Source of the DNA: Orobanche coerulescens | Lineage: Eukaryota; Streptophyta; Magnoliopsida; Lamiales; Orobanchaceae | Direction: 5' to 3' | DNA length: 64,000 nt | NCBI GenBank assembly: GCA_033398695.1 | Contig: CM065802.1 | Span: 81,268,096-81,332,095 of the forward strand | Shown here: piece after piece, positions 1 through 64,000 of the stretch | How the letters are laid out: each line of letters starts with the position of its first letter | Position numbering within the stretch: position 1 is the stretch's first letter | The notes under the pieces: model-generated | Told to the model about the DNA's origin: nothing | The model's input: only the letters and a program-made list of their open reading frames with translations | Databases searched by the model: none | Position numbers and translations under genes: made by a program

Positions 1-659
1 GAAAAATTCCAGCTAGATCCTAGCCAAACACGTCTATAATCGTCGTCATTCTCAAATTTAACCGCTATGTGACAGTAATTGATCCAACTCGAGCTATATT
101 TACCCCTCAATTTCACATCATTTAATCCGGAGGACACATCACGAGGGGCCGGGATAACACGTGAAAATTTTAAAACTAAGGTACATTCCCAAGACGCAGC
201 AAGAATACTCATATCAGAAGATGAAAAAGATACACACGTGTTCTCATTACCAGAGGAAAGAGTACCAAATGGACATATCTTTGCTCCGTCGAAATTGAAT
301 GATATGTTTGTAGAACCGGGCTGTTGGATCCCCATCTGCTGACCCGAAGCATGTTGGTTATTGACCATTTGAGCATATGAAACGGGCGGTCGGGTCGGAA
401 TTGAAGCTGCTGTATTAGATCCCGGGTCGGGTTTGCCGGGTTTGAGATTTCCGACTTGAGAACTCGTGGGCTGATCGGCTATCATGGGATTTAAATGGGT
501 TTGAGGTTTAATGGGTCTAGGTAGGGGTTCAGGCAAAATGGGCTGGGAGTTGGTCTCGATAATATTGTGATGTTGGGCTTCTGTATTTGGGCCAAATTTG
601 GCTGGTGTATTAATAAGGGTGGGTTCGCCAGGATTATAGTGATGGGCTGGTGAAGCTGG
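1..659 (-). pseudogene. LINE ORF1-like protein, DUF4283 region, partial
   Basis: Read on the minus strand, this stretch is open from a TGA at 660-662 to the left edge. It has a proline/asparagine-rich N-terminal part and then a region resembling the DUF4283 domain of plant LINE ORF1 proteins: a hydrophobic L-V-L-K-F-S-R strand, a K-L-R-G-K-Y turn, H-I-A-V-K-F and R-R-V-W-L-G-S-S-W near the edge. DUF4283 proteins are usually RNA-binding ORF1 products of LINEs. The TGA replaces a codon still open in the right-hand copy, so the copy is probably dead. The start is not identifiable; an in-frame ATG lies near 488. The family is inferred from motif spacing only, and the rest of the element is outside the window. 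Confidence 0.5.
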
Positions 660-1368
660 TCAAGAATTATAATTAGGCTCGGCAGGATTATTGTGATGGG
701 CTGGTGAAATAGGCCGAGAATTATAATTTGGAGGGTGGGTTAAAATCTTGGCGGGCTGAGGGTATTTAGTGGGTTTGAGAGTGTCGGGATGGGCTGTGTT
801 GATAATGGGATTGGGTTTAATAATTGAAGGCCCAGAGGGAGGAGGACGGGCCAGGGGGTATTAATAAAATTAGGCTTGAGTTTGAGGTTGGGCCAAACAG
901 TGGCCACGCCACCCGTACCCCACTTCTCTGATGATTCCTCTTCCGGCTCTCCAGTTCACTCCGGCCAGTCGTCCGGTAGCGCTTCACAGATGGCGGCACC
1001 ACCTCCGCCTCCAACTGTACTCCCTCAACCTGTTGATGAGGTCGTGTTGGCTAGGGAAATTTTGGTTCGGGCACTGTCTGATTACAGTAGGAGGGTAAGT
1101 GGACAAATGATGGCAGTTGATCTCATTGACGATGTGATTCGCGATGCCGAGAATCGTGCTGCGTTGGCAGTCAACCCTCCAATCCCTACTGCTGAGAATT
1201 CTATCGGCGCGCCCCTAACCCTGACGCCGCCGCCCCTGAAGATGACGCCTCCGCCGCCGTCCCCGACCCTCCCACCGCCGCTTCTACTGATTAATGGTGC
1301 ATGGTATCTCCTTTTGACTGACTGGTACTATGGCTTAACCAGTTTAACCGTACTCTTTATATAAGTAT

Positions 1369-1369
1369 A

Positions 1370-1420
<51 letters not shown>

Positions 1421-1421
1421 A
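1369..1421. repeat. TG/TA microsatellite
   Basis: Alternating TG and TA dinucleotides. A shorter equivalent sits at the mirrored place in the right arm, so the tract predates the duplication. Confidence 0.9.
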
Positions 1422-1549
1422 CTTTGAATCTTTATGCTTTGGTTATGGTGATTGTGAATTGTGTGTATCTTAACTAGCTATTATCCTATGAACCTTGATG
1501 TTGATTTGTTGATGGTCTTTTATTGATGTATGTCATTTTGTTGAAAAAA

Positions 1550-1676
1550 AAACCTAAAACCTTAAACCCTAAACCCTAAAGTCGAAACCCAAAACCCCAA
1601 ACCCGAAACCCCAAACCCAACCCCCAAACCCCAAACCCCCAAACCCCAAACCCTAAACTCTAAACCCTAAACCATA
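1550..1676. repeat. Degenerate telomere-like (AAACCCT)n array, left arm
   Basis: About 125 bp of AAACCCT, AAACCCC and similar 6-8 bp units, close to the Arabidopsis-type telomere unit. The orientation is opposite to the array at 1995-2111. It forms the 5' end of the left LINE copy. Confidence 0.85.
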
Positions 1677-1994
1677 ACTAAAAAGACGTTGGGGATGACA
1701 GATCTGTGAACTGTAGGAGAAAAAGACGTCGGAGGTGCTCGGAAAGTGCAGGAGGCGGGATGGGCAATTTACACCTTTAAAGTGTGAAAGCAGTACGTGT
1801 CGCGGAGCCTGCTGCCGATGCCGGTTGTGGCTGAGAATATGTGTGAAGGGTTGGGGAAAGAAGGCGAGTCGGATGGTGGGAGTGGTTGCCGGAGAAGATG
1901 GCCGGATGGTGGTGCGATAGGAGAAAGATGTGGCGGCGTGCGTGAAGGGAGCAAATCGCCCTCGGGGTTAGAGCGATTGAAGGCGCGCGAATGG
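1677..1994. other. Spacer between the two inverted arms
   Basis: About 318 bp present once, between the two telomere-like arrays. It is G-rich with several short overlapping ORFs (60-77 codons) on both strands, none recognisable. I see no target-site duplication, LTR or gene. Confidence 0.6.
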
Positions 1995-2111
1995 TTTTTG
2001 GTTTGGGGTTTGGGGTTTGGGGTTTAGGGTTTAGGGTTTGAGGTTTGGGGTTTTAGGGTTTGGGGTATGGGGTTTCGGGTTTTAGGGTTTAAGGGTTTAA
2101 GGGTTTAGGTT
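1995..2111. repeat. Degenerate telomere-like (TTTAGGG)n array, right arm
   Basis: GGTTTGGGG and GGGTTTAGGGTTTAGGG units, mirror image of 1550-1676. It is followed by the same sequence that precedes the other array, marking both as the 5' end of the same repeat family. Confidence 0.85.
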
Positions 2112-3014
2112 TTTTTCTTCAACAAAATGACATACATCAATAAAAGACCATCAACAAATCAACATCAAGGTTCATAGGTTCATAGGATAATAACTAGTTA
2201 AGTTACCCACAGTTCACAATCACCATAACCAAAGAATAAAGATTAAGGGTGTGTGTGTATATATATATATATACTTATATAAAGAGTACGGTTAAATTGG
2301 TTAAGCCATAGTACCAGTCAGTCAAAAGGGGATACCATGCGCCATTAATCACTAGAAGCGGAGGCGGCGGCGGGAGGGTCGGGGATGGCGGCGTCAGCTT
2401 ATGGGGCAGCCGCGTCATGGTCAGGGGCGGCGCCGGCAGAATTTTCAGCAGCAGGGATTGGAGGGTCGGCTGCCAACGCAGCATTATTCCCGACGTCGCG
2501 AATCACATCGTCGATGAGATCAGCTGCCATCCCTCCTACTGTAATCAGACAGTGCCTGAACCAAATTTTCCCTAGCCAGCGCGACCTCATCAACAGGTTG
2601 ACGGAGTACAGCTGGAGGCGGCGGTGGTGGCGCCACCTATGAAGCGCTACCGGACGACTGGCTGGAGTGAACTGGAGAGCCGCCTGAAGAGGAATCGTCA
2701 GAGAAATGGGGTAAGGACGGCGTGGCCACTGTTTGGCCCAACTTCAACCTCAAGCCTAATTTTATTAATACCCCCTGGCCCGTCCTCTTCCCTCTGGGCC
2801 TTCAATTATTAAACACAATCTCACTATCAACACAGCCCACCCCGACACTCTCAAACCCACTAAATACCCTCAGCCCGCCAAGATTTTAACCCACCCTCCA
2901 AATTATAATTCCCAGCCTATTTCACCAGCCCATCACAATAATCCTGCTGAGCCCAATTATAATTCTCGGCCTGCTTCACCAGACCATCACAATAATCCTG
3001 CCGAACCCACCCTT

Positions 3015-3203
3015 ATGGCCAAATCTGGCCCAAATACAGAAGCCCAACCTCCCAATATTACCGAAACCAACTCCCAGCCAATTTTGCCTGAACCCCTACA
3101 TAAACCCATTAAACCTCAAACCCATTTAAATCCCATGATAGCCGATCAGCCCACAAGTTCTCAAGCCGGTAATCTCAACCCGACAAACCCGACCCGGGAT
3201 CCG
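3015..3203 (+). pseudogene. LINE ORF1 N-terminus, truncated
   Basis: A frame starting M-A-K-S-G-P-N matches the proline/asparagine-rich leader of the left ORF1 copy, including the Q-P-I-L-P-E-P and H-L-N-P-M-I-A-D-Q-P segments. It has no stop before 3203; the last codons of the open frame read into LTR sequence, so the protein is truncated before DUF4283. The ATG at 3015 is the first in this frame and is absent from the left copy, so the true start is uncertain. Confidence 0.5.
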
Positions 3204-3665
3204 AGCATAGCGTGCGCTACTTAGCGATACTGCCACTGCTGTGCTTGAGTCGCTAGCGCGCGCTACAAAAAAAACATAGCGTGCGCTACTTAGCGATACT
3301 AGCGTCCGCTATACAACAGAAATAGCGCGCGCTAGGCAATAGAATACCAAACGGCTCAAAACACCCGAAACACATGATACACGATCGAAACATCCAACAG
3401 AAGCTCACAACACGCATAACAACATAAGATGGATTTATGGAAACCCCGAAACGGCTGTTCCCAGTAACGATTACGAGAATCGGACCAAGTAGTGACGAAA
3501 AAGCTAATAAATGCGGAATTGAGTAAAACAAGTCCGAAACAAACTCGGATAGCAAAAAGTCCAGAAATAAGTATTCTCGAAATACCAATACGGTTACAAG
3601 CGAGCCTAAAAATGAGAAATACACTAAAATAAAAAATACGAGAAAAGAAAAATGCGGATATTACA
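3204..3665 (-). repeat. 3' LTR of element B, truncated
   Basis: Matches the inner end of the LTR at 8278-10454, clearly from about 3228, including the TAGCGYGCGCTA-type palindromes and the end GCGGATATTACA. About 1.7 kb of the LTR is missing. The first ~25 bp contain one more palindrome than the other copy and may be rearranged. Confidence 0.85.
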
Positions 3666-3683
3666 TTCTCCCCCTCTAAAAAC

Positions 3684-3702
3684 AAGTTTCGTCCCGAAAC
3701 TT
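3684..3702 (-). other. Palindrome at pol stop, before the polypurine tract
   Basis: AAGTTTCG-TCC-CGAAACTT, an 8-bp perfect stem with a 3-base loop, overlapping the pol stop codon and followed by the purine tract leading into the 3' LTR. The same palindrome lies at the same place in elements E, C and D. Confidence 0.85.
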
Positions 3703-6700
3703 AAGAAACAAACAACTCAAGGTACCTAACACGCATGCTATCCTCGGTTTCCCAAGTTACCTCCTCGACACCTTGCCTCGAACACTGCACTTTGACCAAA
3801 TGAATGGTCTTATGCCGCAGTTGCTTCTCACGGTGCTCCAAAATTTTCAAGGGACACTCCTCGAAGGTAATATATGCTCGGCGATATCAATCTCACCATA
3901 GTCGATGATGTGATTAGGATCCGGAACATATTTCCTCAGCTAGGAAACATGGAACATGCAATTAACGTGACTCAAAGTCGGAGGCAATGCCAAGCGATAT
4001 GCCAGCTCGCCGAATCTCTAGAGAATCTCAAAAGGCCCAATATATCTCGGACTCAACTTTCCCTTCTTCCCGAAGTGGAAAACCCCACTCGTCGGTGACA
4101 CCTTTAGCAAAACGTGGTCTCCCACCTTGAATTCCAAAGGTCGACGACGAACGTTGGCATAGGATTTCTGTCGACTCTGAGCAGTCAACATCCTTTCCCG
4201 AATCAATTCCACCTTCCGCCTCGTCTCCAAGGCGATATCTGGTCTGGTCCCGACCAAATCGGATGCCTCGTTCCAGCAAATCGGCGATCGACATCGCCGC
4301 CCATAAAGCGCCTCATACGGTGCCATCTTGATCGACACGTGCCAACTATTGTTGTACGTGAACTCGATCAATGGAAAATGCTCCTCCTAGTCGCTGCTCC
4401 AATCGAGAGCACAAACACGCAACATATCCTCAAATGTGTGGATAGTGCGTTCCGACTACCCATCCGACTGAGGATAAAAGAAGTACTCAAACGCAACCGA
4501 GTACCCAACGCCTTATGCACCGCCTGCCAAAAGTGCGATACCAAACGGCCATCCCGATTCGAAACAATAGACTTCGGAGTATCGTGAAGCCTCACAATCT
4601 GTGCAATAAACACACGAGCCAACCTCTCCGGGCCCCAAGTATCCTTGATGACCAGAAAATGTGTCGACTTGATCAGACGATCCACAATCACCCAAACCAT
4701 ATTCATACCAGACTTCGATCTCTGCAAGCTCATGATGAAATCCATCGAAATATCTTCCCATTTCCATTTTGGAACGGGAAGCGACTGCAATAACCCAGCC
4801 GGTCACTGGTGCTCGATTTTGACCTGCTGACAAGTCAAACATCTCGCTACAAACTGTGCGACCTCCTCCTTCATGTCGTTTCACCATAAGTTCCTCCTTA
4901 GGTCCTTGTATATCTTACTCGAACCAGGATGAACGGAGTAAGGCGTAGCATGGGCCTCTCGCAAAATACTCTGCCTCAATTCCAAGTCGTTCGGTACACA
5001 AAGCCGACTCTGGAATCTCAACACCATCCTCGTGAATCGCAAACTCAGGAGACTTTCTCTTAAAAACATTCTCTCGGATTTTGAGTAATCATCGGATCTC
5101 TTAACTGCTTCAGTTTAATTTCATTGATCTGAGATGACGAAATCTTTAAAGCGCAAAGTTGCCCGACATCTCCCGGCAACGAAATCTCAACACTCAACCC
5201 GATCAAACCTCGCTGAAGCTCAGATTGAGATGTAAGTATCTCAAGCGTCTGCAATGCAACCAGTTTCCGACTCAAGGCGTCTGCCACGACATTCGCCTAT
5301 CCCGGATGATAAAGGATTTCGAGGTCATAATCCTTAATCAACTTCAACCACCTCCTCTACCTCATATTCAAATCCTGCTGAGTAAATATGTACTTCAGAC
5401 TTTTATGATCGGTAAAAATCTGACATGCAGAGCCAAAAAGATAGTGACGCCAAATCTTGAGCGCAAAAACAACTGCCGCTAACTCCAAATCGTGAGTAGG
5501 GTAGTTGAGCTCATACGGCCTCAACCGTAGGGATGCATACGCAATAGTCTTGTTGTGATGCATCAACACGCACCCAAGACCCTGACCCAAAGCACCGCTA
5601 TAGACACGGAAAAACCCTCGTTGTCACATTTCGAGAACTCCGCATAGAGTCGCTCGGTCCTCAAAATGTCTAACACCACACGCAGATGATGCGCATGCTC
5701 CTGCTCATTCCTTGAATAAATAAGGATATCGTCAATGAAGACGACGACACACTTATCCAAATACTCAATAAAGACCTTGTTCATCAACTGCATGAACACT
5801 GTCGGCGCGTTAGTTAACCCGTAGGGCATAACCACAAACTCATAACGTCCGTACCTCGTCCGAAAAGCTGTTTTCGAAACATCGGACTCCCTCACCCGAA
5901 GATGATAGTACCCTGATCTCAAGTCGATCTTCGAGAATACCGAAGCTCCCTGCAACTGATCTAACAAGTCATCAATCGTCGCCAAGGGATACTTGTTCTT
6001 GATGGTCACATTGTTTAGCTCGCGATTGTCGATACATAAACACAGTGAACCATCCTTCTTCTACACAAACAGAACCTGTGCGCCCCAAGACGAAGCACTC
6101 GGTCGAATATACCCTGACTCAAGAAGCTCACTCAACTGCTTCTTCAACTCGACCATCTCTGAAGGTGCCTTGCGATACGGTGCCTTCGAAATCGGGGTCG
6201 CACCCGACTCTAACTCGATAGCGAACTCAATCTCACGGTCCGGTGGCAACCCCGGTAACTCGTCAGGAAAGACATCTGGAAACTCACTAGCGACTGGAAT
6301 TGATGAAATCTCGACTCCACCATTATCCGCCTCCAAGGCGTAACACCAATAACCAGTACACCCCTTCCGCAGGAGTCTCACCGCCTTCAAGGCGTTAATT
6401 ACGAATTTATGGTTTCCCCTCTTTCGCCCCGTGAAAGAGTGCTCGGTGCCGTGCTCGGCTAACATGGTGATGATTCTCGTGCGGTAGTTCATGATCGCAC
6501 CATGCCGCTCGAGCCAATCATCCTCGAGAATCAAATCCTCACCCTCAATATTCACAATAATAAGATTAGAGAGTCAAGCCCTCTCACAAATAAACACAGA
6601 ACAGTCTCGGACCTCTCGATCACCAACGATCCTATCACCGCTAGGAAGTTTAATGATGAAAGGCTCACAAGGCGACAAACAGTCAAGAATCAAACGGCGC

Positions 6701-6927
6701 ACACACTCCAGAGAGATGAATGAATGCGTGGCACCCGAATCAAAAAGCACACTGACAGGATGAGACTGAATATAAACAGTACCTGTAGCCACGGCAGCCG
6801 CCAGATCCTCGACCCTCCTAATCTCATACACACATGGATGAGCGGAACCGGGACTGAAAGCTCCCTCCTCTAGCGGGTTGACCCCGACCTCTCCCTCGAC
6901 TAGCACTCTGCGGAGGCGGCGGAGCAA
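3701..6927 (-). pseudogene. Element B pol: protease, RT, RNase H, integrase, chromodomain
   Basis: Pieces in several frames cover the polyprotein. Protease has D-S-G-A-T-H-S-F near 6740. RT runs from about 6300 to 5640 with F-I-D-D-I-L-I-Y-S near 5730. After the F-S-K-C motif at about 5632 the sequence jumps to the G-L-G-C-V-L-M part of RNase H, so roughly 100 residues are deleted. RNase H and the integrase zinc-binding region follow in broken frames (5590-4881). The integrase core at 4790-4018 reads S-N-R-D-G where relatives read S-D-R-D-G. A chromodomain-like tail (K-T-I-H-L-V-K-V-Q, E-V-T-W-E-T-E) ends at 3701. Clearly non-functional. Confidence 0.88.
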
Positions 6928-8040
6928 ACGACCCCTGGTTCACACTCGATTTCTTAGGCACTGGAAAAGGAGCCTGGGCACCAAGAATCTGTCCTACCCG
7001 TTCACAAAAGAAAGCTTTGTGGCTCGACTGACCACAAGTATGACAAGTCAACTGCGGACGAGGACACTCCCGGCTCCGATGGCCCGATTTGCCACAATTA
7101 AAACACTTGTCATCATGAGCGGAGGCACTGACAGTACATCGAGATCCCCCAGAGAAATGAGTCGAACCATCCACAGGAATATTTGCGGACTGAGATTTCT
7201 GCTGGGCTCCACCCTTGTGACCCAAAAATTTACCGACAGACTTCTGCTTCTTACTTTCTCGAGCCGCCTCACTGGCCGTCAAGGACATATCATAAGCAAG
7301 AGCTCTACTCTGATAGTCATTTAAGGTGGTGCAGGCGAGCCCAGACATGTAATCGCGAATCTTCGATTTCATTCGCCTCGAGAAGTGGCAAATCTTGTCA
7401 TCTTCCTCCTTAACTTGGGCCTTCACATAGCCCAATTCCCGATTGAAATCCGTAATGGCCTGAGCAACCGGAATATCTCGAGGCTGAGCATCATAAAAAG
7501 CATGGACATGGGCCTGGCGAACCGGCCACGGACAGTATTCAGCTTCCATAAGGCCTCTAAATTTGGCCCAAGAAGCAACATGATCCCGGGGCTCAACGGC
7601 CTCCCACCAATCAGCAGCTTCCCCATTGAGAAAGTACTGGGCGATAGGGACCTTACGATCCTCAGGGCAGTTGGTGGCAACAAAGACCTTAGACATCTCC
7701 TTGATCTACCTCTCCCAGTCGATCGGGTCTAAAGTCCGAGAGTACTGAGAATGATGCATCTTGATGACGTCCTGAAGCCAGCGATCTGTTCCAGAGCCGG
7801 GTTCTGAACCGCATGGGCTATAGTAGCCATTTGGTTCACCATTTGTTGCATCATAGCTGCAACACCAATGTCGGCGCCATTTCCGGCTGTATCATCTTAG
7901 GTGGCAGTGCGGCCCTGAAGGCCATCATTACTGCCGACTCCCGAAGAGTGTGACGTGGACGCCCCACTGGCTGCCCTACATCCCCGGCCGCATCCACGAC
8001 CACAGTCACCACCTCTACCATGGCCTCTTCCAGCATCCAT
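6824..8040 (-). pseudogene. Element B gag
   Basis: The probable start is the ATG at 8040 (M-D-A-G-R-G-H-G-R-G-G), a Gly/Arg-rich leader also seen in element E. A stop and frame changes interrupt 7900-7700. The open part, 7696-6824, carries the retrotransposon gag domain (A-D-W-W-E-A-V-E; E-A-E-Y-C-P) and two zinc knuckles, C-F-N-C-G-K-S-G-H-R-S-R-E-C and C-H-T-C-G-Q-S-S-H-K-A-F-F-C, then a Gly/Arg-rich tail. Gag forms the virus-like particle and binds the element RNA. The 3' end overlaps the protease frame. Confidence 0.85.
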
Positions 8041-8260
8041 ACTGGAGATAAGGAGTAGCAAACGCAATTGGATGATAAGTACGAGAGGAAAAACAATCAT
8101 AGTTCAAGAAATGAAAGCACTATACGAGAAAACAAGGTATCAAGTAAGGAAAACTTACGAACACTGGAGTACTGAGATGATGGCAGTGCGATGACGATGT
8201 GCAAAATAAAACACAACTAGACCCAAATAACTGACAAGCCTAGGTATCCATAAACCCAGG

Positions 8261-8272
8261 GCTCCGATACCA
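8261..8272 (-). promoter_or_regulatory. Primer binding site of element B
   Basis: On the minus strand it reads TGGTATCGGAGC, the initiator-Met tRNA type of primer site, five bases inside the 5' LTR. One base differs from element E (TGGTATCAGAGC). Confidence 0.8.
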
Positions 8273-8315
8273 TTTTATGTAACCCCCCAAGATATTTAGG
8301 GTATATTACAGCGTC

Positions 8316-8338
8316 GTGGACCCCTACATGGGACCCAC
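8316..8338 (-). other. U5 hairpin of element B
   Basis: On the transcript strand GTGGGTCCC pairs with GGGGTCCAC over nine positions, two of them G-U wobbles, with a five-base loop. The flanks GCCTGGT and ACGACGCTGTAATAT match the other Tekay LTRs. Confidence 0.65.
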
Positions 8339-8837
8339 CAGGCTAAATAAGAAATACCACTCGTCTAACCATCTCGGTTAGTGAGAAAACACACATCACC
8401 AAGACCAAAATAAAATAGATCGCTCGGTATAGCCGGCAGAACAAACATCACCGACAATCATAAATAACATTTAATGATACACACCACAGTCCGAGTAAAA
8501 ATGCCTAAGTACTCGCGAGTACTATATATAAGTTTATAAGTTAGAAAACAACCACATCGAAAAGGGCAACGGAAATAAAGAGACTCAAATGCACACGTCA
8601 ATAACCCTGGCCAGCATCCTCGTACTGTCCCAGTGCCCGCTCGTCCAGCTGAACATAACCTGAAATTCATAACAAGAATTTCTCCAAAACGGGTCCCCAA
8701 AGGGGTTAGCAATTACGCTAGTACAAGCAACCAAGGCAAACCATTCGCTTACACATTTCATAGTACATGCATCAATTATTTCCAAAGCCAAAACCAGACA
8801 TGTCTTTTCCAGAAACATACAGTCAATAATCAATTTA

Positions 8838-9062
8838 TCTAGGACCGGGGTGAAGCCACTGGTCCCACTCGAGGCCTCTAAGGACCCTCCCGAGCTGGTC
8901 ATATCATAAAACAAATCACGCACATGCATCGGCTAGGACCGAGGTGAAGCCACTGATCCCACTCGATGCCTCTAAGGACCCTCCCGAGCTGGCTAGCGAA
9001 TCAAACTCATGAATCCACAGTGAAGTCATAGATTCCTCTGAGGCCTCGTCAGACCCTCCTGG
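8838..9062. repeat. Mid-LTR tandem repeat, element B
   Basis: Three degraded copies of a unit reading CTAGGACCG..GAAGCCACTG..CCCACTCGA..GGACCCTCCCGAGCTGG. A single related unit appears in element D at 58428-58490, so the block is older than the family split. Confidence 0.75.
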
Positions 9063-9674
9063 AGTGAGCAAAGCACACACATATACATACATCACTGTTT
9101 CATGTTAAGCATAAAGGTTTCCCAGAATAATTGCCTTGAATAATTGATGACGGCACGAACGGAAAGGAAAATCAAGCACGATCGCTAGGAACTGACGAAC
9201 ATGAACCTAACGATTCGAAGAATACAATCACAACAATTTCTAAACGAGTACGGAAATGGAATACACCTGAAACCCACATACGATTCATGTAAGTTCGTAC
9301 AAAAACGACGACGAGGACAGATCGCAACCGAACCCTCTCGATTTCACAAATACAACAAAACTTATCATGAACTCGTAGGGAAAACAAGAATACCACCAAG
9401 ATTAATCATATACATCATAGATTAATCAACGATACGGAACGAAACATACAAAAATCTAAAAACCCCCAAATTTCCCAAAATAGGGTTCTAGGAGATTACC
9501 TTGGATTAAGGACGAAGAACACGAGTAGATGTTGTTAATCTACACCAAGAACTCAAGGGAAATGATATCTGAAGTGATTGGAAAAATAAAATCGCCTCCA
9601 AATCGCCTTGGAATCGCTCGGCCGCGGAGAAGAGAGGAAATGAATAAAGTGATGAATCTGGGTCAACTCTCTGG

Positions 9675-9682
9675 TATATATA
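9675..9682 (-). promoter_or_regulatory. TATA box of element B LTR
   Basis: TATATATA inside a near-palindromic CTCTGGTATATATAACCAGAG context, about 775 bp into the LTR. The CpG palindromes begin within ~10 bp upstream of it. Confidence 0.6.
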
Positions 9683-9689
9683 ACCAGAG

Positions 9690-10128
9690 AGCTTAGCATG
9701 TGCTAACGACTAATGGTTAGCACGCGCTACCCAGTCAAAGATAGTCCAGAACCTACATTTCTGGCCTGTTAGCGTGCGCTACCAGGAAATAGCGTGCGCT
9801 AACGTCCCCTCGATAGCGCGCGCTATCGGGCCATAGCATGCGCTACCTGAATACCAGGCCGAGTCCAAAAACATTTTGTCCAGTTCTGGACTGCCGGATT
9901 AGCGCGCGCTACTGGACACCCAGCGCGCGCTAAGCCTAAACCATAGCGTGCGCTAAAATACAATCTTAGCGTGCGCTAAGCTGCTCGTCCCGAGAGCAGA
10001 GAGCAGAAACAACTTACTGCCACTGCTATGCTTGAGTCGCTAGCGCGCGCTACAAAACGAATGTAGCATGCGCTACTAAGCGATACTAGCGTGCGCTATA
10101 CAACAGAAATAGCACGCGCTAGGCAACA
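9690..10128. repeat. TAGCGYRCGCTA palindrome array, element B
   Basis: At least ten copies of a 12-bp palindrome, mostly TAGCGTGCGCTA or TAGCGCGCGCTA, sometimes in adjacent pairs, in otherwise AT-rich U3 sequence. The two central CpGs are the most conserved part. Confidence 0.9.
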
Positions 10129-10454
10129 GAATACCAAACGGCTCAAAACACCCAAAACACATGATATACGATCGAAACATCAAACAAAGGCTCACAACAC
10201 ACATAACAACATAAGATGGATTTACGGAAACCCCAAAACGGCGGTTCCGAATAACGATGACGAGAATAGGACCAAGTAGCGACGGAAAAGCCAATAAATG
10301 CGGAGTTGAGTAAAATAAGTCCGAAACAAGCTCGGATGGCAAAAAGTCCAGAAATAAGTATTCTCGAAATACCAATACGGTTACAAGCGAGCCACTAAAA
10401 ATGAGAAATACACAAAAATGAAAAATACCAGAAAAGAAAAATGCGGATATTACA

Positions 10455-11402
10455 ATAGTTGGATGAGCATGTGCATCCAACTGATGAACATGTGCATCCC
10501 GATTAGATCAACGTTCGCATTTTTGTACATGAACGTGTTTAATATCTGCCGAACCTGTGAATCTTTGAGTGTAGTTGCTGCATGTCCGTTTTTTTATTTT
10601 TTTGTTTATGTTACTAATTTTGATATTACTATGATTGAAGTTGTAGAGCATGAGACAGTGACCTCTTCTGAATCCGGTTAGTCTTGTTCACGTGTGAATG
10701 TGTCTATAGTTGTGACTCCATCAACTCATTTGCTTGATTTTTTTTGTAGAATATGAATGAATAAAAATCTTGGGAAACGTACGTGTAAGAAGAAACGTCC
10801 ACGTGATACACCTACAAATTCTTCCGAACCTGATTCAATATCTACGGGTATGTGTGATACCATACTCATAATTATAAGTGTTTTTCATATATACAAATTG
10901 ACAAACCAAAAAAATATAATAATTATCTTGATCGTTATGTGTAACATGGCTTAGATAATGACAAAATCAGTCGTAAAACTCGTAAGAAGCATCCACAAGA
11001 AGTAGATACATAAAATTCAGAATCTGATGCGCAATCGATTGGTACGTGCATTAGTGATTTGAGGGTTCATATGATCCTATTTTTGATATGATCATTATTC
11101 TCTTTAACCCCCCCCCCCCCCACACACACACACACTCACCCAATTCATCAAAAACTTACAGATTATAGCATGGAATGTTAAGACAGTAGTGGGAGTGATA
11201 GGGACATAATCAATGAAGTTCTGAATGCATCTAGTACAGATTACAGCAGTGATAGTTGCGACAAAAAGTGGAAAGTGAAAATGAAGCCAACAAAAAACTT
11301 TGGTTAGTACTCTAGTTGATGAATGCCTTGAATGAACTGATTTATAATTGATGTTTCATTCCAAAAAAAATATACTGACCTCGAAATATATATATATATA
11401 TT
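10455..11402. other. AT-rich MULE-side sequence without a recognisable gene
   Basis: Only short ORFs. A C-run followed by CA repeats lies at 11107-11135. Motifs such as GAACATGTGCAT recur here and near 24700, on the other side of element E, which fits one original element. Upstream exons of the Ulp1-like gene could be hidden here. Confidence 0.5.
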
Positions 11403-11947
11403 TAGTTTCAATAAGAGTCCAGCGAGGGGTCACTTACTACCGAAGTAATCTGAAGACATCCATAAAGGATATCACAAAACTGAAGTTCAATGGTATGCAT
11501 TTGCAGAAGATTAAAAGGTCACCCTTATGGTTCTTTTTTGATGCCATTTACCGAAATGGTGGGAGAAAGCTGATGCAGAAAACTGATAAGGTGGACAGTG
11601 ACATCGGCCGCATCATTAAATGTTTCGATAATAGGAAATCCACTTTCATACTAGGAGGATAGATGGTGCCACTGACTTGTCGAGACGTAGCTCTGATATT
11701 TGGTGTTACCGGTGGTAAACGCAAAATTCTTGTGAAGAACAAAAGAGGCCCAATTGTGCCGTGGGTGAGACGCCATTTTGGTGATGATATTGAAAGAAGA
11801 ACATCGTCATTCACTTTGAGCAAGACCCGCCTCTTGAGTAAGTTGGATAAGTTGTTGCTTGATAATGAGGAAACAAGTACAGCTGATGTTGCTCGGATCG
11901 TCCACTGTTTCCAGATGGCTTCAGTTCTCACGCCTTGTTAAAATTCT
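11403..11947 (+). pseudogene. Ulp1-like gene, DUF1985 part (before element E)
   Basis: Translates to a region typical of DUF1985, found N-terminal to Ulp1-like protease domains in plant transposons: V-Q-R-G-V-T-Y-Y-R, K-L-K-F-N-G-M-H-L, P-L-W-F-F-F-D-A-I, then V-P-L-T-C-R-D-V-A-L-I-F-G-V-T-G-G. It has a TAG at 11660-11662 and a TAA at 11939-11941. At 11948-11952 the frame is split by element E and resumes at 21163 with V-I-E-I-V-E-D-F-D-E-V-G-R-Y-N-W, the next conserved block. Non-functional here through the stops and the insertion. Confidence 0.7.
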
Positions 11948-11952
11948 TCAGT
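11948..11952. repeat. Target-site duplication TCAGT (left), element E
   Basis: TCAGT immediately before TGTAACACCCCG, repeated at 21158-21162 after the other LTR. Confidence 0.95.
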
Positions 11953-12430
11953 TGTAACACCCCGAGATATTCGGAATAATTACAGCGCCATAAACCCTTT
12001 AAATAAGGATTTACAAGGCTAATTAAAAGGAATGTAAACATAATTCAACAGTACCACTGAAATTCAAAATACAGAACCGGTTCAACTGATCCAAGGAGTT
12101 AATTTATACAACCATATCGAAAATGACATTATTAAAACACACGTACTCGAGTACTAAAGTGAACCAGGAAGACAAATCACCAAAACAATAAACATCAACC
12201 ACATCACTGAGCCATCTCATCGTCATGTTGGTACTGTGGTTGTCTCCCCGCTCCTCGGCTACCTGAACATCAAAACAATGTCCACCCCCGAAGGGGTTAG
12301 CAAAACAATGCTAATACAAGTATCGCAATACATAAATCATCAATGCATCATAAAACATACAAAACGGACTTCCGTCATCGGAATCCAACGATGTGAATCC
12401 TCACGATTCCATCAACACAATACAGGGTAA

Positions 12431-12620
12431 TCCAACGATCCAGCGCCCTCGGTATAGATCCCCATGATGATCCCGTCGGACCAACGCATGGTGGAAAACC
12501 CATCCAACGATCCAGCGCCCTCAGCATAGATCCCCATGATGATCCCGTCAGACCAACGCATGGTGGACATTCGATCCAGTGCCCTCAGCATAGATCCTCA
12601 TGATCCCCTCGGATCATTTA
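12431..12620. repeat. Mid-LTR tandem repeat, element E
   Basis: Units CCAACGATCCAGCGCCCTC..ATAGATCCCCATGATGATCCCGTC..GACCAACGCATGGTGGA repeated about 2.7 times; the same block is at 19706-19880 in the other LTR. A related two-copy block is at 54862-55003 in element C. Confidence 0.85.
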
Positions 12621-13853
12621 CAACACAAACAATACCATCAACACGTTCATCGACGTAAATATCATGACAACTCAAAGAATATAATCTCATATTCAACAAC
12701 ACGAATAAATCGTACACATGATCAACAATACAATATCAATAAGCTTAAAATACGATACTTGCCTCAAAGATGGCAAGAACAAATCACTCCAACGAATCTC
12801 AACACACTCGAAGGCCGTCTCCTTCGATCAGCGTAGCAAACTCAAACCTTAACAAAAGAAATAATATAGAATTTATCTCAAGTCGTACGAATGTCTAAAA
12901 ATCCGGTTTACGACCGAAAGCTCTAAAAATGAATTCTGCCTGAACTACTTAGCGTACGCTACGTACTCTAGGTAACGTGCGCTAAGCCTGCCCGTTAGCG
13001 TACGTAAACGATGAAGTCTAGCGTACGCTAGCTTATGTACCGACAGTCCTCTCTGACCAGCCGACTGACTCGCACGTTACGTACCAAACGTAGCGTACGT
13101 TATTCCTTCCCGATAGCGCACATTAATACGTACATCTTAGCGTGCGCTACCTGTGCATGGCAGTTTACTATTGGGCAGAAAACTGATCTAATGGTGATGA
13201 AACTCATGAAATCTTAAGTGATAAAACATGTCATCTCCGTGCATACTATGCTCATACGATTTGTGAAAGATCTCTACGGATTAAACGACTATAAGATACA
13301 AGGGTACGTATAATCATCACAACATCATAATTCATCTTGGTCTTCAAGAAAGTATCCTAAGTTCCATTCATCCTACGTTCCAAAACGTATGATTCCATTA
13401 TGTAAAACATAAGAACTTGATAATATCCACCTACTGGTCATAATCGGTTTTGAAGATACATGAATATGCTTAGGAGTTCAAACACTAAAAAGGTTCAACG
13501 TTTTATACGATGAAGAATTACCGAAGTATCAAAAATATCCTTCTAACAACATGATGTTCGGCTATGTACGAATTTTAACTGACTAGAAAATCTAAAAATC
13601 ATGATCAAAACATCCTTCAGAATACTACTAATATTGGTGAAGAATCACCTACCTCAAAGTAGCGAAGAACACGAAGGAACTTTGAAGAAATCCAATACCG
13701 AGAGCTTGAACACCAATCTCCAATGATCTACAATCTTCAACTCGGGCTAGGATGATGATATGAAGGGTTTAAGATGAAGAGAGTGACTCTCTAAGTCCAA
13801 GAATTCGGATGTGGGAAGTGAAAAGTCTGAAAATATGAAAAATGATGCTGTCC

Positions 13854-13861
13854 TATATATA
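13854..13861 (-). promoter_or_regulatory. TATA box of element E LTR
   Basis: TATATATA, about 480 bp into the LTR on the transcript strand, ~12 bp downstream of the CpG-palindrome cluster. The matching region is deleted from the 5' LTR. Confidence 0.6.
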
Positions 13862-13872
13862 GAAAATGGTTA

Positions 13873-14178
13873 TTAGCGCGCGCTAGCCCATATTCATAGC
13901 ATGCGCTAACGGCTATTTGAAACTTACTGACTTCACTGTACTCAGCATTTAGCGTGCGCTATCCTCATATGAGTAGCGTGCGCTACCGCGTTGACTTGGC
14001 TTTTCCCGAAAGCCGTCCAGGTTCATCCCGACATAATCCGACCAAGATCCGCGGCCGATCTCACCTACCACCCTATCTCAATCATATTGACCACGTATAG
14101 CGTGCGCTAAGGTTCCTGCATAGCATGCGTTACGGATCCAAATTAGCGTACGCTACACTTAGTCGATAGCGTGCGCTA
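13873..14178. repeat. TAGCGYRCGCTA palindrome cluster, element E U3
   Basis: About eight copies, several of them perfect 12-bp palindromes, directly upstream of the TATA box. A second cluster at 12948-13152 holds TAGCGTACGCTA and degraded versions. Confidence 0.88.
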
Positions 14179-14345
14179 CATGTGCAGAATCACAATTTAG
14201 ATCACATTCATGAAATCATACGCTCAACAACAATGGATCATGAAATACGGAGAATAATACGCATATCAAAATGGAATAAATACAATATCACGATGTTCAG
14301 ATACAAGTCAGAATCTCGAGTATTACATCCTTCCTCCCTAAAAAG

Positions 14346-14364
14346 AAGTTTCGTCCCGAAACTT
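14346..14364 (-). other. Stop-codon palindrome, element E
   Basis: AAGTTTCG-TCC-CGAAACTT overlapping the pol TAA (14363-14365), then the purine tract next to the 3' LTR. Confidence 0.85.
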
Positions 14365-17300
14365 AATATGAAAACAACTCTGGATATCTAGCCTTCATAC
14401 TATCCTCCGTTTCCCAAGTGGCCTCTTCAGCTCCATGTCGTGACCATTGTACTTTAACCAAGTGTATTAGTTTATTCCTCAATTGTTTGATCCGACTCTC
14501 AAGTATTTTGATTGGTCTCTCTTCGAAGGTGCCGTCATTAGCTATCTCGATCTCATCGAACTCAATGATATGATTGGGATCTAGTACATACTTCCGCAAT
14601 TGGAATACGTGAAATACATTGTGAACGTGACTCAGCGATGGCGGTAAGGCCAACCTATATGTTAAATCCCCAACTCTCTCGAGGATCTCAAATGGTCCGA
14701 TATATCTCGGACTTAGCTTACCTTTCATCCCAAAACGGAAAATTCCTCGTGTAGGAGACACCTTCAATAGTACGTGGTCCCAAATGTCGAACTCTAGAGG
14801 GCGACGACGTACATCTGCATAAGACTTCTGTCGACTCTGGACAGTCAACAGTCTTTCCCGAATCAAAGCTATCTTCTCTTGAGTCTGAACTATCAATTCC
14901 GGTTCCGTCCCGATCAAGTCCGAAGAATCATCCCAGCACAGGGGTGATCGACATCTTCTCCCGTACAAAGCTTCAAATGGTGCCATCTTCATAGAAGCAT
15001 GCCAACTATTGTTGTAGGTGAATTCAATCAATGGCAAATGAACATCCCAATCAGTTGACCAATCCAAAGCACAAGCTCTAAGCATGTCTTCTATTGTTTG
15101 TATAGTCCTTTCGGACTGACCGTCCGTCTGAGGATGATAAGCCGTGCTAAAGTTCAGCTCGGTCCCCAAAGCCCTGTGAACTGCCTTCCAGAAGTGCGAC
15201 ACGAAGCGACCATCTCGATCTGAAATAATGGTCTTCGGTGTCCCATGTAATCTGACTATCTCTGCAATAAATACTCGCGCCAATCTCTCGGGTCCCCAAG
15301 TATCTTTAATTCCTAGGAAATGAGCCGACTTGGTTAATCGATCCACTATAACCCAAATCATGTTCATTCCCGTCTTGGTCCTTGGCATATTGGTGATGAA
15401 ATCCATCGAGATATCCTCCCACTTCCACTCAGGGATCGGAAGGGGCTTTAACATTCCGGCAGGTCGCTGATGTTCAATCTTAACCTGCTGACAAGTCAAA
15501 CACTTCGAAATGTACTCTGCTACGTCCTTCCTCATATTTCCCCACCAGAAGTTTTGTTTTAAATCCTTATACATCTTACTACTACTTGGGTGAATAGAAT
15601 AGGGAGCGATGTGAGCTTCCTTCAAGATTGTCCGTCTCAAATCATCATCATTGGGAACGCACAGTCGACTTTGAAATCTCAGAACTCCATCATCTTGTAT
15701 CACGAATCCTGGGACTTTTCCTTTCTTTACTTCGTCACATAACCGAAGGATCAGAGAATCATTCAACTGCTTAGATTTGATTTCCTCGACTAGGGATGAA
15801 GTCAGTTCCATCACATATAGTTGCCCTTGGGTTTCTGGTGACCATACTTCAATCCCTTCGCGGATCAGTTCTCGTTGAATGCTGGTTTGGGACGTAAGTG
15901 CTTCCAACACTCGAAGCGAAACAGGTTTACGGCTTAATGCATCGGCTACTACATTTGCTTTACTCGGATGATAGAGAATTTCCAAGTTGTAATCCTTGAT
16001 CAATTCCAGCCACCTTCTCTGCCTCATGTTTAATTCTTTCTGACTGAAAATGTACTTGAGGCTCTTATGGTCTGTAAAGATCTGACAATGAGTGCCGTAT
16101 AAATAATGTCGCCAAATTTTCAAGGCAAAGACCACAGCTGCTAACTCCAGATCATGAGTCGGGTAATTTACTTCGTACGGTTTTAATTGCCGAGAAGCAT
16201 AGGCAATCACCTTATCCTTTTACATCAACACACATCCCAGACCCTGATTTGAAGCGTCGATATATACCATGAATCCATCGGTTCCATCTGGTAATGCTAA
16301 TATAGGTGCTGTCGTCAGTCTCTTCTTAAGTTCATCAAAACCAACCTGACATTTCTCATCCCACGTGAACTTTTGAGTTTTCTGTAACAACTGAGTGAGT
16401 GGACGAGCAATTTTGGAAAATCCCTCTACAAAACGGCGATAATATCCAGCAATTCCTAAGAAGCTTCGGACTTCTTTCACGCTAGTAGGAGCTTCCCATT
16501 CCAAGATTGCCTCGACTTTCTTCGGGTCCACCTGAACCCCGTCAGCTGATATCACATGCCCAAGGAAGGTTACTTCCCTAAGCCAGAACTCGCATTTGGA
16601 AAGCTTCGCATAAAGCTGTTCATTTCTCAAGATGCTCAAAACCACACGCAAATGCTCGGCATGCTCCTATGTGTCTTTCGAATAGATTAAGATGTCATCA
16701 ATGAAAACGACCACAAACTTGTCTAGGTATTCTAAGAATACCCGATTCGTCAATTGCATAAATACCGCAGGAGCATTGGTAAGTCCGAATGGCATCACCA
16801 CGAATTCATAATGCCCGTACCGGGATCTGAAAGCAGATTTCGGTATATCCGATTCCTTAATTCTCAACTGATGATATCCCGAGCGCAAGTCAATCTTCGA
16901 GAATACCCTTGCCCCTTGCAGTTGATCAAACAAGTCGTCGATCCGAGGTATAGGATACTTGTTCTTGATCGTCACCTTGTTTAGATCCCTGTAATCAATA
17001 CATAATCGGAGGGATCCATCTTTCTTCCGGACAAAGATAACGGGCGCTCCCCAAGGATAAACGCTAGGTTGAATATAACCCTTCTGCAATAATTCCTCCA
17101 GTTGCTTCTTTAGTTCATACATCTCGGTTGGCGCCATGCGGTATGGTGCTCTGGAAATAGGAACGGCTCTAGGCTCTAATTCGATAGTGAACTCCACTTC
17201 TCTCTGCGGAGGCAACCCAGGTAGTTCGTCAGGGAATACATCTGAAAATTCATTCACAAATGGAATAGATGAGAGTTCTATTCCTTCTTCTTTCTTCATG

Positions 17301-19063
17301 GCATAGCACCAAATTCCATGACATCCCTGCTTCAGTAATTTCACTGCTTTCATTGCTTTGATCAATTTTCCCGAGCTTCCCGGTCTCCATCCTCTGAATA
17401 AGTGTTCAGACTCATCATCATCAATGATAGAAATGATCCTCTTTCGGTAATTCAGAATAGCTCCATAACGGTTGAGCCAATCGTCTCCGAGAATTAAATC
17501 GTCACCATGGATGTCAATTACAATAAGATTCGATGGCCAATCTCTCCCTCCTATAGACACTGGAAAATCTCTAGTTTCTAGGGTTCCCACAATTTTCTCT
17601 CCGCTCGGTAATCCCACAACATAAGGTTCACAATCATACAAGCACGAGATCTTCAAACGATTAACACAGTTCAAAGATATAAAAGAATGTGTAGCTCCTG
17701 AATCGAATAAGACACTAACTGGTTGCGAAAGGATTTGAATCGTACCTGATGCAACAGCCGTGTTCTGATCGTCTGACTTCTTCATCTCATAAATATGCGG
17801 AGGAACGGACCCAGCGCTAGATGCTTCTCTTTTCCCAACATTCTGTTGCTGGAAACCACTTTGCTGCGTCTGGTTTACACTAGTGTCCTTCGGAACCGGT
17901 GCAGGAGTGCGAGTACCAAAAGATCGGATCGCATTTCCACAAAATGCTGCGCGATGCCCTTCCTGTCCACACTCGAAACAGGTCACAGTAGGTGCGAAAC
18001 AGTCACGTCAAACATGCCCCGCTTTGCCACAGTTATAACATTTCTTTCCTGCGTCTGAAACGGTTGGTGCTGCCCGGAACTTCTTTCCGCCTCGAGAAGG
18101 ATGCGAAGGCCTCTTGGATGAAGGAAAAGAGGACTGGCCCCTGCGAGGCCCACTATTCTTATTCTCCATGAAGTTGCCAGACACCTTCTGTTTCTTTGCT
18201 TCGGTTGACTTTTCTACTGCCGCCTCTTTCATATCATAGGCCAGTGCTTTGTCCTGATACTGTCGCAAGGTGGTACATTCAAATCCGGACATATATTGCT
18301 GAATCTACGGCTTCATCCGCATGTCAAAATGGAAAATCCTCTCCGCCTCGGTCCTGACCAAGTGGCGCACATAAGTCAACTGGTGATTAAAAGCCTTAAT
18401 CACGTCGGTCACAGATGCCTCTGAATTTTGTGGTGAGAAAAACTCCCGGACTCGTGCCTCTCTAACTGGGCGAGGACAATACTGCTCTTCCATCATTAAT
18501 TTGAACTCCGTCCAGTCAACATTATGCTCCTCAGGTCTAATGGCCTCCCACCAGTCGAAAGCCTCCCCCGTCAGAAGATACTGGCCGACCGGAACCTTTC
18601 TGTCATTGGGACAATTAATCCCCGCAAAGATCTTCTCTAACTCCTTTAGCCAATGATCCCAAGAAAGTGTCTCAGCAGAACCGTCAAATTTTGGAGAATG
18701 CAATTTGACCACCTCAGTAAGCCATTTGTCCCCCAGATTTTCCTCGTTATGCTGCTGTCCCATCACCGTCTGCATGTGATCAACAACCTGAGCAAACTGG
18801 TTTATCTGGGTAACCACCTGTTGAAGCACTTTCGGCACGTTAGGATCTGCATTATTATTTGCTGATCCCTGTTGTCCTCCGGAATGGGAATCCGTTCGAC
18901 TAGCGGTTATTTCTGGGGTAGACACCGAATCTTTCTGTCTCGCATTTCCACGTCCAAGGCCCACGATCAAGGCCCGCGTCCACGACCTCCCCTCAACATA
19001 GTGTAAACACAAATGCTCAATATCCAGGGCAATTTTTCTAAAAGAAAGTCCGTCAATATTCAC
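14363..19063 (-). pseudogene. Element E gag-pol polyprotein, one frame with four stops
   Basis: A single 1,567-codon frame, counted from 19063. Gag domain at codons ~120-250 (F-D-W-W-E-A-I; M-E-E-Q-Y-C-P-R-P). Zinc knuckles near codon 350-375 ([23 protein letters not shown]). Protease D-S-G-A-T-H-S-F near 450. [12 protein letters not shown] and [12 protein letters not shown] near 725-790. RNase H with F-T-D-H-K-S-L; integrase with [12 protein letters not shown] and D-G-Q-S-E-R-T; chromodomain ending E-A-T-W-E-T-E..R-Y-P-E-L-F. Stops at 18305, 18008 (within the first knuckle), 16667 and 16220. A likely original ATG at 18999 (M-L-R-G-G-R-G-R-G) is out of frame, so the gag start is also damaged. 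Catalytic motifs are otherwise intact. Confidence 0.93.
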
Positions 19064-19220
19064 AAAAAGGGTTTAAATAAAACGGTAGTAACTGAGATTA
19101 GGAGACTTACAACCACGGTCCACACGACGATGCTGGCTCAGCAGTGATGTTACAAACAACCCGTAAATAACGTAAACAGACCCAACTAAAACCCGACTGC
19201 CAAGATATCCATGAATCTTA

Positions 19221-19232
19221 GCTCTGATACCA
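19221..19232 (-). promoter_or_regulatory. Primer binding site of element E
   Basis: TGGTATCAGAGC on the minus strand, matching the initiator-Met tRNA primer type, five bases from the 5' LTR. Confidence 0.88.
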
Positions 19233-19237
19233 TATTC

Positions 19238-21157
19238 TGTAACACCCCGAGATATTCGGAATAATTACAGCGCCGTAAACCCTTTAAGTAAGGATTTACA
19301 AGGCTAATTAAAAGGAATGTAAACATAATTCAACAGTACCACTGAAATTCAAAATACAGAACCGGTTCAACTGATCCAGGGAGTTAATTTATACAACCAT
19401 ATCGAAAATGACATTATTAAAACACACGTACTCGAGTACTAAAGTGAACCAACAAGACAAATCACCAAAACAATAAACATCAACCAGCCATCTCATCTCA
19501 TGTCGGTACTGTGGCTGTCTTCCCGCTCCTCGGCTACCTGAACATCAAAACAATGTCCACCCCTGAAGGGGTTAGCAAAACAATGCTAGTACAAGTATCG
19601 CAATACATAAATCATCAATGCATCATAAAACATACAAAACGGACTTCCGTCATCGGAATCCAACGATGTGAATCCTCACGATTCCATCAACACAATACAG
19701 GGTAATCCAACGATCCAGCGCCCTCGGTATAGATCCCCATGAGGATCCCGTCGGACCAACGCATGGTGGAAAACCCGTCCAACGATCCAGTACCCTCAGC
19801 ATAGATCCCCATGATGATCTCGTCAGACCAACGCATGGTGGACATTTGATCCAGCGCCCTCAGCATAGATCCTCATGATCCCCTCGGATCATTTACAACA
19901 CAAACAATACCATCAACATGTTCATCGACGTAAATATCATGACAACTCAAAGAATATAATCTCATATTCAACAACACGAATAAATCGTACACACGATCAA
20001 CAATACAATATCAATAAGCTTAAAATATGATACTTGCCTCAAAGATGGCAAGAACAAATCACTCCAACGAATCTCAACACACTCGAAGGCCGTCTCCTTC
20101 GATCAACGTAGCAAACTCAAACCCTAACAAAAGAAATAATGTAGAATTTATCTCAAGTCGTACGAATGTCTAAAAATCCGGTTTACGACCGAAAGCTCTA
20201 AAAATGAATTCTGCCTGAACTACTTAGCGTACGCTACGTACTCTAGGTAACGTGCGCTAAGCCTGCCCATTAGCGTATGTAAACGACGAAGTCTAGCATA
20301 CGCTAGCTTATGTACCGGCAGTCCTCTCTGACCAGCCGACTGACTCGCACGTTACGTACCAAACGTACCGTACGTTATTCATTCCCGATAGCGCACATTA
20401 ATACGTACATCTTAGCGTGCGCTACCTGTGCATGGCAGTTTACTATTGGGCAGAAAACTGATCTAATGGTGATGAAACTCATGAAATCTTCAGTGATAAA
20501 ACATGTCATCTCCGTGCATACTATGCTCATACGATTTGTGAAAGATCTCTATGGATTAAACGACTACAAGATACAAGGGTACGTATAATCATCACAACAT
20601 CATAATTCATCTTGGTCTTCAAGAAAGTATCCTAAGTTTCATTCATCCTACGTTCCAAAACGTATGATCCCATTATGTAAAACATAAGAACTTGATAATC
20701 TCCACCTACTGGTCATAATCGGTTTTGAAGATACATGAATATGCTTAGGAGTTCAAACACTAAAAAGGTTCAACGGTTTATACGATGAAGAAGTACCGAA
20801 GTATCAAAAATATCCTTCTAACAACATGATGTTCGGCTACGTACGAATTTTAACTGACTAGAAAATCCAAAAATCATGATCAAAACATCCTTCAGAATAC
20901 TACTAATATTGGTGAAGAATCACCTACCTCAAAGTAGTGAAGAACACGAAGGAACTTTGAAGAAATCCAATACCGAGAGCTTGTACACTTAGTCGATAGC
21001 GTGCGCTACATGCGCAGAATCACAATTTAGATCACATTCATGAAATCATACACTCAACAACAATGGATCATGAAATACGGAGAATAATACGCAGATCAAA
21101 ATGGAATAAATACAATATCACAATGTTCATATACAAGTCAGAATCTCGGGTATTACA
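19238..21157 (-). repeat. 5' LTR of element E, with internal deletion
   Basis: 1,920 bp. Compared with the 3' LTR it lacks the segment equal to about 13709-14152, which carries the TATA box and most of the promoter-proximal palindromes. The U5 hairpin is at 19275-19299 (GTAAACCCTT with AAGGATTTAC, one wobble on the transcript strand). Palindromes remain at 20223-20430 and 20996-21011. Confidence 0.92.
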
Positions 21158-21162
21158 TCAGT
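21158..21162. repeat. Target-site duplication TCAGT (right), element E
   Basis: Matches 11948-11952; together they define both ends of element E. Confidence 0.95.
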
Positions 21163-24100
21163 AGCCTGGCCTGTGATTGAAATTGTGGAGGATTTTGATG
21201 AAGTAGGTAGGTACAATTGGTGTCAGTACATTATCGACGTGCTTTGGAAACAGATGAAGACGTCCATGAATATGAAACTCGGAGGATGTGCAATTCTCTT
21301 ACCAGTAAGTTCAAAAAATATATATTTTTACAAAATATACATGTTTTGACCTGCATCAGTTCATCTTTCGTAAAAAAATGTGTTTCTTTTGGTTCCTTTT
21401 CCATGGTTATGTGAGCATACTCATCTGATAAAGACGAAGGGAGATGTTTTATTTCCAAGGTTCATGAAATGGGATTTGCAACGCCTGAAGACAGCCATTG
21501 TGGTGTGAACCTTATGAAAATTAAATCAAACAAGATTTGTATTCAGCACCACGTGATTTTTTTTTTTTGGTTTCTTTCATCAAAGATGAGACGTACCTAC
21601 AAAAATGACAGCTGAAATTAGGAGATCTTAATCCAACGAGGGGTGAGAAGCGGATGTTTATTTCATTAAAAGAGGAAAATGCTGATGGTCTTAAAGATCA
21701 GACCAAAATAGAAGGTTTCAGTGGTGAATTTGCCGGTGAGGCTAAAGATCAGAGCGAAGCAGGAAGGTGGGAGTAGTTCGGAACATCATGCATCCGAACA
21801 GGACTTTCACATTGGTAAAGACGGTACAGAGTTTACGACCACGGTGGGAGAGAAATGTGATATGGAGACAAATCCAGTCGATGGATCAATCACAAAGACA
21901 ACACACCCTGACATCGCATCAACCACACAAATGGGGATATGCAAGGTGCGTATTCCCAACCTACCGGGGATCGGCGTGATGCTTCTGTCTTGATCGATTA
22001 TGAAATGTGTTCGCAATTTGGCATACCCTACTTCAGTTTGAGTCTTACTCAAGCTGACGCCACATCTAACCACGATGCCGGGATAGTAATTCGTAATGTG
22101 ATCGATGATCTGAGCAAGCAATATTTTGATAAGGTCGGTGAAATTAATAGAGACGGTGTTACCAGTATTGTGTACGTAGTGTCTGAGTTTGACAATGAGC
22201 AGAAAAAACAGAATGCTGTATGCCACCCTGCAGAAATGAGCAACTTCGTTAGGTCAGATCGTAAACAAACATCCGGGAGTCGGAACCTGTTATTGGAACT
22301 GGAGAGTCTTAGGTTAAAGAACAAAGAGTTAACTGGAAAAATTGAACAGGTGAATAAGGATCGGGAAATTGAGAGATCGAGGTTCGAGGAGATTGAGTCG
22401 CAGCTTTCGAAGTTTCCTCCAAAAACACTGATTTCAATGACGTTTGTGCCCATGAGAAGTCGATTGTTGTGCATGATGATGCATAAACTTCAAATCTATC
22501 ACCCTGAACCAACCATATGATGCCATGTTTAGATAACTCCTACATCCCTACCCCCACGCAGATTTTCTCTGATCCAAAAAATCTTGCAGAAATGGACAGA
22601 ATAGCGGATATGCATTATAAGAAAGTTGGAACTGCACAGTTGCAATATGAATTTGATGAAGTGACGTGTGTTGCAGAAACACAAGATGTAGGTGAATATG
22701 ATGGGCAGAACATGAAAACAGGGTTCGTCGAATATCGGGCCCCATTTGTGTCACCGAGCTTCATTTGTAGGCGTGTAAAGGTCCGGACTGTGTCTGGCGT
22801 TAGAAAGGCCAAAGTCATTACACCTCAGATGAGTACCCCAGATCTCATTAAGCATACTGAAATACCCGTTGTTGATTGTGATGATTATGTCCATAGAAGT
22901 CCGAAGGTAAGACATAATATCAAGCTAAGAAACGGTTTGCCACTTTTGGACAGCGAATACTGGGCGATGAGCAAGATATCGGGCCATTTGAAATCCATCA
23001 TAATCGATAGATGGAGTGATGATCAGGAGAGGCATGGTTCTTAAAAACAAAATACTTTGATTTATTGATTGTCCACCACTGCACTAACACCCCACCCCCA
23101 CCCCCACCCAAAAAAAAACAACAAAACCTAAAAAAAATGTTAACTGTATAATTATGTTGTGGAGAGGCAGTAGGCCGACGTCTGAGGTGACGTTGGAAGA
23201 TGTGATTGCCATCCTTCATCATGACCGAATTGCTAACAAGGTTAGATCCCCCCTCCCCCACTTCTTCTCTGATACACTTTATAACAAAAAAATCATTGGA
23301 ATTTCAAGATCTAGAACTTTGGTTCTACAAAACAGGTGATCGATTCGTCAGCGGACCTGATTTAGCATAAATATGCGGAGACGGACCTTGCGAGATACAC
23401 TACCTTTTTTTCTTCTACTTGTTGGGTAAGGCCAAAAGATCTATTCGTCGTATGTTATCATATTTGATGTCCTAAGATATGTCAATAGCCTATGAAATAT
23501 TTTTTGACTATTCTACTATTTAGGAACTAGTCGCGGAGAAGGATATAAGTGAACGCAACACCCTGAAGCATTTCTTCGATGATGTGCTAGAGCAATCGAT
23601 AGAGAATGATGTTTTATTATTTCTGTTGTGGAAAAAAAAGTGATGGGAAGCCAACACGAAACACGCCAGACCACTGGATGCTTTTGATGTTGAACTTGAA
23701 GAACCACGAATGGCGTTTCTACAACTCATTGTGTGCGCGCGAAGGTGGCAGCCCGAATGCACATTTGAAGAGGTCCAAAATTCTGGTAAGAACCTCTTAA
23801 ACACGCTACAAAAAAGGTATATAATGTATATAGTTTTCACTCACACGAAAAATCATGATCAGAACCTTGATTCTGCCAACACACATTACATGTCACATAT
23901 ATTGAGAAGAAGATTAAGGAGATCTATAGTCGAGCAAAACTTGAAAAATCCATTAAAAATCTGTTCACGAAGACTAAGGTCATCGATTGTCTTCAGCAGG
24001 AACAAACTTCAGAAGATTGTGGAGTGGTGGTGTATGCCTTAATAGAGAGCCTGATATCGGGGAAACAGATGAAAAAGGGTACTATGTCCCATCCTTCAGC

Positions 24101-24183
24101 GGGGAATTTTCGAAAGAAAATGGTTGAACTTTATGGTGTTGCCCTATTTTGTACAAAGGGTGTAGATTTGTATCTGGGTTGAT
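21163..24183 (+). pseudogene. Ulp1-like cysteine protease gene (after element E)
   Basis: Continues the DUF1985 domain (G-R-Y-N-W-C-Q-Y-I; G-G-C-A-I-L-L-P). Further open stretches probably represent exons: 21939-22520 with a Leu/Glu-rich coiled coil near residues 125-165, 22517-23044, and 23154-23245 (T-L-E-D-V-I-A-I-L-H-H-D-R). The C48 protease part shows H-W-M-L-L-M-L-N-L near 23670 and D-C-L-Q-Q-E-Q-T-S-E-D-C-G-V-V-V-Y near 24010, covering the expected His and Gln/Cys motifs. The usual catalytic Asp position reads F-Y-N-S, an Asn. Such enzymes cleave SUMO-type conjugates; the role inside transposons is unknown. Stops and the upstream insertion make this copy doubtful; exon borders are not resolved. 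Confidence 0.6.
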
Positions 24184-24937
24184 TTGATACTTTCATTTTG
24201 TGTGACTTTATGAAAAACATGATGGTACGCTACTATGGTTTTTGCAATGTTCAGAAAGAGCTTGATAGTGTCGTCAACTGGATATATGATGTTTTTTTGC
24301 TGCCTTCTGCTAAAAAAATGTATTAAGTTGAAAGCTACTTTAGATGCTGGATGTATGACCAGTCTATATTAGTTGAAAAAATGACTATTGGCTGTGATGA
24401 TTTTCCTAGGATACACATATGTTGCACATGTAGTACTAAAACACATAAACGTTCATGAAAGAGCCTCTATTTTGTTCATGTGTAGTTCTGCACATGTGCA
24501 TGTCTTTCTATTTTTGTGTTGTGTCTTAGTCTTTAAGATTATGGTTGTATACATGATAATGTATTTTTTTTAACAGACACTTATGTCATACATTATTACT
24601 TGTTATAAGAATATAAAAGTGTAACAAAAAGCTGAATTTAAAAGTGTAACAAAATGCAATTGTAATTACTACTCCATGGAAAAATTCTTTGCATGTAAGT
24701 ATGAACATGTGCATTACATAACATTGCGAAAAATCGGTTACATGAAGTGAACATGTTAGAAATTCAAAGATTTCATACATTACACTTTCACTGTTCATAT
24801 ATATCAGTTGCAAAAAGAGCTATTAGAACTTATAGCCATTGTAGGCTTATTACACCCTATAAATACAAGAACTTAGTGTGTGGCAAGGATAAAACACTTG
24901 TAAAAAGGATAGGTAGACACAGTACTACAAAAAAAAT
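24184..24937. other. AT-rich intergenic stretch inside the MULE
   Basis: No recognisable gene. Several ACATGTGCA-type motifs (near 24490 and 24710) resemble those at 10470-10500. Confidence 0.5.
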
Positions 24938-25306
24938 ATGTCAAGTTATAGCAATTGCATGACAGTTGGCCCTTATTTAAGGTATTCTAAATCTCCTTGT
25001 GAGAAGTGCGGTCGGAATACACGCTTCATGCTTTCAAAAACGGAAACTAACCCGGATAAGTTATTCTATATGTGTGAAAAATGCGGTTTCTCTCATTGGT
25101 GTACGCCTACGAATTATTTCGTTAATGATAACGGATCAGGTAAGGTTTCGAGTGGACTGGACGTTCGCGGTGTTGCACATGTAAATACAAGCTCTAATGC
25201 TTGTAATTCCTGCCATATCCCCTTTGCGAAGCTAGTTTGTGCAAATATCATAACAGTCGGTGCGCTCCTTTTGGTTGTATTTATCATTTCTCACCTTATT
25301 ATATGA
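24938..25306 (+). CDS. Small GRF-type zinc-finger protein with C-terminal membrane segment
   Basis: Complete 122-codon ORF. Residues ~20-55 fit a GRF zinc finger: C-E-K-C-G-R-N-T-R-F-M-L-S-K-T, then N-P-D-K-L-F-Y-M-C-E-K-C-G-F-S-H-W. The C-terminus (residues ~100-122) is a single hydrophobic helix ending in S-H-L-I-I. GRF fingers bind nucleic acid in other proteins; small plant GRF proteins with one membrane helix are known but their function is not. It lies between the Ulp1-like gene and the transposase on the plus strand. No frameshift or stop, in contrast with its neighbours. It may be MULE cargo or a neighbouring gene remnant. Confidence 0.6.
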   Translation: MSSYSNCMTVGPYLRYSKSPCEKCGRNTRFMLSKTETNPDKLFYMCEKCGFSHWCTPTNYFVNDNGSGKVSSGLDVRGVAHVNTSSNACNSCHIPFAKLVCANIITVGALLLVVFIISHLII

Positions 25307-25813
25307 GTCATTTAGTTGGGTGGAATTACATCCATATGTAGACCAATGTGTCCTTCTGTTAGGAAAGGATGTTTTATTTTGGTCAATGTGACATGCTTTT
25401 CCCTTCCTAAAAATGGTTTTTTTGTCTCTGCATTCATAATCACCCTGCATGTAATCACTAAAAAAAAATATGAAAAAATGCAAAAAATGTATTAAAAACA
25501 CACAGTGATGTTTCCAAAAAACAAGGGTTTTATATTACAATCATTTGACCATCAATCACGAAAACAAAAAAGCAATAGGAAAAGCAAGGGTTTAGTGAAC
25601 AAAAATAAAAAAGAGCCACCCTATTTAAACTTGAGCATGACTTGCTCAAATTTGATAGGCTGATATGCACAAAATAATTCCACCTAACCCACCACCACAG
25701 GCACATAATGTGTGTGGCAAAAAACGGCGCAAAGGCAGTTGCCATTAGTTCGTCGTATCCCAAAAATATCATATGGCATATAACATAACAAAAAACTTGA
25801 AATCTGAATATGC
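25307..25813. other. Non-coding stretch between GRF ORF and transposase 3' end
   Basis: AT-rich. The two genes converge here, so it likely holds both 3' untranslated regions. No clear structure seen. Confidence 0.5.
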
Positions 25814-28604
25814 TTATATGGCCTCATCGGGGGTCAGCAAGCATGTTAGTTTGTCATGTGTCGCAACCTTTCTGCATCGGTGACACAACGACATCTTCCT
25901 CTTTGAGAACTCTCCATAAGAGGCGATTCTCTTCTTCTTAAGGCGTCCAGTTGGGCGGTTCAGAATTGGCGGGAAAATCTTGGACATATTTGATTCATCG
26001 GGCTGAAACTCAAACCTCTCTGTCTCGGGCACACCTTGAATGTCAAAGCTATAGCACTCCCGATAGCTAGATGCATGGAAGCACTCCTCAACAAGGCTAT
26101 ATACTGAATTGCATTTCTTCTGCATTACAGCCACCGCATGGGCACATGGGAACCCCATCACTTGCCATTGATGACATGAGCAAGTTCTTTTGGTTAAATC
26201 AACCTCAACAGAAATCCTAGATAATACTTCAAATTTACCACTTGACAGCTCGATAACTGGCCACGAAAGAGATATGGCTGTAAGCTGGTGCCACAACGTT
26301 TCCTTGATAGGGCATAGTGCACCGGTCCACTCCTTGCTCTCTTGCCTTCTATCAACATGCCAAGTAGTACTGCCAAATAATATGAATCTAAATTAATGAT
26401 CAGAATATAGAAAAAACACCAGCCCCACCCCAACACCACATGCACTTGTTGAACTGAATTAAAAAAGAAAAAGAACCATGACTCTTGTGTAATTATATAG
26501 AAACAGTCACTTGATCGTATATGATCTATCATGGATGTAATGGGGAGTGCTCTAGCCTCTTTAATCCACCTGTTGAACTGCTCCTCTGCGTTAGACGTCA
26601 TTTCGCCGTATCTTTTAATGTGCCTGGAGTGGGCCACTATCCATTTATCGAATGGGATCTGTGAAGTCCATTCTTCAGCAGCCTTGCCGCCCTCCCTCTT
26701 GAATATATCGAGCTTCTCGTTGAAAATGAGAATATTAGGAGCATATGCACAATTTTTGAAATGGACTCCCATGTTCTCCCTTTGAATGTTGGTCCACCCA
26801 CTCGTCAATTTCCCCCTGAGATTTCCTAGTAGATGAACATACAGAAAAAATGCATTGGTTTCACAAATACGCTCGGGAAAGCCGACATCAGCCCTGTGTT
26901 TCTGTCTGAAATGTAGCATATCTCCTTCTCATATTGAGCGAAGTCTCTTAACTTTTCCAGAAACCATACCCAGTTACTTGTGTTTTCTGCTGATACAATG
27001 GCAATTGCAACCAGGAACAGACCTTGGATACAAAAAAAATACATTCATCCTCTTAAAAAAAATACTTGCCTCATTTGTTTTGTGTATCAAAACCATATAA
27101 ATATATGTGCGACACATGGCTTAACTAACAATATAAAAAAAGGAAAAAGACATAAAGAAAAAAGAACACAACAGCAATACCATCATTTTCGTCCTTTGCA
27201 GTAGCCGTGAGTAGAGTTCCCTTTGCACAACCAATCATAAAAGTCCCGTCTATGAACAGCATTGGACGATATTTCTTAAAACCATCTAGACAAGCCTTGA
27301 AAGAAATGAAAATACGTTCGAAATGGTTTGTGTTCTTGTTTGCCTCCAACGACACGACGCTGCCTGAATACATGTCATAAAAACAAAAAGACAGCAGACA
27401 CACTCGCGAAAAACACAAACAACAATGTGTAAAAAAAGGGGTGAAGCTACCTAATCCACAAAACAAATAAACATAATGTTATGCTATGAAACAAACCTGG
27501 GTTTGTATGTTGGGCTGCATCACAATACCACCTAAGTTGGTCATATGACTCTTCGAAGCTCCCGAAAATCTTATCCACAGTGGATTCGCTTGTCCTCCAA
27601 GCTTTCCAGTACGATATGTGAATGTCGTAGCTATTTTTCAATGTGTTCATTATATCCTTACCAGATGTGCTTGAGTCTGACCTCACGTCTTCGATAACCA
27701 GGTTACTGATAATCTTTGGATTCATGCGCTTATTTACATGACCAGCTAAATTGCCAATGCACTTGTGTACTAAACAAGCTTTGGAAATGACAAAATAGTT
27801 TGTCACAGATTGTAACTTGGCTTTGACAAACCAGTCACAACCACAATTGACAACTTCATTACACACAACGTGAATATATCTCCCATCTTTACTTAAATAT
27901 TTAAACCTAAAGCCAAGGCGTGTGGAATACTTTATGAGTTCAGACCTACACTCACCAGCACCCCCCTGAAAATTGTACCTACGCCCCCATCTATTATATG
28001 TGCCCAATCATCTGATAATAGAGGTTTTTTGTTTGTGATGGGGCAAATATCATATGATGGTATACTGCCTTCCCCCCTAATTTTATACTTTCACACGCTT
28101 AAAAGGGATTTTGTTTGAAGAAGTTCTTTGAATTTTGGGCCCACCCTTATTCTCCTTTTTCCATTTTGAAATTGAAACACTATCAAAATCCAAATCCATC
28201 CCACAACCTATTGTATCATCAGAACCAACATGTTTATGCACATTTGTATGAACATGTTCATGCACGTGTGCATGAACATGACTTGGATCATTGCTACCGT
28301 CAACATCCATATCAGAACCCTGAACATTTACATGTGTAATCTCAACTGTAACAATTTTTTCTGACAACAACTCACACACTGCTACTAAAACTTTCATATC
28401 AGCATCCAAATCTAACATGCAATTAATACTACCGACCGAAAAACGGAATGACATAGTAACATTTTTTAAATCGGGCCACTTACTAGTTACCTGAGAAATC
28501 ATGTCACTAAATGACAAGGATGAATTCACAGAAATCAAATTTCCGACACTGTCCCACTGGATGTTGATAAAAACATCTCCTTCTTCTTCCAAATTGACAA
28601 TCAT
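25814..28604 (-). pseudogene. Mutator-like (MULE) transposase, spliced, one frameshift
   Basis: Exon 1 from ATG 28604 has a PB1-like N-terminus and a His-Val repeat. Exon 2 (about 28007-27497) carries the MuDR-type DNA-binding region (C-R-S-E-L-I-K-Y; H-V-V-C-N-E-V-V-N-C-G-C-D-W). The transposase core follows in exons 27364-27181 (L-F-I-D-G-T-F) and 27022-26511 (I-S-D-R-N-T-G-L); D-G-T-F and S-D-R hold the first two catalytic Asp. Splice sites CAG/GTTTGT, CAG/GC, G/GTATTG and AAG/GT fit well. The last exon has a SWIM zinc finger, C-S-C-H-Q-W-Q-V-M-G-F-P-C-A-H-A. Near 26835 the H-L-L-G-N-L-R-G-K block is one base out of frame, so this copy is probably inactive or contains a sequencing error. 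Confidence 0.82.
28194..28295 (-). repeat. His-Val repeat within transposase exon 1
   Basis: Codes for a run of H-V-H-x units (H-V-H-A-H-V-H-E-H-V-H-T-N-V-H-K-H-V). At DNA level it is a string of CATGT/CATGA units. Possible metal-binding or simply slippage-derived. Confidence 0.7.
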
Positions 28605-28940
28605 GATTCAGAACTATATAAGAAAACACCCCCAACACCAACGCTGAATAAATTTTAGCAAAGGGCACAATACTCTGCATATATCGAACCCCAGATTTGA
28701 TTTTGAAGTTTGAATTTAGAAATGAGTAACCATAGCTTCTAACATCACCTGCTTGATTTGACATTGCCATCCAGCGCTGCAACCCCCTCCCCTGTCCATC
28801 AATACAGCGCTGCAACTTTATCATTTATTTATGCTTTTTTTTCCCTTTTTTTTGCTACAGCTCTCTTTACCCCTCCCAAGAATATGGTGGGTGATAAACA
28901 GACGATTGATACATACATATCTTAATTAGGGGCCCCCTAC
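28605..28940. other. Upstream of transposase, up to LTR of element A
   Basis: No gene. Expected place for the transposase promoter and the MULE end, but I find no terminal repeat. The last bases (CCTAC) abut the A LTR; the partner copy would lie beyond the window. Confidence 0.45.
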
Positions 28941-29346
28941 TGTAATGTCCGGATGTGAACTTATTTATTTTCATTCAGTAATTGTCGCTCTGTAATTTTT
29001 CACTTATTAATAATCATTCATCATCCACATCCATTCATTCGTGTTCACCGTTCGGAGTAACTTTGAGTCGTGTATCGATGTTGTTCATTGTTTCAACCTT
29101 GCTTGAGAATCGAGAAGAGAATATTATCTTGATTGTTGTAATTGCTTCGTTAGTCGATGTTGATATTGGAGTTCATACCATTTCAAAATTTACTCCTTGT
29201 TCGGATTGTGCAATTGTTGGGCAAAACCTTGTAATCATTGCTTGGAACCACCGTTTTGGGGTTTCCGCACTTCCATTTCGTGTTATTGTTCCCAAGTATC
29301 GAATCTTATTGCTTTTATACTCTTCCCGGGTCGTTTTTCGTCATTT

Positions 29347-29545
29347 TTGGGCCCGAATAGTGTGCGCCACGACACAAGGGATTGTGCGCCGCGGCACACA
29401 CCTTGTGCATTTGGGCTGGAAACCGCCTGTACTGCGGGCCGCGGCCCCTGCTTGCCGGGCCACGGCACTAAGCGGATGCGCCGGGCAGTTTTTGGCCGTG
29501 GGCCGTGGCACACTCAGCCCGTGTCGTGGCACACAGTGCAGATCG
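29347..29545. repeat. CpG-rich inverted motif cluster, element A U3
   Basis: Alternating GTGCGCCACGACAC, GTGCGCCGCGGCAC, GGGCCGCGGCCC, GGGCCACGGCAC, GGCCGTGGCAC and GTGTCGTGGCACAC. The core GCCRCGGC/GCCGTGGC appears in both orientations. The block is far richer in GC than its surroundings. It occupies the same LTR position as the palindrome arrays of the other families. Confidence 0.8.
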
Positions 29546-31120
29546 CCTATTTCAGCGGATTTCGTGAGAGGAATGCTCATTTCATCATTCTCCTTCCTCC
29601 TTCTCTCCCTGGGCGATCTTGTGGGCGATTTTTGGGCGTTTTTGCATCATCTTTATCGGATGATTTCATCTTCTTCAAGTTGTGGTGTGGATTAACAATA
29701 TATTTGTGGATTCTTCATCCTAATCCAAGGTAATTTCTTCAACCCTAGGTTCGATTTTGAGTTAGATCATGATGTTATGGATGATATAATCATGATTTGT
29801 GATGGATATACGTATGATTATGAGTTTTTATGAGTTATCATCGGATTATTGGAAGTTTTACTCAAGAACACTTTAATGGTTTACTTGGAATTGGGAATTT
29901 CAATTTGATGTTGTCATGATTTCGATTTGGGTATTCTTATAGGTTTCTCGATTGTGTTGATGGTGTTTTGTTGGTTTGAATCATTCATTAGAGGTTGGTT
30001 TTCGACACATTTGGGATTAGTTGTAAATAATGGGAGATTGTTTACAAAGGTTTGTCGAAATGCCTCAATGAGTTTCGATTTATTGTATCGACCTCTTGAA
30101 TTAGTTATGATCACTATTGATATGTATATTAAGCGAAGTATTGGTAATTGTGTTATTCAAGGTTGTTCGAGTGACCGATATCTCCATTAAGGATGTTTGT
30201 TCAAGAAAGGATATTGCATCACCGGTATTGAGTAAGTTAATTCTTACTCGGTTAAAGGGATATTCATTCCTTACGTTGTTGTTCATTCATACATGTAATT
30301 CACTCATAATATATCATTCATGTCGAAACTTGTAATTATCAACTAATCATGTAACTCACGAGGAACGACGTTTCCAAATCATTTCATTGAAGCTATCACT
30401 CGTTGTATCATTATTTCATCTCAGTGAGTCATTCTTTATCCTTGTCGGATTTCATTCATTATCTCTCATCTTGGTTGCTTTTGTTCTTGTGACCTTCCGG
30501 GATTGTATTGCGTGGCCGGGTGGCATGTGTGTGGAATTTTTAGTCCGGCACACTATGGTCATGTGTATATGCGGGACTCCGGACACATTTGGACTGTGCA
30601 CACTGTACAGTACCTCCGTGAAACTGATTAGGCCAAGTAGCGGGTGTATATGCGGGACTCCGGACCCTCGGCTACTTGTGCACATACACATTCTATTCGG
30701 GCGTACTATGATGCCCATCATTCAACTCTATTTCTCAATTCATTCATGTGATTGTTGTATAATGTTCAACTCTTGAGGATTGTTGTTCTGTGTAACTGAC
30801 CCCGTTGGAGATATTATTTTTAGGTCATGGCAAGGCAAAGGCACGGGAAGAGAACATTGAAGGCGAGGAGTACCAATGATACTAGTAGGGGGGCCAGTCT
30901 CTCCATTTCGTTCTATGTTTCCTTGTTATGTATTTTCCGCTGCACTTCCTTTTGGATTGTCGTTTGTTCAGTGTTGTATATTTTATCTTCATATAAAATA
31001 TACATGTATTCAGTGTTCCCTGGGTGTGTTGTATCTGAAACTCCTCATCGGAGTAATTGATGATGTAATGTGGTTCGGTACTAATTTGTATTGTGAAATT
31101 CATTAATTTTCATTCGCCTG

Positions 31121-31143
31121 GTGGGTCCCAGTCGGGGTTCCAC
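31121..31143 (+). other. U5 hairpin of element A
   Basis: GTGGGTCCC pairs with GGGTTCCAC (one G-U, one U-U mismatch), flanked by GCCTG and GGCAGTGTAATAT as in the other families. Confidence 0.6.
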
Positions 31144-31182
31144 GGCAGTGTAATATCCGCCTAGTTTGGGGCATTACAGAGT

Positions 31183-31194
31183 TGGTATCAGAGA
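31183..31194 (+). promoter_or_regulatory. Primer binding site of element A
   Basis: TGGTATCAGAGA, initiator-Met tRNA type, four bases after the LTR end. The untranslated leader from here to the gag ATG is about 490 bp with no gene. Confidence 0.85.
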
Positions 31195-31678
31195 GTGGTT
31201 TTGAATACTACCTTCCGAGTCATGTCTCATTTGAAATCATCGTTCATCAGACTAGTATCATTGGAATTTTGCGTCACGTGTGACCTGTACAAATGCCAAG
31301 CGCCTCAGACCGAAGGAACTGTAAGATTTTTGACGCCATGGTATAATTTCTGGCAATAAGAATCATTCGTTCATTACTCATCAGTCAACAATCCTCAATT
31401 ATCATTTTCATCTTGATCATGTCGATCATGTTAACTCATTAATTACTCAGTTCATTTCATCACTCAGTTGTTGATCTTGAGGATCATATCATTAATCTTG
31501 TTAATTTGTTCAAGATAATCATTTCAAGAATTTCGTTAGATAATCATGTCCCCTCAGTTGATCAGTCATGAAATCATTGTGTTAGAGCGCGTATGCTCAT
31601 TATTATCATTTCATAACGTAATCATAATACGGTATTCATGCGAGATCTATAACTATCTTGTGACTTTCCTACTTCAGT

Positions 31679-32890
31679 ATGGAGAGAACTGGCAGAGGAC
31701 GCAGGGGAAGAGGCCGCGGTGCGGGCCAAAACCCAGGAGCTCGAATGAATACTCGTGCGAACACAACGAATAATTCTAACTCATCGAGCAGCGACGCTGC
31801 CACACATTCACCTAGAAATAATCCTTCACTATCAAGGAGTCATACCCGGGACACGGCTCAATCAGAAGGTGTTCGAATTGACCCTCTCGCTTTTATGCAG
31901 GGCATGATGGCCTAAATGACTCAGATGGTACGTATGATGGAGACGATGCAGAACTCAACGGCTCAGAATCAGCAGGCTCCTCCGTCGCCACCTCAGAGGC
32001 AAGAGAAGAGTGTGAGCAGCATCATCAACGATATTTCTCGCCAAAGGCCGCCTACCTTCGAGGGCTCATCTGAGCCGGCGGACATTATTCACTGGCTGGA
32101 GCATTTTGAGAAATTATTTGCTATGGTGGAGTGTCCCGAAGGACACAAAGTTTCAGTCGCGGCTTACTATCTGGGTAAGAGCGCTCACTCTTGGTGGCCA
32201 TCTCTGAACCCCACCGACGGAGCTTGCACGTGGGACCAGTTCAAAACTTTCATGATGGAAAGATATTATCCGGCCCCACTCAGGGAGGCCAAGCTGTCCG
32301 AGTTACTCAGTCCCGACCCCTCAACGGAAGATGATGTTCTTGCCATTGCCGAGAAGTTTCAGGAGCTACTTCCATTCGCCTCATCCATTATACACTCGGA
32401 GGCGGATAAAATCAAGTATTTCAGTAAGAGGTTGAAACCTCGTATGAGGCTTCAATTGCTTAATCATCATTGCACCACTTTGGCCGAATTCTTCAAGAAA
32501 GCTCTTGCTTATGAGCTTACTGCTAAGGAAATTTCTAAGAATCAGACTTCATCTTCCGGCAAGAAATTGAAGAAGCGTACTCAGTCCGAAGGGAGTCAGG
32601 CCACTTTCAAGAATCCTCGTACGGGCTCTATTTTTTCTGAGCGACCTCCTACGGTGCCTAAACCTGCGGAATCTCAGTCCCGAGCGGCCAGTTCGGCCAT
32701 CACCTGTTACAACTATGGTGAACAGGGCCATTTCAGCACGAAATGTCTGAGGCAGACTGTCACGTGTAATAATTGTGGGATTGCTGGGTATAAGGCCTGC
32801 TTTCGCCAAGAGACTCTGTGCCTACTCCAGCCGACATCTCGAGCCCAAGGCGATCCTATTCGTAATCAAAGCTACTCGGTCTGCGTTTAA
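31679..32890 (+). pseudogene. Element A gag
   Basis: ATG at 31679 opens an Arg/Gly-rich leader (R-T-G-R-G-R-R-G-R-G-R-G-A-G). An in-frame TAA at 31913-31915 follows, then the gag domain (F-E-G-S-S-E-P-A-D; S-W-W-P-S-L-N; M-E-R-Y-Y-P-A-P-L). The zinc knuckles are degraded: C-Y-N-Y-G has lost the second Cys, and C-N-N-C-G-I-A-G-Y has Tyr for His. The frame ends at 32888-32890 before protease, implying a frameshift between gag and pol. Confidence 0.85.
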
Positions 32891-32975
32891 AATGACGGGA
32901 TCAAACAAAGGCGGAGCCCACAGCTATCAGACATGAGCATCCAGTTCCGGGGCTGGCAAGCCCCGAATATATGAG

Positions 32976-33803
32976 ATGAAGAGAGCCAACGATCCAGAGG
33001 CCCGAATAATCTCAGGTACACTCGAAAATTTATCTCAACCTGTGTGTATCCTTTTTGATACTGATGCATCACATTCATTCATTTCCGAGTCATGCTTGAG
33101 TAGACTTCACCTGGATAGTGCTACTAGTTGTGAACCTTATATCATTGGTCTACCTGACGGTAGAAGAATTATCGGAGATCGTGAGATTAAGAATTGTCCG
33201 ATTCAGCTTAATGGCCTTATGACCTGATCGTAGTAGATTTACCCAAAGACGATGTTATTTTGGGTATTGATTGGATGTATCGTCATGATGCCGTCCTTAG
33301 TGTTCGTAAGTGTGTGGTCACTGTCATTTCAGAAGATGGGGTCGAGTTTGTATTTCAGGGGGGTAACTCCATCCGTTCCGGAAAAGTTATCAATATGATG
33401 AAAGCAATTAGATTACTCAATCAGGGGTGTGTCGGTTATTGGTGCTATATGACCAAGACCGAGAAATCATCAGTGTCATTGGCGGAAATTCTGGTGGTGA
33501 GTGAATATGCCGACGTATTTCCAGACGAGTTACCTGGTTTGCCTCTACAGAGAGATGTGAAATTCACGATTGAGTTGGAGCCTGTTATATCTCCAATATC
33601 GAAAGCACCATATCGAATGGTCCCGACAGAAATGCAGGAATTGAAGAATCAACTTGAGGAGTTGTCCGAGAAGTGTTATATCCGAGCACCTATATTATTT
33701 GTGAAGAAGAAGGACGGTTCATTTCGCTTGTGTATTGATTATCGAGAGTTGAACAGGGTGACGATCAAGAACAAATATCCCTACCCCGTATTGACGATCT
33801 CTT
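32976..33803 (+). pseudogene. Element A protease and RT N-terminus
   Basis: The protease active site reads F-D-T-D-A-S-H-S-F instead of F-D-S-G-A-T-H-S-F, so the catalytic Gly is lost. A frameshift near 33225 precedes the connection region ([14 protein letters not shown]). The RT start has [11 protein letters not shown] and [16 protein letters not shown], with about seven residues missing before it. The frame is cut at P-R-I-D-D-L by the copia element and continues at 45622. Confidence 0.87.
33799..33803. repeat. Target-site duplication CTCTT (left), copia element
   Basis: CTCTT before TGTAGGTCAC, repeated at 45622-45626 after CCTAACA. Confidence 0.95.
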
Positions 33804-35165
33804 TGTAGGTCACAAGTCGTCCAGAAACAAGTCTAGAGGGGGGGGTGAATAGACTTGTTGAAACTCTTGAACTCTTTTTCTCGAAGAGTGAGTTTCTTCA
33901 GCTGATGATCAAACAAATGACTAGGAGTCGTTTGTTCTTGGATATGTGCGGAAGTCAGCTGATGACGAATATATATATTAACTTAATGAAACACTTAACA
34001 ATGGATGCGGTAGTTAGAGTATGATGCAAGAAACAAGAATAACACAGCGGTTTATAGTGGTCTCGGAGGTGGGGTAATCCTCTACTAATCCACTTTTCTC
34101 CAAACCACTGGAGATGAATTCACTATAATTCTCAACCGGATAAATATTACGTTGATTCACTACACACTACAACAGACTTCCAACCAATGGAATTCCGTGC
34201 CGTTGTACACAAACTTGATCGCTTGCACCTCTTGATCCGCGATCCTGATGCCTTTACACCGCTACTTCAACCAAAGTGAAGTACCCCTTACTCAAGATTT
34301 AAAGACAAGAGTGTTTGTCTTCTCCAACTAAAGAGCTTCCTTGAATATGAACTTTGGATCCGCTTCTTTTCTCGATGCTATTTGTTTGCTTAGATTGCTT
34401 TGTTTGCTTTGATCGCTAGAGTATAAGTTCGCACCGTAGTTGCTCGCCAAATCTCTGATATATATATAGATCACGATCTCTCGAGCTTCTTCCTTGTAGC
34501 CGTTGCAAATCGAACAAATCACCGTTGGAGAGAGACTTCATTGTTTAATCTTTTCTCAACGTTGCAAGGCCGGATTCCCATTATTTAATTTCATCTTCCG
34601 ACTGCTGTGATGACTTCGCATGTGAGCGCCGAATCTTTTGAATATAAAGGATGATTTAAATAAATCATATCTCTTGGGAATTACTCCAATTTGTCCCTTC
34701 ACGTTGCATGTGAGCTTTCCGTAATATTTGACTTTTCAAAGCATGCCGACGTGGACTTGGAGTACTAGGTCAGTAGTTGAGTAGATCGATGTGCACTTAC
34801 TTCTGCAGTAAGTCGTCTCACTGTATATCGTTTGAGACTTGTCTCGGTCAGTGACTTCCCGAGGTTCTCTACCGCATCCGTCAAACTTCTCCGATAAATT
34901 TTAGTTGACTGTGGCTACTCGATTGAGTCACTGCATTTCTCTGATAGACTAGATCAGTACTTTAGTACTTAGCCGATTTTCACTTAACTAACTTTGGCCT
35001 ACGTAAGATACTCATTTGGTTCTTCTTTACATTTTGCCAATTTTATACTTAACACATTTTGGCCTATGGAAGATACTCATTTGGTTCTTCCTTACATTTC
35101 GCTAATAAATAAACATTTGATTTTAAATTAATGACATCATCAAAATCTAACAAGTATTCCTAACA
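33804..35165 (-). repeat. 3' LTR of copia element
   Basis: 1,362 bp, TGTAGGTCAC to CCTAACA. It aligns with 44242-45621 along its length, with differences concentrated in short spots. ORFs inside are not credible genes. Confidence 0.92.
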
Positions 35166-35177
35166 AATTCCCTATTT
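35166..35177 (-). promoter_or_regulatory. Polypurine tract, copia element
   Basis: AAATAGGGAATT on the minus strand, immediately before the 3' LTR. Confidence 0.75.
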
Positions 35178-35324
35178 TGATGATGGCAAAACTAAGTAAG
35201 AAATCAAATGGCCAAGTCTCGCACTTAAGTGCAAGACAAAATCGAAATCGCCTAATATTGAGACAATCGAAAATTGTCATTCAACAGATCGTTTCATAAA
35301 AGTTTTCTCGACTTATCATAGAAA

Positions 35325-38300
35325 TTATACAAGAATGTTTAAGTACGTAAAAATAAAAATTACAAGTAAGGAAAAAAATATAAAAAGGTCATCTCGCCTC
35401 TTCCTCTCGCCTCTGCGAACAGTGCCGCTTGGTGTCCGAATGGTTTGGCTCCAATGGGTCTTACCTTGACCGGAGCAAGGCCATACTTCCTTTTCACCAC
35501 TAGGGCTGCGAAGTCCGCTCCTCCCGCGATCCGAATTTGTTTTCAAGGCACTCGCTTGATTTCCTCCCGTAGTTTTAGTTCATCAAGTTCACCATCCATG
35601 GACCGGTGCTTCTTCACTCTGAATTTAGGGATCATGGGAAAAGCTTTTGATCTTTGCGTGCTTCTTTAGGATAGCCCAAAGCTTGGGATGAACTGCTCCA
35701 TCCAGCTTGATGAAAATCTCCTGTGGGGAGAGTTTGTCATCCTGAAGAAGTTCCCAGGACATAAAAGTCTCGATAAACTTCTTCCTAGCAGCTCCCCAAA
35801 ATTCAATAGCTTCAAGTGGGCGAAATCTTCCACATACCATAGCTCCAGACCTTCCCACTCAAGAGTAGGTTCAAGCCGCCTCCGGTCCTTCGCGCTTCCC
35901 TTCAGCCGGGTCACCTTGTCTTCTTCTTCTACAGGTTCCTTCCTCTTCAGCTAGATGGTCCTTCAAGCCGGGAACATCCCGCTTTTTCTTACTTCGAATT
36001 CTCTCCCTTCCCCGAATCCTCTCTTCCCCCTTTTTGCCAAAGATCAATGAGGGTTGTTAATTGTTGCTCCATGCGGCTCATCCAAATACCATGCCAAAAG
36101 GCATTCTCATTTGTAGGAGGAGGAGGCCGAGGATCTCGACTTTGCGGCAAGGTATCAATCTTGGCATTTATCTCGTTGAAGGTCGGGAGTGACTGTGTTG
36201 ACAGCAGCCTCCCAAGGGTGTCTCTCGACAATCCGCTTGATCACCGTCATGTTGGGAGATAATCGAGCCGATGGGGAGTGTTCTCCGAGCCTTCAAGAAG
36301 GGAGCCACTGACCGCAGGCTCTGTCACAGCAGGAGGCCGATAGAGTCTTCTCGGGGTGCCCGACCTTGAGTCCTCTGCGCCTCTGCATCTAGCCGTGTAC
36401 CGGGAGGCACAACAATCCTATCTGCAGCCTTCGTTGGTAGGCTCTGGCTCCTTCTCCGGCTCCTTTTCTCTTTCTTCCTCTTTCCCTTCTTCTTCATCGA
36501 TTTCTTTTTCTTTCTCCTCATCTTTTTCTCTCTCTTCTCCAGCCGCCACACCAGCTCCTCCTTCACCTCCATCATCATGATCATTATCATCATCATCCTT
36601 AGCATCATCTTTTTCCTTCTCTCCTTCATCATCATCATCATCCTTATTTTCTTCTTCTTTTTCTTGCTCCACTTCTTCTCCTTCTTCTTCATCTTCCTCA
36701 TCTTCCACTTCTTCTGTTTTTTCAATTTCCTCTGTCTCCTTTTCAACTGGTATGTTTTCTTCTTGTTCTTCTTTTGCTTCTTCATCCTCCTCAACTAAAT
36801 TGATAATTTCATTCTCTTCATCAACTTCCTCTATCCTAATCTCCTTTTCTTCTTTCTCTTCCTCCTCTTCTCCAAAAGTACCATCAAAAACACTCAACAT
36901 TATAGAATGGATAAAATGGTCCATGTTAGTCTCAAAGTGGGACATGAACCAGTTATCCTGGAGGAGTAAGGTTAAGTCTGACTCCTTGCAAAAATCAGTC
37001 AGGACATCCTCCGTGGCTTGGGGGTAATCCCAACCACTAGTTTCAATAAAAATTTGAAAATTTGAAAAGGACATGGTTTTAAGAGTTTTCCACTCCTTAA
37101 AAATATTGACAAAAGAATGTTTTTCTGCTTGTGGCTTGACAAGCTGTAGTTGTTCTATGGAAAGATTAAAAGTGTTGTTTTCCAAAAGATTGAATGAGTA
37201 GTCTGCTTGTGGATAGATATCACAAGACCTGCTTCCTCTTCTTCGGTCATGTATACGGGAGGAGTAATGACAGTACAATTCTTGTTTCGGTGCCAGGGGC
37301 AGCAAGTCTGGGTGAGCTGAGATCGAATCGTGGATCGGCATGATGTTCAGCCGATCTCCTTCATCAATCGCAGCCTTCCTTGGCCTCTTTGGAGAGGGTT
37401 CGTGTGATGACCGCAGTTGGAAGGTCCTTCGGGGCTGGTCCCCTTCTCTTGAAACGGATGGCGATTGAGTATCATCGACTCATGCTCGGACTCGATCAGC
37501 CTCCGACTCACCGCAGTTGGTCCGAGTCTGTCGGATCGTACTTGGGCAATAGCTTGAGTCCGGTAAGTCCTTCAATATCCTGGGCCGCCTCCCGTGACTC
37601 CAACCTTTTTCTTATCATGGTCCATATGACCTAACCTCTTGTTCGGGTGGAAAGGGTCAATGTTCCCCTTGGCCACTCCAGTCCGCTCCAAGAACCAACT
37701 AAGATGCGTTCCGAACGCCAACTTAGTCTTGAACTTCTTCTCTCCCTCGAGCCATTCGACCTTGTTCACTTCACGAACAAGTTGCCTGAAAATGTAATCG
37801 GCCCAGTCTACTTCCTCTCGCTGAATTAGCGCACCCAATACCATGAACTTTGAGGATGATAGTTGGTCATAGCTTCCTGCCATTCCCATGACTATTTTAT
37901 TTGTGATGTCCAGAGCGACTCGGTAAACTCTTTTCAACTCATTCCTTTTCGCCGTAAACTTCAACTTCTCCGGGACATTTTCAAGCTTAATTGTCTTCCA
38001 TGTCTCGGCGGGTGATTGTTTGAGTGCTTCGACCGCCAAACCGCTATTTTTCATCCCGAATACAGAGCGAATCTTCTCTCAGATCGATGGTGACTTGCAC
38101 TCCACCGACCGTGCTCAATCCGGTGCTGAATTAGGTACGCTGCTATGGTAAAATTCAACCACGTCTTCTTTGAACAAGTGTTGAGGGTTGATTTCAAGAA
38201 ACGGGTAGATGCCGTCAGTTTCATCGCTCGGATTAAGTCGAGCATATCAAAGTCGTCTAGATTCGCTTCCAAGAATCCTCGAAATCGACGACCATGGAAA

Positions 38301-38350
38301 AGATAACCTGGTCCTTCATCGCCTTTAAGTTTGCTCCACAATGATGCCAT
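35325..38350 (-). pseudogene. Sirevirus extra ORF region (env-like position), frameshifted
   Basis: Minus-strand reading frames in order: 38350-38051 (M-A-S-L-W-S-K-L-K-G-D..F-H-G-R-R-F-R-G-F-L), 38054-37572 (W-K-T-I-K-L-E-N-V-P-E-K-L; G-T-H-L-S-W-F-L-E-R-T), 37341-36418, 36231-35989 and 35914-35625. They read as one protein broken by small frameshifts. A long acidic Glu/Asp/Lys tract (about 36440-36880, ~140 residues) sits in the middle. The place, between RNase H and the 3' LTR, is where Sireviruses carry their env-like ORF. I see no convincing signal peptide or membrane helix, so the function is unknown. K-rich and S/F-rich ORFs over the acidic tract in other frames are artefacts. Confidence 0.6.
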
Positions 38351-38880
38351 TTCGCAAAAAGATTTTAGGATTTAGTGTGTATTTTGCTCAGAATTTTTGT
38401 GGTTTCAAAGCGTAAAGAGGAAAGTGAAAGGGTTTTCTTCCTTATAAAGAAGATGAAGTGACGTTTGGATTAGTTTATTATAAGTTTAAACGGTACGCCT
38501 TTTCATATTCTTTTGAATTTCAAATTTGAATCGGTGGCCCCAAAGAATTGACGGTTGATTCTCGATTGCCACCGTAGAGGTTAATTAAATGGGCGTGTGA
38601 CGCGTGTATTTAAAATTGCCATTGGCTTATAAAATGTATTTTTAAATGCTATTTCTTAAGCCAAAGTTATATTATAAATATGGCGATAAAGTTGAAAATT
38701 AGAGATCAGTTTAGAGAACTTAGCCGGGTCCGATTCGCTGACCGTTGACCGCTCTGCTACAGTGAGTTTGACTTCTCGCCCGGTACTGCATGACTAAGTT
38801 GCTTTGACCGCCTTCGTCTTCTCGCCCGCATCGCCTTAGCCGATTCTCGGGGTTCGCCCTTCCTTCAACTTGCTTCGTAA

Positions 38881-40138
38881 CTAGATTCCCAATCTAGTAA
38901 TCCAAGATCTCGCTAGCTCTAGGAATCTCTCTCGGCAGGGTTTGGTGAAGATGTCACTATTTGGTAGTCTGGCCGACTCTTTCAACTCTAACCCTTTGTT
39001 AAGCACGTGGTCTCGAATGAAATGGTGCTTAACGTCAATGTGCTTCGCCCTTGAGTGCAAAACCGGATTGTTGGTTATTGCAATAGCACTATTGTTGTCA
39101 CACCATATAGGAACTTCGTTGGCAATAATATTGTAGTCCCTTAATTGTTGTCCGATCCATAGGATCTCAGGCACAACTACCCGCAGCTAGGTATTCGACT
39201 CAGAGTGGAGATAGAGTTAGAAACTCCGCTTCTTGCTAAACCAGGATATCGACCGGTTCCTAGGAATTGCACGCCCACTAGTGCTCTTCCCGTTGATTTT
39301 GCATCCGGCGAAATCCGCATCCGAGTATCCCGATAGCTCGAAGTTGTCATCCTTGGGGTACCATAGTCCAACATTAATGGTAGACTTTAGGTACTTAATT
39401 ATTCTCTCCGCATCTAGGTGTGATTGCTTCGGCTTGATGGAATCTTGCACAAACTCCAACCGCATATGATATGTCCGGCTCGCTTGCGCTAGGTACGTAA
39501 GAGATCCGATGAGTCCTCTCAGTGGGTTGAGTCAACCGATATTCCCGCCTCGTCGCATCCAGTGAGTACTTGTGCTCATTGGAATTCTTGCGAGTTGGGC
39601 CGATTCCATTCCATATCTTTTGATGAGATCTCGGTATACTTTGCACGGTTGATGAAAATTCCTTTTTCCATCTCGCTTAACTTGTAATCCGAGAAAGAAG
39701 TTAAGCTTTCCCATCATACTCATCTCGAATTCTCCTTGCATGAGGTTGGAGAATTTCTCACATAGTTCTGGATTGGTTGACCCGAATATGATGTCATCCA
39801 CATAAATCGAACTATTAGAATGTGGCCTTCGTGCTCCACTCTAAATAGGGTCTTGTCCACTTTTCCTTTGCAAAATCCATTTTTCTCAAGAAACACAGAT
39901 GTGTTTCATACCATGCTCTCGGTGCTTGCTTGAGTCCATACAGAGCTTTTAATGACTTATAGACTTTGTCTCCTTTGACAAAACTCCGGGGTTGCTCTAC
40001 ATAGACTTCTTCTTCTAGGATTCCATTTAGAAACGCACTTTTCACATCCATCCGGTAGACTTCAAAATCCTTGAATGCAAGATATGCGAGGAATAGTCGA
40101 TGGCTTCTAATCTTGCAACAGTGCATAAGTTTCATCAA
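38881..40138 (-). pseudogene. Copia RT and RNase H, fragmented
   Basis: Pieces in several frames: [13 protein letters not shown] and [14 protein letters not shown] at 40138-39900; D-D-I-I-F-G-S-T-N near 39790; F-F-L-G-L-Q-V near 39690; RNase H with W-C-D-N-N-S-A-I-A-I, H-S-R-A-K-H-I-D-V-K-H-H-F-I-R-D-H and the end I-F-T-K-P at 39174-38881. At least four frameshifts. Upstream RT (40140-41100) is too broken to follow in one frame. Confidence 0.85.
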
Positions 40139-41116
40139 AATCTATTCCCTCACATTGTGCATATCCTTTTGCTACGAAGTCCTGCTTTATTCCTAACAAG
40201 CTCCGTCTTCATCACTCTTGTTTTTATACACCCATTTGGTGCCAATAACTTTCTTGTGATTAGGTCTGCATGCTAGTTCCCAAACATTGTTTCTCTCCAT
40301 CTCGCTCCAATTCCTCTTGCATGGCATTAATCCATGAATAATCTTCCAGGCTTGTTCATTGTCTTGGGTTCAATTTGTGACATGAAACATGAGAACATCG
40401 CCATTCCCGCCGGTAGAGTTGATCTGTCTTGTCTTGACTCCATCGACCAACTTTCCGATAATTTGCTGAATTGGATGATCCTTGAGCCATTTGGGGATCT
40501 CGCCCTCTTCTCGGGTTTGTTTCTGTTGGATTGCTCGTGGTTATCTCATCTGCTGGATTCTCGTTCGCAATCGATCGCCATACGGCCTTGTCATCTGCAG
40601 CTTGGTTCTGATCGCAGATGAGTCTTTGTCGCCTCATTGGTCTTTCAAAGAAGAATCGGATCGGATAGGTTTGGTGATCCTGTCGATCTGCATTGGGTCT
40701 TCATCACCGCATTGGGTCATCAGCCGATCTGCAGTGAGTCCACCATTCCAGTGTCATGTACAATGACTTCTTCAAGGGTTGCCGACTTGAGCTTGTTCTC
40801 AATTTGCTCAAGTTGTTTCGTACTCAAAGAGATTCATCAAAAACAACATGGGGTGTTTCCTCCACAACTAAGGTTCTTTGTTGAAAACTCTATATGCCTT
40901 GCTTCTTTGGGAATATCCCATAAATAGACCATCATCAGCTTTAGCATCAAAGGCATTTAGTCAGTGTTTTACCGTTGTTGTGGATGAAACACTTACAACC
41001 AAAAACATGAAAGTAAGCAACGGTAGGAGTTCTATTATTCCAAACCTCATAGGGAGTTTTGCCATGTCTCCCTACTATCATACTCCTGCTCGGGTGTGAC
41101 AGTCATGTGTTGACCT

Positions 41117-41956
41117 TCAGAACCTCTTGAACCTCTGTAGGTCCGCTTCGCAATCATGGACCTTCTTTGCTTCCTTCAGGGTTCTGTTCCTTCTTTCGGA
41201 ACACCATTCTGTGGGCGTCTGGCTGCCGGAGAGCTCATGCTGGATCCCATTCTGATCGCTGAAATCAGTTATCGCCTTGTTGAGAAACTCTCCTCCTCTA
41301 TCTGATCTGATCTTGATTATGGAGAGGGATTTCTCATTCTGGATCCTTCTCAGCAGCTCAGGTAACTTGGTCAAGGTTTCACTTTTCTTGTATAGAAAAA
41401 TGATCCAAGTGTACCTTGAATAATCATCCACAATCACAAGGGCATGCTTTCTGCCGCTCAAAGTCCTTGGCTTGATAGGACCAAATAGATCCATGTGGAG
41501 TAGATCTAAGATCCTTGTTGTGAGTGTTGTAGGCTGCACTGGCTTGAACGACGCCTTAGTCTGCTTTCCCTTCTGACATGCATCACAGAGTGCTTCCTTC
41601 TTGAATGCTTCATTTGGAAGTCCTCTGACCAGCTTCTGAGAGCTAATCTTGTTGATGGCTTTGAAGTTCAGGTGACATAGTCTTTTGTGCCACAGCCAAC
41701 CATTCTTAGCTACAGTCTTGGATAGAAAACAGGAGTTAGGTGTTCCTGTGTTCCAATCAATCATGTATACATCTCTTCTTCGGAAACCTTGTAGCTTTAT
41801 TTCTCCAGATAAGATGTCTATTACCATACACTTCAAGATGGTGAAGACTACTAGATTCTTCTCATCGCAGAACTGGCTTATGCTCAGGAGGTTGTATTTG
41901 AGACCTTTGACATAATGAACTTTGGATATTACAATGTTTCCTCGGTGCGGCTCCAA
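41117..41956 (-). pseudogene. Copia integrase
   Basis: 279-codon frame. The zinc-binding part shows W-H-K-R-L-C-H-L-N and C-D-A-C-Q-K-G-K. The core shows L-H-M-D-L-F-G-P, then R-S-D-R-G-G-E-F, then a damaged N-G-V segment before S-E-R-R-N-R-T-L. These cover the D, D and E positions. The frame ends shortly after, again by frameshift. Confidence 0.87.
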
Positions 41957-42144
41957 AGCCTTTTGTCCTGTCCTCTAGAGCTATCTCCAAAGGTTACATC
42001 GGGACCTCTTTCTTTGATATATTTGGTCAGCATCTTCTTGTTCCCGGTCATGTGCCTTGAGCATCCAGAGTCTACAAACCACTCTTCACCTCCAAAATTT
42101 GCGCTTGAGGAGATGTGGTTGTAGTCCTTCCACCTCTTCTGCAA
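41929..42144 (-). pseudogene. Copia aspartic protease fragment
   Basis: W-F-V-D-S-G-C-S-R-H-M-T-G-N, the active site of copia proteases, then V-T-F-G-D. It joins the integrase frame after a shift near 41940. The upstream 42145-42500 is a Pro/Arg/Asn-rich linker. Confidence 0.85.
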
Positions 42145-43047
42145 TTAAACAAGCAGAGATTTAGGTACCCAAATTTGTGTGGGTCCTTTGGGGTTAGTGG
42201 GTTTCCTGGAGAATTGATTTCTCCTTGCATTATAAGAATTATTATTATAACCCTTAAAAGGTGCCTGTGGTCGAGGTCTAAATCTCCTGGTTGGATTGTA
42301 TACCGGATATTCCTCAAAATAGTGTGGGCCATTTCTAAATCTAGGCTGAGACCATTTGTTAAACCTTTGTGGTCTCCACACTTGTTCGTTTTGGTAATTT
42401 GGATAACCTTGAGGTTTCCATCTGCCCCTCCCATTATGAAATCTATTTTTAGGGAGTTGTTGGTAATAGTGGGCATGTTGTCTGCTTTTGCCGCTTTGCC
42501 ATCGCTAGTCGCTGTCTAGGTGTCATGCAGTGTAACTCGATTGCAGCTTCAGACGTTTGACTTTGTCACTGCTTTTGAAAATCGGTTTATGCAGCTCGTG
42601 ATCGAGACCATTGTTTCTCCTTGATGAAAGTGGTTTTAGAACTAGAGGGAGTGTGGGGATCATATCCAAGGCCCGATCTGAATATAGTGGCCTCTTGTTA
42701 GTACACAATTCGTCCGGGGTTAACGACGCTTTCGGGGAGGTTATTTCCTGCTTTGAGTTTTATTTATTCGTGCCTTAGTAAACTCGGCTTTGGCATGAGC
42801 AAGTGCGGTGACTTTTCTTTAAGTAAAATATTTAGCCGGTCTATCTCAAGTATTGGCACTTGCTCAGTTTTTAAAATCACCGTATTTGTCTCGGTCTTAT
42901 TTAAATCTAGATGAGTTTTTCAAAATCATTTTTCACCGCCTATTCTCATCTTGCGTCTTCTCTCATTGACATGACTTGATGTGCAGATTTAAGTGTTTCA
43001 AAATCTTTGAATAATTGATTTACCGATTCATGTAAATCCATATATTG

Positions 43048-44098
43048 CTACATGGCTGAGCTATTATCCGACCCGGTAGGTTTAGAGGTTACCTCTTCAT
43101 CAGCCAAGATTGCCATCGTGCAATCATATTCCTCGTCGTCATCGTAAAAGAAGCCGCCGCTTGATTCGACATGCTCCTGGTCTTCTCCGATGAGAGCTTT
43201 TCTTCTGTCTTCCTTTCTGGCCACCTCCTTTTTGGTTTCATCCTTCTTGAGCTCGGGACAATCCATTTGGATGTGTCCTATCTTGTGGCAGTTGTAACAT
43301 TCAACTTTCCAGCTTCCAGCTTTCTGGTTTCTTCTGGGATTCTCCTTGTAGTTTTTCTTATACTTGGAGTAGTTTTTCCTGAAGTTACTGAATCTTTGCA
43401 TGATGAAAGCCATTTCCTCCTCAAAGTCTAGCGGATTTGGAGGTTTCACATCGGACATGCTCTTAGCAGGGGACTCGGCTGCAAATGCGATTCCCTTCTC
43501 TGCAGGCTCAGTCGAGGATGAACTCGGAAGTTCGAACTCGTAAGCCTTCAGATCAGAGAATAGCTCCTGAATCTTTATCTTATTCAGGTCTTTGGACTCT
43601 CTCATAGCTACAGCCTTCATGCTCCATTCTGGATTTAGAGATCTGAGGACCTTGAGTGCCATTTCCCTGTTGCCATAAGTCTTGCCCAGGGAGTTGATTT
43701 CATTGATAATCTCAGTGAACCTTGTGTCCACTTGGTCTATTGATTCTCCATTTTTCATTTTAAAGTTGTCAAACTTTTGGATAGCTATTGACAACTTGTT
43801 CTCCTTGATCAGCTCCGTTCCTTCACACATTAGAGCTAATGTGTCCCATATCTCTTTGGCATTCTTACAATTTTTGATCTTGACCATTGTGGATTTGTCA
43901 AGAGTTTGGTACAGACATCTCCGGCCCTGTTGTCAAGATTGGCCACTTTCTCTCTTCGGGGTCACCGGTTCTCTTCTTAGGAATTTTTCGGCCTCCCAGT
44001 GCGATTTCCTCGGGCGTGTTGTCCTTCTCGAAAATGAATGGACCATCTTCAATGATGCACCACATGTCGTCATGGATTGAAGATAAATGTGCCTGCAT
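43048..44098 (-). pseudogene. Copia gag (UBN2-type), one frameshift
   Basis: N-terminal piece 44098-43898 (M-Q-A-H-L-S-S-I-H-D-D-M-W). The main frame 43887-43048 has the UBN2 gag domain (A-K-E-I-W-D-T-L; I-D-Q-V-D-T-R-F; L-R-S-L-N-P-E-W), a single zinc knuckle C-Y-N-C-H-K-I-G-H-I-Q-M-D-C and an acidic C-terminus. The two pieces differ by one frame. Confidence 0.87.
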
Positions 44099-44227
44099 TC
44101 TTATCTTCCGGAGATCATACTCGTCAACCGAAAAGACAGTAGTCTAGAGTGCACGTGTTCCATTATAACGTGAGAGATAAGATATATATCTTAATAGATC
44201 CGGGTTCGTAAAAAAATGAACCAACCT

Positions 44228-44239
44228 CTCTCGATACCA
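44228..44239 (-). promoter_or_regulatory. Primer binding site, copia element
   Basis: TGGTATCGAGAG on the minus strand, two bases inside the 5' LTR; initiator-Met tRNA type. Confidence 0.8.
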
Positions 44240-44241
44240 CT

Positions 44242-45621
44242 TGTAGGTCACAAGTCGTCCGAAACAAGTCTAGAGGGGGTGAATAGACTTGTTGAAACTC
44301 TTGAACTCTTTTTCTCGAAGAGTGAGTTTCTTCGGTGATGATCAAACAAATGACTAGGAGTCGTTTGTTCTTGGATATGTGCGGAAGTCACCGATGACGA
44401 ATATATATATTAACTTAATGAAACACTTAACAATGGATGCAAAGGCTTAGAGTATGATGCGGTAAGAAACAAGAATAACACAGGCGGTTTATAGTGGTCT
44501 CGGAGGTGGGGTAATCCTCTACTAATCCACTTTTCTCCAAACCGATTGGAGATGAATTCACTATAATTCTCAACCGGTGATAAATATTACGGTGATTCAC
44601 TACACACTACAACAAACTTCCAACCGGTGGAATTCCGTGCCGTTGTACACAAACTTGATCGCCTTGCACCTCTTGATCCGCGATCCTCGGATGCCTTTGA
44701 TCTGCTACTTCAACCAAAGAAGTACCCTTACTCAAGATTTAAAGACAAGAGTGTTTGTCTTCTCCAACTAAAGAGCTTCCTTGAATATGAACTTTTGGAT
44801 CTGCTCTTTTTCTCGATGCTATTTGTTTGCTTAGGATTGCTTTGTTTGCTTTGATCGCTTAGAGTATAAGTTCGCACCGGTAGTTGCTCAGTTTCAAATC
44901 TCTGGATATATATATAGATCACGATCTCTGAGCTTCTTCCTTGTAGCCGTTGCAAATCTGAACAAATCAGTCCGTTGGAGAGAGACTTCATTGTTTAATC
45001 TTTTCTGAACGTTGCAAGGCTGGATTCCCATTATTTAATTTCATCTTCCGACCGTTGTGATGACTTCTGCATGTGAGCGCCGAATCTTTTGAATATAAAG
45101 GATGATTTAAATAAATCATATCTCTTGCGGGAATTACTCCAATTTGTCCCTTCACGTTGCATGTGAGCTTTCCGTAATATTTGACTTTTCAAAGCATGCT
45201 GACGTGGACTTGGAGTACTAGGCTGTAGTTGAGTAGACTGATGTGCAGCTTACTTCTCTGCAGGTAAGTCGTCTCATTTACCAGATAATGTTTGAGACTT
45301 GTCTGGTCGTGACTTCCCCGAGGTTCCTACCGCACCTGGTCAAACTTCTCCGATAAATTTTAGTTGACCAGGCTACTCGATTGAGTCGGTACTTCTCTGA
45401 TAGACTAGACTGTACTTTAGTACTTAGCCGATTTTCAGCCTAACTAACTTTGGCCTACAGAAGATACTCATTTGGTTCTTCTTTACATTTTGCCAATTTT
45501 ATACTTAACACATTTTGGCCTATGGAAGATACTCATTTGGTTCTTCCTTACATTTCGCCAATAAATAAACATTTGATTTTAAATTAATGACATCATCAAA
45601 ATCTAACAAGTATTCCTAACA
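44242..45621 (-). repeat. 5' LTR of copia element
   Basis: 1,380 bp, partner of 33804-35165. Long identical runs alternate with small clusters of changes at CNG-like sites. Confidence 0.92.
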
Positions 45622-45626
45622 CTCTT
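45622..45626. repeat. Target-site duplication CTCTT (right), copia element
   Basis: Partner of 33799-33803; the RT frame of element A resumes here. Confidence 0.95.
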
Positions 45627-46422
45627 AGATCAACTTTAGGGAGCTTCAGTATTTTCCAAGATCAATTTAAGGTGCGGGTATCATCAGTTGCGAATTCGAG
45701 AGTCGGATATCGCGAGGACGGCGTTTCGAACACGCTATGGACATTACGAGTTTGTGGTGATGCCGTTTGGATTAACTAATGCACCTGCTGTATTCATGGA
45801 GTTGATGAACCGAGTTTTCATCGACTATTTAGACCGGTTTCTGGTTATTTTCATAGACGACATTTTGATTTATTCTCGTGACCGAGAGGAGCACGAATTT
45901 CACCTTCATCAGATTCTCGGCGTGTTAAGACGAGAGCAACTCTATGGAAAGTTCTCCAAATGTGAGTTCTGGATGTCCGAACTGATGTTTCTCGGACATG
46001 TGATTTCATCAGACGGAGTACATGTCGATCCTCAGAAGACGGAGGCTATCCGAGATTGGCAACCTCCGAAGAATGTTAAGGAAATCCGAAGCATTCTCGG
46101 ATTAGCTGGTTATTATCGACGATTTGTGGAAGGATTTTCTAAAATCGCTCAACCTATGACGAACCTTTTGCGGAAGGATAAGAAATACACGTGGTCTGAT
46201 GCGTGTCAACAGAGTTTTGAGGAACTCAAGAGTCGGTTAATTTCAGCACCTGTCCTTTCCTTGCCACAAGGGACGGAAGGATTTGTTGTTTATAGTGACG
46301 CATCCGGACACGGTCTCGGATGTGTACTGATACAGAATTGGAAAGTGATTGCTTATGCCTCGCGACAACTGAGGCCTTATGAGATCAATTATCCGACCCA
46401 CGACCTGGAGCTAGTGGCCATG

Positions 46423-46427
46423 GTATT
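46423..46427. repeat. Target-site duplication GTATT (left), LOG-carrying element
   Basis: GTATT before TGATAAGTGTCAG; repeated at 52949-52953. Removing one copy and the insert restores the reading M-V-F-A-L-K-I-W in element A RNase H. Confidence 0.97.
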
Positions 46428-46816
46428 TGATAAGTGTCAGTTTTATACACTTATCTATGGTTTGTATCAATAAATATCACCCATAATTGAGCAAGTCTAC
46501 TCGTTTTTTGCTTTTAATTAATTAGTTTTTAATAATTTTATTTTTATCGGATGATGATGTAAATCTAGTCTTAATCGGATTGAATAACTGATTTACTCAA
46601 GAAATAACATGTTTATAAAATATTCTATTTGTTGAATTTTAATATATTCATGTTGTAGGGCTTTCCGAGACGAATTCGGCAGTCTTTCCGGATTCAAAAT
46701 CAGAGTTATATATCAAAAGTTATCATCCGAAGAAGATTTGGGGCAAAAACTCAAAGTCTGAGAAATTCTGGGCTGAAAACGTAACTCTCAAAGCAACCAG
46801 TGAGCAAATTGACGAA

Positions 46817-46905
46817 GCCAAGTTACGGCCGTAACTACTGAATGTTACGGCCATAAGCCGTCCAAGTTACGGCCGTAACTACTGAATGTTACGACCGTAA
46901 CTCTT
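46817..46905. repeat. GTTACGGCCGTAAC palindrome array
   Basis: Five palindromic or half-palindromic units in ~90 bp: GTTACGGCCGTAAC twice, plus variants with one changed base, spaced by TACTGAAT and GCCGTCCAA. The 3' LTR copy (51741-51830) has changes at different units, so each LTR retains intact ones. Confidence 0.92.
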
Positions 46906-47030
46906 GACAGATTGTGATCATTTGTCTAATTTTTTTTATACTTTTTGTGTATTATTGAGGGCATGGCTGGCATTGATCCGATCTATTGTAATAATGCTGG
47001 AGTTTTGGAGCTATTAGATGACTTTAAGTG

Positions 47031-47038
47031 TATAAATA
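47031..47038 (+). promoter_or_regulatory. TATA box, 5' LTR of LOG-carrying element
   Basis: TATAAATA, ~125 bp downstream of the palindrome array and ~600 bp into the LTR; conserved at 51948-51955 in the 3' LTR. Confidence 0.65.
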
Positions 47039-48020
47039 GACCCCTTAGATCCTTCATCATTCATCATTCATCTTATAATTTTTCCACTTTTTGTGTGAAG
47101 AACACACTTGTGTTCTTGAGTGATTTGTGTAAGTGTGGTATAGCATATGTTGTTCAGAGAGTTTATTGCTTCTTTCTCCTTTATCTACTAAGGGAGTGAG
47201 GATCAATTCTTTCTCTTGTTCAACTAATAATGACCACTCAAGCTTCTATTATGTATATTAAACCCTTCATGGGCTAAGTTACCTTTAATTGGGATTATAA
47301 ACAAGGTTAGTCATGTTATTTAAGTTTGTATAAAGATCTATTGTGAAGTACTTATTATTGTGTGTGATTTTCATTGTTTTAACAATCTTTATTTATTTGG
47401 CCAATAAATGACGATATTTATGGTCTTCATATGTTTCGAAAGAAAATATGTTTGATTAGATCAAATGATCTTCACTCTAAGTTGTTCTAGGGGATAGAAA
47501 TATACCTCTAGACCTTAAATGATTCTTTGAGTTATTTTCATAAATCCTAATGCTATGTATTGAAGCCAATCAACATAGAAATATAGTGGATTGATTCAAT
47601 ATATAAGGGGCGTTTTATAGTTCGAAAGAGAAACCGTCTTTTTAAGGAAAATCGAATCTACACAATATAATAAGTAAATTCATCTTATGATCTCCTATAC
47701 ATCTTCTATAAGTAATGACGAACTAAGTTTGTAATCCCAACTATTCCATTTTATCGTTAATCAATCTATTATTGTTGCAATCTTTTTATTTCCTTAAAAT
47801 ATTAGAACTATTATTGTATTTTCTTTGCAATTATTAAACCAAACTCTTTAATTGTGTGTTTCACTCATCTTAGTATCTCTAAAAATATACTAATAATGTA
47901 TAATTCAAATTATAACCAAACTTCCTCGTAGGATCGATAAACCGGACTCAAAAAGTCCACTTACTACTTGATACGATATCATGCAGTTGCGATAGTTACA
48001 CTAAGAACGTGTCAAGTTTT

Positions 48021-48038
48021 TGGCGCCGTTTCCGGGGA
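48021..48038 (+). promoter_or_regulatory. Primer binding site of LOG-carrying element
   Basis: TGGCGCCGTTTCCGGGGA, six bases after the LTR end, differing by one base from the TGGCGCCGTTGCCGGGGA site usual in Athila/Tat-type gypsy elements. Confidence 0.85.
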
Positions 48039-48243
48039 AGTATAAGTGTTATTTTTGAAATCTTACATTGTAAACTATTTTTATAGATACAATTTCTTGA
48101 CGTTGTAACTTAGTACTCAATTGTGTTTGTCCGGTCAAGTGGCGGATAACGGTACTCCGTGACTATTAAAGCCGGATTTTTCAGTTTCCCACAACAACTG
48201 ATATTTGTAGATATTCTATCCTCTTTTCATTTTTTTTTTGGTC

Positions 48244-48723
48244 ATGGATGAAACTTTGAATAAAATCGAAAAAAGATTTCCCTTTCTGATCAAAAATGTC
48301 ATTTTAAAGATTTATAAGATGAGACTTGAAAGGATGAGGTTGCTTATGAATAAAAGCATACCTTTTGACATAAGATTCATTATTGAAGCCAAAGTAAGAA
48401 TAGAAGGTGAATTCACAGAAACACCGATTAGATTTTTACCAGGGCTAGGAAAAAGTTCATATGCCAAGAAACGACGAGCAAAGATGATAGCCGTTTGCTA
48501 TAAATGTGCTAGATGGAACTGTAATTTAAAATGTCGATCTTTAGGAATTCCATCTACAAATAGAGAAGATAAAATTCAATTCATTAAGGATGGTCTGAAT
48601 AAAGAGAATCTAGATAATATCGAAATTTCTCTTGACACGCATCCTAGTGGACTCGTACATTACGGAATTCGATGTTTGTGGAATAAATTCAAACCAGAAT
48701 ATGAACGACGTCTTGGAATCTGA
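48244..48723 (+). CDS. 160-aa basic cysteine-rich protein, carlavirus NABP-like
   Basis: Intact ORF from the ATG at 48244, the first ATG after the primer site in this frame. Residues ~1-65 are Lys/Arg/Ile-rich and partly helical. Residues ~68-82 (L-P-G-L-G-K-S-S-Y-A-K-K-R-R-A) are strongly basic and are followed by C-Y-K-C, then C-N-L-K-C, then a conserved-looking F-I-K-D-G-L. A basic stretch directly before a Cys cluster, followed by F-I-x-x-G, is the layout of the cysteine-rich nucleic-acid-binding proteins of carlaviruses (some act as silencing suppressors). The expected His/Cys spacing is not exact. It is not a standard gag zinc knuckle (no C-x2-C-x4-H-x4-C). The family link is inference; alternatives are a diverged gag remnant or an unknown plant protein. 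Confidence 0.55.
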   Translation: MDETLNKIEKRFPFLIKNVILKIYKMRLERMRLLMNKSIPFDIRFIIEAKVRIEGEFTETPIRFLPGLGKSSYAKKRRAKMIAVCYKCARWNCNLKCRSLGIPSTNREDKIQFIKDGLNKENLDNIEISLDTHPSGLVHYGIRCLWNKFKPEYERRLGI

Positions 48724-49099
48724 CTTTAAAAGACCCTGTTTGCCAATTTGTAAGAAAATTAGATGGGAAGCTTCTCCCCGACTCATAGAAGGCGTTTAGG
48801 CCGTTTACAAACGTAAAATCAGAGGAAGATGTGAGCCACAATCACAACTACTGTACATACGCGTAAGTATCTTTTATTTTTGTCGTATGGTGAGATTTTC
48901 TGAATAAAAAAAATGTGATACGTGATAAATGCATTCATTATTCTATTGAGTAGTTGAAGCGCAATCAACGCAATCACAAACTTGTTAAATAATTTTTACC
49001 TTCTTTTTCTTCTACAAATAAACATTGTGCTTGTTTCTTTTATTCATCCCTCAAACTTGTACTTTTCTCTGTTTCTCTCTAAATAATTTCTTTTCTAAA
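48724..49099. other. Inter-ORF region, possible LOG leader or promoter
   Basis: AT-rich. A strong splice-donor-like GTAAGTAT is at 48863-48870. The last ~90 bp before the LOG ATG are pyrimidine-rich, like a plant 5' untranslated region. This could be the leader carried along when the LOG transcript was captured; no certain TATA box. Confidence 0.4.
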
Positions 49100-49724
49100 A
49101 TGGAGTCATCATCTTCATCAAAAAAATTTAGCACAGTCTGCATTTTTGGTGGAGCTAGTTATGGAAATGAGGTTTACTAAAGCAGCCCACAACTTGGGTC
49201 GTACCTTAGGAGAAAAATGCATTCATGTAGTTTACGGAGGAGGAAGTCTAGGATTAATGGGATGCGCTGCTGCTTCTGCCTATATGGAAGGAGTAAGAGT
49301 GTTGGGAATAATTCCAAAACCTCTGGCTGAAAGTAAAATCACCGGGTCAACTATTGGAGATGAGTTTAGATCTGTAAATATGCAAGATCGCATAACTCAC
49401 ATGATAAATAATTCTGGCACCTTTATCACCCTTCCCGGTGGTTTTGGCACTCTTGAGGAATTTTTTCATGTGGTTATCAGAGCCCAGCTAAATGTTCATC
49501 AAAGATCAATAGGTCTGCTTAATGTCAATGGTTTCTTTGATGGTTTACTATCTTTCATCGACTACTCTGCTGAAAAGGGATTTATTTCCGAGCGTGCTAA
49601 ACGAATCATAGTCGTTGCAATAACACCAGATGAACTAATCAAAAAACTCAATGAATTTGTTCCTCAACCAGATCCAGCTCTAGCTAAAATTGTCTGGATG
49701 GAAGATTTTACCGTGAGAAAATGA
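49100..49724 (+). CDS. LOG: LOG-like cytokinin riboside 5'-monophosphate phosphoribohydrolase, one frameshift
   Basis: LOG enzymes release active cytokinin bases from their riboside monophosphates. The ATG at 49100 codes for a Ser-rich start and S-T-V-C-I-F-G-G-A-S-Y-G-N, the first strand and nucleotide loop, and meets a TAA at 49178. The rest is open one frame over to 49724: K-A-A-H-N-L-G, V-V-Y-G-G-G-S-L-G-L-M-G, V-L-G-I-I-P-K-P-L, M-Q-D-R-I-T-H-M, L-P-G-G-F-G-T-L-E-E-F-F, G-L-L-N-V-N-G-F-F and F-I-D. The P-G-G-x-G-T-x-x-E motif with its Glu, and the conserved Arg, are present; the Lys after that Arg is Ile. Total length fits the family (~210). Plant LOG genes normally have several introns; this has none. 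A single-base indel near 49165-49178 makes it a probable pseudogene, unless the base is an error or translation starts at 49161. Confidence 0.85.
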
Positions 49725-50227
49725 AAAGTGGATTCATTCCTCTACCTTTGATAACCCATGTCGGACCTCTTGTATTTTTACTTTCTGTCGTGTGTAATAA
49801 TCGTGCTAAATGGTGGCAGCTTAAGGAGTTTCTTCTTGATCTCTTGACGCGCATCTATTCGCGATTTATGTATTGTTATTTTATTACTGTAATTTTTATT
49901 ATATTTTTTTTATAAAAGCATTGATGGCAACGTAAGGCGACTCTTCGGACTTTCTTGATGCGCATCTTAAAAATTGTGTTATACTTCCGAGTATATTTTA
50001 TTTTGTTTTGTTGTGTGCCTCGTATATTTATTCTCTTACAGATTCTAAAAAGGCGTTAACTCAAGCATCAACTTTCTTAACAGGGGGTATTCTGCTTTTC
50101 TGCATTGCTTTTTATTTTATTTTTTTAAAAAACTGAGGACAGTTTTATTTTCAAGTTTGGGGGTGGTATGTTTTGATGTGTTAGTATTTTGGTGTGTTTT
50201 GATTATTTTGCGTATTTGCCTTAATTT

Positions 50228-50265
<38 letters not shown>

Positions 50266-50570
50266 TTTTGATTTATGAGATTTCTAGATCTGGCCATAAC
50301 ACCAATAAATTAGCTATATACAAGCTTCTAAAATCGTTTTAACCGGTAAAAAAATTGTATATTCCAAAATTTTTGAGCCTTAATCTCTCTTTCCAAGCCT
50401 TGTAGTTATCATATAAAATCGAGTCATTCGTTACCTTGAGAAAAGAAGAATCAGTCGGTTGATGAAAAATAGAACTGAAATTTACTTAATTTGTGGAGTT
50501 TTTGATTTTTCATGCTTAAACTAAGAAATGATTTTCTGCAAAAATTCTATTCCCTAAAAAAAGGAGTCAT
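49725..50570. other. AT-rich 3' region of LOG-carrying element
   Basis: No credible gene. An ORF at 49721-49915 overlaps the LOG stop and is hydrophobic but unrecognised. A short imperfect direct repeat (TGGCAGCTTAAGGAGTTTCTTC..GCGCATC, 49813-49856 and 49926-49970) follows LOG. A (TA)n run lies at 50234-50265. CAAGTTTGGGGGTGG at 50152-50166 resembles a second purine tract. Confidence 0.5.
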
Positions 50571-50870
50571 TGGTGAAAATAGCTACACGTTAGCAAATAA
50601 CGGTGTGAAAGCTATCACCTAAAAAAAATGACGAAAAGGAGAAGTGTTAAGCAGCAACAGCTGCCTAATTTTGGGGGTCTTAAATTTTGCGAAAAATAAA
50701 GGACTAACCATTGTTGGTGCGTAGTTGCCGTCTCACAGAAAAATTGGTGAAAAGAGCTACACGTTAGCAAATAACGGTGTGAAAGCTATCACCTTTTAAA
50801 AAAAAGAGATAGAAATTGTGTTGGTGAAAAGAGCTACATGCTAGCAAATAACGCTGTGAAAGCTATCACT
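50571..50870. repeat. Three-copy 50-bp stem-forming repeat
   Basis: Copies at 50571-50620, 50744-50793 and 50821-50870, each beginning TGGTGAAAA and ending GCTATCAC. Within a copy, GGTGA..TAGCT can pair with AGCTATCACC, with the constant ACGTTAGCAAATAACGGTGTGA-type segment as loop (minor changes). The ends are the best conserved parts. Confidence 0.85.
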
Positions 50871-51331
50871 AAAAGGGATTTAGTTTATGAGCAGATTTGA
50901 ATTAATTAGCGGCTGAATTTCAATACACTCAATTTCGTGAAAAATCACAATATTTGATGACGCCAATGAAATTCTTCTTCATATTGAGTCGAAAAATAAA
51001 CGAGTGATCGAGTGCAACCATTAAAGGGAGTCGTGTGTATCACGAGTGGGAAATAAATAATCAGCCTTTTGGGGGGAAAACCTTGAATTTGGAATTACAA
51101 AATAAAAACCATGTTTTAACTTCAAAATCATTAGTAGATTTATTTTGAATCATGATTCATTTATATCTACTGTATAAAGCTGGTTGTTGTGTATTAATGG
51201 CATTTTGATCTCCTTTTCTCTTTTTATATAATTTTTTTTATGTGTGTCTTAATTTTCTTATTTTTGTCTTATTTTTATTTTTATTTTTGGAGCGTGAATA
51301 ATAAAGAATCTTGCTCGGGACTAGCAAGAAT

Positions 51332-51346
51332 TCAAGTTTGGGGGTA
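51332..51346 (+). promoter_or_regulatory. Polypurine tract, LOG-carrying element
   Basis: CAAGTTTGGGGGTA directly before the 3' LTR. Confidence 0.8.
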
Positions 51347-52948
51347 TGATAAGTGTCAGTTTTATACACTTATCCATGGTTTGTATCAATAAATATCACC
51401 CATAATTGAGCGAGTCTACTCGTTTTTTGCTTTAAATTAATTAGTTTTTAATAATTTTATTTTTATCTGATGATGATGTAAATCTAGTCTTAATCGGATT
51501 GAATAACTGATTTACTCAAGAAATAACATGTTTATAAAATATTCTCTTTGTTGAATTTTAATATATTCATGTTTTAGGGCTTTCCGATACGAATTCGGCA
51601 GTCTTTCCGGATTCAAAATCAGAGTTATATATCAAAAGTTATCATCCGAAGAAGATTTGGGGCAAAAACGCAAAGTCTGAGAAATTCTGGGCTGAAAATG
51701 TAACTCTCAAAGAAACCAGTGAGCAAATTGACGAAGCCAAGTTACGGCCGTAACTACTGAATGTTACGGCCGTAAGCCGTCCAAGTTACAGCCGTAACTA
51801 CTGAATGTTACGGCCGTAACTCTTGACAGATTGTGATTATTTGTCTAATTTTTTATACTTTTTGTGTATTATTGAGGGGATGACTGGCATTGATCCGATC
51901 TATTGTAATAATGCTGGAGTTTTGGAGCTATTAGATGACTTTAGGTGTATAAATAGACCTTTTAGATCCTTCATCATTCATCATTCATCTTATAATTTTT
52001 CCACTTTTTGTAATACTTTTTTTTTTGTGTGAAGAACACACTTGTGTTCTTGAGTGATTTGTGTAAGTGTGGTATAGCATATGTTGTTTAGAGAGTTTAT
52101 TGCTTCTTTCTCCTTTATCTACTAAGGGAGTGAGGATCAATTCTTTCTCTTGTTCAACTAATAATGACCACTCAAGCTTCTATTATGTATATTAAACCCT
52201 TCATGGGCTAAGTTACCTTTAGTTGGGATTATAAACAAGGTTAGTCATGTTATTTAAGTTTGTATAAAGATCTATTGTGAATTACTTATTATTGTGTGTG
52301 ATTTTCATTATTTTAACAATCTATATTTATTTGGCCAATAAATGATGATATTTATGGTCTTCATATGTTTCGAAAGAAAATATGTTTGATTAGATCAAAT
52401 GATCTTCACTCTAAGTTGTTCTAGGGGATAGAAATATACCTCTAGACCTTAGATGATTCTTTGAGTTATTTTCATAAATCCTAATGCTATGTATTGAAGC
52501 CAATCAACATAGAAATATAGTGGATTGATTCAATATATAAGGGGCGTTTTATAGTTCGAAAGAGAAACCGTCTTTTTAAGGAAAATCGAATCTACACAAC
52601 ATAATAAGTAAATTCATCTTATGATATCCTATACATCTTCTATAAATATTGACGAACTAAGTTTGTAATCCCAACTATTCCATTTTATCGTTAATCAATC
52701 TATTATTGTTGCAGTCTTTTTATTTCCTTAAAGTATTAGAACTATTATTGCATTTTCTTTGCAATTATTAAACCAAACTCTTTAATTGTGTGTTTCACTC
52801 ATCTTAGTATCTATAAAAATAGACTAATAGTGTATAATTCAAATTATAACCAAACTTCCTCGTGGGATCGATAAACCGGACTCAAAAAGTCCACTTACTA
52901 CTTGATACGATATCGTGCACTTGCGATAGTTACACTAAGAACGTGTCA
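51347..52948 (+). repeat. 3' LTR of LOG-carrying element
   Basis: 1,602 bp, partner of 46428-48014, with a few small indels and scattered substitutions, many at CpG. Confidence 0.95.
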
Positions 52949-52953
52949 GTATT
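52949..52953. repeat. Target-site duplication GTATT (right), LOG-carrying element
   Basis: Partner of 46423-46427. Confidence 0.97.
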
Positions 52954-54327
52954 TGCATTGAAGATTTGGCGTCATTATCTTTATGGCGTCACCTGTCAGA
53001 TTTTCACTGATCATAAGAGCTTGAAGTATATATTTACTCAGAAGGAGTTAAATATGTGTCAGAGATGGTGGGTAGAACTGATTAAGGACTATGATATCGA
53101 GATACAGTATCACCCGAGTAAGGCGAATGTTGTCGCCGATGCCTTGAGCCGTAAGTCCGTTCAGGAGCAGATGCTTGCTCGCTTAACCATTCAGAAGGAA
53201 CTTCAGCAGGAATTCCTAAGGCATGAGATTGAGGTTTGGTTACAGCGTGTTCAAGGACAGTTATGTATGCTGGAGATTTCATCGCCACTTGAAGAGCCGA
53301 TCAGAGTGAATCAGGGTTCAGACCCATTTCTATTGCGCATTCGGGATGATGTGACCCAGTGGAAAGCCCCTGGATTTGTGGTCCACGAGGATGGACTTTT
53401 GCGATTTAAGAACCAGTTATGTGTTCCGACAGATGACGAGTTGAAAAACTCGATTTTGAGAGAGGCCCATGCTACCCCTTATTCTATTCATCCGGGGTCT
53501 AGCAAGATGTACAAAGACTTGAAACAAAATTACTGGTGGAGTAATATGAAGCGAGAAGTCGCAGAGTTTGTTTCGAGATGTCTCACCTACCAACAAGTAA
53601 AGATAGAACATCAGCGACCGGCGGGCATTCTCAAACCACTTCCTATCCCAGAGTGGAAGTGGGAGGATATTTCAATGGATTTCATCACGAGTTTGCCGGC
53701 GAGTCGGCGGGCCATAAATATAATTTGGGTGATTGTGGACCGTTTAACTAAGTCATCTCATTTCCTTGAGATTAAGGATACGTGGGGTCCCGAGAGACTT
53801 GCCCAGTTGTTCATCAAAAAGATAGTGAGATTGCACGGTACTACTAAGAGTATCGTTTCTGATCGTGACGGGCGATTCGTGTCACATTTTTGGAAATCAG
53901 TTCATCGTGCCATGGGAAATCAGCTCAACTTCAGCATGGCTTTTCACCCTCTGTCTGACGGACAATCAGAAAGAACTATTCAGACGTTGGAGGACATGTT
54001 GAGGGCATGCGTCCTCGATTGGAAAGATGATTGGAAAGCCCAACTACCGTTGATCGAATTCACGTATAATAACAGTTGGCATGCTTCGATTCAGATGGAA
54101 CCTTACGAGGCCTTATACGGTCGTCGTTGTCGATCTCCCCTATGCTAGGATGACTTATCAGAATTAATCGGTACTGAGCCCGATATGCTTATAGCCGCCC
54201 GCGAGAAGGTAGCTTTGATAAGGAGTCATTTGTTGACGGCTTAGAGTCGACAAAAATCATATGCAGATAACCGTCGTCGACCCTTGGAGTTCGAGACAGG
54301 CGATCACTTTTTGGTCAAGGTATCCCC
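52949..54327 (+). pseudogene. Element A RNase H and integrase
   Basis: Resumes with [11 protein letters not shown]. RNase H continues to [15 protein letters not shown]. The integrase zinc region reads R-C-L-T-Y-Q-Q, where relatives have C-L-T-C-Q-Q, so one zinc ligand is lost. The core has S-M-D-F-I-T, S-D-R-D-G-R-F and D-G-Q-S-E-R-T. A TAG at 54146-54148 replaces the Trp of S-P-L-C-W. The sequence is cut at K-V-S-P by the LTR of element C. Confidence 0.92.
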
Positions 54328-56240
54328 TGTAACACCCCCAATATATTCGGGAATATTACAGCGCCGTAAATCCTTTACATAAGGATTTACAAGGCTGAAG
54401 AATTGAACAAGTATAAAAAGGTACTGACGAATGGAAATAACGGAATTACAGTACATCAGTTCTGACCAAATACAGAAATAGTACAATTGTTCAACAGAAC
54501 TCAATAATACATCACCAAATTCAAACCCATCACAAATGACTTCGTACTCGAGTACTTATTGAAATAACGAATAAACAACAGATAAATAAACCCGGTCGGG
54601 ACATCACTCTGCACCCTCGTCGTCATACAGTTCCAGTGGTTGTTTCCCCGCTCTCCTGGATCCTGAACACAAACAAAATGTTCACCCCCGAAGGGGTTAG
54701 CACAACAATGCTAGTACAAGTACCACAACATATTATTCATTTCTCACTAAGAATAATAATAACGTAAACGACAAAATACCAACGAGTCTTCTCCTACGAG
54801 AAACTCAAACATAACATACACAACTGATAATCACAACATGATATCGATACATACACATGGTAATTCCATCGATCCAGCTTCATCGCCTAGAACCCACGAT
54901 GATCCCGTCAGACCAACCCGTGGTGGAAAAACCCGTCCGATGATCCAGCGCACGCTAGCATAGATCCCCCGATGATCCCGTCGGACCAACACGAGGTGGA
55001 CATACAATAACGACATACATGCACGACAATATGTATAACAACAATACATAAAACAATTAAGGTACTTGCCTCGATTTGAAGACAATAACAATACTTCCAC
55101 GGAAATGAACACTCGACGGTCGTCCTCCTCAATAAATCACGTAACGAGACCAAACCTTAACAAAAGAAATGATATAGGATTTATCTCACGTCGTATGAAT
55201 GTTTAACAATTCGATTCACGGCCAAAAGTTCATAAAATACAATCTGCCTGAACTGCTTAGCGCACGCTAAGTACTCCGTGTAGCGTGCGTTAAGTCTGCT
55301 TTCACTGACCAGCCAACTGACTCGTCTGATGGTCTAGCGTACGTTACGTACCAAACGTAGCGCACGCTAACTAGTGCTCGATAGCGCACGTTAACATTCA
55401 TTGCATAGCGTGCGCTATCTATGCATGGCAGTTTACTGCTGAGCAGTAAACTGTTCTTGCCATGATTGAAACAATGAAATCTTGCGTGATAATTCATGTT
55501 ACTTCCATGAATACTATGTTCACACCCTTATGAATGATTTTACGGATAAAGACAACTTCGGATTCAAGGATATGCATACCAATTTAAAACCATATTCCAT
55601 TCCGACTTCAAATCTTCATACGACAATTCGAAAAGCTTAACGGTTGATATCAACACCTCTATATCAATCCATATTATCATATTGAAGTTGATAAACGTCC
55701 TATATATACTAGATAAATCCTTCCATGATCAAACCTTTAGATTTATCTAACAATAAGGATATTAACGTCTAGTCCAAGATTACTATGAAATCATCTATTA
55801 GATTCGGTTTACCAATGATAGAAGCTTCTCTTCACATATTCAGTGTACTAAGATTCGAATCATGATGATTATAATCAAGGTATTTAAGGCTTATTCATCT
55901 CACTATTCCAAACATGATATACTTGGATAATTCATCTATGAAAATCCATATCTTGTTAACATGATCATCCAAATCGTTAGAATCCAACTCTAAGTCTGGA
56001 GATAGATTGAACATACCTTAAAATGACGAAAATCACTGAACCGTAAGGTAGAATCCCACTCCGGTTGGTTGTATGCCACTCCAAGGTGCTATTCCACTTC
56101 CATGAACATTCCCAAGTGATAACCAATGTATAACACCAACAATATGTGTTCTAAGTGTATAGGAGTATTACTACAGCTCTCTGAACTCTCAAGGATGAAG
56201 AAGGGCGAAAGAAATGAAAGCCAAAACGGTTGTTGTCCCA

Positions 56241-56246
56241 TTTATA
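56241..56246 (-). promoter_or_regulatory. TATA box of element C LTR
   Basis: TATAAA on the minus strand, ~25 bp downstream of the TAGCGYRCGCTA cluster. Confidence 0.55.
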
Positions 56247-56269
56247 ATATTCTGCATTATTAACAAGTT

Positions 56270-56500
56270 AGCGCACGCTACTAAGCATCCCTTAGCGTGC
56301 GCTAATAATGGTTGACTTCAGAATTTGTCCGGGTGCGTCAGCGGGAATCTTATCCGGACCCATGTCCTGGCTGGCGCATGTGTTAGCCGTCCCGCTCAAT
56401 AATTGAGTTCTTAGCGCACGCAACTCCTATCTTCATAGCGTGCGCTAATAATGGCCCGATAGCGCGCGTTAAGATACATTCTTAGCATGCGCTATCACGA
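56270..56500. repeat. TAGCGYRCGCTA palindrome cluster, element C U3
   Basis: Seven or so copies such as TAGCGCACGCTA and TAGCGTGCGCTA upstream of the TATA box; a second group is at 55258-55425. Confidence 0.87.
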
Positions 56501-56686
56501 GGTTGCTTGAGCAATTTTTGCAAGTTTCTATACTTATGCATAATGATATCAATGCACGAAATATCATACTCCAATAATCAAAATCACCAATCCGAAATAA
56601 TACATGGTTTGAATACAGATGAAATACACTGTAATAAATCCGGATATTACATACTCTCCTACTAAAAAGGAGTTTCGTCCCGAAAC

Positions 56687-57642
56687 TCAAGACGAAAACA
56701 ACTCGGGATATCTAGACTTCATATCAGCTTCCGTTTCCCAGGTGGCTTCTTCCATTCCGTGACGTGACCACTGAACTTTGACCAAAACGATTGACTTGTT
56801 CCTCAGTTGCTTAACTCGACTCTCGAGTATCTTGACTGGTCTTTCTTCAAACGTCCCATCCTGCTCGACTTCGATCTCGCCGAAATCAATGATATGATTG
56901 GGATCTAGTATATACCTCCGTAACTGGGATACGTGGAACACGTTATGAACATGGCACAATGACGGCGGCAATGCTAATCTGTATGCCAACTCCCCAACTC
57001 TCTCGAGGATCTCAAATGGTCCGATATATCTCGGACTCAGCTTTCCTTTCCTTCCGAAACGAAAGATTCCCCGAGTAGGAGAAACCTTCAAAAGTACGTG
57101 ATCTCCAGTACTGAACTCCAATGGGCGGCGGCGTACGTCCGCATAGGATTTCTGGCGACTCTGGGCAGTCAACAGCCTCTCACGAATTAAGGCTATCTTC
57201 TCTCGAGTCTGCTCGATCAACTCTGGTTCTGTTCCGATCAAGTCCGATGAATCGTCCCAGCATAGGGGCGATCTGCATCTCCTTCCGTATAATGCCTCAA
57301 ACGGTGCCATCTTAATAGAAGCATGCCAACTATTGTTGTAGGTAAATTCAATCAACGGTAGATGAACTTCCCAATCGTTTGACCAATCTAAGGCACAGGC
57401 CCTTAGCATGTCTTCCACCGTTTGTATAGTTCTCTCAGATTGTCCGTCAGTCTGCGGGTGATAAGCTGTACTGAAGTTCAATTCGGTCCCCAAGGCCTTA
57501 TGAACTGCTTTCCAAAAGTGAGACACAAAATGGCCGTCTCGATCAGAAACAATGGTCTTCGGCGTACCATGCAATCGAACTATCTCCGAAATAAAGACTC
57601 GTGCCAACCTCTCTAGTCCCCACGTATCCTTAATACCTAGAA
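56687..57642 (-). pseudogene. Element C integrase C-terminal half and chromodomain
   Basis: A clean frame from the insertion point: [28 protein letters not shown], the G-P-F-E-I-L-E-R-V integrase tail, and the chromodomain ([26 protein letters not shown]). The stop TGA overlaps the palindrome at 56671-56687. No internal stops, so element C may have been intact when element D hit it. Confidence 0.92.
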
Positions 57643-59574
57643 TGTAACACCCCCAATCCACTCAGGGATATTACACGCCGTAGACCCTCTCCTCGAGGAT
57701 CTACCAGGCTGGTAACAACATTTAACATCTCGACAATGCCTTCAAGGCAAAAATGACTCAGTAGACCGATTTGGTCTTTCAATAAATACATACAACTCGA
57801 ATACAACTCATGCCCACGCAGGGGTCAAAATACAACCACACCCGTGCAACGGGAAAAATATAGCAGCGGAAAATAAAGTACAACTATACCAATACGACAT
57901 CAACGGGTCCTCGTGTGATTAGTATCGTTCATCTTTCATCATCCTTCATGCCGAACCTGTGCTCTGCTCCAAAACCTGAATGCAATACAGACATCCACCC
58001 CCCGAATACTCGGGGGTTAGCAAAACTCCACTGTTTTGCTAGTGCAAATACAAAGTGCAAATACGAGCCATATAATTCAAGTTCCACGAATAACAATAAC
58101 TAGGAAATCCTCAAAGATTCAAACGTAACGAAAAGTACTTCCCGAGGCATGAGTTTGGGTAAAACACTCCAAAACCGATAGATCATAAATCAAGGGAAAT
58201 AATTTATAAAACCGTTTAAAATGCCATCGAGAGTTTTAATAGAAAACCATTTTAGGATTATCGAATCCTTCTCTTTCCAAAAATCAACAGGGTCACAGCC
58301 CAAAGGTTTTGTTTTCGCAAATAGAAAACCAACAACAATTCACAGGGCCAGAGCCCAACATCACGTGTCCTCGGCGGACATAAAAATCAACACAACGTAA
58401 TCACGCACGCGCATCGCCTAGGACCGGGACGAAGCCACAAATCCCACTCGAGGCCTCGAAGGACCCTCCCGAGCTGGCTAGCGAAACAAATCACACACAT
58501 CTCACGGTTGGATCAATCGCTTGTTGCATCCTGACCACATGATCGCATGCCATGTGCCACCGTAGATTATCTCAGGCTCTCACGGTTGGATCAATCACTT
58601 GTTGCATCCTGACCACATGATCACGTGCCATGTGTCACCGTAGACCTTCAACCATATCCACACATTCACACAAATAACATATCACATCAAGGATATTCAA
58701 ATAATTCGCCAGGCATCAAACACTTAGCAAAACACCACGTCAATCCACAACACACCGAAATGAAATAATATACGTTCACACACAATGCCAAGTGCAACAT
58801 TAACACCAAGCATATACATAGAATTCGCGTAGTTATTCACAGATCACGCCATTCACAAAACACACGCGTTTTGAAAGCAAGCCTTTAACAAGGCTAATCG
58901 AATCTTTTGAAAACTCATTTCAAACAATCAAACAAACATATAAATACGATCACCAATTATCATATCCATAAAACAAGAATTATATGGACAAGGTACTTGC
59001 CTCGAAATCGGCACGCAAGTATTCCGACGAACACGGCTCAACCGGAAAGCTTCGAAACGCCCGATGTTAACGAAAAGGAAGATAACAACGAACGGAAGGG
59101 TTCAACACGGTTTCTTCGCAAGAAACTCGACCCTAACATCATATAATCCATAAATCAACAATCATACGAGGAAGGATAATCGTAGAACGCCCGACAACCC
59201 CTCTAAGACATTTCTAGGACACCTTCAAGGCGTCGGTCAAGAACTCGACCCAAATAACGAATCGATACGATCCAACCATGGAATAACAAGGGAAATGATA
59301 TAATACATCTAAATAATCATCAATCCATCAAAATCCTAAGTTACATCGGATTAATCGGACGAAAACAACCAAAACCCCCAAATTCCCCAAAACTAGATTT
59401 CTAGGAAATCTGACCTGATTCGCTCGATCAAAGGATGTTATAGGACGGATGATTGACGATATGAACCTCCAAACATCATGGATTCATTGTCCAACAACAT
59501 CTCTAGAAGATTCACACACCCACATGAAGAGAAGTGGAAGAAGGAGAAAATGGCGAGAAAACGGGCGCTGGGCC

Positions 59575-59581
59575 TTAAATA
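59575..59581 (-). promoter_or_regulatory. TATA box of element D LTR
   Basis: TATTTAA in GGCTATTTAAGGCCC on the minus strand, directly downstream of the CpG array. Confidence 0.6.
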
Positions 59582-59585
59582 GCCG

Positions 59586-59893
59586 ACAGACTCGACCGTG
59601 TCCGCCGACACGGTCGTGGCGCGCAGATTGACCGGCAGGACTCGACCGTGTCCTGCTAGACACGGTCGCGGCGCGAGGGGCCTTCCGATAGTGACCGTCA
59701 AGCGGCGACTTCGGCCAAGATAACTCGGCCGTGTCCTCGAACACGGTCGGGCGTCTGCCCGATGGGTTCCGGCATTTCGGACGAGCAAGACGGCCGCGTG
59801 TCGGACGACACGGCCGGGTCCTGAGACAACTTCGCATTTCCGACGAGTAATGCAGGCACGGGCCGTGTCGGACGACACGGCCGAGTTCGGCCG
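59586..59893. repeat. CpG palindrome array, element D U3
   Basis: Repeated CGACCGTGTC / GACACGGTCG and GGCCGTGTCGGACGACACGG-type units in both orientations, about nine half-sites in 300 bp. The core ACACGGYCG differs from the TAGCGYRCGCTA of elements B, C and E. Confidence 0.85.
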
Positions 59894-60587
59894 GCAGTGA
59901 TCGGCCAATAACGAGCGGGTGAGCTAAAACGACCATAACTCTCTCGTCCGGACTCCGATTGACTCACCGTTCGAACCATTGGAAAGCTAACTCGATGCTC
60001 TATAATATTGTAAAGATTTAGAATTTTTGGAGTTACCAAAAATTAATGGTGATCTAACAAAGTCGAACTCATACTTAGAAAAGTCGTTTAGTAATCCTGA
60101 ACTCAACAAAACGACACCGAAACCCGAACCTGAATACGAACCGAAGATACGGTTACGAAGTACTCACAAAGACGAATCTAAGAGCTAGTAGAACACACGA
60201 TTCCGACCACCCGAAGGCTCGAAATTCGACAACGGAAGGTAATTACCCCAAACTTTGGGAAATTACGAAAATGCCCAAAATGCCCGAAATTCACCATACG
60301 ACAACGAATAATCAAACCGAAGTTCACAACACGTATAACAACGTTAAATGAACTTACGAAAAACCCCAAACAGCGATTCGAACGAGATTCGCAAGAACCG
60401 AACTCAAGCGCGGAAAAGTCGCTAAAAAGCACGGAACTCAACAAAGCAGCACCGAAACGAACTCGGATGACAAAAAGTGCAGAATTAAATATTCTCCGAA
60501 TGATGGAACGGTCATGAGAGAGTCGTCAAAACAGACTCCGACCAAAAAAAAGAAATTTAGCAAAAATCGAAAATTGCGGATATTACA

Positions 60588-63349
60588 TTCTACCCTCCTT
60601 AAAAGAAGTTTCGTCCCGAAACTTAAAATAAGTAGGGAGGAGCAACATCCCGCCAGAAAATACTCAACGAGATACACAAGAACCGAAACTCGCGCCAACG
60701 ACGGTACGCCACAAGCAATGCAAAGAGACATACGGCGTGAAAACACGCTCCACGACGACCAACACAATGTCGCCGTTAGGGATACAATAAAACCAACAAA
60801 TGACAAGCGTCATCAAACGGATCATATAGCCAAGTCAATTATCCGACAATCACAAAACACAACGAACGAAAGTCAGTATGATTGACCAACCCAACGGTAC
60901 ATCAATCGAAACGCGAGCCATTCGCTGAACTAATACTGAATTCCACCGCCCAAGGGTTGGAAGATCGAAAACGAGGCTAATTTCCCAAACTTAAGGGAAT
61001 TAGGAAGGAGCCTGAATGCTCAACGATCACGAAACGAGGACAAAAACCGAACAAACAAACGATCGAGACAACAAAAATCGAACGATCATGTTCGGATCAC
61101 GAAGAACAATAAGGTTCAACCGACAACTCCGAGGTTCACATCTCGACTCGAGACAAAACAAGATCCGGTGAAAACAACAAGATGCACACTCGCATAAGAT
61201 CCACAGGAAAGGGAATAACAATTGAAAAGTCACATCGACGAACGAGTAATTCCGAAATAATACCACCCTCGTTCGATCAACAAAAGCAAGGGACAGGACA
61301 AGCTCAGAAAATGTCAATGAACATAAATGAGTCGACAAAGTCGAAAATACAGAAGTTCCAAATCCGATCCACTTCGAATAAGAGAACTAGTAAAACCAGA
61401 TGATGTCACTTCCAAACAAGGTTCACAAGAATCGAACCGAACTCGAAAAAGTCACAGCGATAACCAGATTGACCCAAAACAAGATCACACTGCTCGAACG
61501 ATTTAAACCGAAATACAGAACAAGTTCAGAAAGAATCAACGAACACGAGCGAGTCGATAGACTTGAGAAAGAGAAAATGCAGGAGTCTAAAAACAACACG
61601 GGTACTACATTCGACCTCTTATAAAAGAAGGTCGCCCCCGCAACTCACAACAGCGAAATCAAGGTGACGACACAACAAGCAACCGACAGAAACATCCTTC
61701 GAAGGCCTCTCAAAGCCGATTCTGATACTGTGATGAAGCGCGAACTCCGAAAGTCTCGGTAGCCAATTCGAAAAACTAAATTCGGTGTCCCTCGAGCCCA
61801 CACTCGAAATGTGTTACTGACGAGAAGGACAATTTGCACGTACATTCCCCCGGCACATCACGATTGAAACGCCTCGGCTCGGCATACCGAAAATACAAAT
61901 GCTAGATACCATGGGGCATAACGTCGCAAAACAACATAGCGGAGATGCCAACTCAGCATAACAAAGAATCATAACACATACCATATACAACGATTACCAT
62001 CATAAAGTAATACACACACAAACACTACAGCAACGACGGTATCGTTCGGCGACCTCAACGGCCCGAACGATAACCAGCACATAATTTCAACCATCATGAA
62101 ACAATCACACATGTACACAAACGTACAAACTCAAGCTTCAATACCACACCCGTGCGACAACACGCAAATCACCACGAGGCGACAAACGGTAAATACTACC
62201 ACATCTCTCACAGAGGGCTAGTACAACAAATGCGTGGCAACGCCTCGGCGTTCATGCCACCAATTCGATCACACCGGGTTAACACCGTAACAAAAGTTCG
62301 AAAACCATACACGCATTTCCGGTCCGCAAACAGGAATGATAGGTTTTAAAAACAAAAACCACCTTTTGAAAACAGTTTGGAAACAACAGTTGATCTTGAG
62401 TATCATTTTACAAAAAGTAGTACAAACACCATTATCGAGACTTTGAAAATCATCTTGCGTTTGAACAAAAATGAGGACACCTTTCCTTTAGTGAAAAACT
62501 TTCAAAAATATTCGACCCTTGGGTCTAAGCAACTGCATTTGAAAATATCTCAAAAATATTTTTGGTCCTCAACCGGAAAATTTTTGAAATGTATTGCGGC
62601 ATTAGAAAACACCTTGAAAACACCGCAAGAAAATAATTCGTTTTAAAAGTACGTCACGAATTTTAATTTTCTAAGATACTCAAGGTTTTCAAAAATAATT
62701 CAATGGGCTAGAATGCCCAAAAATTTCAGGTAATAACAAGGAACAATATAGCGCCGTGGGTCCCACGCCGGAACCCACCAGGCTAAAAACCATTCACAAA
62801 AACGCCAAAAAGGCCGATGACGGTAATATTTCAAAAACTCACGAAAGCCATTTACAAAATACTAAATACCGTCATAAGAATTTCGCCAAAGCGATCAAGG
62901 CCATAACGCCAAAAACTCGGTTAAGGGAATCGGTTTTCGAAATAAAACTCGGTCGGTAAAATACCGAAAGTCATTGCAAAAGAACTCACGCAGTGGATAA
63001 AAGAAATACGGTTCAACATACACAATCGAGCAACACTACTCCTCATATGAACGAAATATGAGGGTCAAATAACCACATATCAAGAAGTAAAAATCCATAA
63101 GAGGATTCCATCAATTAACAAATAATCATAAAATAGCTCATGTCACATGAGGCACAACACAAAGAAGGGAGACTTACATGCACAGGTCGCACGAAGATGA
63201 TGATCGCTCACGATACTAATCACGACCAACAAACTCAGACGACGCGTCGCGACACGACTTAGTCAGACAAAATCCGACGAGACAAAAACTCAATAGACAC
63301 CACTGACCCGACAGCCTAGGTTTCCCCAACCTAAGCTCCGATACCATTC
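60588..63349 (-). other. Non-coding interior of element D
   Basis: The stop-type palindrome is kept at 60606-60624 although no pol precedes it. The rest is A-rich with short unrecognised ORFs (for example 60514-60885 and 62377-62646). At 62751-62793 lies a sequence like the U5 end of a sixth LTR family (GCGCCGTGGGTCCC..GGAACCCACCAGGCT). Bases next to the primer site resemble the leader of element E. Confidence 0.7.
63335..63346 (-). promoter_or_regulatory. Primer binding site of element D
   Basis: TGGTATCGGAGC on the minus strand, three bases from the LTR; identical to element B. Confidence 0.85.
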
Positions 63350-64000
63350 TGTAACACCCCCAATCCACTCAGGGATATTACACGTCGTAGACCCTCTCCT
63401 CGAGGATCTACCAGGCTGGTAACAACATTTAACATCTCGACAATGCCTTCAAGGCAAAAATGACTCAGTAGATCGATTTGCTCTTTCAATAAATACATAC
63501 AACTCGAATACAACTCATGCCCACGCAGGGGTCAAAATACAACCACACCCGTGCAACGGGAAAAATATAGCAGCGGAAAATAAAGTACAACTATACCAAT
63601 ACGACATCAACGGGTCCTCGTGTGATTAGTATCGTTCATCTTTCATCATCCTTCATGCCGACCCTGTGCTCTGCTCCAAAACCTGAATGCAATACAGACA
63701 TCCACCCCCCGGATACTCGGGGGTTAGCAAAACTCCACTGTTTTGCTAGTGCAAATACAAAGTGCAAATACGAGCCATATAATTCAAGTTCCACGAATAA
63801 TAATAACTAGGAAATCCTCAAAGATTCAAACGTAACGAAAAGTACTTCCCGAGGCATGAGTTTGGGTAAAACACTCCAAAACCGATAGATCATAAATCAA
63901 GGGAAACAATTTATAAAACCGTTTAAAATGCCATCGAGAGTTTTAATAGAAAACCATTTTAGGATTATCGAATCCTTCTCTTTCCAAAAATCAACAGGGT
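63350..64000 (-). repeat. 5' LTR of element D (partial, window edge)
   Basis: First 651 bp match 57643 onwards with about seven substitutions. U5 hairpin at 63387-63411. Confidence 0.92.

Follow-up and report, generated by a model that had tools for sequence, protein, structure and literature searches.

A NABP–LOG gene cassette in a non-autonomous LTR retrotransposon of Orobanche coerulescens

Two Athila-like elements with similarity to LOGL4 were reportedly described by Steinbauerova et al. in 2011. Consensus sequences of LTR retrotransposons from two Citrus species and from Populus trichocarpa likewise contain a YgdH/LOG domain, according to a study that cites Steinbauerova 2011 and whose account of the YgdH-bearing elements, in the sections available to us, makes no mention of a nucleic-acid-binding protein (NABP) gene (PMC9289625). 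These consensuses were already in print, contrary to a sequence-only reading of the DNA studied here, which knew of no described LTR family with LOG cargo. Here we analyse the element concerned, which lies in a 64,000-nucleotide stretch of the Orobanche coerulescens genome, hereafter the window.

The window element and its two genes

The LTR retrotransposon spans positions 46428–52948 of the window, with exact placement, and has the following features.

46423–46427, no strand: 5′ target-site duplication (TSD), GTATT
46428–48014, plus strand: 5′ LTR, 1587 bp, with a TATA box at 47031
48021–48038, plus strand: primer-binding site (PBS) TGGCGCCGTTTCCGGGGA, tRNA-Asp type with one mismatch
48099–50080, plus strand: NABP–LOG cassette, the segment absent from both gag-pol elements with the same LTRs
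48244–48788 (end approximate), plus strand: NABP-like gene, with a carlavirus nucleic-acid-binding-protein-like zinc finger and a frame broken near the C-terminus
49101–49748, plus strand: LOG-like gene (retro-LOG), main open frame 49146–49721
50153–50164, plus strand: internal polypurine tract (PPT)-like sequence AAGTTTGGGGGT
50569–50879, plus strand: approximately 60-bp repeat in three copies, in the 3′ region
51334–51345, plus strand: PPT AAGTTTGGGGGT
51347–52948, plus strand: 3′ LTR, 1602 bp
52949–52953, no strand: 3′ TSD, GTATT

With two LTRs, a TSD, a PBS and a PPT present and gag-pol absent, the element is a non-autonomous LTR retrotransposon. The LTRs of about 1.6 kb (1587 and 1602 bp), the PBS and the PPT reported in the sequence-only reading were all located, the PBS being presumably of the tRNA-Asp type. 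The two LTRs differ at 39 of 1585 compared columns (K2P 0.025), in an alignment for which the 5′ piece extended 4 bases past the LTR end. Joined without the element, the short flanks give a single Ty3/gypsy RNase H frame and the empty site reads through, as had been claimed for removal of the perfect GTATT duplication. No retroelement domain was found in NABP, in LOG or in the 10 frames examined among the 43 of at least 35 aa that overlap the interior. The view that an intronless LOG-like gene stands in place of gag-pol is borne out. One of the 10 interior frames gave a weak DUF423 match.

The LOG frame at 49146–49721 matches PF03641 (1.9e-31), TIGR00730 (2.2e-39) and the structure of an Arabidopsis LOG (PDB 2a33, 3.7e-46), which is also the best fold match of its predicted model (pLDDT 80). 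The Rossmann-type fold of that model and the PGGxGTxxE motif are those of the LOG family. The gene is thus LOG-like and intronless, as first described, but its frame breaks had been overlooked: it is interrupted near the N-terminus and carries a premature in-frame stop near codon 210. Catalytic Arg99 and Glu122 (CgLOG numbering) are both present, and the places of K100, E125 and W129 are taken by I, H and R, that is, the cytokinin pocket is not preserved.

LOG is not the only gene of the interior. Upstream of it lies a second one, NABP, overlooked in the sequence-only reading; it matches PF01623 (5.9e-06) and PF05515 (5.5e-05), mainly over the middle of the protein. Of the 33 aligned NABP members, 33 and 32, respectively, match these profiles at E ≤ 0.01. 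The predicted NABP structure (AF2, pLDDT 56) is too poor for a structural search, and a PDB profile search with NABP returned three matches only (E 0.26–0.64), taken as chance. Scans of viral contigs with both NABP and LOG found no relatives of either.

Further copies, gag-pol partners and a pol-bearing backbone

A 601-base piece of the LTR matches 40 scored places at 94–100%, the window element included. Among 20 loci picked by LTR similarity, 11 carry both NABP and LOG, arranged as in the window element, 1 has LOG alone and 8 have neither, and the claim of LOG cargo therefore holds. The check proposed with that claim, for LOG at the same place in insertions with different TSDs, gave a positive answer: besides the shared gene order at these 11 loci, a full element with another TSD, L021 (GCCGG), has LOG at the corresponding place. 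Another locus, L016, is an internally deleted element with the TSD ACGAG, and solo LTRs of the family were found with the TSDs CCACA and CCTAC. Clusters of Orobanche LOG-like proteins hold up to 328 member sequences.

Two gag-pol elements of the same genome, each read as two pieces (L018/L033 and L028/L034), resemble the window element at about 94–95% identity in the LTR, 85–89% in the leader and 90% in the 3′ region. Both show gag (PF03732), RVT_1 and RNase H, and L034 also shows rve; the Transposase_32 match exceeds the cut-off in L033 but falls under it in L034. The order RT–RNase H–integrase, seen in L028/L034 (L018/L033 show gag, RT and RNase H), identifies the gag-pol partner with matching LTR as Ty3/gypsy. 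The TSD of the C7 gag-pol element matches at 4 of 5 positions, and the match to the 3′ LTR of the C2 gag-pol element stops short of its TSD. Interior positions 1–80 and 2063–3327 of the window element are common to the partners and 81–2062 are not, the place of the cassette being occupied in both by gag-pol and a Transposase_32 ORF. At L024 and L031, where one side of each was read and no cassette was seen, the 3′ region starts exactly at the limit common to the partners. The LTRs, the first approximately 80 bp of the leader and the 3′ region of the window element belong with this gag-pol family of about 12 kb. An internal PPT-like sequence (AAGTTTGGGGGT in the window element, AAGTTTGGGGG in both partners) was dropped as a mark of the cassette junction because the gag-pol partners have it too.

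The cassette also occurs on a second backbone. At 11 of the 12 loci chosen by a genome search with PF03641, which scored 150 of 9760 candidates, only the cassette is common with the window element, and the flanks of the 10 aligned loci resemble one another. At locus L047, RT, RNase H, integrase, NABP and LOG follow one another in this order on a single strand; the last piece before NABP has no Pfam match, and we take it to be the integrase C-terminus by its place and a motif. The cassette limits against this pol-bearing group (interior 85/92–2067) are nearly identical to those against the gag-pol partners. Because the cassette replaces gag-pol and the Transposase_32 ORF in one setting and in the other stands directly behind the integrase on a pol-bearing backbone, the window element is better read as a recombinant than as a fresh capture. 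The capture of a spliced LOG transcript by the element, proposed earlier, probably did not take place, as the pol-bearing group in this genome has the cassette too, with a DNA identity of about 86%.

The explanation that we favour as a whole, a non-autonomous Athila-type recombinant with an accessory cassette, is probably correct; the putative Athila assignment within Ty3/gypsy is based on the PBS and PPT, the Transposase_32 type of 3′ ORF and sequence motifs. Its structural part, a recombinant with partner LTRs and a two-gene cassette, is very likely. Recombination or template switching would have carried the cassette from one backbone to another. LTR-driven RNA of the window element is probably packaged, and then reverse-transcribed, in trans, the proteins being supplied by the gag-pol partner. 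The rival view, of LOG as part of host DNA flanked by two solo LTRs unrelated to each other, is ruled out for practical purposes by the matching 5-bp outer TSD, the restored RNase H frame and the same interior at 11 of the 20 LTR-chosen loci, with nothing found in its favour.

Conservation, decay and candidate functions

In CgLOG, Arg99 and Glu122 are assigned to catalysis and K100 and E125 to adenine/prenyl binding (PMC4979012). Among the 213 relatives listed, the catalytic pair is kept in 180 and the PGGxGTxxE residues are mostly kept; K100 is kept in 2, E125 in 1 and W129 in 119. Of the 92 Orobanche rows, 82 have Arg at the W129 place. These counts are without four Xanthoceras rows (P0241–P0243 and P0284), which are gene-model fusions keeping K100/E125; a short stretch within P0243 matches the L028 gag-pol region at 3e-5. 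The pocket change is not absolute, since Lys stands at the K100 place in L039 and L046 (2 of 12 PF03641-chosen loci) and in P0323 and P0329. With the base/prenyl pocket altered in nearly all relatives listed, cytokinin activation is doubtful, and the label 'cytokinin-activating' once given to the gene is not established. A retro-LOG that truly activates cytokinin where the LTR is expressed, steering cells to division or meristem fate and thence to the germ line, would accord with the modelled fold, the retained catalytic and motif residues and a LOG dN/dS below 1; the loss of K100 and E125 and the Arg at W129 argue against it, and from sequence we consider it unlikely.

In the window's family (family 1), NABP is under tighter constraint than LOG, with dN/dS of 0.27 (0.18–0.39) against 0.65 (0.50–0.87). 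The LOG value is close to drift, with 68 of 78 pairs below 1, and 11 of 13 LOG copies contain an in-frame stop. In the PF03641-chosen set, the values are 0.41 (0.29–0.58) for LOG and 0.38 (0.25–0.57) for NABP. In a third group, NABP is drifting (0.80, 0.60–1.10) and the LOG interval reaches 1.02; therefore, the two genes are not always retained together.

Linkage of the genes extends beyond this genome. Both domains are recognised by Pfam in gene model P0208, the NABP part of P0051 was recognised by eye, and Orobanche minor has two adjacent locus-tag pairs of NABP and LOG. Across linked pairs, the protein distances of NABP and LOG correlate, with r 0.76 (p 0.0002) for 10 pairs including the window and r 0.64 (p 0.0098) for 7 pairs. 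Five cases of NABP and LOG matches on contigs of equal size (at least 1200 bases, smaller sizes being dropped) serve as support only: ENA gave 4, where the shifted controls averaged 0.53 and reached 3 at most, JGI gave 1 against 0.017, and a third source gave 0. Full-length LOG-like proteins with conserved motifs occur in several eudicot families.

The stops and the LOG dN/dS of 0.65 in family 1 would suit a LOG transcript picked up once and carried unused as a passenger, its copies decaying, as would the 11 gains or losses of a C-terminal tail on the LOG tree. Such a passenger is hard to reconcile with the conserved full-length proteins across families, the two sets whose dN/dS intervals stay below 1, the recurring NABP partner and gene order, and a pocket change common to nearly all relatives listed; we give this account a low probability. 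The tree retained 213 of 222 sequences and included two canonical plant LOGs only; with support of 0.59 and 0.84 for its basal splits, it gives no more than a loose indication of the source subfamily of LOG and of the sequence of events.

Of the 120 full-length relatives from outside Orobanche, 106 end in an EAR-like LxLxL motif, which occurs just 3 times among 24,287 other positions; the tail also varies less than the preceding linker. These features would fit a nuclear regulator whose basic and LxLxL tail recruits TOPLESS-type co-repressors and in which the enzyme fold acts as a scaffold for binding a ligand. Microbial effectors with an EAR motif that are reported to bind TOPLESS offer a precedent (PMC7446885, PMC8126959). 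The motif is found in none of 55 full-length Orobanche proteins, nor in the four third-group loci read, the catalytic pair is mostly kept, and a short motif may persist by descent or for other reasons; a regulator of this kind seems improbable.

For the accessory-cassette explanation, the functional part is tentative. The cassette may be a host-handling accessory module, in which NABP would bind nucleic acid and, by analogy with related viral cysteine-rich proteins, may blunt silencing. The LOG-like enzyme more likely acts on some nucleotide in place of, or in addition to, cytokinin ribotides, as suggested by a catalytic pair mostly kept, a changed base pocket and a basic and LxLxL tail in most non-Orobanche relatives listed. 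It is conceivable that NABP and a LOG-derived gene form a cassette under selection, carried by one LTR retrotransposon lineage across several eudicot families. The LOG-derived enzyme would then have a new specificity for its nucleotide and, in many members, a tail that recruits co-repressors, and the cassette would be exchanged as a unit among autonomous and non-autonomous elements, in the way that viruses trade accessory genes. Such a reading would also imply that a protein of plant RNA viruses shares ancestry with one of retrotransposons.

Comparison with known systems

The lineage offers a testable case of a plant retrotransposon retaining host- and virus-like accessory genes swapped as a cassette. 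Some annotated 'LOG' genes (Populus LOGL10 models and Orobanche clusters) look retrotransposon-borne and could distort cytokinin gene-family counts. As far as we have found, the NABP pairing, the cassette on two backbones, the pocket change, the tail and the scale are new.

In common with the Athila-like LOGL4/YgdH elements, a LOG-domain gene sits inside a Ty3/gypsy element, here downstream of pol in the pol-bearing group. What sets the present elements apart from those of Citrus and Populus, as far as the available sections describe these (PMC9289625), is that a form lacking gag-pol exists as well, that NABP accompanies LOG, that pocket and tail are altered and that the copy number is high. 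Retro-LOG shares its fold, PGGxGTxxE and catalytic Arg and Glu with Arabidopsis LOG3 (At2g37210) and LOG8 (At5g11950); unlike these, it is intronless, mobile and of high copy number, has K100/E125 replaced in nearly all relatives listed and bears the basic/LxLxL tail in most of the non-Orobanche ones. A basic stretch and a cysteine-rich region link NABP to the carlavirus nucleic-acid-binding/cysteine-rich proteins (PF01623, PF05515), whereas NABP here is about 180 aa long and encoded in plant-genome LTR elements rather than by a carlavirus. Maize Bs1, a gene-transducing element, is likewise an LTR element with host-derived gene sequence; compared with Bs1 (PMC7264820), the cargo here is a two-gene cassette, common to a pol-bearing group and with relatives in other plants.

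Anatomy of the element and its two genes

The element occupies 46428–52948, limits proposed by the sequence-only reading and borne out by the LTR pair, the target duplication (TSD) and an RNase H frame that becomes single again once the element's short flanks are joined. Its features are:

46423–46427 and 52949–52953: TSD GTATT, on both outer flanks
46428–48014 and 51347–52948: LTRs
From 48021: primer-binding site of tRNA-Asp type
48099–50080: cassette of both genes
48244 to about 48788: NABP-like gene, upstream of LOG
49146–49721: LOG-like frame
From 51334: polypurine tract

The LTRs differ by 39 mismatches in 1585 compared columns (K2P 0.025), about 1–2 million years at two plant rates. No retroelement domain was found in the 10 frames scanned among the 43 of at least 35 aa that overlap the element interior. 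By eye, the insertion host is a Ty3/gypsy RT–RNase H–integrase unit (45688–46427 and 52954–54148), and frames resembling it lie at 14363–18000 and 56687–57661. Minus-strand frames at 25814–28604 bear, by eye, a zinc-finger pattern known from MULE-type transposases, and those at 41117–43887 resemble, again by eye, Ty1/copia gag and integrase.

The LOG-like frame, recognised as such by the sequence-only reading, matches PF03641 (1.9e-31) and an Arabidopsis LOG (PDB 2a33; 3.7e-46); that reading missed the second gene, whose product resembles the zinc-finger nucleic-acid-binding proteins of carlaviruses (NABP). Among 33 aligned NABP relatives, all matched PF01623 and 32 matched PF05515 at E ≤ 0.01. 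In the window copy, NABP is disrupted near its C terminus and LOG near its N terminus, with a premature stop near codon 210; open frames were found among other copies and relatives. A good-looking candidate 5′ splice site, GTAAGTAT, lies between the genes at about 48863–48870.

Repeated insertions and two backbones

The genome scan with PF03641 gave 9760 first-look candidates, of which 150 were scored and all matched; that with NABP gave 10,759, of which 150 were scored and all matched at 93–100% identity. A search with an LTR piece, a check suggested with the sequence-only reading, returned 1960 candidates, and all 40 scored, the window included, were 94–100% identical. In at least two places among the matches listed, LOG follows NABP at distances of 1018 and 1021 bases (1013 in the window). 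The same cargo recurs among 20 loci chosen by LTR similarity from the 40 scored places.

Gene content of the 20 LTR-chosen loci
NABP and LOG in window order (11): L013, L015, L017, L019, L020, L021, L022, L023, L025, L027, L032
LOG without NABP (1): L030
Neither (8): L014, L016, L018, L024, L026, L028, L029, L031

LOG lies in insertions with differing target duplications (GCCGG in L021, GTATT in the window). An internally deleted copy, L016, has the TSD ACGAG, and the solo LTRs L014 and L026 have CCACA and CCTAC.

The LTRs are common to a gag-pol family. Two gag-pol elements, each read in two pieces (L018/L033, 12,256 bp; L028/L034, 11,906 bp measured to the end of its 3′ LTR match), have LTRs about 94–95% identical to those of the window element and have interior positions 1–80 and 2063–3327 (counted between the LTRs) in common with it. 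Between these parts both encode gag, RT and RNase H; L018 also gives a weak protease match and L034 an integrase, and the match of a Transposase_32 ORF is strong in L033 and under its cut-off in L034. What the window element does not have in common with these two is the cassette.

The cassette also sits on another backbone. In 11 of 12 further loci picked from the PF03641 list it is all that is common with the window element (interior 85/92–2067), at about 86% identity in 10 of them, L043 aligning in pieces; the twelfth, L039, belongs to the window element's family (family 1). Flanks are mutually alike across the 10 aligned loci. One cassette element, L047, carries RT, RNase H, integrase, NABP and LOG in that order on a single strand; its piece between integrase core and NABP had no Pfam match, and we take it, from its place and a motif, to be the integrase C terminus. 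Because their RNase H sequences are 63% identical, the L047 and L028 backbones are judged related but distinct.

A third group, L001–L008, among the best PF03641 matches (150 of 9760 scored), has a diverged NABP, a LOG about half identical and an antisense RNase H close to the pair; in L008 the NABP–LOG unit is repeated at about 2.46 kb. These loci are spread over G000 C1, C2, C4, C7, C8, C11 and C12, and several PF03641 matches cluster at C11:152.47–153.0 Mb. The group's LOG frames lack stops in the counted codons, and its NABP is decaying.

Constraint and a changed LOG pocket

Nei–Gojobori dN/dS (codon-bootstrap intervals; pairwise counts are non-independent and mix pre- and post-insertion time)
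Family 1, LOG, 13 copies including the window: 0.65 (0.50–0.87), below 1 in 68 of 78 pairs
Family 1, NABP, 12 copies: 0.27 (0.18–0.39), below 1 in 66 of 66 pairs
Third group, 8 copies: LOG 0.53 (0.30–1.02), NABP 0.80 (0.60–1.10)
PF03641-chosen loci (a choice that favours intact LOG): LOG, 12 copies, 0.41 (0.29–0.58); NABP, 11 copies, 0.38 (0.25–0.57)

At least one stop was present in 11 of the 13 family 1 LOG copies, in 5 of these at an identical place. From these values and stop counts, LOG has been constrained over time and is fading in family 1, where NABP is better kept; the third group is reversed, with LOG better kept than NABP.

In CgLOG, according to PMC4979012, Arg99 and Glu122 are proposed as catalytic, Met96/Lys100/Glu121 bind adenine, and Met96, His97, Lys100, Glu125 and Trp129, identical in AtLOG3, bind the prenyl group. 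We counted these residues over 213 of 217 relatives, including partial proteins and leaving out four Xanthoceras fusions. Arg99 is kept in 189/213 and Glu122 in 201/213 (both in 180/213), Lys100 in 2/213 and Glu125 in 1/213. Trp129 is present in 119/213, with Arg instead in 82, all Orobanche. Exceptions in this genome are L039 and L046, with Lys at the Lys100 place. The Xanthoceras rows and P0329 retain Lys100 and Glu125. A FastTree tree places them next to the remaining relatives (supports 0.59, 0.84), suggesting a change of the pocket after LOG capture. LxLxL, among the forms that the EAR repression motif takes (PMC6479872), falls within the C-terminal nine residues in 106 of 120 full-length non-Orobanche proteins and 0 of 55 from Orobanche; across the rest of the 120 proteins, 24,287 positions hold 3 occurrences.

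Relatives, proposed mechanism and earlier reports

Among the best 120 of 2897 LOG protein matches, 92 rows are from Orobanche, followed by Rehmannia and Paulownia; among the matches listed, the Orobanche clusters P0017, P0001 and P0016 hold 328, 244 and 62 member sequences. A profile built from more distant members (7998 candidates scored, 7981 matches) added Reevesia, Diplodiscus, Populus, Xanthoceras and Melia among the best 120, and two of the Populus matches listed bear the name LOGL10. These public models, P0297 (Populus trichocarpa) and P0330 (P. nigra), have the changed pocket and LxLxL tail and fall within the retro-LOG clade, and so appear to be genes of retrotransposons that were annotated as belonging to the host. 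NABP relatives occur in Orobanche, Xanthoceras, Acer and Populus (best 120 of 240 matches).

There are signs, in protein sequences and gene models, that NABP and LOG are linked outside this genome. Both domains are present in the P0208 gene model and both genes, by sequence, in P0051, where Pfam does not see the NABP part; the locus tags OROMI_020768/020769 and OROMI_009435/009434 of the two genes adjoin; five pairs come from contigs of equal length; and NABP and LOG distances correlate over the paired sequences. The automatic models P0208, P0051 and P0241–P0243 fuse retrotransposon frames (NABP+LOG or LOG+LOG), the LOG+LOG models including a stretch resembling the gag-pol of L028.

We suggest that the element would be mobilised in trans and that the cassette may have been swapped between backbones through recombination or template switching. 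NABP may act on nucleic acid or silencing; a mandarivirus cysteine-rich protein is reported as a silencing suppressor (PMC12172455). The LOG-like enzyme, with its changed pocket, might cleave or bind a nucleotide, and cytokinin activation is possible and no longer the default reading.

Two Athila-like elements with similarity to LOGL4 were reportedly described by Steinbauerova in 2011. The sequence-only reading knew of no LTR family with this cargo, a claim overtaken by print: a screen of 121 angiosperm genomes records YgdH as a domain of LTR consensus sequences from two species of Citrus and, with the filter off, from P. trichocarpa (PMC9289625). That screen took RT as its marker, so elements lacking gag-pol would escape it. 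Extra ORFs, reviewed in PMC7264820, were elsewhere counted from at least 250 codons up, longer than NABP or LOG here (PMC6317226). In the open-access literature searched, which leaves subscription papers mostly uncovered, no mention of NABP together with LOG in a retrotransposon was found, and the words LOG, cytokinin, retrotransposon and LTR appear nowhere in the main text of PMC13192451, the paper on the Orobanche genome. Set against these reports, the finding is real, well placed and partly known, and the element interior is richer than first read: a two-gene cassette that occurs on two backbones and includes an altered LOG enzyme.
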